Origin: Antedon bifida
Taxonomy: Eukaryota > Echinodermata > Crinoidea > Comatulida > Antedonidae
Assembly (NCBI GenBank): GCA_963402885.1
Contig: OY727100.1
Span: forward strand, 19,687,665 to 19,751,664
Direction: 5' to 3'
Length of the DNA: 64,000 nucleotides
Of the stretch, positions 1 through 64,000 are shown piece by piece (the first letter of the stretch is position 1; each line of letters begins with the position of its first letter). The notes beneath the pieces were generated by a model. That model searched no databases. It was given only the letters and a program-made list of their open reading frames with translations, and was not told the origin of the DNA. A program made the position numbers and the translations under genes.

Positions 1-50
1 TTACTTTCTATGGACCAGAGTTTCCGAAATAAAAGATTGAATGAATGAAT
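1..50 (+). mobile_element. 3' end of a LINE (fragment)
   Basis: The first ~50 bases, including TGGACCAGAGTTTCCGAAAT and a TGAA-rich tail, are nearly identical to the 3' end of the LINE at about 55,918-55,965. The window therefore opens inside another copy of that retrotransposon, lying in or beside the LRR gene to its right. Only the tail is visible; the rest lies off the left edge. Confidence 0.8.
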
Positions 51-168
51 GAAAACAATAGAACATTTTTGTTGTGCCTGTCAGTTGCTTGGAGCGCTTA
101 TTATGTCGACACAGTTGAGTTGAGTTCTGAATATTCTGCAGTGTTATGAATGCAATTGGAATACTGAC

Positions 169-812
169 CTAGAATTTTATTTGGCAATTTTTTTATTTTG
201 TTACCAAATAAATGCAATGTTTCTAGACTGTTCAGTTGCCCTAGTGATGCTGGTATCTCTTCTAACTCGTTGTTGCCAATATTTAATACAATAAGCTGGG
301 AATAAACAAAAAGTAATAATAATAAAACATAGGCCTAGTTAGGAAAGAGGTCCACTGTACATTGATTGTCATTGTTCATTACCAATAAATTATTTTTAAA
401 GATCTTGGGACTGCTGACTCTTCAAGTTATAGTAATCTTGTTTACTTTAGTAGTTCTCCTACTAGGCCTAGGCCTAGTATTTATTGTACATTAGCCTAGG
501 CCTAATTAAATAAAATACTACAAAACATAAAGATCATCTCTAGGCTAGGCCTACCTAGACGGCGGCCTTTAAATACGGCTTAATTAACAGCATAGCCTAG
601 GGGCCTAGCTTATTAGGGCCGGGAGGCCTGCCTACTTTGGTTAAAGCTGAAAATTCTACTGGTAAATCTTGAATCTTGTTATTTTTTAAATGTAGAATAT
701 TCAAACACTCAAGTTTGCCAATAAGTCTTGGGATTTGTGTCAGATGTTTAGATGACAAATTTAAGCATTTTGGCTTTCCTTTCACTGCTCGTAGAAGCAG
801 AGTATCCGCCAT
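169..812 (-). CDS. LRRC69-like leucine-rich repeat protein, partial (first two exons)
   Basis: Two exons can be read on the minus strand. Exon 1 (812-636) starts at an ATG giving MADTLLLRAVKGK and runs through an LRR (LNILHLKNNKIQDLP) to an A|GT donor. Exon 2 (295-169, 127 bp) follows a TTTGTTTATTCCCAG acceptor, continues in phase 0 (LIVLNIGNNELEEIP, LETLHLFGNKIKKLP) and ends at a GTCAGT donor. Start, repeat spacing and N-terminal wording resemble the vertebrate LRRC69 family as I remember it; other short LRR proteins are possible. LRRs form a curved protein-binding surface; the cellular role is unknown. An earlier GTG-initiated frame reaches 821, but the ATG at 812 fits the family start better. 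The remaining LRR exons lie beyond the left edge, past a LINE tail. Confidence 0.72.
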
Positions 813-821
813 ATCAGGCAC

Positions 822-1100
822 AACTCTGAAGACAAAATAGGCCTAGCCTCCAGCCTGGTGGCCTAGCTATTACTTTTAGTTTTATATTAGTAGGATTAGC
901 AGTATTTTATAGCAAGCAGAGGCTCTCTCTCTCTCCCCGCGTCCGCCCCGGCCGTACGCCTCTCCTAGCTATGCAGCTCTGGCCAAAAATACTATTAGCG
1001 CCACGATCTTCTTTGGCTAGGGAGGCTCGGCTGCTGCTGCATCATGTTCACCCGCTTTACTTCTTGTAGCTGAGCAACAGAGAAAACAATAACAAAAATT
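822..1100 (-). promoter_or_regulatory. Probable promoter/5' flank of the LRR gene
   Basis: The stretch upstream of the minus-strand start contains a locally GC- and CpG-richer tract (about 930-970, CCCCGCGTCCGCCCCGG) in otherwise AT-rich DNA, plus a CT microsatellite. This suits a promoter, but I see no clear TATA box or initiator. Called from position and composition only. Confidence 0.3.
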
Positions 1101-2554
1101 CTTCTATGGAGCGCCATTAAAACATTATAGGAATATAATGGGCCTGAAAATGCACTATTACTCTAAAAACATCACGAGTAGGAGGCTATTACGTAACTGT
1201 TCTTAGACTTAGAGCTTAAAAATTAAGGAATATTCCTTAATCCATGCTTAAAGTAAAAAGTAGGCTAAACGGAAATTGAACTACTTGTTCAAAAAACTTC
1301 ATTTTTGTACAGAGGCAAGAGTTACAAATTGTGATTTGTAATTTTAAAACATAATTTGATTTAATGACAGGTTTTTTGATACGAGTATTTTAAAAAACCT
1401 AATTCACCCGTTGTTTTTTGCCGTTGCTGTTCCATTGTTACAACCAGTTGAAAGGCTGGTTTATAACCATTACACCAAATTCGCATACACATGGTTGTAG
1501 TGAGATTAGCCTAATCACACACAGCATAAAAGACACTGAATTAAAATAAAAAAACTGTTCCCCGGTGTGAATGTAGGAGGAGAATTTTACAGTAGGCGGA
1601 GCCTTTACGCACTCTCGCAGTGCCGTTATTTGCAAATTTGCCAGCATACTTGTTTCCGGAGCTTAGAGCATCTGCTGGATCCGGATCAAGGCTATGCCTA
1701 TAAGCCCCTCTTGAAAATGACATCAAGAGGGGCAAATTTTAAAGGGGGGTTGGTCCATGTCTGTTCGAGACCTGACTTGAATTGATTAGTTGATCTTGAA
1801 GATACTAGTACATCGGTAAAGAATTCCATAGTATGTATGATTGCTTTTCGACCAAACGAGTCTCTCGTCCAATTTGTGCGTTTAAACTGCCCTCGGATGG
1901 CGCATTGAAGACCATGACAACCTAACTCGTTTTCGAAGTTGCACCCATCTATCCAGTTTGAAGACTTTACCCAAGTTTCAGCTCGTTTGGAGTGATTTTT
2001 AAATTTTACTATGACCTTTGATATCGCGCCCTCCTCGATATCGGAATTACACTCATCCTCTATCCTTAAGACTGTTTTCTCAAAGTTTCAGCTCAATCGG
2101 TGCAAACATTTTGACATTTGACCTCGACCCTGACCTTGACGAATAACTGTTTTTTTTCTAATACCGAGTTGCACCCTATAGTCTCTTAGAAAATGAAATA
2201 TTATGATTCAAATTCGTCGCCCTGGTTTTCCACAAAAAATGCTTCGATGATCATCCTCCTATATTATGTTATACAGTGTGCAGTGGACAAAAATTGGGTA
2301 TCAGTGGAGAACAGTGAAATAGTTACATATAATTAACAACAATGAGAACTAAAGTTTCTCGAATTATTAAAACATATTTCACACTGGTATTTGATATATA
2401 TAATATCCTGGATTTATATAGCGTGAAACTTCTTAGCGCTGAACATTATTACCCCATTATAACCTCATTTTTTGGATCAAACACGTATGAAACATACTCC
2501 CAAAATGCAGCTATACTTAATCAGTGCAAAATTGTGTCTTGATCTAACCAGGTA
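1101..2554. other. Intergenic, no gene seen
   Basis: Short open frames occur but none shows a family motif, splice structure or start context. Around 1,950-2,130 there are phrases repeated at short distance (AAGTTTCAGCTC / AGTTTCAGCTCGTTTGG), which suggests an old repeat, not a gene. Confidence 0.5.
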
Positions 2555-2705
2555 CCATTTTATACACCTGGATGGAGAGAGGCAAACGTAAGTAAAGTAT
2601 CTTGTCTAAGTTAAGGATACAAGCAATGCAGCGAGAGTTTGATTCGAACCTCAATCACGATCAGTAGTCCAAGCGTCCAACACACTGCGCCACACGCACA
2701 CACAC
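2555..2705 (-). mobile_element. tRNA-derived SINE
   Basis: Read on the minus strand, the segment begins GTGGCGCAGTGTGTTGGACG, which looks like a Pol III A box. It carries a B box GAGGTTCGAATC about 35 bases on, then an unrelated tail. The B-box spacing matches a tRNA, but the acceptor stem does not close, so it is a SINE head and not a tRNA gene. Confidence 0.65.
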
Positions 2706-3957
2706 GTAGGCCTATGTTCAATATCGGTTACTTCATCCGTAATGCAAAAGAACAATAAGTTTGAAGTAATGTTGTCAGTGATTTTAGTAATTTGCGTTCG
2801 TTTAAAATGTTTATGATAGGCATATAATTAATACAATTCCAACATATTTTTTTCAACTTGGTCATAAGAAATAACATAGAATGTACTTTTTGCGTTTCCG
2901 CTTAACTTACCGCTAACCGCTCGTCTGTGTAAATTGGCCTTTAGTGTGATTTAGTCCACTTGTTGTTACTATAGGGCCTACGTCGTTTCATTGCATGTAA
3001 GTGGGATTTTGTCGGGAGCTCACTTTAAGCCTCCGTAGTGGGTGAATGCGTCACACACCCAAATACAAGAAGTACTGAAGTACTGTACTACTTACTACTT
3101 ACTTACTCGATTAAAGAAAGATTAAGTAGATTAATATATGTTTCTGATTTTTACAAGACAGTATAAAGTCGGAGATAGTTGATTGAAACAATTTATATGA
3201 GTGTATTTTATAAAAATATTGAATATGTTACCTTTTCATTCCTAAGTATAGATCGGATTTTTTTTTCTAAATTTAAGAGAAGCATAACATAGTTCACGGA
3301 ATGTGCAGTGGCGATAAGTAACTGTCACATTGGTGCATTATGGGATACTTTCAAATAAAAAACAGTCTCTACGTTTGATACTACCAGTTGTTATAAGTTA
3401 ATAACAAAAATGGATTAATGATTTAAGTTCACAGTCCCTTGTCCCTCCGTCGGGCAAATCCTAGCGCCAATCCTCTCTAAACAGCACTTTTTTTTAAACG
3501 GCCATCCATCATGAGGAGGCGTCAACGTATGGATATTGAGAGTAGGGGTTTTCCAGATTGTTTACCGCCGCCATATTGATGCTATTCTACGCAGTTTTGT
3601 GCTGCATATTATCAACGAGGTTGTGGCCAGCGATGATATGCTAATATTATAATATGCTAGAGGTGGCAGCACACAGATTATGCTAAGCATACTTTTACCT
3701 AAGAGGGGGTATTTGAATATGTTCTAGGCCTATGTACCTTACCAGTACCACCACCACCACCAAAAGAAAAACGCCAAATCATCAGGAACAACCTACAAAA
3801 ATGTTTTATTGGGCTACCATATCTATAAATTTAGTTTATCGGAGTAAGACATGATGTTGATAACATACACGACGTCGGACCAATCACATTCATTGCATTG
3901 ATGTGTGTGAGAGGATGATCGGAAGAGAGTTTGGCGGGTCATGATGATTGGCGGGAA
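2706..3957. other. Intergenic, no gene seen
   Basis: AT-rich sequence with CA and TAC/TACT-rich simple stretches (about 2,695 and 3,080-3,110). No coding signal is convincing. It ends at the target-site duplication of the large transposon. Confidence 0.5.
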
Positions 3958-3963
3958 AATTAG
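3958..3963. repeat. Target-site duplication (left), AATTAG
   Basis: AATTAG directly precedes the transposon terminus TATGGAACG and is repeated exactly after the other terminus at 15,005-15,010. Confidence 0.85.
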
Positions 3964-4378
3964 TATGGAACGCCAGTAATCTCTTCACATGCGGTGACGT
4001 CATGCTCTCATACTATTTCATTATGCTCTTATACTACACACCATTATCTTATACTCATTCCTAATGCTCTTATGCGCATAACTAATGCTCTTATACTCTT
4101 TCTTAATGCTCTTATACTATTTCTTAAAGCTCTTATACTCTTTCGTCATGCTCTTATACTCTTTCTTAATGACCTTATACTCTTTCGTCATGCTCTTATG
4201 TGACTTTCCATGCTCTTATACTCTTTCGTCATTCTAAATTATGCGACGTATCATGCTCTTATGAGGTAACTGAAAATGCACCGACACATTCTCGACGCAC
4301 GTGGCGCACTACTTCAGATGCAAAATAATCGACGGCTGTACAAATAAGTCTACGAAAGTTACAATTCTCGATCATAAA
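3964..4378 (+). repeat. Left terminal inverted repeat with tandem subunits
   Basis: The sequence matches, inverted, 15,004 down to 12,302 with only the LINE interrupting. Outer ~60 bp are unique (ending GGTGACGTCATGC). Next come about ten imperfect 20-24-bp units around TGCTCTTATACTCTTTC, then an inner unique block ending TTCTCGATCATAAA. The left TIR has about 44 bp (two units) more than the right. The integrase start codon lies 84 bp inside. The repeated units probably bind the transposase and the inner block probably carries promoter or leader; both are inferences. Confidence 0.85.
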
Positions 4379-4461
4379 AGCATCTCATCCTCTTCGGGCC
4401 GGTCCTCCGTGCGCCGATTCTTTTAATGAAAATGGCTAGCCCTAGGCCTACAATATTTCCA

Positions 4462-6714
4462 ATGAAACCAAAGAAATCTTTAAAAAAAATATTAATGGAC
4501 CTTTCGTTTACAAATGCAGTGATGGATGCTTTCGAGAGAGAGGAGGTGATATCATTTAATGTGTATTTCATCATTCATTATAAAAATAGACTAGCCTAGG
4601 CTAGGCCTACTACTTAGGGCCTAGGCTAGGCTAGGCCTAGTACTACTAGGCCTAGGCCTAGATAGAGGCCTAGGCCTAGCTTAGTAGGCCTAGAGTGTGT
4701 AGTAGTATAGGCTAGCCAGCCAGAGCAGAGCAGGCCAGGCTGGCTAGCCTATACTACTACACACTACTACTATATTAATATTAAATAAAGGTAGGGGCCT
4801 AGCGAGGCCTAGGAGGGCATCTATAGGCCGCAGGCCTAGCTAGAGCATGCCAGTATTATATCTAGTATAGGCCTAGCTAGTAGTATAAATAGGCCTACTA
4901 GGCCCCATCATGTTTTTATTTTTGTTAATCCTTTTTAAATGATTCTTAATAAATTAATTCATTTTTTTGGATTGTTTTCTCTGATTAGATTACTATTGAA
5001 ATAGTGGATCATTTAAGCCGTGAGGAATTTGAAAATCTTGGCATACTAACTCGAGAAGAAATGAATTTAATTGTACAGGAATGCAATGCATCGTTAAGAA
5101 ACAAAGTAATTGATAAAGATGTATTACAAAATCTCATCCAACATGGGTACAGTGTATTCGATATAAAAAATTTGATGTGTGTTAGTCGGAGTACTGTGTT
5201 CAGGTGGTTACAAATGTACAATTTATCAGCCATACAGTACAGCAATATTGAAGACAGAGCTTTAGATGACAACATTAGTGAGATACTTATGACCCACTCA
5301 AACTGTGGGGAGGTGATGTTAAAGGGTTTTCTTCAGGATAGAGGCATTTCTGTGCCTCGGAAGGCATTGCGAGATGCAATACATCGTATAGATGAGGAAG
5401 GTTCAGCTAATCGACGTAAAAGGCGTCTTCATCGTCGTGTTTATAGCGTCGAAGGCCCAAATCATTTATGGCATATAGATGGAAACCACAAATTAATTAG
5501 GTACGTAGCTAACCTGAGTATTTATTTTTCAATATCATGTATGTTCAAACCACTGTCACCTATTAAGATAGAGCCTAAAGTTATTATATATTATTTATTG
5601 AAATTTAGTTATCTGCTATTTTTTGTAATTCACAATTTGTTATGTTTTTCTCAAGATGGGGATTTGTCATCCATGGCGGAGTTGATGGTTTTAGCAGACT
5701 ACCTGTTTATTTAAAATGTTCAACAAATAACAGATCATCAACTGTACTGGCTGCATTTTACAAAGCAGTTGAAGAATATGGTGTTCCTCTTCGTGTGCGA
5801 TCGGATGCTGGGGGAGAAAATGTACAAGTTTGGAAGTATATGCAGGAAGTACGAGGTTGGGTTAATGGTCATTTATTAATTTTATTTAAGGGATTGTGGT
5901 TTGTCAAGAAGAAGAGTAAGAGACTAAGATAGGCTGCTACATATATATGTATGCTGCACAAATAGAAATAATGGATACTATAATTCTTTCAACAGGCACT
6001 AGAGGTACTATAATTGGGAAAAGCACTCACAATCAGCGCATCGAAAGACTTTGGCGTGATGTATTCGAGGGGTGCCTGCACCACTTTTACCAGATGTTTT
6101 ACCACCTAGAAGAAGAAGGCAGTCTTGACCCACTAGACGAAATGCAATTATTTTCATTGCAATATGTATTTACTCCTCGAATAAATTTCTCACTACAGGA
6201 ATGGGCAATGGCCTGGAATAACCATCGAATCCGTACTGTTGGACGTACCCCAATTAATATGTGGTTATCTGGCCAGTTGGAGAATCCTGTATCAGAGGTT
6301 GGTTCTAAATATAACAATTTGCATAAAAACATGCATTACTTTTGTCCACATTGTTTTAATTATTTATGTAGAATGTAATATTGTTAGGTTTGCGGTATTT
6401 ATAAGTAAAGTATGGTTAGTAAATTCAGTGGATGTATTGACTTATGTTATGTTTGAACTACAAATTCACAATTCACAAACAATTTTTTTATTCATATGTT
6501 GTTTTTCTCATTATAGTGTGAAATACCTAGTGAAGAAAATAATGATGATGTCGATAGAAATACAAATCCACATGTTATTGTTGAGGAGCCTAATATCCCA
6601 TTACCTGAAATGGCATATGATCAGTTGACTCAAGAAATAGACCCTATGAAAGAAAGTACTCAAAATGGTTTAGATGTATATTTAGATGTAATACAATTTA
6701 TTACTAGACACTGA
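4462..6714 (+). CDS. DDE integrase/transposase of the transposon (five exons, 431 aa)
   Basis: Exons 4462-4545, 4989-5500, 5656-5855, 5996-6297 and 6517-6714 join in frame (1,296 bp) with GT-AG junctions. Residues ~5-65 form a SAM-like module ([31 protein letters not shown]). A helix-turn-helix-like stretch follows ([20 protein letters not shown]), then an rve/integrase fold. Probable catalytic acidic residues are D192 ([10 protein letters not shown]), D249 (VRSDAGGEN) and E282 (HNQRIERLW). The junction after residue 198 restores [19 protein letters not shown], a signature I know from animal integrase-core transposases, which supports the splice model. The acidic tail ends [16 protein letters not shown]. 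The protein should cut and join the transposon ends. The start ATG matches the homologous start of the HECT gene. No catalytic residue appears lost. Confidence 0.88.
4575..4900. repeat. AGGCCTAG-rich low-complexity tract with a perfect inverted repeat
   Basis: Inside intron 1 of the integrase the sequence is made largely of AGGCCTAG/CTAGGC words. It contains a perfect inverted repeat: 28-bp arms at 4,694-4,721 and 4,738-4,765 around a 16-base spacer. A similar CTAG-rich tract lies near the other gene's first intron (about 11,940-12,070). Confidence 0.8.
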
Positions 6715-7126
6715 ATTTTACCATATATTTTTGTTGATACTCTATTAGAATATAGATATGATAAAAATAGTGAATAGTGTTTATGTGGAACAAATTAACA
6801 AACAAATTATAACAAAATATCTTTCTTAAACATTTAAATTATCTGAATAACCAATCATTCCTTTACCAAAAATGTTTGTAAAAGTTAAAAAATGTTACAT
6901 AGTGTACAATGCTGTTACAATTAGCATAGAAAATCAAGAAAGATAAATCAAGATTATTTATGTCATTTTGATCAACCATCTATTATTTTGTAATTGTTCA
7001 GTACAGTTAAAAGTTTTTTAATTAAAATTCAAGTTTGAATGAACCAAATAACCTGTTAAAACTGCTGTATGTATACTTGTATACAGAACAACAGAATAAA
7101 CTGATACAGACTATGTTGCAACATAC
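6715..7126. other. Spacer between the two convergent transposon genes
   Basis: AT-rich and non-coding. It must hold both 3' ends; AATAAA-like words occur, but no poly(A) site can be assigned with confidence. Confidence 0.5.
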
Positions 7127-10100
7127 TCACATCTTACCAAAACCTTTTCCCAATATAACTGCGTCATCAAATATTTCTCTAAAGAGAATTGGGTCTTCTA
7201 TTCCCCTTGGTAAGTGAACAATTAATGCACACGTCGAAGCTGTAGGATACCCCTTAGCTGAAGGCCCCTCTTTTGTGAAGAAATCCACTTCGATTTTTCT
7301 GTCAAATCCCATTGGAGGAACTTCATCAGCTCCAGTTATAAAAGCTAGGATATCTTTTAATGAATTCTTAGTCTTGCCATCTGTAATCATATAATAAAAT
7401 CGGTGTGCACTTTAAAGAATCAAGTGTATCTTTCGGAACAGTAAGGATTGAACATTTATATTATTTAGGCCTAAATATAAAACTTTACACAAAGTTTAAG
7501 AAAACAGAATACCTTCACAATCTTGGAGGTATAGTTCCCAACAAAAAATTGTGTCATCCTCTTGTATTCTTAAATTCGATCCCTCTTCCGAAAATATAAC
7601 CTTGATTAATGACTTAAAGGCACGTTTAGACAGAGAGTCAACTGCATTGGGAGTAAAGAGTGGTTTAAACTGGTCGGGAAATCCTTTCACAATGTCCCAC
7701 AGAACACCCAGTCCCTCTGTGAACTGCCCTATTGCTGCTTTCGTTCTGTAATATAATATCAAATTCATAGAGTTGTATACTTGTTAAACCAATTGTTGTG
7801 TTGTTATAAGATCATTTAGTATTAAGTTTTGCGCTTTCCTCACCTGTAAAACATAAACTGCTTTATCAATGATGCAACGACTTCTTGTCGGTTACCAAAA
7901 TCTGCTGCATACAGCGACATTACTCCACGGTCTGCTGCCCAGTCTGCTAGTTCTTGTGCAACAAGTGTGTATTCCGCTGCAGACTTACACTTTGATATCT
8001 GAAAAGAAAAACAAAAAAGAAAAGAATCCTGATGAATGCTACAATTGAATAAAGCACACATTAACTAATCAATTCCAGATAGGATAGCCTACTCTCACTA
8101 ACCACTAAAGTTTAGATCAAAAAATGATAAATAAATGAACACAAACGGACTACATAGATAAAAGTAAGTGTCATCGAAATGAATTATAAGTAAATCGAGA
8201 CTGTGTTGTTACTTTAATTGAAATAAAATTAGGTGTAGACTGTACTTTTTCAAGTTTGATGCGCATATCTTCATCAGTAATGGCAGTTACATCAGTCAGT
8301 GGACCAACTCTGGTATTCCCACACATCAGGTTGTACAATTGTGGATGGAATATTGGCAGTCCGGGTCCACCATGAAGAATGCTCCATGCAACCAGACTAC
8401 CAGCAATAAGGTAGCTGTTTTTTTCCAGCAAAGTTACATCATATGTAAAATATTTGCCACCAGCAGGTCCCTCGAAAATCCCCATCTCATCAGAAATTGC
8501 TTTCATCAATAACCTTCAAAAGTAAACAAAGCTCCATAAATGATAATCAATTGCAATATTTGTTCAAATACAATTATTAATTCAATTAGTGAATTTCCGA
8601 AAGCTCAACGTTTCACTCTGGCTGTTTAATCAATCAAAATAATTAGGAAACACATACGGTAATAATTAAACTTAATAAGTAATGAATGACACTCTCACCT
8701 AAACATTTCCCGCTTGGGTCCTCCTATGTCTGCGGCTTCTTCTCCTGCGAAATCTACAACTACTTTGTTTCGGCAGTTAAAGCCATCTTGGCCAAAAGCA
8801 TACAAAACTGATTTCAATAGTTTTCTTCTATGTACGATTATATTTTGAGTGGCGTCATCGTTGCGGTTTACTTGGTAATTTTCTAGTAAGTCCTTCATGG
8901 AAACCTCAGCAGTAGGAGTTCTATTTTATAAAGCACATGATTGTTATGTAGGTCTATGTTGCATGAATCTTTTCAATTTATTTTTTGCTAAATAATAAAG
9001 ACAGCACTGTACTAACCCTGGTCTCTGCACATCTTCGAAACTATTGCGTATTGCACGCATTAGATCATCTGTGTCCTCGTCTTCAGGATCAGATGTACAT
9101 AATTTTACATACATACTGTATGCAGACCTTGAACGTAAAAATATACAATTTATTTGAAACAATTGTTTGTAGAAAGCAAAATTACAGCATAAAATCAACG
9201 TCAATCAATGAAGAGTATTTTCGTCAGAGATTGTGTACAGCAAAGTAATCTTAAACTCACTCATCGTTGTTCGAAGGTAGGCCTACCAATTGACCAGAAG
9301 TCATGTGGTCTCTAGACTGAGCTGCTTGACTTGTCGATGGCTGATCAGCATTAAAAGATGTTATCTGAAATATAAAGAAATCACATTCCAAAGTAAAAAC
9401 AATAGTGATCAGTTGAGACAAAAGTATAATTCATTTAATCAATTTATTTATTAAGGTATAAAATATACAGCCAGCATACAGTACAATAATAGCATAAAGT
9501 TAGATTTTTTGTACCGTTAAGTTCCGCACAGACTTGATACAAATATTAGAAAAAAGGTTTGTTACCAAAGTGGTTGTTGAAATAACGATGGTAGCAATTC
9601 CAAAGGTTAAGAAGTAAAACTTACATTTACCGGATCGGTACTGGTAAGATGTTTAAATTCAGGATCATAAAGTACGTCATTTATGTCATCCTAAAAAAAA
9701 TGAATAAAAGTATCGTAGTAGGCCTAATTAAGATACTGCCGATTGCATAATATTTTTTTCAACATGCAATTGCCCTTTTCATCTTGTTTCAGCGTACAAA
9801 GGATAATAATGTAGATCGTAATTTTAAGTAGATAAGTTAATAGACAGCACTCAAAATCAGAGATATGACGTATGAAGTGCGCTTCTATCTTTAGTAGGCT
9901 TATAGACCTATGGTAATAATTCATATTATAAGATGCAATAATACAATAGCCATGTTTTTTACATCAACTACTAAGTGAGATACAAAGAAATAAAGAAAAA
10001 CTTAAGATTACTATACCTCTTCGTCGGTCAAGGTTGATCCAGAATTAGAACTAAAGAAATAAACAAAAATGTCATGAACTACTAATTGTGCTCTGATATT

Positions 10101-12240
10101 TAAATTATAGGCCTAATATTTGAAATAGTAATGGAGATTGTATGCCCTACCAACAGTTTAAAAAACAGATTCCCACAATAACGGTATAAATTATTATTCA
10201 TTAGGCCTACTGTAAGTAAATAGAATAATTTGTTCCGTTTCCAGAAGCTTGTTCCACTGACATCAGAATGTTCATATACTGGCAAATCCACAAAAGGAAA
10301 ATAAATTTGGATTCATCAATGTAAGGTTGAGGCAATAATTATTTGTTTTTGATATTTTCAAGTATCTATTATTCAACCTAAATTTAATTAATTTCGAATA
10401 CTTGCCTGCAGTTTTCGACATGCTTCTTCAGCTCGTTTAGGAACATCGACTTGCTGCATTTATTGCACGTCTGCATTAGTCCACTATTTTCCGATTCAGT
10501 CCCCTACACAAAATAACGAGTAGGCCTATGATAGTATGCTATAGGCAACCTTTTCTTTCTAGTCGTTTTCTTTCCATTATTAAGGATTGTAAAGTTTACA
10601 TTTAATATTTACAAATATAATTTGATGAATGGTTAATTAAACATGACAAACACTTATACTTACATCGATTGGCCCGACCTCCAAATTATTTTGAATTGGC
10701 CTAACAAAAAGGCGTCCTTGGCCAATATTTTCTTTGACTGATTTCGGCGTGTATGCCCCAGCCATTGGGGTAAGCTTTCTAGAATTCACATTGCAATATA
10801 ATAATTCAAATCCTCCTCCTTCTCGCAATTTTGGAAATGCATTAAATAACATTTCCTGAAATTGAGCAGGAGTTATATCTAAATTGTCAAATGCTAGAAT
10901 TTTCTCGCCGAGACCAGCAGTTTTTAGAGCCTGTTTCTCACTGCATGTAGGACTATACGTTTGATCTTTGTTTGCAACGCAAACTACTTTTTTGGTCCAA
11001 GCTACTACTTTCTTTCCTTTTCCGCTCTTTCTTTTGGAATATGGTGCAAAACGTGGAAATCTTGCCAGCAGAGATCCTATCATAAGATAAGAAAACCCGT
11101 AATCAAACATAATCAATAGTGTTTCAATATACTGTATATGATAGGCATTGTGTACTTGTGACAATCGTGGTGATTTCGAGAAAAATTGAAATGTTGTAAA
11201 TTTAATCTACAAGCTGAAATGTTTTATATTTTTGTTTAACGTATGAGACATTATTTATCACCATCATCATTTACATCATTTTTTTACGAGAATTTCAGAA
11301 ATCCATGAAGGATTGATTCTATTCTATTGAAACAATGTAGCCGGACAAAATAATCATACTTGTCACCAGAGTGCAACACAATACATAGGCCTACATAGCT
11401 AATAATACGCAAGTATACGTACAAGTCATCCAATCAAATAATTAAAAATAATAAATGACTTCATTAAAACAACCTACCAGTAGTCCTACACGCCATTCTT
11501 AGACGGTGCTTTGAGCCAATGCTCAGTACCCCCAATGCCTCTAGTTGCTGATCTGTCAATGATGACACTTGATCAGCTGTTATCTTTAAAGAAATACAAT
11601 ATACTTCTTATATCTCATATGCAATGAATGTAGGCCTAATTATTTTATAATAATAGGCCTATAGTATAATCATAATTGAAAATTGCATGTATACTCAAAA
11701 CTAAGTGAATTATTAAGAATAGGCCTAGCCTACAGTAGTAGCTCAGACATAGGTCTACTATTTTTATTATTTTGGCAAGGTACTGAAAATAGGCCTATTA
11801 TTAGTTATACTCTTTTTATTTAGCTAGTGACAGTGTGACGTGTATGGTGTTTTTTGGCCCGGACTTTTATATGCCCAAGAATATGCTTAGTTTATTCTAA
11901 CATAATATCAAAGTACAATATGGGCATATACGCATTTATAGGGCTTATAGCCTAGCAAGGGTAGTAGATAGCTAGCTAGCTATACTAGCACTACTACTAT
12001 ATACTAACTAGGGCCTAGTACTATTACTAGCTACGAGCTACTCTAGTCTAGGCCTAGCCCTAGCAAGAAGGTAGACCGACCAAGCTAGTCTTACACAAAA
12101 TAAACAGAAATAATACGGTATATAGGCCTAAAAACAAAATAAATCACCTCCTCTCTTTCAAACGCCTCTACTACAACATTTGCAAATGACATTTCAATTA
12201 ATATTTGTCTTAATGGTTTTTTTTTTTGCGTTTCAGCCAT
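7127..12240 (-). CDS. HECT-type E3 ubiquitin ligase carried by the transposon (13 exons, 718 aa)
   Basis: Exons, from the start: 12240-12148, 11583-11478, 11076-10664, 10503-10406, 10050-10017, 9690-9625, 9364-9261, 9127-9017, 8920-8699, 8513-8246, 7998-7844, 7745-7513, 7380-7127. All phases agree (2,157 bp); exon 4 ends at a GC donor (CAG|GCAAGT), the rest are GT-AG. Domains: SAM-like module (residues ~8-66), a conserved middle region (CVANKDQ, GLGEKILAF, FPKLREGGGFELL), a C2HC finger with UBZ4 spacing (C217, C220, H232, C236), a UIM-like helix (EDTDDLMRAIRNSFED, ~322-337), and a full-length HECT domain from ~370. The HECT start reads DFAGEEAADIGGPKREMF and the catalytic cysteine is C685 in PTASTCALIVHLP. 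HECT ligases accept ubiquitin on this cysteine and pass it to substrates. It resembles the many G2E3-like genes annotated in fish and cnidarians. The N-terminal ATG is in frame with a second one at 12,192. Confidence 0.88.
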
Positions 12241-12445
12241 TATGAGTTTTTATTGCTGCTGCTGAAACGTGTGGAAAAGTTAATTCGCGTGTGTGTACAA
12301 GTTTATGATCGAGAATTGTAACTTTCGTAGACTTATTTGTACAGCCGTCGATTATTTTACATTTGAAGTAGTGCGCCACGAGCGTCGAGAATGTGTCGGT
12401 GCATTTTCAGTTACCTCATAAGAGCAGGATACGTCGCATAATTTA

Positions 12446-14774
12446 TTTATTTATTTATTTGTTCTTTCTTTAAACTGAAATACACTTTCAATACAGATGT
12501 ACTGATTTCCAAAGTGGTTCAGTAAACATATTTACAACAAAAATAAAATATAAAAGAAAAACAAAAAGAAAGAAAACAGATATAAAACTATTTACAATTG
12601 TGAAGGCAAAAAGGTTAATACATATATGATTTCTATAGTGAAGATTTAAAAGTTGCCAAAGACATATTATGGAGTTCTGATTTTATGTTATTTGGTAGAG
12701 AATTCCATAATTTAGTTGATCTATAAACAAAAGTTCTTTTACCCTGAGAGTTATTCCATAACGGAATAGATAAATCATTATTACTTTGGGAGCGAGTGCA
12801 TTTATTATGGTTATCTACAGTAAATTGAAATAATATTGTTAAGTATCTTGGAGCTATTTCTTTTAAACATTTAAATAGCATTATAAGAATATTTTCATTC
12901 CATTTTTCTGTAAGTCTACTCCATCCAAGAGTACTTAAGATATCATTAATAGGGGTATACATGTCTACTGATAACAATATTCTACCTAATCTGTTGATTA
13001 AAACCTGAAGAGAATCTGAAAAACTTATGTTACAATTGGACCAAACACAGCAACAATAATCAAATAATGGAATAATTAAAGCATTTGCTAACATTTTTAA
13101 AGTATACATAGGAAGATACATCTTAATACGACGAATCACACCGATACGTTTAGCTATTTTACAAGACATTTTGTCTATATGTTCCTTCCAATTTAGTTGA
13201 GGATCAAAAATGACACCTAAATACTTAAAAGAATCAACTCTTTCAATAGTTTCGTTATTATGAAGTAAAGTTATATTCTTAAATGTTGCCGTTTTCTGAT
13301 TTGTGCTGAAAACCATAAGCTTGGTCTTATTAAGATTTAGTGTGAGTTGATTATGGTCAAACCATTCTATAATTTTGTTTAGACTGATATTGAGTTGATT
13401 CTGAAGTATTAAAGGGTCAGATGAACTACATAAGAGTGTTGTATCATCTGCATACATCACACATTTACATGATAAAAATTCAGGAAGTGAATTTACGTAT
13501 AAAATAAATAGTAAAGGTCCCAGTATTGATCCTTGTGGGACACCAATATTAACATTCATGGTGTCAGATTTTGTTGAATTTATACAAACAACTTGAGATC
13601 GTCCACTTAAATATGATTTAAACCAGTGAAGTGCAATATCATTTAAGCCATAATTCCTTAATTTGGTAAGTAATATTTCATGGTTAACTGTATCAAATGC
13701 TTTCTTCAAGTCAAGAAATAAAGCAGCAGATGAAATACCTTTATCAAAGTTATCTAAAATATAATCAGTAACATCTAAAAGAGTAGTTTCTGTAGAGTGA
13801 CCTTTTCTAAAGCCCGATTGGGAGGGATTTATAAGGTTGTTAGTTCTTAAATACAAGTATAATTGATCATGCACAGCACGTTCTAAGAGTTTTGAAAGTA
13901 TGGGTAAAACAGAAATTGGGCGGTAATTATAAGGGTCTGACATATCCCCATCTTTATATACAGGTGTTACCTTAGCTAGTTTCCATTCATCTGGAAATCT
14001 AGAACTGAACATAGAAAGATTACAAATATATGAGAGTGAGTCACAAATTATCGGAGCAGCTAGTTTAAGAAGTTTGCAATCAAAGTTATCAACACCCATA
14101 GCTTTATTAGTTGACAATTTACATAACTGGTTAAAAATGTAATCAGGGGTAAGAAGATCAAATTCAAATTTGTTACCCGCAAAACAATTTTCTGAAGTGT
14201 TACTAGTATAATTATTGGAGTTAGTATTATTGGAGTTAGTAAATTGATTTGCTAAAGAACTTCCAATTGAAGTAAAATGAGCATTGAAAACATTGGCTGT
14301 GTCCTTATCATTGGATGTATAGTTTTTATTATTATCTTTATATACATTATTTATACTGGGTTTAGTTTTAGGTATTAATTTATTTATTGTATTCCATAAT
14401 TTCTTAGGATTTTTAGCATTTTCGTTAATAGTATTTGTACAATATTTTCTTTTTAAATTCCTATTTAAATTATTAACTTGATTTCTCAGTTGTTTAGCTT
14501 TGTCCCAATCTTCAGGTTCATTAGTTTTGTGAGCTTTCTTATAATAGTAGTCTCTGTCTTTTGTTAATCTTATATAATCAGTGGTTATCCATTCAGGAAG
14601 TGATCCTTTCACTCTCTTTGTCTTTAAAGGGGCATGCCGATTACATAACTCACCAAATAAGTGTTTCCATAGCAACCAGACAGTGTTAACATTAGAGTAA
14701 AGCTTGATTTGATCCCAGTCAATACATTTTAAATCTTCTATAAATTTGTTTTGGTCAAATTTTTTAAAAGAACG
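12446..14774 (-). mobile_element. 5'-truncated LINE inserted in the transposon TIR
   Basis: A minus-strand non-LTR retrotransposon. Its 3' end is at the left with a (TAAA)n-type tail (about 12,441-12,461), and its 5' end is cut within the coding region, so the endonuclease domain is absent. The insertion point is defined by comparison with the intact left TIR. No clear target-site duplication is visible. The reverse transcriptase resembles the CR1/L2/Jockey superfamily. Confidence 0.85.
12633..14773 (-). CDS. LINE ORF2, reverse transcriptase (5' partial)
   Basis: The frame is open from the truncated 5' end to a stop at 12,633, at least 700 codons. It has the ordered RT blocks: DPYNYRPISVLPILSKLLER, QSGFRKGHSTETTLL, ALFLDLKKAFDTVNH, GVPQGSILGPLLF and the catalytic YADDTTLL box. 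A thumb and C-terminal domain follow, ending near FVYRSTKLWNSLPNNI. The protein copies the element's RNA into DNA at the target nick. The endonuclease that should precede it is missing by truncation, so the copy is dead on arrival, yet the remaining frame has no break, which points to a recent insertion. Confidence 0.9.
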
Positions 14775-15004
14775 AGAATGACGAAAGAGTATAAGAGCAT
14801 GGGAAGTCTCATAAGAGCATGACGAAAGAGTATAAGAGCTTTAAGAAATAGTATAAGAGCATTAAGAAAGAGTATAAGAGCATTAGTTATGCGCATAAGA
14901 GCATTAGGAATGAGTATAAGATAATGGTGTGTAGTATAAGAGCATAATGAAATAGTATGAGAGCATGACGTCACCGCATGTGAAGAGATTACTGGCGTTC
15001 CATA

Positions 15005-15010
15005 AATTAG
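15005..15010. repeat. Target-site duplication (right), AATTAG
   Basis: Exact copy of the six bases at 3,958-3,963, immediately outside the right terminus. Confidence 0.85.
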
Positions 15011-15250
15011 TACGTCTGTACGTCTAAGTAAAGTAGTACACGGTACGTGCATGGATCCATGGTACATGTTATACTTTACTCATTCTAAACTAGCCTTATG
15101 TGAGAGGGAGGAAGGAAGGAGACAGATTTACTACCGGCAAGGTTGGTGAATTTTTGTGTGGCCTGCTATTAAACTCCTCCTATTGAATGCTAGCAACATT
15201 TAGTGTTGAGGGTGGGGGCAGTTAGGATTAGGGCTGAATCCGCGCGCCTA

Positions 15251-15392
15251 GGGACCTAGGCGGGTGCAGGTCAAGTCGGCCCCAAACCGTCTCGGCCAAA
15301 GTCAAGTCGGCCACGTCAACTCGGCCCCACGTCAACTCGGCCTCAGATCAACTCGGCCTCACGTCAACTCGGCCACAATAAAGTATGGAACG
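15251..15392 (+). repeat. AACTCGGCC tandem repeat, end of a TIR element
   Basis: Five to six imperfect units of about 17-20 bp around GTCAACTCGGCC are followed by AAAGTATGGAACGC. The same arrangement forms the arms of the element at 49,672-50,129, so this is probably a solo or truncated arm of the same non-autonomous family. Confidence 0.7.
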
Positions 15393-15394
15393 CA

Positions 15395-15580
15395 TAATAT
15401 TATAATAATAATAATAACAACTTTATTTAAAAACGGATGCAACACTTGAATCACCATATTGGTGTTTTTCACAAGGCCGTTAGTTACTTACTACAAAACT
15501 ATTTATACTAGCCTATTACACAAGTTATCATTTACAGTACAAAAACAACAACAAAAAAAAAAAAAAAAAAAAAAAAAAGA
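15395..15580 (-). mobile_element. Probable 3' end of a retroelement plus poly(A)
   Basis: On the minus strand the sequence ends AAATAAAGTTGTTATTATTATT, a typical LINE/SINE 3' end with a polyadenylation-like word. A run of about 24 A on plus (about 15,555-15,578) lies beside it. No protein domain can be read. Confidence 0.4.
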
Positions 15581-15724
15581 TTTCATGAAAAAATATAGAG
15601 TTTCAAGTATATTTTATCTTTGGTCATTTATCATTTTTTTAAATATATGTATATTATTATAATTATTACTAATACTGGGCCTATCCATGCTTTAAAAAAA
15701 ATGAAGAAATAAGAAAAATACTCG

Positions 15725-16548
15725 GCACCACACTGTTATTTCTTCGATTTCTCACCTAATTTTTTTCTCACTCACATCATACAATTTTGGGACATTATGT
15801 AACATGTTCCTATGATTTAGCCACCGTTAAATTACATTTATCACAATAAAAAATGCCTTTCAAAACAGCTCCTTTTCCTCGAATACTGTGGCCATTTTAG
15901 AATCAGAAAATTGCCAGAAATCAATGTATGTTTTATTTTCTGTTTTTATTTTTAAACTATAAAGAACCAGCTGTACATCAAAACGGCGACGATATGAAAA
16001 TAAAAAACAATTCACAGTTTTAAAAATCCTAAACCATATTTCAATTTCAATATGTAAAACACAGCATGGATTCACCACTGGATTAAAAAATAGAAAATTA
16101 TTGTTTTTGTTTTAGTGAATGTATTGGATTAGTGACCGAGATAATTTTCTTTGATAGGAGTCAGACCTATTATTATTAATATGAATAATAATACTAATAA
16201 TGAAATATTAATTTAACCTCTATTTCGCCAGCTGAAAACACTTTCAAAACTAAATAGGCCTATATATGTGTAATCGGATTTTATAACACTGCCCTCTATA
16301 GTTTCTACATTTTTTTGGGAAAATGAAGCATACATTCTGGCAATTAAGTGATAAATATAAGATGGCGAACATTTCGCAGTGTGTTGACAGCGAGTTCAAT
16401 ATCGTTTAAAATGTTTTGAAAAGTATTGTTATTTAAAAAAAATTACTTCGTAAGTGGTCGAATCGTATAAACATGTTACATAATATTATGTTGTGAGTGT
16501 GAAAAAGGAAAGTTTAGGTGAGAAATCGAAGATATAACCGTGTGGTGC
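15725..16548. mobile_element. Non-autonomous TIR element (~0.82 kb)
   Basis: GCACCACACTGTTATTTCTT at the left and its near-complement at the right (TATAACCGTGTGGTGC) form imperfect TIRs. The match extends through TTCGATTTCTCACCTAA and, less well, ACATTATGTAACATGTT. There is no open reading frame and no unambiguous target duplication, so the superfamily is undetermined. Confidence 0.65.
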
Positions 16549-16621
16549 GAAACTGCAGTAGCGCCAAATACTCATATAAAAAAATTATCTCATTGCCGAT
16601 GTTATGCGCGATTTGAACGAT

Positions 16622-16734
16622 TTGCGCAATTTAAAATTGCGCAAAGAATTCCTTGCGCAATTTGGATTGAAACATCTGTTTCAAATTGCGCAAGCAACGT
16701 ATTAAATTGCGCAAGTAATCTGCAAATTGCGCAA
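16622..16734. promoter_or_regulatory. Cluster of six TTGCGCAA palindromes
   Basis: The 8-bp palindrome TTGCGCAA occurs at 16622, 16637, 16653, 16686, 16707 and 16727, usually as AAATTGCGCAAG. It is the core of the C/EBP and PAR-bZIP recognition sequence ATTGCGCAAT. Six copies in about 113 bp is far above chance, but a short tandem repeat without function would look the same. Confidence 0.45.
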
Positions 16735-16749
16735 GGTTTTTCAACAGAT

Positions 16750-17399
16750 TGTGAAATCATGCACACGCATATTTTTATAGTAATTTCTAAGAATGAAATA
16801 AAGATAATATCGCATTTCCTTATTTTAATAGTGAAAATGCTGTTATTGTTAGCATACCAACGAAGACCCGACAAAGGAAAACGAAGCGGTGGTGTTCCCC
16901 GGCGGGCGGCTATTATTCTAGCCAACTACTGGCTATGTTTTGATAGCAAGTCTAAACGTTGGTGGCGGTAGACTATGTTGTGTACTGCATTTTAGTAAAT
17001 CGAAGACGTAGGCCTACGTTCCACCATTTGGCCATAGAAAAAATGATTGTACATATCGTTTTTGTCCATGATTTGCGTTTTTAAAAAAAGGGGAATTCCC
17101 CAGTCAGCGAAAACACGTAGGCCTAGCAGTTGTAGATATCGAAATAGCTGTTTCAGATGTTGTCGCCTAATCAAATGCATACACTGAAGAAATCTATGCG
17201 TGATTCAACCATGGAGTTAACATTACTTTATACCTCAATGATTCAAACAATCTTATTACACCTAATAAATGTCCTCGCATATATATCGGACATGTTTATT
17301 GAATTTTGACGCAAACGAACATGCGCGCCCATGTACGTGCATCATCATTATTGGGCCTACAATGTGTTCCTATTATTATCCAAATGTTCATTGTAATCA
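16750..17399. other. No gene seen
   Basis: Short overlapping frames on both strands are not supported by motifs, splice signals or a start context. TAGGCCTA words occur near 17,010 and 17,120. Confidence 0.45.
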
Positions 17400-17545
17400 T
17401 TAAAGATGTATTGTCCCATTGACTAATTCCAAAAAAATAAAAAATAACAGATTTCGAAAAAAGATGGGTCATTTTGAAGTATCATTATAGTTATTAACTA
17501 TTTTGTCGAAAAAAAAATCATTTAACTGAAATACAGACGTTTTTT
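17400..17545 (-). mobile_element. TTAA-type MITE, one end
   Basis: TTAA-AGATGTATTGTCCC at 17,400 and the following ~145 bp match, inverted, the right half of the complete element at 50,929-51,485. The match stops near CAGACGTTTTTTTG. Confidence 0.75.
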
Positions 17546-18072
17546 TGTTTAAAAAATGGTTTTGTGGATTGACATGTTTGTTTGTTATCTGAATAAAAAA
17601 TAATGGAGTCATTTTCAATATGAAGTCTTTAATTTTATTATTGTGTGTATACCCTAATTGTTTTGGTGTTTTACTGAAAGTGACCGAGTTTCACGCAACA
17701 AACTTGTTTTGAAATGGTATGGATATTATCATCAGTTTACTATCTAGGCTAGTAGTACTACTAGGCTAGCCTAGGCCTAGTCGTAAAACGGTTCCGGACC
17801 AACTTTAGGCCTGGTTAACTAGGCCTGGTGTCTTTACTATGTGGATTTTGGCGAAACATTGATGCAAGATTTATGATTTATAAAATGTAATACATTTTTC
17901 GATAGTGATAACTTGTTTTTATAGGCCTATCGGTGCCGTGTAAGTAACTTTTTTGTTGTTTGTTGATCTCACCAGGCGATATTTTCATATTGTGATGTCT
18001 TGCACAAAATCGCGAATATCTCGACTTTCTCCCACTCACTCTCTATCTAGCCTAATGGCTAGCCAGTCATGA

Positions 18073-18299
18073 CATTAACAGGTAAATTAGTTTGATTACA
18101 TTTCGTCTGGAAAACGTCGCTAGCGGAATTAAACAAATATTTCAAACCACGAGTATGCATTATGCATATATGCTAATTAGGATTGTTTACAACTCGTCAC
18201 GGTTGAGAAGGTGTTTTCACGCGAGGAAGTTTTATGATAATACATACAGAGTAGCCAAACAAGCGCGTTTCATTATTAGATATGTTTTGATCGAAATGC
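18073..18299 (+). mobile_element. TTAA-type MITE, internal fragment
   Basis: The segment from ATTAACAGGTAAATTAG to ATGTTTTGATCGAAA matches the left-centre of the element at 50,929-51,485, in the same orientation. It has no ends of its own. The open frame over it is a by-product of the repeat. Confidence 0.75.
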
Positions 18300-18496
18300 A
18301 CCAAGCCATCGCTCTACGCGCTACTGTGATGCGCGGTGTTTGTTATTTCGACAGGTACCATTTTGACAGTCGTTCGTAACCAGATTAGTTACTTTCAAAT
18401 TGTAAAATATTAACGGTCTAGACCGAATATAGTGTTCATATTTATAGTATATACCAATAATTAACCTATCTACCGGATTTCGTAAAAAAACGCGAA

Positions 18497-18567
18497 ACAC
18501 GAAGATCTTCGTGTTTGGCAGTCAAGCGTTGTGTTTCCAAAAACGAAGATCTTCGTGTTTGGCAGTC
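18497..18567. repeat. Duplicated palindrome ACGAAGATCTTCGT
   Basis: An 18-bp perfect palindrome (ACACGAAGATCTTCGTGT, 18497-18514) followed by TTGGCAGTCAA. The core and trailing words are repeated at 18,543-18,567. The arrangement resembles a 46-bp tandem repeat or a foldback terminus. Confidence 0.7.
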
Positions 18568-18574
18568 AAAGTGT

Positions 18575-19055
18575 TAAAGCCGGCTTTATCAGATAGATGG
18601 TCTTATTAAAGCCACCCCTGTTAGACCATTGCTATAAAACAGTCTTAGATAAGACCGCATAAAGTAACAAATTGAGGGCGTACTTTGCGCGTAGAATACC
18701 AAATAAGGTAAAGTTCGTCACGCTTGTTCAATTCACAATCATAACAGTACGTACATTTCTATGTGAGAAAATCTATTCTAGGCCTATATAAGAATAAAAT
18801 CACCGTTATTATTTGATTTAACACTTAAGTTCAGTTGGTTGTCTTTGATGATAAATAATACGTAAAAGCAACAAAAAGAGAGGTTTAAGACTGTTTTAAG
18901 ACTCCTTCGAGTAGTTAATTTTAAAGACCGTTTACAGGTTAGACCGCGGTATAGCAATGGTCTATAATAAAGACTACTTGCTACGTCACGAATTATTGCC
19001 GGCTAAGCGCTAGAGACAGGTTATAGACCGCTTTATATAGCAATCCGCCCCTGGT
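18575..19055. mobile_element. Possible foldback/MITE
   Basis: Complementary phrases lie at the two sides (TTAGACCATTGCTATA near 18,628; TATAGCAATGGTCTATA near 18,952; GCCGGCT near both ends). The pairing is patchy and no clean terminus or target duplication is visible. Confidence 0.35.
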
Positions 19056-19099
19056 TTATAATTAAGATACAAGCAGTTCATAAAAAAAAAAGAATTTTT

Positions 19100-19400
19100 T
19101 CGCAAGTTGGTGGTCTAGAGGTATGAATGCCAGGCTAGTGATCTGGAGGTCGTCATGGGTTCGAGTCCCACCAGAGAACTACTTTCGCAAGTATTCTCAA
19201 ATGTAATTCATATAAAGTACAAATTACGTCAGAGTAGGGCAAAACATCTAATTACTCAACTCCCTGACGCAAAACTACAATTACATGTTTGTAGTAGCCA
19301 TCATCCATATTGTAGTGACAAAAAGCCCAGTTTTTTTCTGAAAAGACGGTGCAAAACAGCAATCTATATTCAAATCTCCCTCTAATTCCGTATTTAGTAA
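19100..19400 (+). mobile_element. tRNA-like SINE
   Basis: The head has an A-box-like TGGTCTAGAGG and a perfect B box GGGTTCGAGTCCC at tRNA spacing, followed by about 200 bp of unrelated body. A 7-bp TTGGTGG/CCACCAG pairing exists but conflicts with the T-arm, so a functional tRNA is unlikely. Confidence 0.6.
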
Positions 19401-20099
19401 CCCAAAATGGCTCCATGTATTGTAAATATTAAACCATGCAATGTCTGGCTGCAATTAGCAATATGGCTGTATACAAATGACAGCCTCTTACCTAGCCAGC
19501 CGATGGATTTACCCTTTCAAGTTCTTTAAAAAACAATGTGAATTATAAAATTTGTTGTTTCATATTGAAGGTAAATATTAGTATTAATAGTATTAATACT
19601 GTTTGATGTAAGGTTTGAGGTAATTGACTGACTATAAAAACAAATCAGATGGTACTTGGAGTAACGTCTAGGACATTGAAGTACCGATAAATAAGTGTAA
19701 TAGCTAGTACTAGTAGTATTGACTGTAGCTAGAATGTACAGTATTGTACTTGAGACCTACCTTAATAATTTGTAATTCATGATTTTCTTTTGTGGCAGCA
19801 GTAGCAACATACATGTCGCTATAATTGCATAATTTGTTATTTGTAGTGTATGTGTGTCACATTTTGAAGAGAAAAGGTTGTTAAAAAGCTAATTAAAATT
19901 GAGTAGCAAATCATATCTTTGGAATGAATAAAATATATTTAAAAAAAAAATTTAATATAGCTCATAACCATGGAGTAAAGACAGAATGTTGTGTGTACAT
20001 ACTCCATGTTCTATGAATAGAAATCAGCCCATGAGAGCGCGCCCTGTATGAGATAGCCTATATGATGGTGTTTGTACAGTTAGCTTCCAAATCCAATCC
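19401..20099. other. No gene seen
   Basis: AT-rich sequence without recognisable coding, RNA or repeat structure, apart from short A and TA runs. Confidence 0.45.
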
Positions 20100-20129
20100 C
20101 AAAAGATGACAAACACACAAACATTAACA

Positions 20130-20795
20130 ATACATATAGGCTATCTCCTTTAGAAAGAAAAGGATGGATTTAATTCAAACTTTTAAAATCTTTCATAAAT
20201 TTGATAATATCGAGGCGGGAAAATTATTTCAAAGATCTAAATACCAGCAAACCAGGGGGAATGTTTTTAAGGTATCGAAATCCAAATATAATAAAAACAT
20301 TAGAAAAAGAGCATATGCAGTTAGAGTTATAAATGATTGGAACTCGCTACCAAACCATATTGTGACGGAACCAACGATTAACAAGTTCAAAACCAGCATT
20401 GCAAAGTTATGGTCTGACCACCATCTCAAGTTTCGCCCATATGTTACTGAGGAGTTCTCATTGATGACAATGGAGGGACAAATGAGCTAAGTTCTCAAAG
20501 TCCTACGGTTCAAGGTATATTCAAGGTAATACAATAATTATAACAGGGTACTTACCCAAGCATTTAGCATTCAGGGATCATCTGAGAATTCAGGGATCAT
20601 CTGAAAATTCAGGGATCATCTGAGAATTCAGGGATCATCTGAACCACACTGTAATCTGCTGTGCATTTGAAATGATTCATGATGTGCTTGGTGTATGTGT
20701 TTGTACAGGTTCAGGCCTTGCTGAAAAAATACTACTGTACTAAGACCAGATTTGATTACTTTTGTAGACTGGAAATAAATGGACATAAATAAATA
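20130..20795 (+). pseudogene. LINE relic: C-terminal end of ORF2 and 3' UTR
   Basis: Frame 20,164-20,490 reads MDLIQTFKIF, KRAYAVRVINDWNSLPNHIV and INKFKTSIAKLW, the usual closing region of LINE reverse transcriptases (the WNSLP signature). Just upstream, PLERKGW is in another frame, so the coding region is frameshifted. The 3' part ends GAAATAAATGGACATAAATAAATAA, a typical LINE terminus. No RT core is present. Confidence 0.75.
20567..20645. repeat. 22-bp tandem repeat (four copies)
   Basis: Four copies of ATTCAGGGATCATCTGARA lie in the 3' part of the LINE relic. Confidence 0.8.
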
Positions 20796-22878
20796 AGACA
20801 CATGATTTTAACTTGTCACAAGGTTACTGTACACCACCACTATTGTTACACCCCTGTATGCCATTTTAGAGTTTTGACACCAAACAAAATCTTGATAGAA
20901 AGATTCAAGGAAAGATATAGTCAATTCTAACACTAAAAATGTTCAAAAGTGCAATATTTTTCCAGCCCAGAGACAGAATTAGTAATTTCCGTGTAGGAGT
21001 CTGGTTTTATTTTGCTTTACAGATGTACAGTTCTCATCTGTATTTCCTTGATGCAATATAATCAATGAATTGCTTTTATTATTGTGCTGTCCTCGATTGT
21101 TATATATTATTTGTAGTATTGTTTGATAATATAAGTGATCTTTTTGGGAATTTCCAAAATTTTCAAATGTTCCAAAATTTACTTGAGCAAATCAATAGAT
21201 GACGTCATGAAATGTTATTTTAATATTTCTCTGCAAGGAGTGTCTCTGTTACTAAGCTTACCGTGTAATATACAAATGATGAAGATTTTGGATTACTGAT
21301 CGATTCCCTCAGTAAAAAAGACGTTTATTTAATGTGTTGAAGGTAAAAAGAAACAAACATTCATTTTTAGCTTGTGGAGTTAAGCATAATTTTGAAAATG
21401 TGTAGTATGTACTGTATTCATAGTTGAGAAAATTTGAATGAATCTCGAAAACATGACCACGCCCCTGGAGACCCAGGCAAGACCTAGTTTTCATATGATA
21501 TGCATGTTTATTTTGTAACATTTCATGAGGGGTCCTCAACCTATGTATAAAAAAACAAAATGTAGCGACCCGGGTTATTTGGAGGGTTGCAGGGTTAAGG
21601 TGACAGAAATGCTATTAGGACAGTTATGAAATCCCATTTACGAAATTTATGAATGATATGTTCACTTTTAATTAAGAACACTTTTGACAACATGACAACA
21701 ATCATCATAGGCCTGCTAAAATGTTGTTGAATCTACCTATCGCGGTATATATCAAACTGCTAGGTTGAGTAACCCGACTCAGAGTTGGTGACATGTGTTT
21801 TACATAGTGTCTACCTATCCCAGAATTAAGCATAATTTATATAGACGCTCACTTCGCTCGCGTACCATCTAGGTCGTGCCTACAGATTGTTCTCGAATAC
21901 ATATTAATTTCAGCGTAAAAAAACTGGTGATTTCAAATGTACGTACCGCATGACTATAAAACATTGTCGTTTACAGAAAAAAATAAATAGACACAATGAT
22001 TTATGTAGTCAACCAAATTAGCACCCTAGGAATTACTTCCGAAAGAGAAACTTGTCACAAAATGAGTCCACATTTTTTATTTGGACTCATTTAAACAAAC
22101 CCAATTTGTGTTTTGTATCTAACATTAGGGTTGAGGGTTGGGGATGAGGATAGATACAAAGAGGAACAATTTTTTAATATATTCTTTATATTAAATTATT
22201 CTTTATATTTCTTTATTATCCACTCAGTAAAGAAATATTTATTTTTATAGGCCTATAAAAAATATACCACTAAATAGAGTAAAACATTTCCGATTTAATA
22301 ACTTTGTTAAAATTGTCACTGTCATAGTCGATTGAAATAGTAAAGTACATGTAACGATACACCACTACGACGTTTATATTTTTTGTAATTATTAATTAAA
22401 ACAAACGTTAAGAAGCAACTGTCAGTAATAAAGTATTATATTATTATATGTTTATAATCTAAAAGTAGGGGCTACCCACACTCACAGTAATAAAGTGTAT
22501 TAGTATATTTGTTTATATTATAACTTACAGTACCAACACACACAATAAGACATTTGCAATTCAAATGGCGATCAAAAGTTGTTAATACCTATTTACAGTA
22601 TTGTATAGCATTACAATACTATTTATGTTTATTCTCCAAGGGCCCATAAATTTACCTACTTGTGTTAAACCATAGAGGTATGCAAGCATGGTTAAACCAA
22701 ATAATTTGGAATGTTCCATTCATCGCAAATCAATACATTTGTATAAACGTATATTAAATCTATCAAAATAGTAATTTTTTAAGAAAATCGCCCTGTCTTC
22801 AACATTATGATACTGTACTCGAGCTGTTCAACAGGTTTTCAGCTATTAAAAACAATTATCGTAGGAAGAGATGGGAAA
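20796..22878. other. No gene seen; upstream flank of the IgSF gene
   Basis: AT-rich. The phrase CAGAATTAAGCATAATTTATATAGACGCTC (shown here only as a landmark, about 21,823-21,850) starts a block related to the ends of the repeats at 47.1-47.5 and 53.7-54.2 kb; similar TAGACG...GCTCGCG text recurs near 23,170. No promoter element can be named. Confidence 0.4.
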
Positions 22879-25800
22879 ATGCGAAGCATCCTCGTATTAT
22901 TGTGTGCAGGTATTTTTCAAGATGACATATATTAGACAGTGTATACCACGATCGGAAAACACCCCAGCTATTTGGGGCAAATCGTTGAACCTAAATTCGT
23001 TTTAATTGTCAATAACTAATTATCTAACTCAATTTAATTAGTAAACAGGGTTACATCAGGTGGTTAAAATCAGTACCGAGATTCTAACCAACTCTATATA
23101 CCATCGAGTAAACATTCTAGAAATAACGCGCGATTTACCGAATTTTGCCCTTGCGTAAATTTATATATAGACTAGACGTTTTGCTCGCGTGCCCTCAAGT
23201 ATGTGCCCATGGATGGTTCTCAAATATATAATGCTTCGACGTACATAACTGGAAATTGTCAAAGTGAACACAAGGCACTACACACACAATAATTACAGAC
23301 ATGATAGAATAATGTTTTAATATAATTGTGCCCATCATTAATTATGCCTAAAAGATGAATTTGTGAAACAAATGCGAAGTCTGTTAAATAACAAAAATCA
23401 CAACATACATTGGGAAAAGGCACATACATAAATATTTACACGTTGCATTACAGAACGTAATCCACTCACCTACCAAAAATGCATATAATGTTTATAAATA
23501 CTAGCCAAAATAAAGTTTGGTACAAAAAGAAATGGGACCACAAGTCCAAATTTAACATACTGTACTATATTTATTTATAATGTAAAACAGTTTGTGAAAA
23601 ACACTTATTCCAGCCAAATCGTTTAACCTAAATTTGCTTTAATTGTCAATAAATAAACTAAACTAATAAACTAAACTCAACATAGTAGGCCTAATGGATT
23701 ACAATTGTTGGTACAATTTAGTACAGATAGTATGAACCCATGCTCTAAACATCACATCTAGACCTCACTTGATTTATTCCCTAGATGCTTAAAAAACAAA
23801 TCTGCCTTTTTTGACTCGTTTCCGTATGAATGGAAGAATTTTTGTTTATAAATAATTATTATAAAATCTACTTTTTTTTTATTTTCTGATTTCAGACATG
23901 ATCAATAACAAATATAAAACATATATCTGATCACAGGAGCAGACCACTGGTTAGTCAAAACATCTGGACTGCTATCGGTCAAGCTGTATTCCGATACAAC
24001 CTGTATCAGCTACAATATTACCAAAGGTCTAGTTGTCATTGAGTCTGAAAGCTATACTGGCGGGGACACTTGTCCCTAGTAGGTTTAACCAAGTCAGGCA
24101 GGTTTCAGGCTCTTCAGGCCTTTGGTAGTATGAGTTAGTTAGCTCTCTCATTTGTGTTAAAAGAGCAACCCTTAAACCATAGAAAAATCCAGGTAGTGTC
24201 TGGGAGGATTTAGTTCATTTCAAAGAGCGTGCACAGCGCTTCTATGTGCCAGATTCTCTTCCAATTCTTATATTTATTTGCTCAATTCATAATCTTTCGA
24301 AATTGCCATCTTCGAATTTATTTTGATAATTCCATTATACCAAAAAATTAGAACATGATGTGTGTCCCATGATTTCACCTATGTTACACTGTATATAGAT
24401 ATACAGTATATACACTGTACATATTGTATATGGCATATAATAGGCACAACTTAGCACTATAAGCATATAATAGGATGGTATACATCAACATTTTCTGATC
24501 GTATGTTAACATACGTGCATGTTTAAAAAAAATTAATTTCAGTAAAATGATAAAAATGATCACCTATAATTCGTCCGTAATTTTTTTAAATATTTTTATT
24601 TGTTATACGTATCTTCATCAATATCCAGTTTGGAAAAACGTATTCCATAAGAATTTCTTTAGTTTTTATCATTGATTTGATAAAAAACATGAAATCCAAA
24701 ATACCTGTAATGACTTCACATGACGTCATCAATATGCACATTACTTTTTTTTTTATACCTTACTGTAGACTAACTCTTTGCCCATCACACACCACAAAAA
24801 TAATTATACAATTATCTCAATTAGTATTTTTTTGCAATTTTTAAAAATATCATATGTTTTTCTTAAATATATATATTACGCACAGAGGTGGGAATAATGC
24901 TCCGCAGTGAAAGGGTTAAGCTGGGCAGCCCCCAGTCAGTTAGGTGCTATTCCGCCACCGACTGCTTGTCTCACTGGGTGCGTGGGACTTTAATTAGCCT
25001 GACATGCAGAGATATCTTATGGAAAATGAAGAGAGGTATCTGAAAAGAAAACATCAGCCACTGGAACTCACACAGACTCACTGGATAACTGATGAAATTC
25101 TCTCCAATGTTGTCTCCATAGTCAATTTTGACTGAAGGTTGCCTGATGATTAATTGTGACATAAGGTAAAAATAATAACTAAATTATGTAAAATTTTTTT
25201 TTTTAGATTCTGGTAACATCTTCAAAATCAAAGGACAAAGTGTGTATTTCTAATAGTATAATACAGTATATAGTCATGGATTATATGGTTTTCACAGGTA
25301 TGGATAATTTGACTTTACTGAGTGACATGAATCAATTGCATTGCAAATGATATGTCCAAGAAAAACCTTCCATTTTTTGTTTGTACAGTATAATTAGTTT
25401 ATTTATTTTTAGACCCACTTAAAAAAGCATGTTTTTTTGCATGTTGGATTGCATTTCCTCACGGTATGTAGACAAATTAAGGCAATGTTATTTAATAATT
25501 TCTGTGCCATTTTTTCCAGTATGAGCCATCATTTGCAAATTACAGTTTATGTATGAGAACTTAAAAAGGTTTAAAGAGGAGTTGCTGCTTAGCTGAGTTA
25601 CTATCGTAAAAAAAACACCAAATTTTTTTAACACCTGTCTTAGATGAGTGGGTATAGTCTTAATTTTGTGCAAGAGTTAAAAACTCATTTTCAATATGTT
25701 ACATGATTCACAAAGGATTGAAAGTTTAGCCTACCATTGTTTTGTATTATATAGTATGCCATTGACAATGACAAGACAAGCTATGCTGAGTTGTTACCCA

Positions 25801-28800
25801 GAAGTGACAGTACAGTGTGTAGAAAGTGTAGAAATAATTTCAAAGGCACTTGCAGTTAGATTTACATTTCTTGTATTAAGTGTATACATAAAAACTAAAA
25901 TTTAACATTTAACTTTGTTATAATTATTAATATGTAAATTGTTATCTACAGGTTTTTCTATTTTTGGATGTATCCTACTGATAAGCTGTACACATGCTGT
26001 GATTGTAGATCTGAATTTGCAACCAAGCAATACCATTATTGAAAACCATGCAGTGGGCTTCAAGTGCTCTTTTGAAAGATCTAAGTCAACATCTGTCCTA
26101 GATCCAACAATCATTTGGTACAAGGAGGATGATAGAGGAAGACATATTCTAGGAAGAAATCAAGGCATGTACAAGGAAGTGGCTGACAAGACAAGAATGA
26201 ACATTCTTGATAATGTTCTTACGATACAACCAGTAAAACGATCAGACACTGGGGTTTACATATGTGAAGTTACTCTACTCGATGATGAACCATTTAGAAA
26301 TGCTACAACAGGCAATGTTTTGATGATATTGTGTAAGAATAAAATACACATTTTCATTCTAGAATACAATATCATTTCTGAAAATGAATAGTCCTTTACA
26401 TTCACAGACAGTATGCTTAACACCTTTAATACATTTTTTTAGAAGATTTTTATACTATACAATACTGTGCAAATATTTAATGAAAAAAGAAATATGAATT
26501 AATAACATTTTTCATGGACTACCTAAAAACACATTATTACAGTAGTCACTATTACTTACGGTATGTCTGTTTTTGCTCTGTCAAATACTATTGTATTACA
26601 TACAAAATGTAAAAAAAAAAAAAATAATAGTACATATTTTTTCCAGACCACCTTATCATTTCTTTTAGAGTGATTATGAGTTTTATTTTTTGTAATTTAT
26701 TACTAAGACCTGGATTCACCAAACATTATCTTATTCTCGGATAATGTCACCTGTACCAGTGGGGATGCTTATCCAGAACCATCTCTTATCATATACAAAA
26801 ATAGTAAAACGGTAGCATCTACTAATGGAACTGTGTTAGAGTACAGAACAAATGATGGTAGCAGTGATTATTACTGTAAAGCGAAGAATGAAGCAGGAGA
26901 AAAGGAAAGTAACCACCTTACTTTTGGAAACTGTGAGTTAATTAATTGAAAACAAATTTATGTTTATTTATTTTTAATCTTAAGTAAGTAGAGTATTATC
27001 AATCCATACAAGCAATAGTAAAAATTCAATGTTGTTACTGGTATTATCTCAAAACTGAATATATGCTTCACATACTGTAAAGCATTGTACTTTTTTGCAA
27101 ATTAAGCAAAGATTTGATGTAATCATGGAGAAATATGTAATTATTACGGTATTCAACTTTTTTTTTTAAGAATTAAACATTTATAATTATACATGTTTTA
27201 ATTGCACAATTTCTATTATAATTTTTTTTTATAGATCATACTTCTACAACATTTTATGGTATGTATTTAATTTAGTTCTTTATGAATTTTTGTCATAATT
27301 GTTGTTAGTGAGCTTTCACATTGGGGCTGGCGCCAGACGGTTGTATAAAGTGTCTACTGTCCTGTTTCACACAAGTGACAATGGCCCTGTATACACAGAC
27401 TTGGTAGGGCATGTTTGAGTGGGTTCTGCGTTAGCCAGGCATTCTTTAAGCGAGCTTACGAGAATCAATCTAGAAGAATCAAGATTAATTCACAGTATAT
27501 GCATATGCAAACTATATGATATACATAATATATGGTTTTAGTTTAGTTTAAAACAACTAGAAATGAAAAACCTAGGCCTACAATGTATGCATAGGCTTCA
27601 TACTGTACTTATCGGCCACTTTTTATTGTTGGAAACATTCCAAGATGCCATCAAATTTGCTTCATCTTGTTTTTAAACAAAACGTTAAATTGGCGGTAAT
27701 CAACGAAACAGAGTGTACTGGGCTTACTTACACATCCGCAATTTAATCTTTTGTATAAATTAGCAACACCTGTTACCATCCCAATACACGTCCATGCCAA
27801 TAAATTCCAGTGTATACCAGGATCGTATTCATATAAGACTATCATGCCTGGAATATATACCAACTTTCATTGAGAAATTTAAGGTATATTCGGCCAAAAC
27901 TGATAAAATGTCATTTATCAATAGTGTATAAGTTTTTCATGTCATACTGACATGGTAATGGTATCCCTGTATGTTCCGTCACACTGTGAGAAAAAGATTT
28001 ATGAAATTGAATAGAACAGCCAGTCAAATAAAATTATTGCCTCAAATCAAATGAATACAAAACATTCCTACTGCATTGAGGGATTCACCATTGAATAGAA
28101 TTTAATACTGGTTAATGAATAATTTATAAAAACACAACTAAAAAATACTATACTGTAGTAATTTAATTTAAAAATTTGGCCATGGAGCTATAAATGTAGT
28201 TCTATGCTTTTACTAAGGGACATACTCATGTAATTATGTTTTCCTCTAGGTTCAAGTGTCTCTCCATCTGTGGAGGATGGTACGTGTATTTAATGTATTT
28301 TTTTAATAATACAAAATACTAACAAAATTTTTTTAATAATACAAAATACTAACAAAATTAATTATAAAATTATTGTTTGTTACCAGATTGAATGTTGTAC
28401 TAATAGAGCCCTTCTCATGATCAAATTTTACACAATTAAAATGTAAAAAAAAAAAAATCAAAACTATGTTTAATTATTTCTTGCGTAGTATCATAGGGAC
28501 ACTACAGTTTACACAGCACTTCACACTAAACGCCGCCTCCTTACATTGCACATGCCCCATTATAAATTGTCTATCTTTTATCATGTCTGTCTGATTTAAT
28601 ACAAACATTTTTTTCTGCTGTGAAACTTATTTGTTCAGGGTAAAACTTTAGGACAACACAATGACGTAAGTACACTGCAAGTAATTTTACCAATCATGAT
28701 GATCTATCATGTTGTGATTGGTCAAACTGCTTGAAGCTTAAATCACGGAAGAGTGAGAACCCTCTAGCCACATGAATGAATGAATGTTATTTTTGTGGTT

Positions 28801-31800
28801 TGCTTTTAGGAAAGGTTACCAATACAAGTGTCTATCAAGATGATCCAGTTGATGACCAGGGTAATAAATATTGAATTAAAAACCTCTAAATATGTTTTGA
28901 ACAATTGTAATTTAAATATACAGAAAAAGTTGTTTTTGGATAGTATTCAAACTTCAAACCCACAGTCTTCAGTTCAAGTCCTACCCATTAACTTCCAATT
29001 TTGTAATAGTATTCTCATATGTACATAATATTTGGTACAATTTGACCTATGAAAAAATTATTAAATTATTATTAAAGTATTACTACAGTATTAACCATTT
29101 TTATGTTGTTAGTTTAATTTAACCACATACTAATATTTTTTTTGCAGGGGGGAAAGTCTCCATTTTCATTATGTTAATGCTTACCCTTGTAATTATGATT
29201 GTTGTTGTTGTTATCCTATGGAAAGGTAAGTACCGTATCCATTTTCATACACTCGGGGGTTTTGTTAATAATCTTTAAAGACGGCAATAAATTGTTTACA
29301 GCAGATTACTTTGAATTGATTCTAAAATTAATTATTAAATTACTGTATTATAAAATAATGACACAAATTGTTGTCTGTTACCTGCTATTAACAAAATTCC
29401 TGTACACCTGTATTATTAATACCACTTTATATCAGTAGTTTTCATAGACTTTCATTATCATTGGGATTTCAAATTCATGTTTCATGAGTATTTCCTTTTA
29501 TTCATGATCAATTGTCTGGTTTAGGCAATATAAAGACTATTATAATATTAAAATGGCAGCAGATATTAATGGGGTACCAATACTAGGTAAAAATGAGGTG
29601 AATAAAGGTAGTAGGTAGTAGTAGGTTGTATCATTTACAAGTAAAAGAAACATGGTTGAGTTATTGTACCTGCTTTTAAAGTAGAGTATGAATAAATGAT
29701 TTTTTTTTTTGCTATGGATATATTATGTCATCCGAAATAAAAAGATGAATGAATGAAAAAAAATAGCATGTTATTTATCTAATTTTCCTTTTTCTTAATT
29801 AAAAAAGTAGGTGGATATATACGGATTAAAGAATTTTGGTAAGGATTCACTTTTAACTATTTTGATAATCTATTTTATAAGAGAGAGCATTTTTGTTGTT
29901 AATACAAATGTTTGATATTGTGTGCATCTATACATATTGGGTATACATCAAATACTATGTATTTTTAGATTTATTTTTCATTTACTATTTTCTGATAGCT
30001 CATGTCAAACAAATATGTCTCCATGCCCATGTGAACCTGGGAAAAATGACTGTTTGTAAGTATGCATTTAACATTGCTTAAAGATTTGTAATTCTCATCC
30101 TCGTATTATTGTGTGCGGGTATTTTTCAAGATGGACATCCATTAGACAGTGTATACCACGATCGGAAAACACCCCTATTAATCCTATTATATTTGGGGAA
30201 AATCGTTGCACCTATATTCGTTTTAATTGTCAATAACAATTTAATTAGTAAACAGGGTTACATCAGGTGGTTAAAATCAGTACCAAAAATACGAACCAAC
30301 TTTATATACCATCGAATTTTGCCCTTACGTAAATTTTTAATAAAATGGTTCAAAACCTGGGTTAGTTTTAAACTGTCCTATCATATGTTGTAATTTATTT
30401 AATCTTAGAAAATCTTTAAAAACTTAGGGGTGAATTCTTGTCTATGCTCACAACAAAACAACTTCCAATTTCCATAAACCCTTTGTACATTTTTAGATTT
30501 ATTTTTCATTTACTATTTTCTGATAGCTCACGTCAAGAAAATACGCATCCATGCCCAAGTGATATGAATGAACCTGGGAAAAATGACTGTTTGTAAGTAT
30601 GCATTTAATATTGCTTAAAGATTTGTAATTGACATTCTCGTCCATACTTTATTTCCTTTTGGAAACACATGGAACTTCTCTAGGCCTACTACAGCAGTAT
30701 ACAAATAACGCACAAGTCAGAGTGTGTTAAATGCAGTGCACTCAATGGTGCGACATGCACGACATTGTCAATACCCTACCTAGAGTGAGTCGTATCTCCA
30801 CTAATGAACGAACTTAGACTGTTCGTTATTTGTTGTATAACGTGGGTCTATGATTGTCAATTACCTTTTTGGGTGATTACACCTAGCCTAGGCCTGCCGC
30901 AGCAAGCACCGCTCTGCTCGGCAACCAAATCACCGCCTAGGCCTATATAAGAGGCGAGGCCTCCTACCGCGACAAGGCCTAGTAAAACAGTTGTATGCCA
31001 GAAATGATTTATTGTGTTTTTTCAATGGGGCCACGGTGCATACTCGTAAATCGCGCCTACCACGATCTGTCGTCTGCCATACGAGTTATACACAGTAAGT
31101 ACTGTTATAATTTTTTTGCTGAGCACTTTTAGCACTCCAGTGCATGATAGTGAAAAAATAAAGATCGCACATGTGACTCATTTCAGCGCGTCTGATTTGA
31201 TACATCTCTGTACTGACCAAACATCCCAATTTGTTTTCAACTAACAGCAAAAAATTGATTTGTATTGATATATAAGGAAGCCAAAAACCTTTAATATAGT
31301 TTGCTATTTTTTTAATAGGGCAAACGCAGCGTTAAAGATGTATTGTCCCCCTGAAAACTTTTTTTTTTTTTTTTTGCTTTTGTCTCTCCTCGGCTTTGTG
31401 TCTTGTATTTCATATATATATATATTTCTATGTTTTTGTAATTATTATTTTATGTTTATTGCCGAAATGAATAAAATAAAAATAAAGTAATGGTACAAAT
31501 AATGGCATGAGGTGAAATATGAAAGGTTATATATATAACGTTTCATCATTCACCAAATGGAGGACAATTAACATTCTTGGTTTGGTGACCAGTGAATACA
31601 CTTGCTTTTAGTCTAGATATAAAGGTAAAAATGGCAAAAATAAAATATTCTACAGAATTAATTGAATGTTATCGGGAAGAAGAAGTATTATGGAATACGT
31701 AAAGCCACACTGTTTTTTTTAGTCGTTTTTCTTCTGCTTGCATTTATTTAGTTCTCTTACCATATACAAAATGGTCAAAACTTTCAAAAGTAACACTAAA

Positions 31801-34800
31801 TCCATTACAATTTTTATTAACAATACACAATATCACACTTGAATTCTGAATAATAAATGAACAGCAGAGCAGAGAAAGTATTTCAACACAAGGGTTTATT
31901 TGATGTAAAATTGAACATTGCTTAATTTGGTCAAGACTAATGTACAGTTTCTGGCCAATCCTTGAATACCTATACAAAGATTGTCCCTAAATTGCAAGCA
32001 TATTGACATTCTATTCAAAAAGTAGATCAATAGAAACGAAGTAAAGAAATAACAGTGGGATCCGGACCCTCTTCTCCTGTCATCCTATCTGTATCAATTA
32101 ATACAAGTCCCTTTATCTATTAATTTTGTATTATGTATGTGTTGAAATGAAATTTGGAGGATTGAAGAAATGAAAGAGCTTAAGAGTTATAGTTAAAATA
32201 TATCTTATAGAACTTAAATTTAAATGTATTTTCAAATTTGCATTCCCGGAGCTCAGTTGGTAAATTATTGTAAAAATTAGGACAGATAACTAAAAGCACA
32301 TTTAAAACATTCCAACTTGACTTTAGGACAAATTAGATTTATACCTCTAGTCGGAGTTCGCGTTATGATAGCTCGAGCTGTCATCCTATCAATCAATACA
32401 AGTCCCTTTGGAAGACGGAAGAACAAAACCGATAGTGGGACTGGAGCTTAAGGCAGCCGACCTGTACCGCACTCTCTGAGACACACACATAGATATAGTA
32501 AAAGTATAGTATAGTTAAAGTGCGTGGAGGGATTTATTTATGGTCCTCTCGATTTTGCAATTTCTTATTTTGTCTGTGTTGTGCAGGCTGCTTGTACTCC
32601 ACAAGAGGGCACCGTAGTCCCTTTTTGAATGGCCTTGCTAGCGATGCTTCCTATATACAGCTATGCTTTAACTGCTGTGTTTATACACTAGAATTACCAT
32701 CTGTTATCCTGGATGCTTAATTATGGTCAAAATCATATATCCGAGTTACGATCACAGACTGACCACGTATGCACCAAATTTTCCACGACAATTAATTAAC
32801 CACTAATAAAGTCTGATATGTTGGTTCCGCTGGATTTAGAACCGTTCATTAGTTACAAAATCAAAAATGTTTGACGTTTTGTAAAAATAAAAAAAAATAT
32901 TAAACCAGGTCATTCCTAATTGTCTTAAATGTACGTTTTATGGTAAATTATGATAAAAATAGAGAAACAATGCGCTACCTGGATAAGTGGATCGCGTCGA
33001 ATGTCCTCTCGTGGACTGTATATGCGTAGTTTAGCTAGACTCAGTTTTGTAGGCCTAGCTGGTAAATAGCTACAACGTACAAACATCTTACGCTAGTGGT
33101 AGGCCTAGCCTGACGTTATCTCGTTTCTAAATGAACTTTTAATTTTTTGGCAAAATCCGTTAATACAAATTGGGGAAGACTTGGTATTTTCGCTGAAAAG
33201 TTACGGTTCTTTTATTTGTTTTTCATATCTCTGTTCATGGTATTTTTGTATTTTCTTAATTCTATGGATTCTTTGATTTTTATGTCTTGATCCATGATAA
33301 TGTTACTTAAATTTTACTATAATTTTTTTAGGAGTTCAAATGGTACAGAGGAAACAAAAAAATGGCTGGAAGCTCTGTAAGTATCTGTGTATATGTTGTC
33401 AAATGTTGATATTGATTTGACACTTCATTCAAATTTTGATAAACTTGTTATGGTTATAACTTATGAATTGAATTGAAATACGGTCACTATCACTATTTAG
33501 ATTGCAATAATTAACTAAAATCATCATCAGAGTTTTGAGACATTACCTGTCAATTTTACATCTTTGTGATCATTGATCACCATTTTAAACTGAAAATGAA
33601 TATCTGCTTCAAGTTATCTGGCATTAAATCACCTTGTTGCTTTGATATTCAAATAGTCTATATCGAAAAGAAGCCCATATCTAGAAAAGAAGCCCAGTGG
33701 GATGGCTTCTTTTAAAAATTACTTTTGCAGACAATAGGCGAGATAGGCTTCTTTACAAAAAGAAGCCCATAGGGCTTCTTTGTTGAGGTCTTGCAGTATA
33801 TTTATATGTTTAAAAAGAAGACAAGATTACTGCTAACGTACATTGTTTAGAAACAGATTTAGACTTTAATTTGTTCCAACGACACAATAGTGATTTGACA
33901 AACATTTCTGTGTCACCTTTTCATTGACTATATTTTTGATTGCAATAAGAACTTTGCATTTTGTGACATATAGCCATGTAAATGTAATTCAGTAGACTAT
34001 TGGTATGTTCATAAAATATGCCTACTGTCCTTTTTCCAGGAACATGAATATTAGGTTGGGTGTGGTCTCTGTCAAGTATTTTGGAAGTTTACTGAAGAAT
34101 AGAACATTGTTATAAACCTACTTTACTACATAAATACCAATATTATACAGTATAATGAAATACAGTAAAATAATAATTGACAAATTATGACAAAATACTA
34201 ATGAAATTGGACAGATATTGTTAAAACTGTATTAAGAATAAAAAAAAGCTATCCAATACCAACTAGTACAATATTTGATGAAATGACATGATGGATGCCC
34301 ATGAGTGTGGTTTGTTTTGAAATCCAAAATGGCCACTTCTCCTGATCAAATTTTGGGCATCCATTTCATTTTTGATACCCTAATGAACAAGGCCATACAC
34401 TGTACATGGCTGCGCTCGCGCGCTCAAGTTAGTGTTTACCGACCAACCGACCGACATAGTGAGCTGTAGAGTCGCGTTGAACGCGACTAATTACTGTACC
34501 AAGTTTTAGAATGTTTTCACAATTTGAAGGATTTACCTCAACTACTACCTGGTTTTAACAATGTATTATTACTGTAAAGTAAATCTAGGCCTATTATGTG
34601 TTTTTTATAAATATTTTTGTTATGTTATTTTTTATTTGAATTAAATAAAACTGTTCTAATTTTTTAAATAGGTTACAGAAGCAACAAGAACATGAGGACA
34701 GTTTTTCTTGGTAAGTACCAGGGAAGTACTAATCATCTGTAACTGTAACCTACAAATGGCTTGGTTCAACCTGGTTGTATGTGACTCTTAGTTAATTTTC

Positions 34801-37800
34801 TCTTTAGCTGTGGAAAACTTATGCCATTTACTTTATAATGGGAGTGATTGCGATAATTAGTTTAGGCCTTCATTTGTGAAACCATCGTTTGTCTATGGTC
34901 AAATGGTCTCTATACTAACTAAATACAGTACATTTCTTGGTTATTAAATAAAAATACAATTCATTTTATGTTACAACAAACTTTCAGTGTTCTCCTAATA
35001 ATAAAAATCAAGTTAAAAAAATTAGGCAAAATACTGAATTCCTGATATACATGTAACTAATCTACTAAACAAAACATGGCTACAGTCGCGTGCGCAAATT
35101 TTAATTTAGTGTTTACCGACCGACCGACATTCTTTATCATATCACATCTCTGTTCATGGTATTTTTGTATTTTTTTAATGTTATGGATTTTTTTATTTTC
35201 TGTCCTTCCTTGATAAGTTTAGGCTACTTACATTTTACTATAATTTTTGTAGGAGTTCAAATGGTACAGAGGAAAGAGAGAAATGGCTGGAAGCTCTGTA
35301 AGTATCTGTGTATATGTTGTCAAATGTTGATATTGATTTGACACTTCATTCAAATTGTAGTAAACTTGTTATGGTCATAACTTATATAATCGTGATATCA
35401 GCATTTATCCGATTTTCGCTTTGCAATTAACTACTTGTCACAGGTGTGTGTCATGTTCCAAAATTGTTTTTAAAAACACGTCAACATCCGTGTCAAATGT
35501 ATACTTTGATTAATTATTATACTACCACTATCACTATTTATATTGCAATAATTAACTAAAATCATAATAAATAAAATGATGTTAGATGTTAAAAAGCTTC
35601 TTCCTCTTTTCGTTTTAAAAAAGGTAGAGAATGGTAAAAGGAATAAACACTGACCTCTATATGGCAATATGATTTTGGGTTAATTTGAGGATAATTTATA
35701 TTGTTGGGAACCCTTTAAAACTTGTTCAAAGTTCACTGTAATATTGATAAAGTGCAAAGATACGGAGACATTAAAACTGTATTCAGGATAAAAACAAATA
35801 TCCAATACCAAATAGTACAATATTTGGTGAAATGACATGATGGATGGATATAGTAAAAGTATAGTATAGTTAAAGTACGTGGAGGGATTTATTTATGGTC
35901 CTCTCGATTTTGCAATTTCTTATTTTGTCTGTGTTGTGCAGGCTGCTTGTACTCCACAAGAGGGCACCGTAGTCCCTTTTTGAATGGCCTTGCTAGCGAT
36001 GCTTCCTATATACAGCTATGCTTTAACTGCTGTGTTTATACACTAGAATTACCATCTGTTATCCTGGATGCTTAATTATGGTCAAAATCATATATCCGAG
36101 TTACGATCACAGACTGACCACAAATGCACCAAATTTTCCACGACAATTAATTAACCACTAATAAAGTCTGATATGTTGGTTCCGCTGGATTTAGAACCGG
36201 TCATTAGTTACAAAATCAAAAATGTTTGACGTTTTGTAAAAATAAAAGATATTAAACCAGGTCATTCCTAATTGTCTTAAATGTACGTTTTATGGTAAAT
36301 TATGATAAAAATAGAGAAACAATGCACTACCTGGATAAGTGGATCGCGTCGAATGTCCTCTCGTGGACTGTATATGCGTAGTTTAGCTAGACTCAGTTTT
36401 GTAGGCCTAGCTGGTAAATAGCTACAACGTACAAACATCTTACGCTAGTGGTAGGCCTAGCCTGACGTTATCTCGTTTCTAAATGAACTTTTAATTTTTT
36501 GGCAAAATCCATTAATACAAATTGGGGAAGACTTGGTATTTTCGCTGAAAAGTTACGGTTCTTTTATTTGTTTTTCATATCTCTGTTCATGGTATTTTTG
36601 TATTTTCTTAATTCTATGGATTCTTTGATTTTTATGTCTTGATCCATGATAATGTTACTTAAATTTTACTATAATTTTTGTAGGAGTTCAAATGGTACAG
36701 AGGAAACAAAAAAATGGCTGGAAGCTCTGTAAGTATCTGTGTATATGTTGTCAAATGTTGATATTGATTTGACACTTCATTCAAATTTTGATAAACTTGT
36801 TATGGTTATAACTTATGAATTGAATTGAAATACGGTCACTATCACTATTTAGATTGCAATAATTAACTAAAATCATCATCAGAGTTTTGAGACATTACCT
36901 GTCAATTTTACATCTTTGTGATCATTGATCACCATTTTAAACTGAAAATGAATATCTGCTTCAAGTTATCTGGCATTAAATCACCTTGTTGCTTTGATAT
37001 TCAAATAGTCTATATCGAAAAGAAGCCCATATCTAGAAAAGAAGCCCAGTGGGATGGCTTCTTTTAAAAATTACTTTTGCAGACAATAGGCGAGATAGGC
37101 TTCTTTACAAAAAGAAGCCCATAGGGCTTCTTTGTTCTCTCTTTAGCTGTGGAAAACTTATGCCATTTACTTTATAATGGGAGTGATTGCGATAATTAGT
37201 TTAGGCCTTCATTTGTGAAACCATCGTTTGTCTATGGTCAAATGGTCTCTATACTAACTAAATACAGTACATTTCTTGGCTATTAAAAAAAAATACAATT
37301 CATTTTATGTTACAACAAACTTTCAGTGTTCTCCTAATAATAAAAATCAAGTTTAAAAAATTAGGCAAAATACTGAATTCCTGATATACATGTAACTAAT
37401 CTACTAAACAAAACATGGCTACAGTCGCGTGCGCAAATTTTAATTTAGTGTTTACCGACCGACCGACATTCTTTATCATATCACATCTCTGTTCATGGTA
37501 TTTTTGTATTTTTTTAATGTTATGGATTTTTTTATTTTCTGTCCTTCCTTGATAAGTTTAGGCTACTTACATTTTACTATAATTTTTGTAGGAGTTCAAA
37601 TGGTACAGAGGAAAGAGAGAAATGGCTGGAAGCTCTGTAAGTATCTGTGTATATGTTGTCAAATGTTGATATTGATTTGACACTTCATTCAAATTGTAGT
37701 AAACTTGTTATGGTCATAACTTATATAATCGTGATATCAGCATTTATCCGATTTTCGCTTTGCAATTAACTACTTGTCACAGGTGTGTGTCATGTTCCAA

Positions 37801-40800
37801 AATTGTTTTTAAAAACACGTCAACATCCGTGTCAAATGTATACTTTGATTAATTATTATACTACCACTATCACTATTTATATTGCAATAATTAACTAAAA
37901 TCATAATAAATAAAATGATGTTAGATGGTAAAAAGCTTCTTCCTCTTTTCGTTTTAAAAAAGGTAGAGAATGGTAAAAAGAATAAACACTGACCTCTATA
38001 TGGCAATATGATTTTGGGTTAATTTGAGGATAATTTATATTGTTGGGAACCCTTTAAAACTTGTTCAAAGTTCACTGTAATATTGATGAAGTGCAAAGAT
38101 ACGGAGACATTAAAACTGTATTCAGGATAAAAACAAATATCCAATACCAAATAGTACAATATTTGGTGAAATGACATGATGGATGGATATAGTAAAAGTA
38201 TAGTATAGTTAAAGTACGTGGAGGGATTTATTTATGGTCCTCTCGATTTTGCAATTTCTTATTTTGTCTGTGTTGTGCAGGCTGCTTGTACTCCACAAGA
38301 GGGCACCGTAGTCCCTTTTTGAATGGCCTTGCTAGCGATGCTTCCTATATACAGCTATGCTTTAACTGCTGTGTTTATACACTAGAATTACCATCTGTTA
38401 TCCTGGATGCTTAATTATGGTCAAAATCATATATCCGAGTTACGATCACAGACTGACCACAAATGCACCAAATTTTCCACGACAATTAATTAACCACTAA
38501 TAAAGTCTGATATGTTGGTTCCGCTGGATTTAGAACCGGTCATTAGTTACAAAATCAAAAATGTTTGACGTTTTGTAAAAATAAAAAAAGATATTAAACC
38601 AGGTCATTCCTAATTGTCTTAAATGTACGTTTTATGGTAAATTATGATAAAAATAGAGAAACAATGCGCTACCTGGATAAGTGGATCGCGTCGAATGTCC
38701 TCTCGTGGACTGTATATGCGTAGTTTAGCTAGACTCAGTTTTGTAGGCCTAGCTGGTAAATAGCTACAACGTACAAACATCTTACGCTAGTGGTAGGCCT
38801 AGCCTGACGTTATCTCGTTTCTAAATGAACTTTTAATTTTTTGGCAAAATCCGTTAATACAAATTGGGGAAGACTTGGTATTTTCGCTGAAAAGTTACGG
38901 TTCTTTTATTTGTTTTTCATATCTCTGTTCATGGTATTTTTGTATTTTCTTAATTCTATGGATTCTTTGATTTTTATGTCTTGATCCATGATAATGTTAC
39001 TTAAATTTTACTATAATTTTTTTAGGAGTTCAAATGGTACAGAGGAAACAAAAAAATGGCTGGAAGCTCTGTAAGTATCTGTGTATATGTTGTCAAATGT
39101 TGATATTGATTTGACACTTCATTCAAATTTTGATAAACTTGTTATGGTTATAACTTATGAATTGAATTGAAATACGGTCACTATCACTATTTAGATTGCA
39201 ATAATTAACTAAAATCATCATCAGAGTTTTGAGACATTACCTGTCAATTTTACATCTTTGTGATCATTGATCACCATTTTAAACTGAAAATGAATATCTG
39301 CTTCAAGTTATCTGGCATTAAATCACCTTGTTGCTTTGATATTCAAATAGTCTATATCGAAAAGAAGCCCATATCTAGAAAAGAAGCCCAGTGGGATGGC
39401 TTCTTTTAAAAATTACTTTTGCAGACAATAGGCGAGATAGGCTTCTTTACAAAAAGAAGCCCATAGGGCTTCTTTGTTGAGGTCTTGCAGTATATTTATA
39501 TGTTTAAAAAGAAGACAAGATTACTGCTAACGTACATTGTTTAGAAACAGATTTAGACTTTAATTTGTTCCAACGACACAATAGTGATTTGACAAACATT
39601 TCTGTGTCACCTTTTCATTGACTATATTTTTGATTGCAATAAGAACTTTGCATTTTGTGACATATAGCCATGTAAATGTAATTCAGTAGACTATTGGTAT
39701 GTTCATAAAATATGCCTACTGTCCTTTTTCCAGGAACATAAATATTAGGTTGGGTGTGGTCTCTGTCAAGTATTTTGGAAGTTTACTGAAGAATAAAACA
39801 TTGTTATAAACCTACTTTACTACATAAATACCAATATTATACAGTATAATGAAATACAGTAAAATAATAATTGACAAATTATGACAAAATACTATTGAAA
39901 TTGGACAGATATTGTTAAAACTGTATTAAGAATAAAAAAAAGCTATCCAATACCAACTAGTACAATATTTGATGAAATGACATGATGGATGCCCATGAGT
40001 GTGGTTTGTTTTGAAATCCAAAATGGCCACTTCTCCTGATCAAATTTTGGGCATCCATTTCATTTTTGATACCCTAATGAACAAGGCCATACACTGTACA
40101 TGGCTGCGCTCGCGCGCTCAAGTTAGTGTTTACCGACCAACCGACCGACATAGTGAGCTGTAGAGTCGCGTTGAACGCGACTAATTACTGTACCAAGTTT
40201 TAGAATGTTTTCACAATTTGAAGGATTTACCTCAACTACTACCTGGTTTTAACAATGTATTATTACTGTAAAGTAAATCTAGGCCTATTATGTGTTTTTT
40301 ATAAATATTTTTGTTATGTTATTTTTTATTTGAATTAAATAAAACTGTTCTAATTTTTTAAATAGGTTACAGAAGCAACAAGAACATGAGGACAGTTTTT
40401 CTTGGTAAGTACCAGGGAAGTACTAATCATCTGTAACTGTAACCTACAAATGGCTTGGTTCAACCTGGTTGTATGTGACTCTTAGTTAATTTTCTCTTTA
40501 GCTGTGGAAAACTTATGCCATTTACTTTATAATGGGAGTGATTGCGATAATTAGTTTAGGCCTTCATTTGTGAAACCATCGTTTGTCTATGGTCAAATGG
40601 TCTCTATACTAACTAAATACAGTACATTTCTTGGCTATTAAATAAAAATACAATTCATTTTATGTTACAACAAACTTTCAGTGTTCTCCTAATAATAAAA
40701 ATCAAGTTTAAAAAATTAGGCAAAATACTGAATTCCTGATATACATGTAACTAATCTACTAAACAAAACATGGCTACAGTCGCGTGCGCAAATTTTAATT

Positions 40801-43800
40801 TAGTGTTTACCGACCGACCGACATTCTTTATCATATCACATCTCTGTTCATGGTATTTTTGTATTTTTTTAATGTTATGGATTTTTTTATTTTCTGTCCT
40901 TCCTTGATAAGTTTAGGCTACTTACATTTTACTATAATTTTTGTAGGAGTTCAAATGGTACAGAGGAAAGAGAGAAATGGCTGGAAGCTCTGTAAGTATC
41001 TGTGTATATGTTGTCAAATGTTGATATTGATTTGACACTTCATTCAAATTGTAGTAAACTTGTTATGGTCATAACTTATATAATCGTGATATCAGCATTT
41101 ATCCGATTTTCGCTTTGCAGGTGTGTGTCATGTTCCAAAATTGTTTTTAAAAACACGTCAACATCCGTGTCAAATGTATACTTTGATTAATTATTATACT
41201 ACCACTATCACTATTTATATTGCAATAATTAACTAAAATCATAATAAATAAAATGATGTTAGATGTTAAAAAGCTTCTTCCTCTTTTCGTTTTAAAAAAG
41301 GTAGAGAATGGTAAAAGGAATAAACACTGACCTCTATATGGCAATATGATTTTGGGTTAATTTGAGGATAATTTATATTGTTGGGAACCCTTTAAAACTT
41401 GTTCAAAGTTCACTGTAATATTGATGAAGTGCAAAGATACGGAGACATTAAAACTGTATTCAGGATAAAAACAAATATCCAATACCAAATAGTACAATAT
41501 TTGGTGAAATGACATGATGGATGCCCATGTTAAGTTAACACAAAAATATTAACAAACAAACAAATATAATATGGAACAATTTTCCCGTTGATTTGAGAAC
41601 CAATGTTTGATGTCATTATTTACTAAGTCTCGTCTGAGTTTGTAACAATGTATAATGTTGCATACAGAGCCCCAATGAAAATAGTTGAAACTGTTTGAGC
41701 CATCTGGGGTAAAGAAATGTAATAAAAATAATAATAATAAAGTGTGGTTTGTTTTGAAATCCAAAATGGCCACTTCCCTGACCATATTTCGGGCGACCCT
41801 TCCATTTTGTATTTTTGATACCCTAATGAATAACTGTACCAAGTTTTAGAATGTTTTCACAATTTCAAGGATTTGCCTCAACTACTACCTGGTTTTTAAC
41901 AATGTGTTATTACAGTAATGAGTATTCGTATAACTTTTATACTGCTGATCAGAAATGGAAAAATAGTAAAGACAAGATATTTGACCTATTGAATAAATAA
42001 AATATATATGTGCTGGAGATCTCTCTCACTACGCTTTACAATTGTATTTTACATTAGCGTGAAATATGCTGTATACGTTTTAATATAAATGTGTAGCCCT
42101 TTTTATTTCAAGTGATTTTAAATGTAACTCTTGATGTTTTTAGATAATTGTCATAATATATATAGCAATATTCAGCATGTCTGTATATATACTGTATGTA
42201 GGTCATAAGTAAATGTTTTTAATAATTGTAAATTTTATTTATATGTTTTTTAAATATAGTATGTCACTAAAAAAACATGTTTTAACAATAATCACAAATA
42301 CACACGTGTCACTTGCATTTGACAAGAAAAGATAGAGAACATGACCTTTGTTTTTAATTTTATTAATACAAGAGAATATACATATTATATGCCTTTATTA
42401 TAGAGAACATCTATACTACTTTTTCATATTCATAGAGAACTAGTATATATATATATTTCAATAATTTGTACAGGAAACTGAAATAAAAGTGGGGCGAGCC
42501 CATAAAAGACAAAAAAAATATTATTACTGTAAAGAAAAACTATGCCTATTATATTTTATTTTTATTTTTATAAATATGTTTGTTATATTATTTTTATTTG
42601 AATTAAAATAATACTGTTCTAATTTTTTTAATAGGTTACAGAAGCAACAAGAACATGAGGACAGTTTTTCTTGGTAAGTACCAGGGAAGTACTAATCATC
42701 TGTAACTGTAACCTACAAATTTTCTCTTTAGCTGTGGAAAACTTATGCCATTTACTTTTTAATGGGAGAAGGGGAGTGGTTGCGATAATTAGTTTAGGCC
42801 TTCATTTGTGAAACCATCGTTTTTCTATGGTCAAATGGTCTCTATACTAACTAAATACAGTACATTTCTTTTTTTTTTTCTTTTTTTTTTTTATTGAACA
42901 CTTTCATATTTCAATTTAAAAAATACCTTAAAATAATAACACTTTCTTATTAATAATAATATACAATATATATTTCTCTTAAGAACAAAATATAAATAAT
43001 TTCATAATGTAATAAATATAAATCTACTTTTTCTTGTCTCTTAAAAACAAAGTCTATAAATAATTTGTTGTCAATTTTTTCTTTTATAGCATATTTCAAT
43101 TAAAAAATAATTTAATTAATAATTAAGTATTAATAATACAGTACATTTCTTGGCTATTTAAAAAAAAATACAATTCATTTATGTTACAATAACTTTCATT
43201 ATTCTCCTATTAATAAAAATCAAGTTTTAAAAATTAAGCATAGTACGGAATTTTTGATAATACTATATACAAAAAAAAAGTAAAATAATATTGTACTTTG
43301 TCTCCAATTGACAAAATGTAGCATTTTATTGCTCTTGGTCTATGTTTTTAATAGCTAGACCTTACCTACCACTACTGTTTTGTGTATAATTTCTTACACC
43401 ATTTTTAATACCGGTTGGAGACAATTTGGCCGGCAAAATTGATCAAAGACAAAATAAAAATAATATAAAGAGTGTTCATGTTGTAATTAGTGTGCCGGGA
43501 AAATGATAATTATAGGCTACATTGGCATTAACCAAGTGTAGAAAACACATTTTGTTTATAATTATTAAAAGGGTTAAAAACTCTGGGGGTGAATTCTTGT
43601 CTATGCTCCCAACAAAACAACTTCCAATTACCATAAACCCTTTGTAAATGTTTAGATTAACTTCTTCTTTACTATTTTCTGATAGTCCAAAACATGCACA
43701 TGCATGCTCAACTGAGATGGATGAAACTGGGAAAAAGGACTGTTCGTAAGTATGCATTTAATATTTTTTAAAGGTTTGTAATTGACATTCTCATCCATAC

Positions 43801-46800
43801 TTTATTTCCTTTTGGAAACACATAGAACTTCAGTAGGCCTACAACAGTAGTATATAAATAAAGCACAAGTCAGAGTGAGTTAGTGGCGCACTTGAGTATG
43901 AGTATGAGTATTTACAATGGTGCAACATGCACGACATTGTGAATACCCGAGAGTGACGCATTTCATCGCGTCTGATTTGATACATCTCTGTACTGACCAA
44001 CCATCCTAATTTGTTTTCAGCCAACAGCAAAAAATTGATTTGTATTGATAAAAGGAAGCCAAAAAACTTAAATAATAATATAAACGAATATAGTTTGCTA
44101 GAGGGTGCAGGACTGTAAACCTCTTCTGGCTTCCCAACTATTGGGGTTGAAATCCTAAAACAACTTCCAATTGCCATAAAGCATTTGTCAATTTTTAGAT
44201 TTACTTCTTAATTAATGTTTTCTGACATTTTAAAATTAGATACACATTGTATGATTTACAATTCATATACTTTGTATATTTTTAATAGTTCACAATTATT
44301 ATTTTTTGATAGCTTAAATGTCACTGGAGGAAGATTATCAAGTGTGGAAAGTTCGTAAGTATTCTCATAATAGTACTTTGTCTCTACGATGTAGGCTGTT
44401 GATAAAACATTTTAAGGATCCAATATATATTTGTTACTGGTGGTTGTTGGTTGCTCAATGCAGTGTAATCATGAGTGAGACGCTATTGTGAAATCTCATC
44501 CAATCTATCCCATTCTTTTAGTATTGGGTAGATCTAGTTCACCATCATCTCTGTTATAGTATTTTCTTAATTTTATTGATTCTTTGATTTTCCTGTCCTT
44601 CCATGAGGCTTTAGTGGTTATAGATACCAAAAGAGGATTTTTAACACTTTAAAATGCACATTTTAAGTTTTATGTAGCTTTTGTATGTTTAGATTTACTT
44701 ATATTTACTATAATTTTGTTTAGGAGCTCAAATGGTAGCGAGGAAAACAAAACAAGTAGTGACGCTCTGTAAGTATTTGTGTACATGTTTAAAACAGATA
44801 TATTTAGTGAATACAGTTAGTACATTTTGTCACTTAGTATAATTTAAAAATCGTTACAATTTATAAAAATAGTAACAAGGCCATATACATGGCTGCAGTC
44901 GCGTGCTCAAGTTAGTGTTTACCAACCAACCAACCGACATAGTGAGCTGTAGAATTGGATAAACATAATAATAAAATTTAACATTAAAATTAACATAACT
45001 CTCAATTACATACAACATACAATTACAATTTATAATACTAGAGGGTGAGCTCTCTTCGCTCGCTCGCCCCCCCCCCCCTCCCCCCTCCTTCTAGGAAGTG
45101 TAGACGATGGTTCTCGGAATGATAATGACTCGGGTAAAAAGGTTTTAGAAGGACATTCTAGCATGGACGTTGTCGGTCGGTTACCATTATTGAAATGATT
45201 GATATTCGTAAAAATAAACCTACTCACGAACCTGTTTCACAGTGTCTTAGACGACTAAAAACGTTTTACGTATAGTGTTTATTGTTTGGTGGGGCCCTTA
45301 TAGTGTGGATGTGGGGAGGCGGAGTTAATTTGAGGGAGGCGCTTATTCAAGCGATACGTTTATTTACATTTACAAATAAAATCCTCTAGTAGATAGAGGT
45401 TAGGAGGGGGTGGGGGCGGGTTGGAGGTGGTCGGCGATAATTATTAGGTGATCATTTAGAATAAAATGATCACCTATTGTTATTGTATCAAATCTTTATT
45501 TTTCTTTTTATTGTTTCTGTACACTATTTTGTGTAACAATTATCTCAAAAAGTTTAATGTCAATGATTACAAAAATTTCAGAATATCTTTCAAATAATAT
45601 AACTTAATCCTAATAAGCTTTCCAGCGTGATCACTCATCCGTGACGTCATTTATACGCAATTTTGTGAAATCACATTATCAATCATATCTCCATAATTCA
45701 TTATCACATATTAATGAAATTCACTACACGTAAACTTCAGGTCAAGGGTAAAAATATTAGCAAATAAAAAGTTGCGCGTTTCAAGGTCATGCACGTAAAA
45801 TCGCGCGTTAAAAATTTAGAACGCTCAAAATTAAATTTTGATCAATTTAGAGCATGAATTAGGCCAAAAACGCGTTTTTGCGCACGCGATTCTTAGAAAG
45901 CGTAAAAAATAAAATTTGATGTATAAATCACAATCTACTCACAATTCTTAGTACATTCACCGATTTTGAGTCCATTCCGACCTAAGATAACGCTATACGA
46001 GCACGTTAAAAATGACAAAATACGCAAATTAATTGCATCAAAGTGCTGAAAATGGTGAAAAATAAGGCATTTTTAAAATGAAAATAACTCTTCAGAATGC
46101 AAGATGACCCCCAATTTTTTTAACTTATTCAGGAAGCCATTGAGTTGTAGATATGAATTCATGTACACATTTGACGTACAAAATGTTGTGACGTCATCAA
46201 ATGGCCACTTGAATTTAAAATTAAGTTTTTTTTCTCTTTTGTCATATTTTATCACATTCAATAGAACGCATCTCTAATAATTTGTGCCTGATTTTCGCTC
46301 AAATTTTAGTATGTGATTGCTCAATTAATTGACTTTCTCATGACCTGCCACTATTTTTATTTTGATGACGTCATCATGCGGATGTTGTGACGTTAACATA
46401 TGGCCAGTTGAAGTTAAAAAGTAGTTTTTTCATCTTTTTCGTCAAAGTTATACAAATTTCAATGAGCGCGCACAGCGCTTCTACGTGCCAAATTCTCTTC
46501 CAATTCTTATATTTATTTGCTCAATTCATTATCTTTCAAAATTGTCATCTTCAAGTTTATTTTGATAATTCCATCATACCAAAAAATTAGAACATGATGT
46601 GTGTCCCGTAATTTCACCTATGCTACACTGTATATAGATACATTATATACTGTACATATTGTATATGGCATATAATAGGCACAACTCAGCACTAAAGCGT
46701 ATAATAGGATGGCATACATCAACATTTTCTGATCGTATGTTAACGTACGTGCAAAAAAATTATTTCGGTAAAATGATAAAAATGATCACCTATAATTCGT

Positions 46801-49800
46801 CAAAGTGACGAATTAAATTCTAGTTTGAATTGATGTTTTATTGGGGAGTTGTTTATTCAAATAAATACCATCCTAATTGGTATAATTAATGCATTATTTT
46901 GCGACACAGTGAGTCGTTTTGGCCTAAGAAGGAAGACGTTTTAGACAGCTAGCAACATAATGGGACACATATAGCGCACAGTATACATAAAGTCCTGGCA
47001 GCTTACTCAACAACTCGGCTATATCGGGGTTTCACTCGATTTCGAACAAAAGCTCTTATCATCAGTTCTCCCAACGTAATTTTATATACTTATTCCCCAT
47101 AAATATACTCCTATGTTTTATGAATATATTTAATTTGATCTTTATTAATGTACTACTGTACCTTCACACGCACGGTCCGAAAATAGAACTAAAAATAAAA
47201 TGGCTATCGCCACCAACGGCCAACTTAGTTGAAACCAAACATGCAGGAAGTTGCAAGGTGATTGACACACCTTACCGTGAACCCGGAAATTACTTCTACC
47301 GCGCGTAGAGTTAAAAAATCTACCGATGAGATCAGAAATTTTGTTATAAAACCCTTTATAATATCTTCCTAAGATAGAAATATGGAACAATATCGTAATA
47401 GTGGAAACTAATGTTATCACTTAAATCTACGTTTCGCGGTACATCTGAGATAGATAAGCTCGTCTATGTCAGAATTAACCATAATTTATGGCAGGTTATT
47501 GCTAAGCAACGTAAACCTCCAAAAAACATAGCAAACCCCATAAATCCAACATAAAAGTTACTGAATCGAGTAGTTTTCTACACACTTGTCCAAAAAAGAA
47601 TACATTTTTGTTGTTAACTACTTACTGATTTTAGGGGGAAAACATCATTTTGTGGTTAAAAATAATTGCTGAACCTAAAAAAAAAACATAGCAAACCCCA
47701 CCAAACCAACATAAAAGCTACTGAATTGTGTAATGGTATTAACGTTGGTTCAGTTTAATTTTTTTTTAATGTAAAAATCCTGCTGAACCAACATACCAAA
47801 CTTGATTAAAAAGTGTTTGATTTTTGTTAATGTGATTTGGTTACTTTTAGATGTTTATTGATTTACATTAGTGGGTAATGTAGTGGATGAAACAACATTT
47901 CTTAGACCTGTACAGGTTACAAAATAATTTAAAGTTGCTAATTATAAGTAATTCAAATGACCTAAGCATTGTCTACACTAGCTAACTTTTGTTGTTGTTT
48001 TGTTGTGCTACTTGAGGTTCTCCATCTGAAGATAACATGGCTTTGATTTTATTTATTTTGATACCATACAAATACAAACAAAATCATTCGTATGGTACCA
48101 GGGATCTCTCTAAATCCAAAAAAGTTTTCCGGCTAATCTTAAATGGACATCCACCAGCCCTAACCACAATTCTCTCCAACAGTAACAAACTTGGAGTTTG
48201 CTAGTATACAAATAATGAATGTTTATGAGTGTAATGGTACAAATAATGGCATGAGGTGAATGATAAAAGGTTATATATCAACGAGGCGACAGCCGAGTTG
48301 ATATTTTAACCTTTCATCATTCATCAAATGCCATTATTTTGCACCATTACACGAATATAAAACATTCATTATTTGTTTTATATAACATCTAAATAGATTT
48401 GAATCAAATGAAAGGTACGCCTAGCCAAGGCCTACATTTGATTCACATTGATTAACAGTAACATTTGGTTTTTAATAATTATATTATATATTATTATTCA
48501 TAGGCCTAGCAAGGCTAAAACGGCTATACCCCTAACACTAACTGACAGGGCCTACTAGGCATATCCTACTAGCCTGAAAGACAGCAATACGAAACTGCGA
48601 CAGGCAACTGGAATTAATCCAGGCTAATTATGTTTTTTCTAATGATTCCACGTCTTGTAGAGATGTTCTAATTAATTAATCAAAATCCTAAAAACGATCT
48701 AAAGCTAATTTAAATGCCTTTTTGAATTAAATTAGTACATATATATCTCCAAATCGTACACAAAAATCTGCTGCTACTGCATATCGCGGTGGTGTTTACA
48801 AACAAAAAAGAAGCAATACAACAGGTGGCACTGTTGTATTTCACAGTAATTTGTACACAATTTTTTTTCCATCTGCGAAACGTTTTTTTTTTCGTACACA
48901 AAAATGTTGTAAAAGTACTATTAAACGTTCGTTTAATAGTGCGTACTATTGCACACCCACTACCCACAATTGTCCAATCAAATGACGGGAATATATTTAG
49001 GTGTTATATAATGTAGACTATGCTTAAACCATATAGTAAAGGCTCCTTCCATAAGACCGAAATAGATAAAAATGGACAACAAAGTGAAGATAATTTTGCA
49101 ATGACTAAAAGCAACTACCATGAAAGACATTTAAGCAAAGTTGAACATTATCCACAGACAAGCCTTGTAAGTACAATAAATAAGCCCATAAAACAAGCTA
49201 AACCTTTCAAACTTTTTAAAACAATGCAGCTAACAATCTAAACAAAGTTGCATTTCCTTGTTAATAGAAGTTTCAGTTAAATTTAATTTCCAAACTAAAT
49301 GATTGGACGGATCGTAGTGTCATTTATTAGTTTTTTTACACTTCATACAGAAAGGAGAACTGTAATCTACTCTCATTTTGATTTAATATTGAATTTCTAT
49401 TACCTTTTTTAGTTCATTTCATTACAAAAATGTAAGCTGGAAAAAATGATAAATCAATTCATTTCAGGCAATGTTTTTTTTTACTATTTAGACCTAAACA
49501 TTTACAATGTTAGTACCAAAATATAGCTTTCTTGGTAGATTATTTTATTAGTTTTTGCAATTTCTAAATAAATTAAATTTTCTTTATATTGTTGTTTACT
49601 GTAACTCCAACTCTCAGTTGGAGTTACAGTAAACAACAACTACATTGATGCAGTACTGGTAGTTAATTCGATCCAAGTCGGCCCTAAACTGTCTCGGCCA
49701 AAGTCAAGTCGGGCCCAAGTCAACTCGGCCTCATGTCAACTCGGCCTCACGTCAACTCAGCCCTGTTAAAGTATGGAACACAAAAAGTGCAAAGGAAGGG

Positions 49801-52002
49801 GATTGATAAAATAATATTCACATTTTTTTACCTATGAATAATTCTGACTTTTTAATGAATATTAATATTTAGACAATAATACGTTTAGCAACAGAAATAA
49901 GAATGATTTCACTAACTTTCCTTTATTTATTACGTTTAATTAGATTTCAAATTGCGCAAATTGTTCAATAATCATAATAATATTAAATAATAATAGACAG
50001 CACTTTTTGCATTCCATACTATGGGGCCGAGTTGACCGATTAGTTTTTGGCCGAGTTGACTTGAGGCCGACTTGACTTGAGGCCGACTTGACTTTGACCG
50101 AGACAGTTTAGGGCTGACTTGACTTGATCAAATTTGCACACAAATTTGAATAATATTAGGCCTAATAATAAGATTAACTATTTTGAATTGCTTCAAACGT
50201 TACATTGTGGGGTTTTATCTACGCAAGAGTACATTGTATACAATACCATTGTTTCAAAAGTATTACTTTTGTTACTGATATTTTTTTTTATATATTTTTC
50301 ATAATTTAGTTTAAATTTCCTTGTGCTGTAAATATGCCTAACTTTTATTTTACTTACTCTGGACGCACCTTCATTCAAGAAGTGTGCCACTCTTTCAAAA
50401 TTGTGGCTATAAAATAAATTATTATTATTATTATTTAATAATGCTAATTTTAAACTGCAGTTTTGCATTTAGTTTTTTAAGCAACTTCATTACAATATTA
50501 AAAGCATTTATTTCCCAGTCTATAAGGTTTTGAGCTAAAATCTAAAGTCTTAAATTTTAATTTCATCATCTTGATCCTCTTTGTCACTCACAACACCTTG
50601 TTGCCAGAAAATGTCACATCTATGATCCATTGCTGATTCTTATTATGAACATCGTAAGCCATTACCAGGACAAGATATCACATTACACTTGCCAGAGACA
50701 ATGTTTATTTAATTTATTTTAAAATTGTATTTTGACAAACCAAAATTAAGAAACTGACCTGACAGTTTCAGTGATCATTTCACGAGCACTTTCTTCAGAG
50801 TGCGACTATTTCCTGAGTCACGTATACAACCCTATTGTTAGGCGAACGCCACCTAACGGTGAGCATTTTGCTTAACAATATAGTTACTAATTTTGGTTTG
50901 TCAAAATAGAAGTTTAAAATAATGTATCTTAAAGATGTATTGTCCCTTGAAACACAAAAAAATGAAGGTCAAAATATTCTAAATTTAAATTGGCCATATC
51001 AAAGTAATATTAAAGTTATTCACTTTAAGTCGAAAATTCGAGCCAAAAGCAACAAGTTTACGTAATTAACAGGTAAATTAGTTGGATTACATTTCGTCTG
51101 GAAAATCGTCGCGAGCGAAAGTAAACAAAGATTTCAAACCATGAGTACGCATTATGCATATGCTAATTAGGATTGTTTACAACTCGTCACGGTTGAGAAG
51201 GTATTTTCACACAGATCGTGAGGAAGTTTTATGATTATGCATACAGAGAGTAGCCAAACAAGCGCGTTTCATTATGGGATATGTTTTGATCGAAAACTTT
51301 GACTGGAAGTCAAAGTTATTTTTTTAACAAAAAAACGTCTGTATTTCAGTTAAATGATTTTTTTTTTCGACAAATTTTTGGTGATAGTTAATAACTATTA
51401 TGATACTTCAAAATGACCCACCTTTTTTCGAAATCTGTTATTTTTTATTTTTTTGGAATTAGTCAAAGGGACAATACATCTTTAAAACCAGATGAACATT
51501 TTCAATAATTTTTATTTAATTCTAAATCTATGTTGAATTACAGTACCATATTTTATTTTCACATTAATATCTTTCTTTCAAAACCTATTAAGAAACTTTC
51601 ATTAACTTCAAAAATCTCAATTTTTTAAAAACTTTTTTTAATGGACCAAAATTGCGGAATAATTTATTAATGAATTCATTTGCAGTTGTTTTGGGTAAAG
51701 ACTAAAAACTGATGTTATTTTAGGTTATGTTTGTTTTACATTTTATATATAAAAAAAGTAATCTGAATCTTGAACCAAAACTAATATTTCACCTGCTTAC
51801 ATTTTGTTTGAGTTTGAAAAGAATATGTTTGCAATTTGTGTCTAACGTTTTGAATAATATGTTTCAGAATGTAGAAGGCTTGCATTATGCCGACTTGGAT
51901 TTTACACGGCATGCACGTTACTCCAGGAGTTCAAAAGATGACATAATACACACAGAAGAGACTACATTGTACTGCAGCATTGTTCACCATCATTCAAAAT
52001 GA
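22879..52002 (+). CDS. IgSF transmembrane receptor with ITIM/ITSM-like tail (multi-exon, ~589 aa if all exons are used)
   Basis: Exons: 22879-22909, 25952-26332, 26708-26932, 27235-27258, 28250-28279, 28810-28860, 29148-29225, 29811-29838, 29999-30055, 30527-30592, 33332-33376, 34672-34710, 35253-35297, 36684-36728, 37592-37636, 39026-39070, 40366-40404, 40947-40991, 42635-42673, 43686-43745, 44313-44354, 44724-44768, 49037-49166, 51868-52002. Early junctions are phase 1, tail junctions phase 2, and all join without stops. Signal peptide 1-26 (MRSILVLLCA|GFSIFGCILL). V-type Ig ~27-137 (C49, W66, DTGVYIC with C115). C2-type Ig ~138-212 (C153, C194; the usual Trp is replaced). Membrane helix ~251-272. 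The tail ends with ITIM L550-H-Y552-A-D-L555 and ITSM-like T578-L-Y580-C-S-I583, motifs that in vertebrates recruit SH2 phosphatases. Probably an inhibitory surface receptor; ligand unknown. The exon-23 acceptor is weak. Confidence 0.82.
24216..24590 (-). repeat. Fragment of the TGACGTCA-rich repeat family
   Basis: AGCGCTTCTATGTGCCAGATTC through AAATGATCACCTATAATTCG is nearly identical to 46,465-46,800 and, inverted, related to the array from 59 kb on. It lies in intron 1 of the IgSF gene. Confidence 0.8.
30097..30290 (+). repeat. Degenerate copy of IgSF exon 1 and following intron
   Basis: ATCCTCGTATTATTGTGTGC and ~190 bp after it match 22,889-23,095 closely, covering the 3' part of the signal-peptide exon, its donor and the start of the intron. 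The copy lacks the ATG and the donor reads GCG|GGT, so it is not a usable first exon. It follows directly on the first tail cassette exon. Confidence 0.8.
31332..31352 (+). mobile_element. TTAA-type MITE terminus, isolated
   Basis: TTAAAGATGTATTGTCCCC is present, then the sequence breaks into a T run. It is a truncated end of the family complete at 50,929-51,485. Confidence 0.6.
31485..31561. repeat. Short foldback related to the element at 48.2 kb
   Basis: TAATGGTACAAATAATGGCATGAGG and CATTCACCAAATGG occur here with a shortened centre. They match the arms of 48,208-48,376 in the same order. Confidence 0.6.
32492..35847 (+). repeat. Tandem duplication unit 1 of the IgSF tail region (~3.36 kb)
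   Basis: The unit begins GATATAGTAAAAGTATAG and contains three cassette exons: SSNGTEETKKWLEAL (33332), LQKQQEHEDSFS (34672) and SSNGTEEREKWLEAL (35253). Units 2 and 3 repeat it almost base for base. It also holds a small inverted-repeat block built on AAGAAGCCCA (33,660-33,785). Confidence 0.92.
35848..38185 (+). repeat. Tandem duplication unit 2 (~2.34 kb, internally deleted)
   Basis: Same start and end as unit 1. About 1,018 bp are missing at a junction near 37,134 (CTTCTTTGTT|CTCTCTTTAG), which removes the LQKQQ exon. The cassettes at 36684 and 37592 remain intact and in frame. Confidence 0.92.
38186..41522 (+). repeat. Tandem duplication unit 3 (~3.34 kb)
   Basis: A full unit with exons at 39026, 40366 and 40947. 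It differs from unit 1 by few substitutions and a small deletion near 41,119. Its end runs into a more diverged partial unit (about 41,523-43,260), which holds a third LQKQQ exon at 42635. Confidence 0.92.
42871..43134 (-). mobile_element. Retro-insertion with 17-bp target duplication
   Basis: Relative to the tandem units, a 264-bp block interrupts AATACAGTACATTTCTT, which is repeated exactly at 42,854-42,870 and 43,135-43,151. It begins with a T-rich run, so on the minus strand it ends CAATAAA plus poly(A). This is target-primed insertion of an RNA copy, probably a LINE 3' fragment; no protein is readable. Confidence 0.85.
45000..45448. other. Non-coding, repeat-derived intron sequence
   Basis: Contains a C run (about 45,066-45,080), TTCGCTCGCTCG, and GGCGTTTATT-like phrases also seen near 52,850 and 53,540. 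No exon is evident. It lies in the IgSF intron between exons 22 and 23. Confidence 0.4.
45449..46830 (-). repeat. Single monomer of the TGACGTCA-rich repeat family
   Basis: Starts at a small hairpin (AGGTGATCATTT / AAATGATCACCT) and ends AAAATGATCACCTATAATTCGTCAAAGTGACGAATT-like text, a variant of the array hairpin. The interior matches the 59-64-kb array in inverse orientation (for example CCCCCAATTTTTTTAACTTA) and has three TGACGTCA sites. Confidence 0.75.
47080..47485 (+). repeat. Interspersed repeat, copy 1
   Basis: Shares most of its text with 53,695-54,165: CCTTCACACGC.CGGTCCGA, ACGGCCAACTTAGTTGAAA, AACCCTTTATAATATCTTCC and GTCAGAATTAAC.ATAATTTAT. The two copies are clearly diverged. 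No coding capacity. Confidence 0.8.
48208..48376. repeat. Foldback element (~169 bp, arms ~75 bp)
   Basis: ACAAATAATGAATGTT at the left pairs with AACATTCATTATTTGT at the right. The pairing continues through GTGTAATGGTACAAATAATGG to a centre CAACGAGGCGACAGCCGAGTTG, itself a hairpin. Confidence 0.85.
48917..48940. repeat. 24-bp palindrome
   Basis: ACTATTAAACG-TT-CGTTTAATAGT, 11-bp perfect arms around a TT spacer. Confidence 0.8.
49589..49639. repeat. Perfect 24-bp hairpin with CTC loop
   Basis: Arms 49,589-49,612 and 49,616-49,639 (TTGTTGTTTACTGTAACTCC...) are exactly complementary with a three-base loop. There is no mismatch or bulge, and the loop is too short for a classical microRNA precursor. 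It lies 33 bp from the next TIR element. Confidence 0.9.
49672..50129. mobile_element. Non-autonomous TIR element with AACTCGGCC-repeat arms (~0.46 kb)
   Basis: Left arm 49,672-49,780: CAAGTCGGCCCTAAACTGTC, then tandem GTCAACTCGGCCTCA units and TATGGAA. The right arm (about 50,015-50,129) is its reverse complement. The centre is AT-rich and non-coding. A solo arm lies at 15,251. The target duplication is unclear. Confidence 0.8.
50715..50927. mobile_element. Small MITE (~0.21 kb)
   Basis: ATTTTGACAAACCAAAATTA near 50,731 and its reverse complement near 50,889 form inverted termini. The match extends outwards to TTATTTTAAA. It adjoins the TTAA-type MITE directly. Confidence 0.7.
50929..51485 (+). 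mobile_element. Complete TTAA-type MITE (~0.55 kb)
   Basis: Ends are TTAA-AGATGTATTGTCCC and GGGACAATACATCT-TTAA, a perfect 14-bp TIR flanked by TTAA. A TTAA target is used by the piggyBac and Kolobok groups among others; the mobilising transposase is not in the window. The interior is shared with fragments at 17,400, 18,073, 31,332 and 57,207. Confidence 0.85.
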
Positions 52003-52731
52003 TTAATTTAAATCACGCCATAAAGTTAAATATTGTTTTGGCGACAATGTTTTCTGGGTGATATAATATATTACAAATATGACGACGTATTGTTTAAATT
52101 ATTCAATGAATGTGGTGCGTGAAGATTATGTATGCTAGTATTACATCTTATACAAACTTTTGAATAGAATACATATAACAATAATAATAATTGTTTTTAC
52201 ATTTTGTAGAAGCTCTTAAAATATATATTCAGAAATCATGATTTGCGCTGTTAACTATACTTTACTTCAATACTGTACACATTGTATACAGTATTACTAA
52301 TCACAATGAATCAAAGAAACCCTTATATTTTGTGTAATATAGATATCATCTATGTTATAAATAATTTGTATTTAATTTGTTTGCCAAGCAACTCTAAATT
52401 CTTGCCGGAACGTCACTGCAGTATCATCTTGGAGTATTGACAAATAGCTAATATTAGAAAGATTTTCGGGGTAGGAGCTTGAATACGTTTGTTGAGAATT
52501 TGCTTGCAAACTTTCCACGTCTATCCTGGGGCGAATTTAACTATAAGTTGTGCTAAACTTAGAGCATTAAAAGAGCCTTCTGGTTAAAGGCATGTTTATA
52601 CTAGGACGACGATAATGAACGACACTTATTTTCATAGTTAAGTTAACAATTACGTAGTAACCAAATGTGCATATTTATCTATTGTTGTTTTCTTCGTATA
52701 AACAGGAAAAGTGGTAAAAAAAGAATAACAA
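52003..52731. other. 3' flank of the IgSF gene, no further gene seen
   Basis: Follows the TGA at 52,000-52,002. It should contain the receptor's 3' UTR; several AATAAA/ATAATA-like words are present, none assignable. Confidence 0.4.
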
Positions 52732-52925
52732 ATGCTTGGTAAATTGTAGATAACAGTGCGATGAATTCTACTACAAATAGTATTATTGTGTTACTATAAA
52801 TATATATAATACAATATTGTGTGTATAAATGTGGATGGGCGTTTATTAGATAGTTGGGTTTGCGGGGGGCGATTATTATTCAAAGTGATGTTTTATTGTG
52901 GAGGCGTTTATTAAAATAAATGTCA
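52732..52925 (+). repeat. 0.2-kb direct repeat, left copy
   Basis: ATGCTTGGTAAATTGTAGAT to AAAATAAATGTCA is repeated at 53,438-53,642 with few differences, including a long G run in the right copy. Between them sits a LINE fragment. Confidence 0.88.
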
Positions 52926-53437
52926 AATGCTTTTTTTTTTTTTAGTAATACAACAACATTTATTCAATATTCAATATTTTACAAAGTTTATGGGTTAAGA
53001 TACACAGAAGCCAAAGTGGCTTGTCTTTGTAGTCCTAAGCATAAACATAAAACATATTATACGGACGCATTACATTAACAAAAAATGACAGTTTGAGACA
53101 GAAAAAGAAAAAAAAAACAAAAAAAAAACAAAAAAAAAAAAACACAAACACAACAAAGTGATATTAAGCTAAATGTTTACAACCCCAATTTTGCAGTAGC
53201 AATAGTAGCTAGCAATATGTTTCAAATATCATCTTTTTAATATTGTACTTTAGCATAGGGAGTGAGGTCATGTGATTTTGTTCTAGGGTAGACTGGAGTT
53301 TATTCCAGTATGTTGGTCCTTCAATAAAAATTGATCTTTTATTAATTTCTAGTCTACTGTGTGGAATATATATCTTATTTGCGTTTCTTAATGTCTTTAA
53401 GCGATCAGTTTTAGGGTTTAAATCAATCAAGTTGTTT
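52926..53437 (-). pseudogene. LINE fragment: ORF2 C-terminus and 3' UTR with poly(A)
   Basis: On the minus strand the frame at 53,430-53,209 reads NANKIYIPHSRLEINKRSIF and IEGPTYWNKLQSTL, the closing region of a LINE reverse transcriptase. A 3' UTR with GAATAAATGTTG and a poly(A) tail (plus-strand T run about 52,932-52,944) follow. Everything upstream of the C-terminus is missing. Confidence 0.75.
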
Positions 53438-53642
53438 ATGCTTGGTAAATTGTAGATAACAGTGCGATGAATTCTACTACAAATAGTATCATTATGTTAC
53501 TATAAATATATTACAATATTGTGTGTATAAATGTGGATGGGCGTTTATTAGATAGTTGGGTTTTTTGTGGGGGGGGGGGGGGGGGGCGATTATTATTCAA
53601 AGTGATGTTTTATTGGGGAGGCGTTTATTAAAATAAATGTCA
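53438..53642 (+). repeat. 0.2-kb direct repeat, right copy
   Basis: Right partner of 52,732-52,925. It contains a run of about 19 G (53,569-53,587), where the left copy has only six. Confidence 0.88.
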
Positions 53643-53694
53643 TTCTAATAAATAATACATTATTTAATTTACACAGATCATCAGATCTCCCTAT

Positions 53695-54165
53695 GTAATT
53701 TTATAATACTATTCCCCACAATATATTCCGATGCTTTATGGCGTATATTAATTTGATCTTTATTAATTTGCAGTATAATTTTTATTTTTTAACTACCGAA
53801 CCTTCACACGCGCGGTCCGATCAGAAAATAAACAAAACTAACGGCCAACTTAGTTGAAATCAGGAAGTTGCAAAGTGAACATGTAAACTTATCCTGAACG
53901 CGGAAATTACTTCGACCCGCGTACAATTGAAATTGAATTGAAAATATACTGATGAAATCAAAAATGTTGTTATAAAACCCTTTATAATATCTTCCTAAGA
54001 TAGAAATATGGAACAATAGCGTAGTACTGAAAACTAATGTTATCAAATCTACGTTTCGTGGTACGGTACATCTAAGATAGATAAGGTAGGTATCCAAGGC
54101 GGAGATTTATACCGAAGTTTTTCCATTGAGCTCGCCTATGTCAGAATTAACAATAATTTATATAT
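53695..54165 (+). repeat. Interspersed repeat, copy 2
   Basis: Diverged copy of 47,080-47,485, ending GTCAGAATTAACAATAATTT. Non-coding. Confidence 0.8.
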
Positions 54166-54569
54166 AGATAAATAAAGTTGAAATAGGCCTAAATAAAATT
54201 TTTAAAAAAAGCATTTTTATATAAAAACGAACTTGATAAACAATGTCTGTAAACGGATTGTACACTGTAAAGATAGCTGTAGATAATGAAAGAAAACAAA
54301 CCAAACATGTATTGGTAGGATATTATGTAAAGATATATGAATACGAGTAGACAATTTGTAAACAGATGATACAAAAAATATGGTGTAAACAAAATGTTTT
54401 AAGTAAAGAGAAAATGGGTTATGGTTAGTTAATGCATGTACACTTTGATTAAGTTTCAGATTTAGCTTGTTGTCAATAAACCACTTCAAATCCACTTTAA
54501 TATTTGGAAATATTTTGTTTTATTTTGTATAACTTTTGTAAAGTATAAAGTATTAATGATTATATATCT

Positions 54570-55970
54570 AAGTTAGCTCTGGGTAAGTCTGCTGGATGTG
54601 ATGGCCTGTCCAGTGAGCACTTGCGCTATGCCAGTGGAAAACTCTCAGTTCTACTTAGTATTTGTTTTAACCTTTGTTTAAAATACGGTACGGTCCCAAG
54701 AGGTATGACTGATGTCATTCTTGTACCTATCGTAAAATCTAAGTCAGGCGGCATTACAAGCAAGGATAATTATAGACCGATTGCCCTAGCCTGTGTAATA
54801 TCTAAGGTTTTAGAACATGTTCTTATCGAATTATCTGGTGATACTATAACTTCTGATGATAGACAATTTGCCTTTAAATCTAACCATGGTACAGAAACTT
54901 GTATTTTTGTTTTTAAACAAATAGTTGATTACTACTATCGTAATGGTAGCCCTGTCTATGTATGCTACCTCTACCATTGGTCACTTTTTAAGAAATTAAT
55001 TATTAATGATACGCCATGTCCAATTGTACTAAAACCTTGGTATAATATTCAGTGTTTCATTGTTAAATGGGGCAAATCCTTTTCGGAGCCCTTTCATGTA
55101 TCAAATGGTGTTAGACAGGGAGGAGTGATGTCTCCCCATCTGTATAATATGTATATAAATGATTAGCAACAGCAAAAAAGGGTGTGAGTTAAATAATATT
55201 AAATTTAACAACCTATCGTATGCATATGACATGGTGCTTATATCACCTTCTGCATCAGGGTTGCAACATCTAATTAAAATTTCTGAATGCTTTGCGGCCA
55301 AAAATGATATTGTTTACAATGCTAAGAAATCATCTTGTATGATAATCTGTCCTAAGTCACGGAGGATTCAATTGAAACCTATTATTACCATTAATGGCAA
55401 AAGCTTAGAATATGTTGACTCAACCACATATCTTGGTCATGTTATATCCTTGGATTTATGTGATGAGTTTGATATAAAGCGGCAATACAGATCTTTGTGT
55501 ATCCGAGCCAACTCCTTGGTCAGAAAATTTAGTATGTGTTCTATCAATGTGAAATGTGTTTTATTTAGAACATATTGTGTAAATATGTATTGTGCTACAT
55601 TATGGTGCAACTATAATCAAGGTACCTTGCGATCTCTCCAGGTATGCTACAATAATGGTTTAAGAATGTTGTTGCAAAGGCCTCGACATTGCAGTGCCAG
55701 CCTCATGTTTACGGAATGTAGAATTCCCTCTTTTTATGAATTGTTAAGAATATCAATATATGGCCTGATGTGTAGACTTAATGCAAGCAAAAATATTTTA
55801 ATCTCAACGATTATAAGCAACGTCTTAGTTAAGTCGAAGATGCTCTCCAGATGGAATGCCATCCTGAGATGAGTAGTAGTAATTTTGTTTATTTTATTTA
55901 TTTCATTTATATGTAATTTACTTTCTATGGACCAGAGTTTCCGAAATAAAAGATTGAATGAATGAAATGA
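54570..55970 (+). pseudogene. Degenerate LINE reverse transcriptase (second LINE family)
   Basis: Frames 54,57x-55,166 and 55,159-55,872 together give an RT: GKSAGCDGLSSEHLRYA, KDNYRPIALACVISKVLEH, FAFKSNHGTETCIFVFKQIV, VSNGVRQGGVMSPHLYN and NGKSLEYVDSTTYLGHVI. Damage is clear. The segment that should carry the first catalytic Asp (between VYVCYL and HWSLFKKL) is deleted, the frame shifts near 55,160, and the YADD box reads YAYD. The 3' end (TGGACCAGAGTTTCCGAAAT) matches the window's first bases. The N-terminal endonuclease is absent. A jockey/I-like group is likely. Confidence 0.85.
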
Positions 55971-56821
55971 ATAAGTACAGTAGAAAAACTGATCAACCAA
56001 TCTGATAAGTTGGTAGCGTACTGCAATCGGAATGAAAGCTATTTGTAAAGCTATTTTAACTGTCGGTCCGTATAAATTGTCTAAACACCGTTTAAATCGA
56101 TGTGGTCAGTTAAACATGCAATGGTAGAATAAGATGTCAAATAAGTTAGACTATTTATATTATAATGGCTACACTAGTACAATGTTCTTTTAAAATCGGA
56201 CGATAATTGCAAATCGTTTTCTTATAGCCTAGACGTAACAATTATTTTACTGCCCGGCAAGGTATCGTACGGGTTTTATACGAGAGGCAATGGTAGCATT
56301 ATATATAATTGGATGTCCACATGAAAGTTGTAGTGATGTGACGGAAAACAATTCGTTACACCTACTCCCGTGAGTGCAATTGGGCATCTCAGCTATGTAT
56401 TATGTATGTAGTTTCGATATACGTACTTCGTTCTGTGGTGATGACATCGATAGAAAATGTCGGGTAGCATAATGGCAGGTTATGCAATGTAGGCCTTTTT
56501 GCCAAACGCTAAACGTTTATTTAAACGTTTAATAGGACTACACGTTGCGAACAAAAATTAGCACTGTGCTTAAAAGTTTGTTAACCTAAAGAACAGCCGT
56601 GACATAATATTAAAATGGTAATATCTCTACTAATTAACTTGTTGTGATTAAAGGCTTACCCACGTAAGAGAGGATAGAAAAGGAGTGCCCATGTTCGGAA
56701 GTATTGAACGTTGAAGAACAAAATTATGACATGCAGCTAGCAGCTTTTCCTGTCATTGATTGCCCTTTATAATCCGGATGACGACTTGGAAAATCATTTC
56801 CAACATTTTTTACGCAATAAA
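55971..56821. other. Intergenic; presumed upstream flank of the exon at 56,822
   Basis: No coding feature. A palindromic phrase AAACGTTTATTTAAACGTTT lies near 56,511-56,530. Confidence 0.4.
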
Positions 56822-56962
56822 ATGGCTAGAATACAAGTAAATATATTTTCTGCAATTCTTTGTATTTGCTTTGTCGAAGCTCTAAAATCTATCGATGAAA
56901 AACATGAAGTTGTACTAAACGTTGAGTTTTCGCCTAATGGTGGAATGCCAGAATTCGTATCC
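56822..56962 (+). CDS. First exon of a secreted or membrane protein (partial, unknown)
   Basis: ATG at 56,822 gives MARIQVNIFSAILCICFVEA, a good signal peptide, followed by LKSIDEKHEVVLNVEFSPNG and a GTAAGT donor in phase 0 (47 codons). An in-frame non-ATG extension exists upstream, but the ATG begins the signal peptide cleanly. I find no convincing second exon in the window. About 0.9 kb downstream HPGEYYCY, which looks like an Ig F strand, is followed by stops. The family cannot be named. Confidence 0.5.
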
Positions 56963-57206
56963 GTAAGTTTCTTTCTTTTAAGCCGATAGATAGATGATTT
57001 GAAGTTGTCAAAATAGTATAGACGTACATTTGCAATAAGTATCAATATTTTTATAGTTTCACACCAGTAGTATGCCTAACTTTTATTTGAAAGAATTGTT
57101 TTTAGAATGAGTCTTTTACATAAAGTTTGGAGAATTTTCTGTATATTAATATTACTGAATTGATTGAATATTATATGACAAAAGTTTAGACCGGTTTTTT
57201 TTGTTC

Positions 57207-57521
57207 CAGTCAAAGTTGTTAATCAAAATATATCTCATAATGCAACGCGCTTGTTTGGCTACTCTGTATGCATAATCATAAAACTTCCTCGCGATCTGTG
57301 TGAAAACACCTTCTCAACCGTGACGAGTTATAAACAATCATAATTAGCATCATGCATAATGCTTTCTCATGGTTTGAATCATGTTAATTACGTAAACTTG
57401 TTTTTGGCTAGAATTGTTCAACTTAAAGTGAATAACTCTAATATTACTTTGATATGGCCAATTTAAATTTAGAATATTTTGACCTTCATTTTTTGTGTTT
57501 CAAGGGACAATACATCTTTAA
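57207..57521 (-). mobile_element. TTAA-type MITE, left half, inverted
   Basis: From CAGTCAAAGTTGTTAATC to GGGACAATACATCTTTAA this is the reverse complement of the left part of 50,929-51,485. The other end is missing. Confidence 0.8.
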
Positions 57522-59036
57522 GTTAACTGCGTATGTGGTCAAAAGAAAAAAAAAACTTGTGAATAAAATATTGACTGCATTATTGAGGGCTAGCTCATAA
57601 TATGTTCTCCGTTATGATACTTCAGGCCTGTTCTTTGTACTGTACTGTATGAAAAGGGATTATTATGCCTACATTAGTAATGATCATGTTTTGTTTAAAA
57701 ACTAAATTTTCGTTAATAGTGAAGGACAAAATTGTTTTGTTTTATTATAGTTTTCACGGTATTTATTCATAGCCTATAGTAACAGTGAAAGCTTATCTAA
57801 TCTAACAGAGTGAGAGACATCCTGGCGAATACTATTGCTACTGAAGGAAACCAGTTGGCTAAAAAAACAGTTAGTTTAAAATGCAAACTGCCTTACACAA
57901 AGCTAAAGCTGCATTAAAAGAATATTCTGATGATTGGAGCATACTAGAAAAGGTATCGTATATGACCAAGATATAGAAGAAAATGATCAGAATATCGCTT
58001 AGAGAATATCTCTCACCATTACATTACCAACTCGATCCAAGCCAATATAAAAAGTGCTATGGATAATTAGCTTGAGTCTCAAACTCTCAGTAGCATCAAA
58101 GTGTTCATGCCGATCTAGCAGACTTGGCAGCAAAAGACTAGCTGAAATGGAAATATAGAAAGCTGAAGCAAGGCGTGAAGAGATAAAGGCGTAAAGCACT
58201 AAGCACAGCAAAGAACAAGCAAGCTAAAGCCGAAACAAAGGCAGCAGAAAAAGGTAAAAAGTATCAAAACAAATATCATACGCTGGCCACCAGTATCAGT
58301 GAAATGTCGTCATGCCTTATGTGACGCGGAATTTTCTAACGTTTTTAATTCCAGTACGTATAATACAACTATTTCAACTACAAGCTAAATTCTCAAATTA
58401 TATTATTGCATCTCGAACAACACTCAATCTATTTACCACAAAATAAAACAGTTTTAATTAGTAATACTGTAATAACAGTCTAGCACTCTAGAAAAGCCAA
58501 GCCTGGACATTGCCAAGTACAGTAATACAAAACGTAACGACATAACATTTTATTACAATGTATTCCCAAACATGTCAATTCTCATTTCTGTGTAATATAA
58601 AATAGATATTACTTATATTCAAATTATATTCCATGTATTTTTTCAATTGGCGATCATCTCTTACGAAGGACTAACGCATATTATTATAGTGTTGACCAAG
58701 TTCTACCTATTTGTTGAGTTTCGATCTAGGTTTGTGGTTATTTACTTTCTGTAGGCCTGATATACGGTACAAAAACGCACATAGGCCTACCCTTATATAC
58801 ATTTATTATGTCGCACCGGAAGAAAAAATCGATCCCATACACATTAGTTTTGTTTCTACCTGTTTTTATTGAAGAACAAACATAACATATGAGAAGCAGC
58901 ATGCCGTTATTGCCTCTCATTCCTATTATATCCATCACAAGAGTTAATTTGTCGAAACTAATTAAACACCACTGTCAGGCATCATCGTTACATGGTCGAT
59001 CCCCATCCCCATCACAAACATAATAACTAGACATGA
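57522..59036. other. No gene supported; possible coding relic at 57,800-58,300
   Basis: Around 58,130-58,260 the plus strand is rich in AAG/GAA/GCA codons (AEARREEIKA, KAETKAAEKG-like), interrupted by many stops in every frame. It may be an old pseudogene of a charged coiled-coil protein. No identity can be given. Confidence 0.3.
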
Positions 59037-62000
59037 AACTCGTCACTTTGACGAGTTAGTTATCCGCACAACGACAAACGCCACGTGCACGTCATACGTT
59101 GGAATATTGCACACAGATAAAGATTATGGCATTATGACAAGAACTGAAGAATATGATATGCTGTTAGTGCTGAATTCTGTCAATTTGTGTCATATAGTAT
59201 ATACATGCAAAGAGTATAATCTGTATACATATTACATACAGTGTAGAATAGGTGAAATTACGGGACCCGCCATTTATTCCAATTTTTAACATGGCGACGG
59301 TATCAAAATGAAACACTTAAATAGCAATTTCTGGAGGAAATTATCTCAGGAACAACATATTAACGTGTAGAAGAAATTTGAATACGTAAAATATAGATGC
59401 GCACCCTTTTAAATGTGATGAACTATTACGCAAAATATGAAAATACGACTTTTTTTATTCAACTGCCATATGATGACGTCACAACATCCGATTGGCAAAA
59501 TGTTTACATGAATTCGTATCTACAATCCAATAGCTTCCAGAAAACGTTTTAATCGTGATTATCACATTTTATTCTTACGAGCTATTACAGATTAAAATTT
59601 ACTGTAAAGATGAAATTAATGACCCACGTAATTAAAATTTTTAGGCATGATGACGTCATAAAAATTAAAATATTTTTATCTCATGCTAAAGAAAGTTGAT
59701 TGACCTACACAATATATAAATTTAGGAGAAAAAGGAATACAGATAAGCGTGATGCGCTCCATTGAATGTGATGAGCAATAACGAAAGAGACAAAAATCCT
59801 AATTTTTACATTCGTGTGGCCATACGATGACGTCACAATGTTTTTTTAGCCTTATCGATGCATGATCCGATATCTACAACTCATCAACTTCTAGATTTTG
59901 TAATAAAAATAAACGGTTCACGGTTTACTTTAGAAACTATGACTGTTTAAAAAAAGACATAATTTTGACGATTTTTTAAGCTTTTTCATAAAAAACGCGC
60001 ACGAATTGTCTAATTCAACGTGTTCGTATGGCGTTATTTAAACTGGAAAAGGTCTAAATTGTTTTCAAAATTACTAGGAAAGACTTGAAAAATATAATTC
60101 AAGAGAAAAAAATATGTTTTTAACGCTACGTGCGCACCGCGTGCGTAAAAAATTGCGCGCCCGTGGGAATTTTTGACATGCTCAAAATGACAAGAAACGC
60201 ATAAAAAGTTGATTAGAAATTAATTTTGCGCATTTTGAAATTTTAAATGCACGTGCGCGCGTAACTTCTTGTGAAACATGCCATTTTTAATCCGTAGAAA
60301 GTTTGCCCCTGATATGACTTAAATTTTGTCAAAGTGTCAATACTAAATGACTTTTGGTTTTTAATCTATAATCAATCATTGAAATTCATAAAATTGCGCG
60401 TAAGTCACGTTGCGCAACTATGACGTCATTCAAAAATAGGAGGTGCACAACTTCACGTAAATGCCCATATGTTGTCAAAGTTATGAAATGTTATGTTTAC
60501 ACATTTTAGAGAAACGCGACTCACAAAAAGGAAGGAAGGATCCAAGAATAATACAGAAAAACTAGATTTGAACTCGTCACTTTGACGAGTTCGGGTTATC
60601 CGCGCAAACGCAACATGCACATACTTAACCGTATGAACCTCAACAATTATTATGCCATCCTATGACATGAAATAAATATGTTTACAGTGCTGAATTGTAC
60701 CTATTATGTAGCATACATCATATTACAGTATTTTACAGAATAAACTGTATATGTTATATACAGTGTAGCATAGACAAAATTATGAGACCCATCTTTTAAA
60801 TCCAATTATTAACACGATGACGTCATCAAATTGACATATAAAGATAACAATTTTAGAAGATAATTATCTAAATAATTACATTAAATCAAATTTGAAGAAT
60901 TTTGGGCACGTAAAAGTGAGATGCGCTCTATTTAATATGATGAGCAATAACGAAAGAGTAAAAAATCCTATATTTTACATTCGTGTGGCCATACGATGAC
61001 GTCATAACACCCGAGTGGTAAAGGTTCTGCATGAATTCATATCTACAACATATCTGCTTACATATTAAATTAAAAAAATTGGGGGTCGTGGATGATCCTG
61101 AGGAGCTATAATAGATTAAAAATAGGCTTAATTTTGACAATATGTTGTCACTTTTGCAACTAAAACGCGCGCAAATTGTCTAAATCAACGTGTTCGTATG
61201 ACGTCATTTTAATTTGAAATGATGTAAATCTTTTTTAAAATGACTAAGAAAGGCTGTAAAATCATAATTCAAGAAAAAAACACATGATTTTCATGCTCCG
61301 TGCGCACCTTACGCGTAATTTTTTTCGCGCGCGTGGGAATTTTTGACATGTTTAAATTGTCATGATCAGCGTAGAAAGTTGATTAGAAATTAATTTTGCG
61401 CATTTTAAAATTTTAAATGCGCGTGCACGCGTAACTTCTTGTGAAACATGTCATTTTTAATCCATAGAAAGTTTGCCCTTGATATGACTTAAATTTTCAC
61501 TAAGTGTCAAAACAAAATGACTTTTATTTTTTATCCTATGATCAATCATTGAAATTCATAAAATCGCGCGTAAGTCACTTTGCGCAACTCTGACGTCATT
61601 CAAAATATGGAGGTGCACAACTTCAGGTAAATGTCCATATAATGACAAAGTTATACAAAAGATATATTTACAAGAAATAGGGGATATGCTGCTCACAAAA
61701 ATCCGGGAAAGAAAGAAGAATAAAGATGAAAATGATTTTTACAATCACAAGGGTTATCCGCAACTTCTAAGTTGCGGATAACCAACTAGATTTGAACTCG
61801 TCACTTTGACGAGTTCGGGTTATCCGCGCAAATGCAACATGCACATACTTTAAACTATGAACCTCAACAATTATTATGCCATCCTATGACATGAAATAAA
61901 TATGTTTACAGTGCTGAATTGTACCTATTTTGTAGCATACAGCATATTACAGTATATACAGAATACACTGTATATGTTATATACAGTGTAGCATAGACGA

Positions 62001-64000
62001 AATTACGAGACCCATCTTTTAAATCCAATTATTAACACGATGATGTCATCAAATTGACATATAAACATAACTATTTTAGAAGCTAATTATCTAAATAATT
62101 ACATTAATACAAATTTGAAGAATTTTGGGCACGTAAAAGTGAGATGCGCTCTCGTTTAAATGCAATAAACTTTTACGCAAGAGATGAAAATATGACTTTT
62201 TGAATTAAACTGGCCATATGATGACGTCACAACATCTAATTGGCAAAATATTCACATGAATTCGTAACTACAATCCAATAGCTTCCAGAAAACGTTTTAA
62301 TCATGATTATCACTTTTTGTTCTGACGAGCTATAACAGATTAAAATTTACTGTAATGATAAAAATAAGTGCCCTACGTTATTTACATTTTTAGACATGAT
62401 GACGTCATAAAAATTAAAATATTTTAACTCATGCGAAAGATAGTTGATTGACGTAGACAATAATAAAATCTCGGGGGAAATGGAATACGTATAAGCGAGA
62501 TGCGCTCTGTTGAATGTGATGAGCAATAACGAAAGAGACAAAAATCCTATATTTTACATGCGTGTGGCCATACGATGACGTCATAACATCCGAGAGGTAA
62601 AATTTCTGCATGAAATCATTTCTACAATTTATCTTCTTGCATAATAAGTTAAAAAAATTGGGGGTCACCTTTGATCCTGAAGAGCTATAATAGATTCAAA
62701 ATAGGCATTATTTTGACAATATTTTGTAACTTTTTAAACAAAAACACGTGCAAATGGTCTAAATCAACGTGTTCGTATGACGTCATTTTAATTTGAAATT
62801 ATGTCAATCTTTTTGAAAATGACTAGGAAAGGCTGGAAAATCACAATTCAAGAGAAAAAACATGATTTTCATGCTCCGTGCGCATCTTACGCGCAGAATT
62901 GTTCGCGCGCGCGGGAATTTTTGACATGCTCAAAATGTCATGATCAGCGCAGAAAGTTGATTAGAAATTAATTTTGCGCATTTTGAAACTTTAAATGCGC
63001 GTGCGCGCGTAACTTCTTGTAAAACATGCCATTTTTAATCCATAGAAAGTTTGCCTTTGATATGACTTAAATATTCACCAAATGTCAATACAAAATGACT
63101 TTTATTTTTTATCCTATGATCAATCATTGAAATTCATAAAATCGCGCGTAAGTCACGTTGCGCAACTCTGACGTCATTTAAAATATGGAGGTGCACAACT
63201 TCAGGTAAATGTCCATATAATGACAAAGTTATACAAAAGATATATTCACAAGCAATAGGGGATATGCGACGCACAAAAATCCGGGAAAGAAAGAAGAATA
63301 ACAAAGAAGATGAAAAAAAAGATATTTACAATCACATGGGTTATCCTGCAACTAAGTTGCGGATAACCAACTAGATTTGAACTCGTCACTTTGACGAGTT
63401 CGGGTTATCCGCGCAAACGCAACATGCACATACGTTTAAAATATATGAACGCCGACAATTATTATGCCATCCTATGACATAATTAAATATGTTTACAGTG
63501 CTGAATTGTACCTATTTTGTAGCATACAGCATATTACAGTATTTACAGAATACATTGTATGTTATATACAGTGCAGCATAGACGAAATTACGAGACCCAT
63601 CTTTTAAATCCAATTATTAACAAGATGACGTCATCAAATTGACATATAAAGATAACAATTTTTGAAGATAATTATCTAAATAATTACATTAATACAAATT
63701 TGAAGAATTTTGAGCACGTAAAAGTGAGATGCGCTCTCGTTTAAATGCAATGAACTTTTACGCAAGAGATGAAAATATGACTTTTTGAATTCAACTGGCC
63801 ATATGATGACGTCACAACATCTGATTGGCAAAATATTCACATGAATTTGTATCTACAATCCAATAGCTTCCAGAAAACGTTTTAATCATGATTATCACTT
63901 TTTATTCTGACGAGTTATAACAGATTGAAATTTACTGTAAAGATGAAAATAGTTGACCCACGTTATTTACATTTTTAGACATGATGACGTCATAAAAATT
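59037..64000 (+). repeat. Tandem array of 1.2-1.6-kb monomers, TGACGTCA-rich
   Basis: The hairpin AACTCGTCA-CTT-TGACGAGTT marks each monomer start at 59,037, 60,571, 61,795 and 63,380, so the spacing is about 1,534, 1,224 and 1,585 bp; the last monomer runs off the right edge. Landmarks repeat in order: GGTTATCCGCGCAAA, TTATGCCATCCTATGACAT, ATACAGTGTAGCATAGACG, GATGCGCTC and GCGCGCGTAACTTCTTG. At least 16 TGACGTCA palindromes are present. The 1,224-bp monomer lacks a block kept by its neighbours. No coding frame spans a monomer. Confidence 0.88.

Follow-up and report, generated by a model that had tools for sequence, protein, structure and literature searches.

The window analysed, a 64,000-nucleotide stretch of the genome of the crinoid Antedon bifida, contains a DNA transposon (positions 3964–15004) with the termini TATGG..CCATA, bounded by the exact 6-bp duplication AATTAG (Table 1). 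Its length comes to ∼ 8.7 kb once a LINE fragment that interrupts the right TIR is subtracted. At the two ends, the outermost 194 bp are fully complementary (100%), and a second, inner TIR block of 144 bp is identical at 140 positions. The AATTAG duplications and matching termini reported in the initial annotation are both present. A 6-bp match alone would be expected by chance about once in 2000 to 4000 cases, and a chance origin of the flanking duplication is excluded because a long TIR sits at both ends. The LINE fragment, which has a reverse-transcriptase frame (12633–14840) and an (AAAT)n tail, is read as an insertion nested in the right TIR and outside the element's own content; it was absent from the initial annotation.

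The inner edges of the left and right TIRs lie 53 bp upstream of the transposase ATG and 61 bp upstream of the HECT ATG respectively. Both TIRs contain 21-bp tandem arrays, which may be transposase-binding sites, and the motif GCTCTTAT occurs nine times in the left TIR and eight times in the right one. Its CTCTTAT core was not found on either strand between the TIRs (4379–12301) and has four occurrences, both strands together, in the 52,953 flanking bases. A second TATGGAACG, at 15384, was rejected as another element end, as it sits inside a copy of a repeat found at either end of a ∼ 450-bp inverted-repeat element (49674–50126). BLAST searches with the element and both proteins revealed no second copy in the window, where matches outside the element were just 26–45 bp long.

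Table 1. Features of the Antedon element and its flanks (window coordinates; dot, no strand).
Feature	Position	Strand	Details or basis
Left target-site duplication, AATTAG	3958–3963	.	Sequence
Left TIR, 415 bp, first letters TATGGAACG, 9 GCTCTTAT motifs	3964–4378	+	Sequence comparison
21-bp tandem array, left TIR, 10.9 copies	4002–4227	+	Repeat analysis
Transposase gene, 441 aa	4432–6714	+	5 exons: 4432–4545, 4989–5500, 5656–5855, 5996–6297, 6517–6714
SAM-like domain of transposase, exon 1 and start of exon 2	4432–5093	+	Homologous to HECT protein start
HECT ligase gene, 716 aa, Cys683	7127–12240	-	13 exons, predicted
HECT exons 1–5	12148–12240, 11478–11583, 10664–11076, 10406–10503, 10017–10050	-	Spliced model
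HECT exons 6–9	9631–9690, 9261–9364, 9017–9127, 8699–8920	-	Spliced model
HECT exons 10–13	8246–8513, 7844–7998, 7513–7745, 7127–7380	-	Spliced model
SAM-like domain, HECT exons 1–2	11478–12240	-	Sequence/profile comparison
Ubiquitin-like (beta-grasp) domain, predicted, HECT exon 3	10664–11076	-	Structure model; relatives in sponge contigs
C2HC-like zinc finger, HECT exon 4	10406–10503	-	Weak Pfam match, under cut-off
UIM-like motif DDLMRAIRNSFED, residues 323–335, HECT exon 8	9017–9127	-	Motif only
Catalytic domain, PTASTC, C-terminal GFGKM, HECT exons 9–13	7127–8920	-	Pfam and E6AP alignment
Right TIR, inner part	12302–12445	-	Sequence comparison
LINE fragment, ∼ 2.3 kb, limits approximate	12446–14773	-	RVT_1, E 7.6e-40
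Right TIR, outer part	14774–15004	-	Sequence comparison
21-bp tandem array, right TIR outer part, 9.5 copies	14774–14970	-	Repeat analysis
Right target-site duplication, AATTAG	15005–15010	.	Sequence

Two convergent genes lie between the TIRs. Their models were spliced by hand from the DNA sequence and the exons are predicted; in this form both are multi-exon and fully open, as had been claimed. The two wrong frames of the spliced sequence contain 31 and 39 stops for the transposase, and 54 and 60 for the HECT gene. GT-AG borders are found in 15 of the 16 introns, the remaining one, after HECT exon 4, being GC-AG.

The transposase consists of a SAM-like domain, an HTH (HTH_29, E 2.7e-4 in the Pfam scan) and an rva_4/rve catalytic domain (PF24764 rva_4, E 6.7e-78). 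Its predicted catalytic residues, D202, D259 and E292, are common to two sponge relatives, and no integrase zinc-binding domain or HHCC motif appears among the eight Pfam families listed. The D259–E292 gap of 32 residues is two and four residues shorter than in these relatives, so that full transposase activity is not assured. Of the 20 matches listed from 1158 plasmid records (best E 7e-6), 14 carry an IS3-family annotation and one an IS481 annotation; all but one of the 20 alignments begin at residues 66–75, at or beyond the end of the SAM-like domain.

The second gene encodes, in order, the SAM-like domain, a predicted ubiquitin-like domain, a putative C2HC finger, a UIM-like motif that has no Pfam UIM match, and a HECT domain (PF00632, E 8.2e-9; 36.0 bits, cut-off 23.9; profile positions 6–282 of 306). 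The predicted active site PTASTC and the GFGK of the C-terminus align to PTSHTC and GFGM of E6AP; the catalytic cysteine that the initial annotation had described is present as Cys683. By sequence, the product is a HECT ubiquitin ligase with catalytic cysteine and C-terminal tail in place, and ligase activity is predicted. Its nearest solved relative, E6AP/UBE3A, has the same N-lobe, C-lobe, active-site cysteine and C-terminal tail, whereas the Antedon ligase adds the SAM-like, ubiquitin-like, C2HC and UIM parts and sits between TIRs. A structure model of exon 3 built with three sponge relatives (pLDDT 79) best matched SAP18 and the RING1B C-terminal domain, followed by PB1, RA, FERM, UBL and other folds, the best E being 2.2e-3 (none ≤ 1e-3) and the query-length TM-scores 0.28–0.48 among the 50 matches listed. 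A single-sequence model of the same exon (pLDDT 59), which matched RNase E, was too uncertain and was set aside.

The N-termini of the transposase and the HECT protein are homologous SAM-like domains of ∼ 60 residues (24 of 60 identical), each encoded by two exons, with intron 1 at the identical site and in the identical phase. Their alignment scores 121, whereas none of 5000 shuffles scored above 53. Neither passes the Pfam SAM cut-off singly (HECT protein, 22.6 bits, just below 23.0; transposase, E 0.039), but a two-sequence profile matched the solved SAM structures of CNK2 (E 7.7e-5) and tankyrase-2 (8.5e-4), and the domain is probably a SAM in both proteins. In three sponge transposases the N-terminal frames gave no SAM match, so that the SAM appears to be an addition in the Antedon element, present in both proteins. 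Neither this common domain nor the 21-bp TIR arrays had been noted in the initial annotation.

The ligase is encoded by the element, a statement about its anatomy that we make with high confidence, and the common N-terminal domain is the strongest evidence for it. This domain, the intron position that goes with it and the TIR-adjacent starts of both genes support the proposal of a ligase that belongs to the element and serves as an accessory to its transposase.

The element shares with published IS3EU transposons the TA..TA ends, a TIR of more than 30 bp, an IS3-like DDE transposase and the 6-bp TSD, which is a published mark of the group (PMC10045372); the fungal families end in TAYGG..CCRTA (PMC12730594). 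Since termini, TSD and transposase type all fit, the sequence supports its assignment as an IS3EU-type cut-and-paste DNA transposon, in agreement with the initial annotation, and it is probably autonomous. In comparison with the IS3EU elements described in the accessible parts of these papers, the HECT second gene and the SAM-like domain on the transposase are features of the Antedon element. Fungal IS3EU elements carry alpha-kinase and TET/JBP accessory genes, likewise opposite to the transposase and encoding enzymes able to modify host or transposon components; those are a kinase and a dioxygenase, whereas the Antedon gene encodes a ubiquitin ligase, and the accessible part of the fungal report mentions no common N-terminal domain (PMC12730594). 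Ginger1 transposons also link an integrase-like transposase to the ubiquitin/SUMO pathway, through OTU or Ulp1 protease domains, for which a role in repair has been proposed (PMC2836005). These domains would remove ubiquitin or SUMO and, in the part of that report available, belong to the transposase itself, whereas the Antedon element has a ubiquitin writer encoded by a separate gene. Membership in Ginger1 was rejected, the TSD being 6 bp rather than 4 bp (PMC10045372) and the Pfam scan containing neither OTU nor Ulp1. No HECT gene in a DNA transposon was found among the titles and abstract openings listed in the literature searches, some of which were small parts of large sets of hits. The word HECT does not occur in PMC10045372, PMC12730594, PMC10641963, PMC2836005 or PMC5753468, and its mentions in PMC6027436 concern mimivirus and papillomavirus. 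IS3EU elements with accessory genes are already known, whereas HECT as an accessory gene was not found in the literature searched.

Relatives of both proteins were found in contigs attributed to sponge within a sponge-contaminated assembly, five contigs having relatives of the ligase or its domains and four having relatives of the transposase. None of the nine carries both, and the HECT-bearing element is therefore demonstrated in a single copy only, the Antedon one. Seven of these contigs (3.1–4.3 kb) could not accommodate a whole element; the other two, 12.1 and 16.6 kb long, contain HECT-family pieces and no transposase. A common N-terminus was not seen between the sponge transposases and the sponge HECT relatives, whose contigs may miss the gene starts, and there was no TAYGG end within ∼ 700 bp upstream of two of the transposases. 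Relatives of the ligase in this assembly were found with the protein query, whereas the Pfam profile for HECT gave no match there; an rva_4 match on one of its contigs (C236) was dropped as falling below the family cut-off (E 0.0099). A HECT match in a second genome (G278, L015) was rejected, as it contains a stop and lies almost wholly opposite a long, bacterial-looking frame (5–1669). In genome contigs, none of 15 pattern matches was confirmed with the whole-protein query, and the motif query yielded three sponge-like contigs; viral contigs had no confirmed relative with the transposase, HECT protein, degenerate motif, transposase alignment or TIR as queries.

We consider it somewhat more probable than otherwise that the locus as a whole is an IS3EU-type element with its own IS3-like transposase and an accessory HECT ligase. 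The common SAM-like start of the two proteins suggests that they work as a pair. Promoters within the repeated TIRs would drive both genes, and the transposase would bind the 21-bp arrays. The SAM domains of transposase and ligase could then co-assemble and bring the ligase to transposase bound at the transposon ends, a docking step to which we give slightly less than even confidence. There the ligase might ubiquitinate the transposase, leading to its turnover or to dismantling of the strand-transfer complex, or it might act on neighbouring host chromatin and repair proteins; its UIM and ubiquitin-like domain may assist in elongating or recognizing ubiquitin chains. On this account the ligase is most likely an accessory transposition factor rather than a passenger.

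A ligase directed at the host, degrading or modifying silencing or DNA-repair proteins, is compatible with this account and, as the explanation of the gene, rather unlikely. It has parallels in the TET/JBP genes that fungal transposons such as IS3EU carry and that are proposed to counter silencing (PMC12730594), and in the ubiquitin/SUMO proteases of Ginger1 with their proposed action on repair (PMC2836005). The common SAM points first to contact with the transposase, although both ideas fit if the SAM merely delivers the ligase to the transposon ends.

We regard as less likely still that the ligase is a captured host G2E3-like HECT gene, mobile and without a role in transposition. Its 13 exons do resemble those of a host gene, and one sponge contig without a transposase carries a ubiquitin-like domain, C2HC, UIM-like repeats (recognized by eye) and a HECT N-lobe in the same order. 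A mere passenger, however, needs no exons 1–2 shared with the transposase down to the intron site, no start 61 bp beyond the TIR and no frame that is intact throughout, and is disfavoured for these reasons. Just as improbable, in our view, is a common N-terminus with no binding role, left when the TIR, promoter and first exons were copied to the other end. Such copying is a plausible origin of the arrangement: exon 1 and the beginning of intron 1 on one side match those on the other in inverted orientation (97 bp at 72%). The SAM copies have nevertheless diverged to 40% protein identity with both frames intact, and a profile built from the pair continues to match SAM; third codon positions hold 37 of the 81 base differences, a mild excess (p 0.014) that suggests that both copies have been kept as protein. 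That a resident host HECT gene is merely flanked by transposon ends is hardly credible, as no point was found to support it and the TSD, the TIRs stopping just before both start codons and the SAM exons common to the HECT gene and the transposase all contradict it.

Animal genomes hold many unexplained G2E3-like HECT copies. In its fullest form, which we put forward as tentative, the preferred reading of an accessory ligase would describe a two-protein, SAM-docked transposition machine of animals on phased TIR arrays, in which ubiquitin controls or finishes transposition or disarms the host, and many of the G2E3-like copies would be remnants or domesticated descendants of such elements. The wider proposal of the initial annotation, that transposon genes may account for many lineage-specific HECT expansions, is weakly favoured by the sponge relatives of both proteins, against which stands their separation on all nine contigs. 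If the proposed pairing is true, a ubiquitin writer encoded by a transposon and linked to the transposase through a shared domain would constitute a testable system, and the Antedon element would provide a source of animal HECT genes whose role is unknown. The comparison with fungi suggests that animal and fungal IS3EU elements have filled the position of the second gene with different regulatory enzymes.

The locus is an intact two-gene transposon whose transposase and HECT ligase have a SAM-like domain in common. Its limits are exact: TATGGAACG starts at 3964, and the complementary sequence ends at position 15004. The matching termini and exact AATTAG duplications noted in the initial annotation are confirmed, and both copies of this target-site duplication (TSD) directly abut the element ends. 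The outermost 194 bp of the two ends are perfectly complementary, and the terminal inverted repeats (TIRs) align with 223 of 233 columns identical (three of the others being gap columns) in their outer part and with 140 of 144 in an inner block. The right TIR is broken by a LINE fragment, after subtraction of which the element measures 8713 bp. A second TATGGAACG to the right of the transposon proved unrelated, as it lies inside a partial copy of an inverted-repeat element. This and other features of the window are listed in the table.

Coordinates of features in the window and in the ligase
Feature	Position	Remarks
TSD AATTAG	3958-3963 and 15005-15010	
LINE fragment breaking right TIR	~12446-14773	long open reverse-transcriptase frame, RVT_1 E 7.6e-40, (AAAT)n tail
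UIM-like motif DDLMRAIRNSFED	ligase residue 323	upstream of HECT domain
Inverted-repeat element	49674-50126	~450 bp, AAGTCGGCC-rich ends
Partial copy of the same	15267-15400	just right of transposon
Two adjoining open frames	54549-55872	by eye like a second, broken LINE reverse transcriptase
Open frame	25924-26391	by eye like immunoglobulin domain exon; host thus probably an animal
Repeated inverted arms	46049-46636, 59233-59732, 61030-63881	70-82% alike, over some 17 kb

The two genes are convergent, with a 412 bp spacer (6715-7126). Their models, built manually from splice consensus and open frame, comprise 5 exons and 441 codons for the transposase and 13 exons and 716 codons for the HECT ligase, with 15 GT-AG introns and one GC-AG intron among the 16. 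The two wrong frames contain 31 and 39 stops in the spliced transposase sequence and 54 and 60 in that of the ligase, in agreement with the earlier description of two fully open multi-exon genes between the TIRs. The heptamer AGGCCTA occurs 56 times in window 1-64000 (~1.7 expected from base composition); by eye, the introns of the transposase and ligase genes hold several copies.

In Pfam searches, the transposase matched rva_4 (PF24764; E 6.7e-78, positions 1-188 of 194), HTH_29 (E 2.7e-4) and, below the cut-off of 32.6, rve (29.2 bits, E 1.2e-6); its triad is D202, D259 and E292. A tblastn search of plasmid records matched 1158 of them at E ≤1. Of the 20 listed, 14 were annotated as IS3 family and one as IS481, and five had no informative name (best E among those listed, 7e-6). 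Alignments started at transposase residues 66-75 in 19 of these 20 and at residue 5 in one (H4); thus, the IS3-like part begins past the first ~70 residues. The D259-E292 spacing of 32 residues is two and four fewer than in two sponge relatives, which counts against assured transposase activity. The element fits all the published marks considered here, namely TA..TA ends, TSDs usually of 6 bp and no HHCC motif for IS3EU (PMC10045372), and TAYGG..CCRTA ends and TIRs >30 bp for its fungal families (PMC12730594). The second genes differ: in fungal TET-bearing IS3EU elements the transposase is accompanied by a TET gene and by an alpha-kinase gene that runs in the opposite orientation to it (PMC12730594), whereas this element carries a HECT ligase. 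Among the matches listed in searches of open literature, no paper placed HECT in a DNA transposon, and the word HECT is absent from transposon papers PMC10045372, PMC12730594, PMC10641963, PMC2836005 and PMC5753468.

The ligase matched Pfam HECT (PF00632; E 8.2e-9, positions 6-282 of 306), and phmmer aligned it with E6AP (E 5.7e-7) at the beginning of the N-lobe and again towards the C-terminus, placing PTASTC opposite PTSHTC and GFGK opposite GFGM. The former pairing makes Cys683 the predicted catalytic residue, and the cysteine whose retention was reported initially is present. Upstream of the HECT domain there are a C2HC finger with a weak, sub-threshold Pfam match (zf_C2HC_14, E 0.0063) and the UIM-like motif, named after the UIM consensus; Pfam found no UIM in the ligase, and when the protein was shuffled 5000 times the pattern or its one-residue-longer form appeared in four of the shuffled sequences. 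The domain encoded by exon 3 had no Pfam match. Modelled alone, it gave a poor fold (pLDDT 59), the structure matches of which were discarded as meaningless. Modelled with three sponge-contig relatives, it reached pLDDT 79 (83 to 91 in the ten-residue blocks spanning 31 to 130). The top Foldseek match was SAP18 (E 2.2e-3, probability 0.99), followed by the C-terminal domain of RING1B; further down the list came PB1, RA and FERM domains and the ubiquitin-like domains of tubulin cofactors and USP7, among others. These are beta-grasp folds, though not every match listed is. Because no match reached 1e-3, we consider this domain probably ubiquitin-like; a profile of the same four sequences found no relative among solved structures (best E 1.3).

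A degenerate-motif search returned three contigs (L001, L002 and L003), catalogued in a bin named Cycloclasticus that was obtained from a Poecilosclerida sponge; their introns, retrotransposon genes and GC point to sponge DNA. Their transposase pieces share 36-48% identity with the window transposase, and a fourth contig (C133) has a degenerate piece. Pfam searches with their N-terminal frames gave no SAM match for L001, L002 or L003. Just before the HTH, L001 and L002 (RGRP) and L003 (AGRP) have a GRP motif that the window transposase lacks; its SAM-like domain sits just upstream of that point. The HECT query matched two of the 311 genomes of the order under which these contigs are filed, and one match (G278), opposite a bacterial-looking frame, was attributed to chance. 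In the other genome, a sponge-contaminated assembly, the exon-3 domain was found on C141, C131 and C203, while C141, C107 and C193 bear pieces of a HECT domain; the Pfam HECT profile matched nothing there, so diverged copies can be missed. The C141 locus matches the ligase in domain order, with the exon-3 domain followed by a C2HC finger, repeats that by eye are UIM-like, and the HECT N-lobe, though with a stop in the domain; this architecture is therefore not confined to the element. The expected pairing of HECT with integrase in related DNA was not encountered: none of nine sponge-like contigs read whole had relatives of both genes, seven being only 3.1-4.3 kb and the other two, of 12.1 and 16.6 kb, also being without transposase. 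C193, which bears a HECT fragment, has an open frame at 11126-11827 that by eye resembles the RAG1 zinc/RING region.

Both TIRs contain arrays of a 21-bp unit (10.9 copies on the left, 9.5 on the right, ~74% alike). GCTCTTAT occurs nine times in the left TIR and eight in the right, at intervals of exactly 21 bp in 4 of 8 and 4 of 7 cases (the last right one measured across the joined LINE site), the remainder being 20 or 41-45 bp. The CTCTTAT core of this motif was not found on either strand between the TIRs (4379-12301), and the 52,953 flanking bases have four copies, counting both strands. Since 21 bp is two helical turns, sites so spaced would face one side of the DNA, and we infer a putative binding array. 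Among the sponge relatives, L001 has three 21-bp units of different sequence (2214-2276) just upstream of the transposase; in L003, units of 23-24 bp lie about 600 bp upstream, and L002 showed no such array. The TIRs end 53 bp short of the transposase start codon and 61 bp short of that of the HECT gene, a layout that would allow transcription of the two genes to start from one and the same repeat.

Transposase residues 14-73 and ligase residues 7-66 form a gap-free alignment with identity at 24 of its 60 positions (score 121 against a maximum of 53 in 5000 shuffles), and intron 1 of both genes directly follows the FEREE codons in phase 0. Alone, the ligase segment matched Pfam SAM_1 with E 1.4e-4, just under the cut-off, and the transposase segment with E 0.039; a two-sequence profile matched the solved structures of CNK2 (7.7e-5), tankyrase-2 (8.5e-4) and bicaudal C (0.039), whose SAM domains form polymers or heteromers. 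We propose that SAM-SAM contact would carry the ligase to transposase bound on the TIR arrays, where it may modify the transposase or nearby host proteins. A role of the ligase as an anti-host factor, which may be combined with this mechanism, has perhaps one chance in four. That the HECT gene is a passenger is somewhat less probable; the C141 contig, with the ligase domain order and no transposase, speaks for it, and the common N-terminus against it. About as probable as a passenger is that this N-terminus is a mere by-product of end duplication; against it, the 81 base differences between the SAM segments (25 at first, 19 at second and 37 at third codon positions) lean mildly towards third positions (p 0.014). 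Recruitment of the ligase through SAM-SAM contact remains our preferred explanation, and the N-terminus common to transposase and ligase is the main new result.
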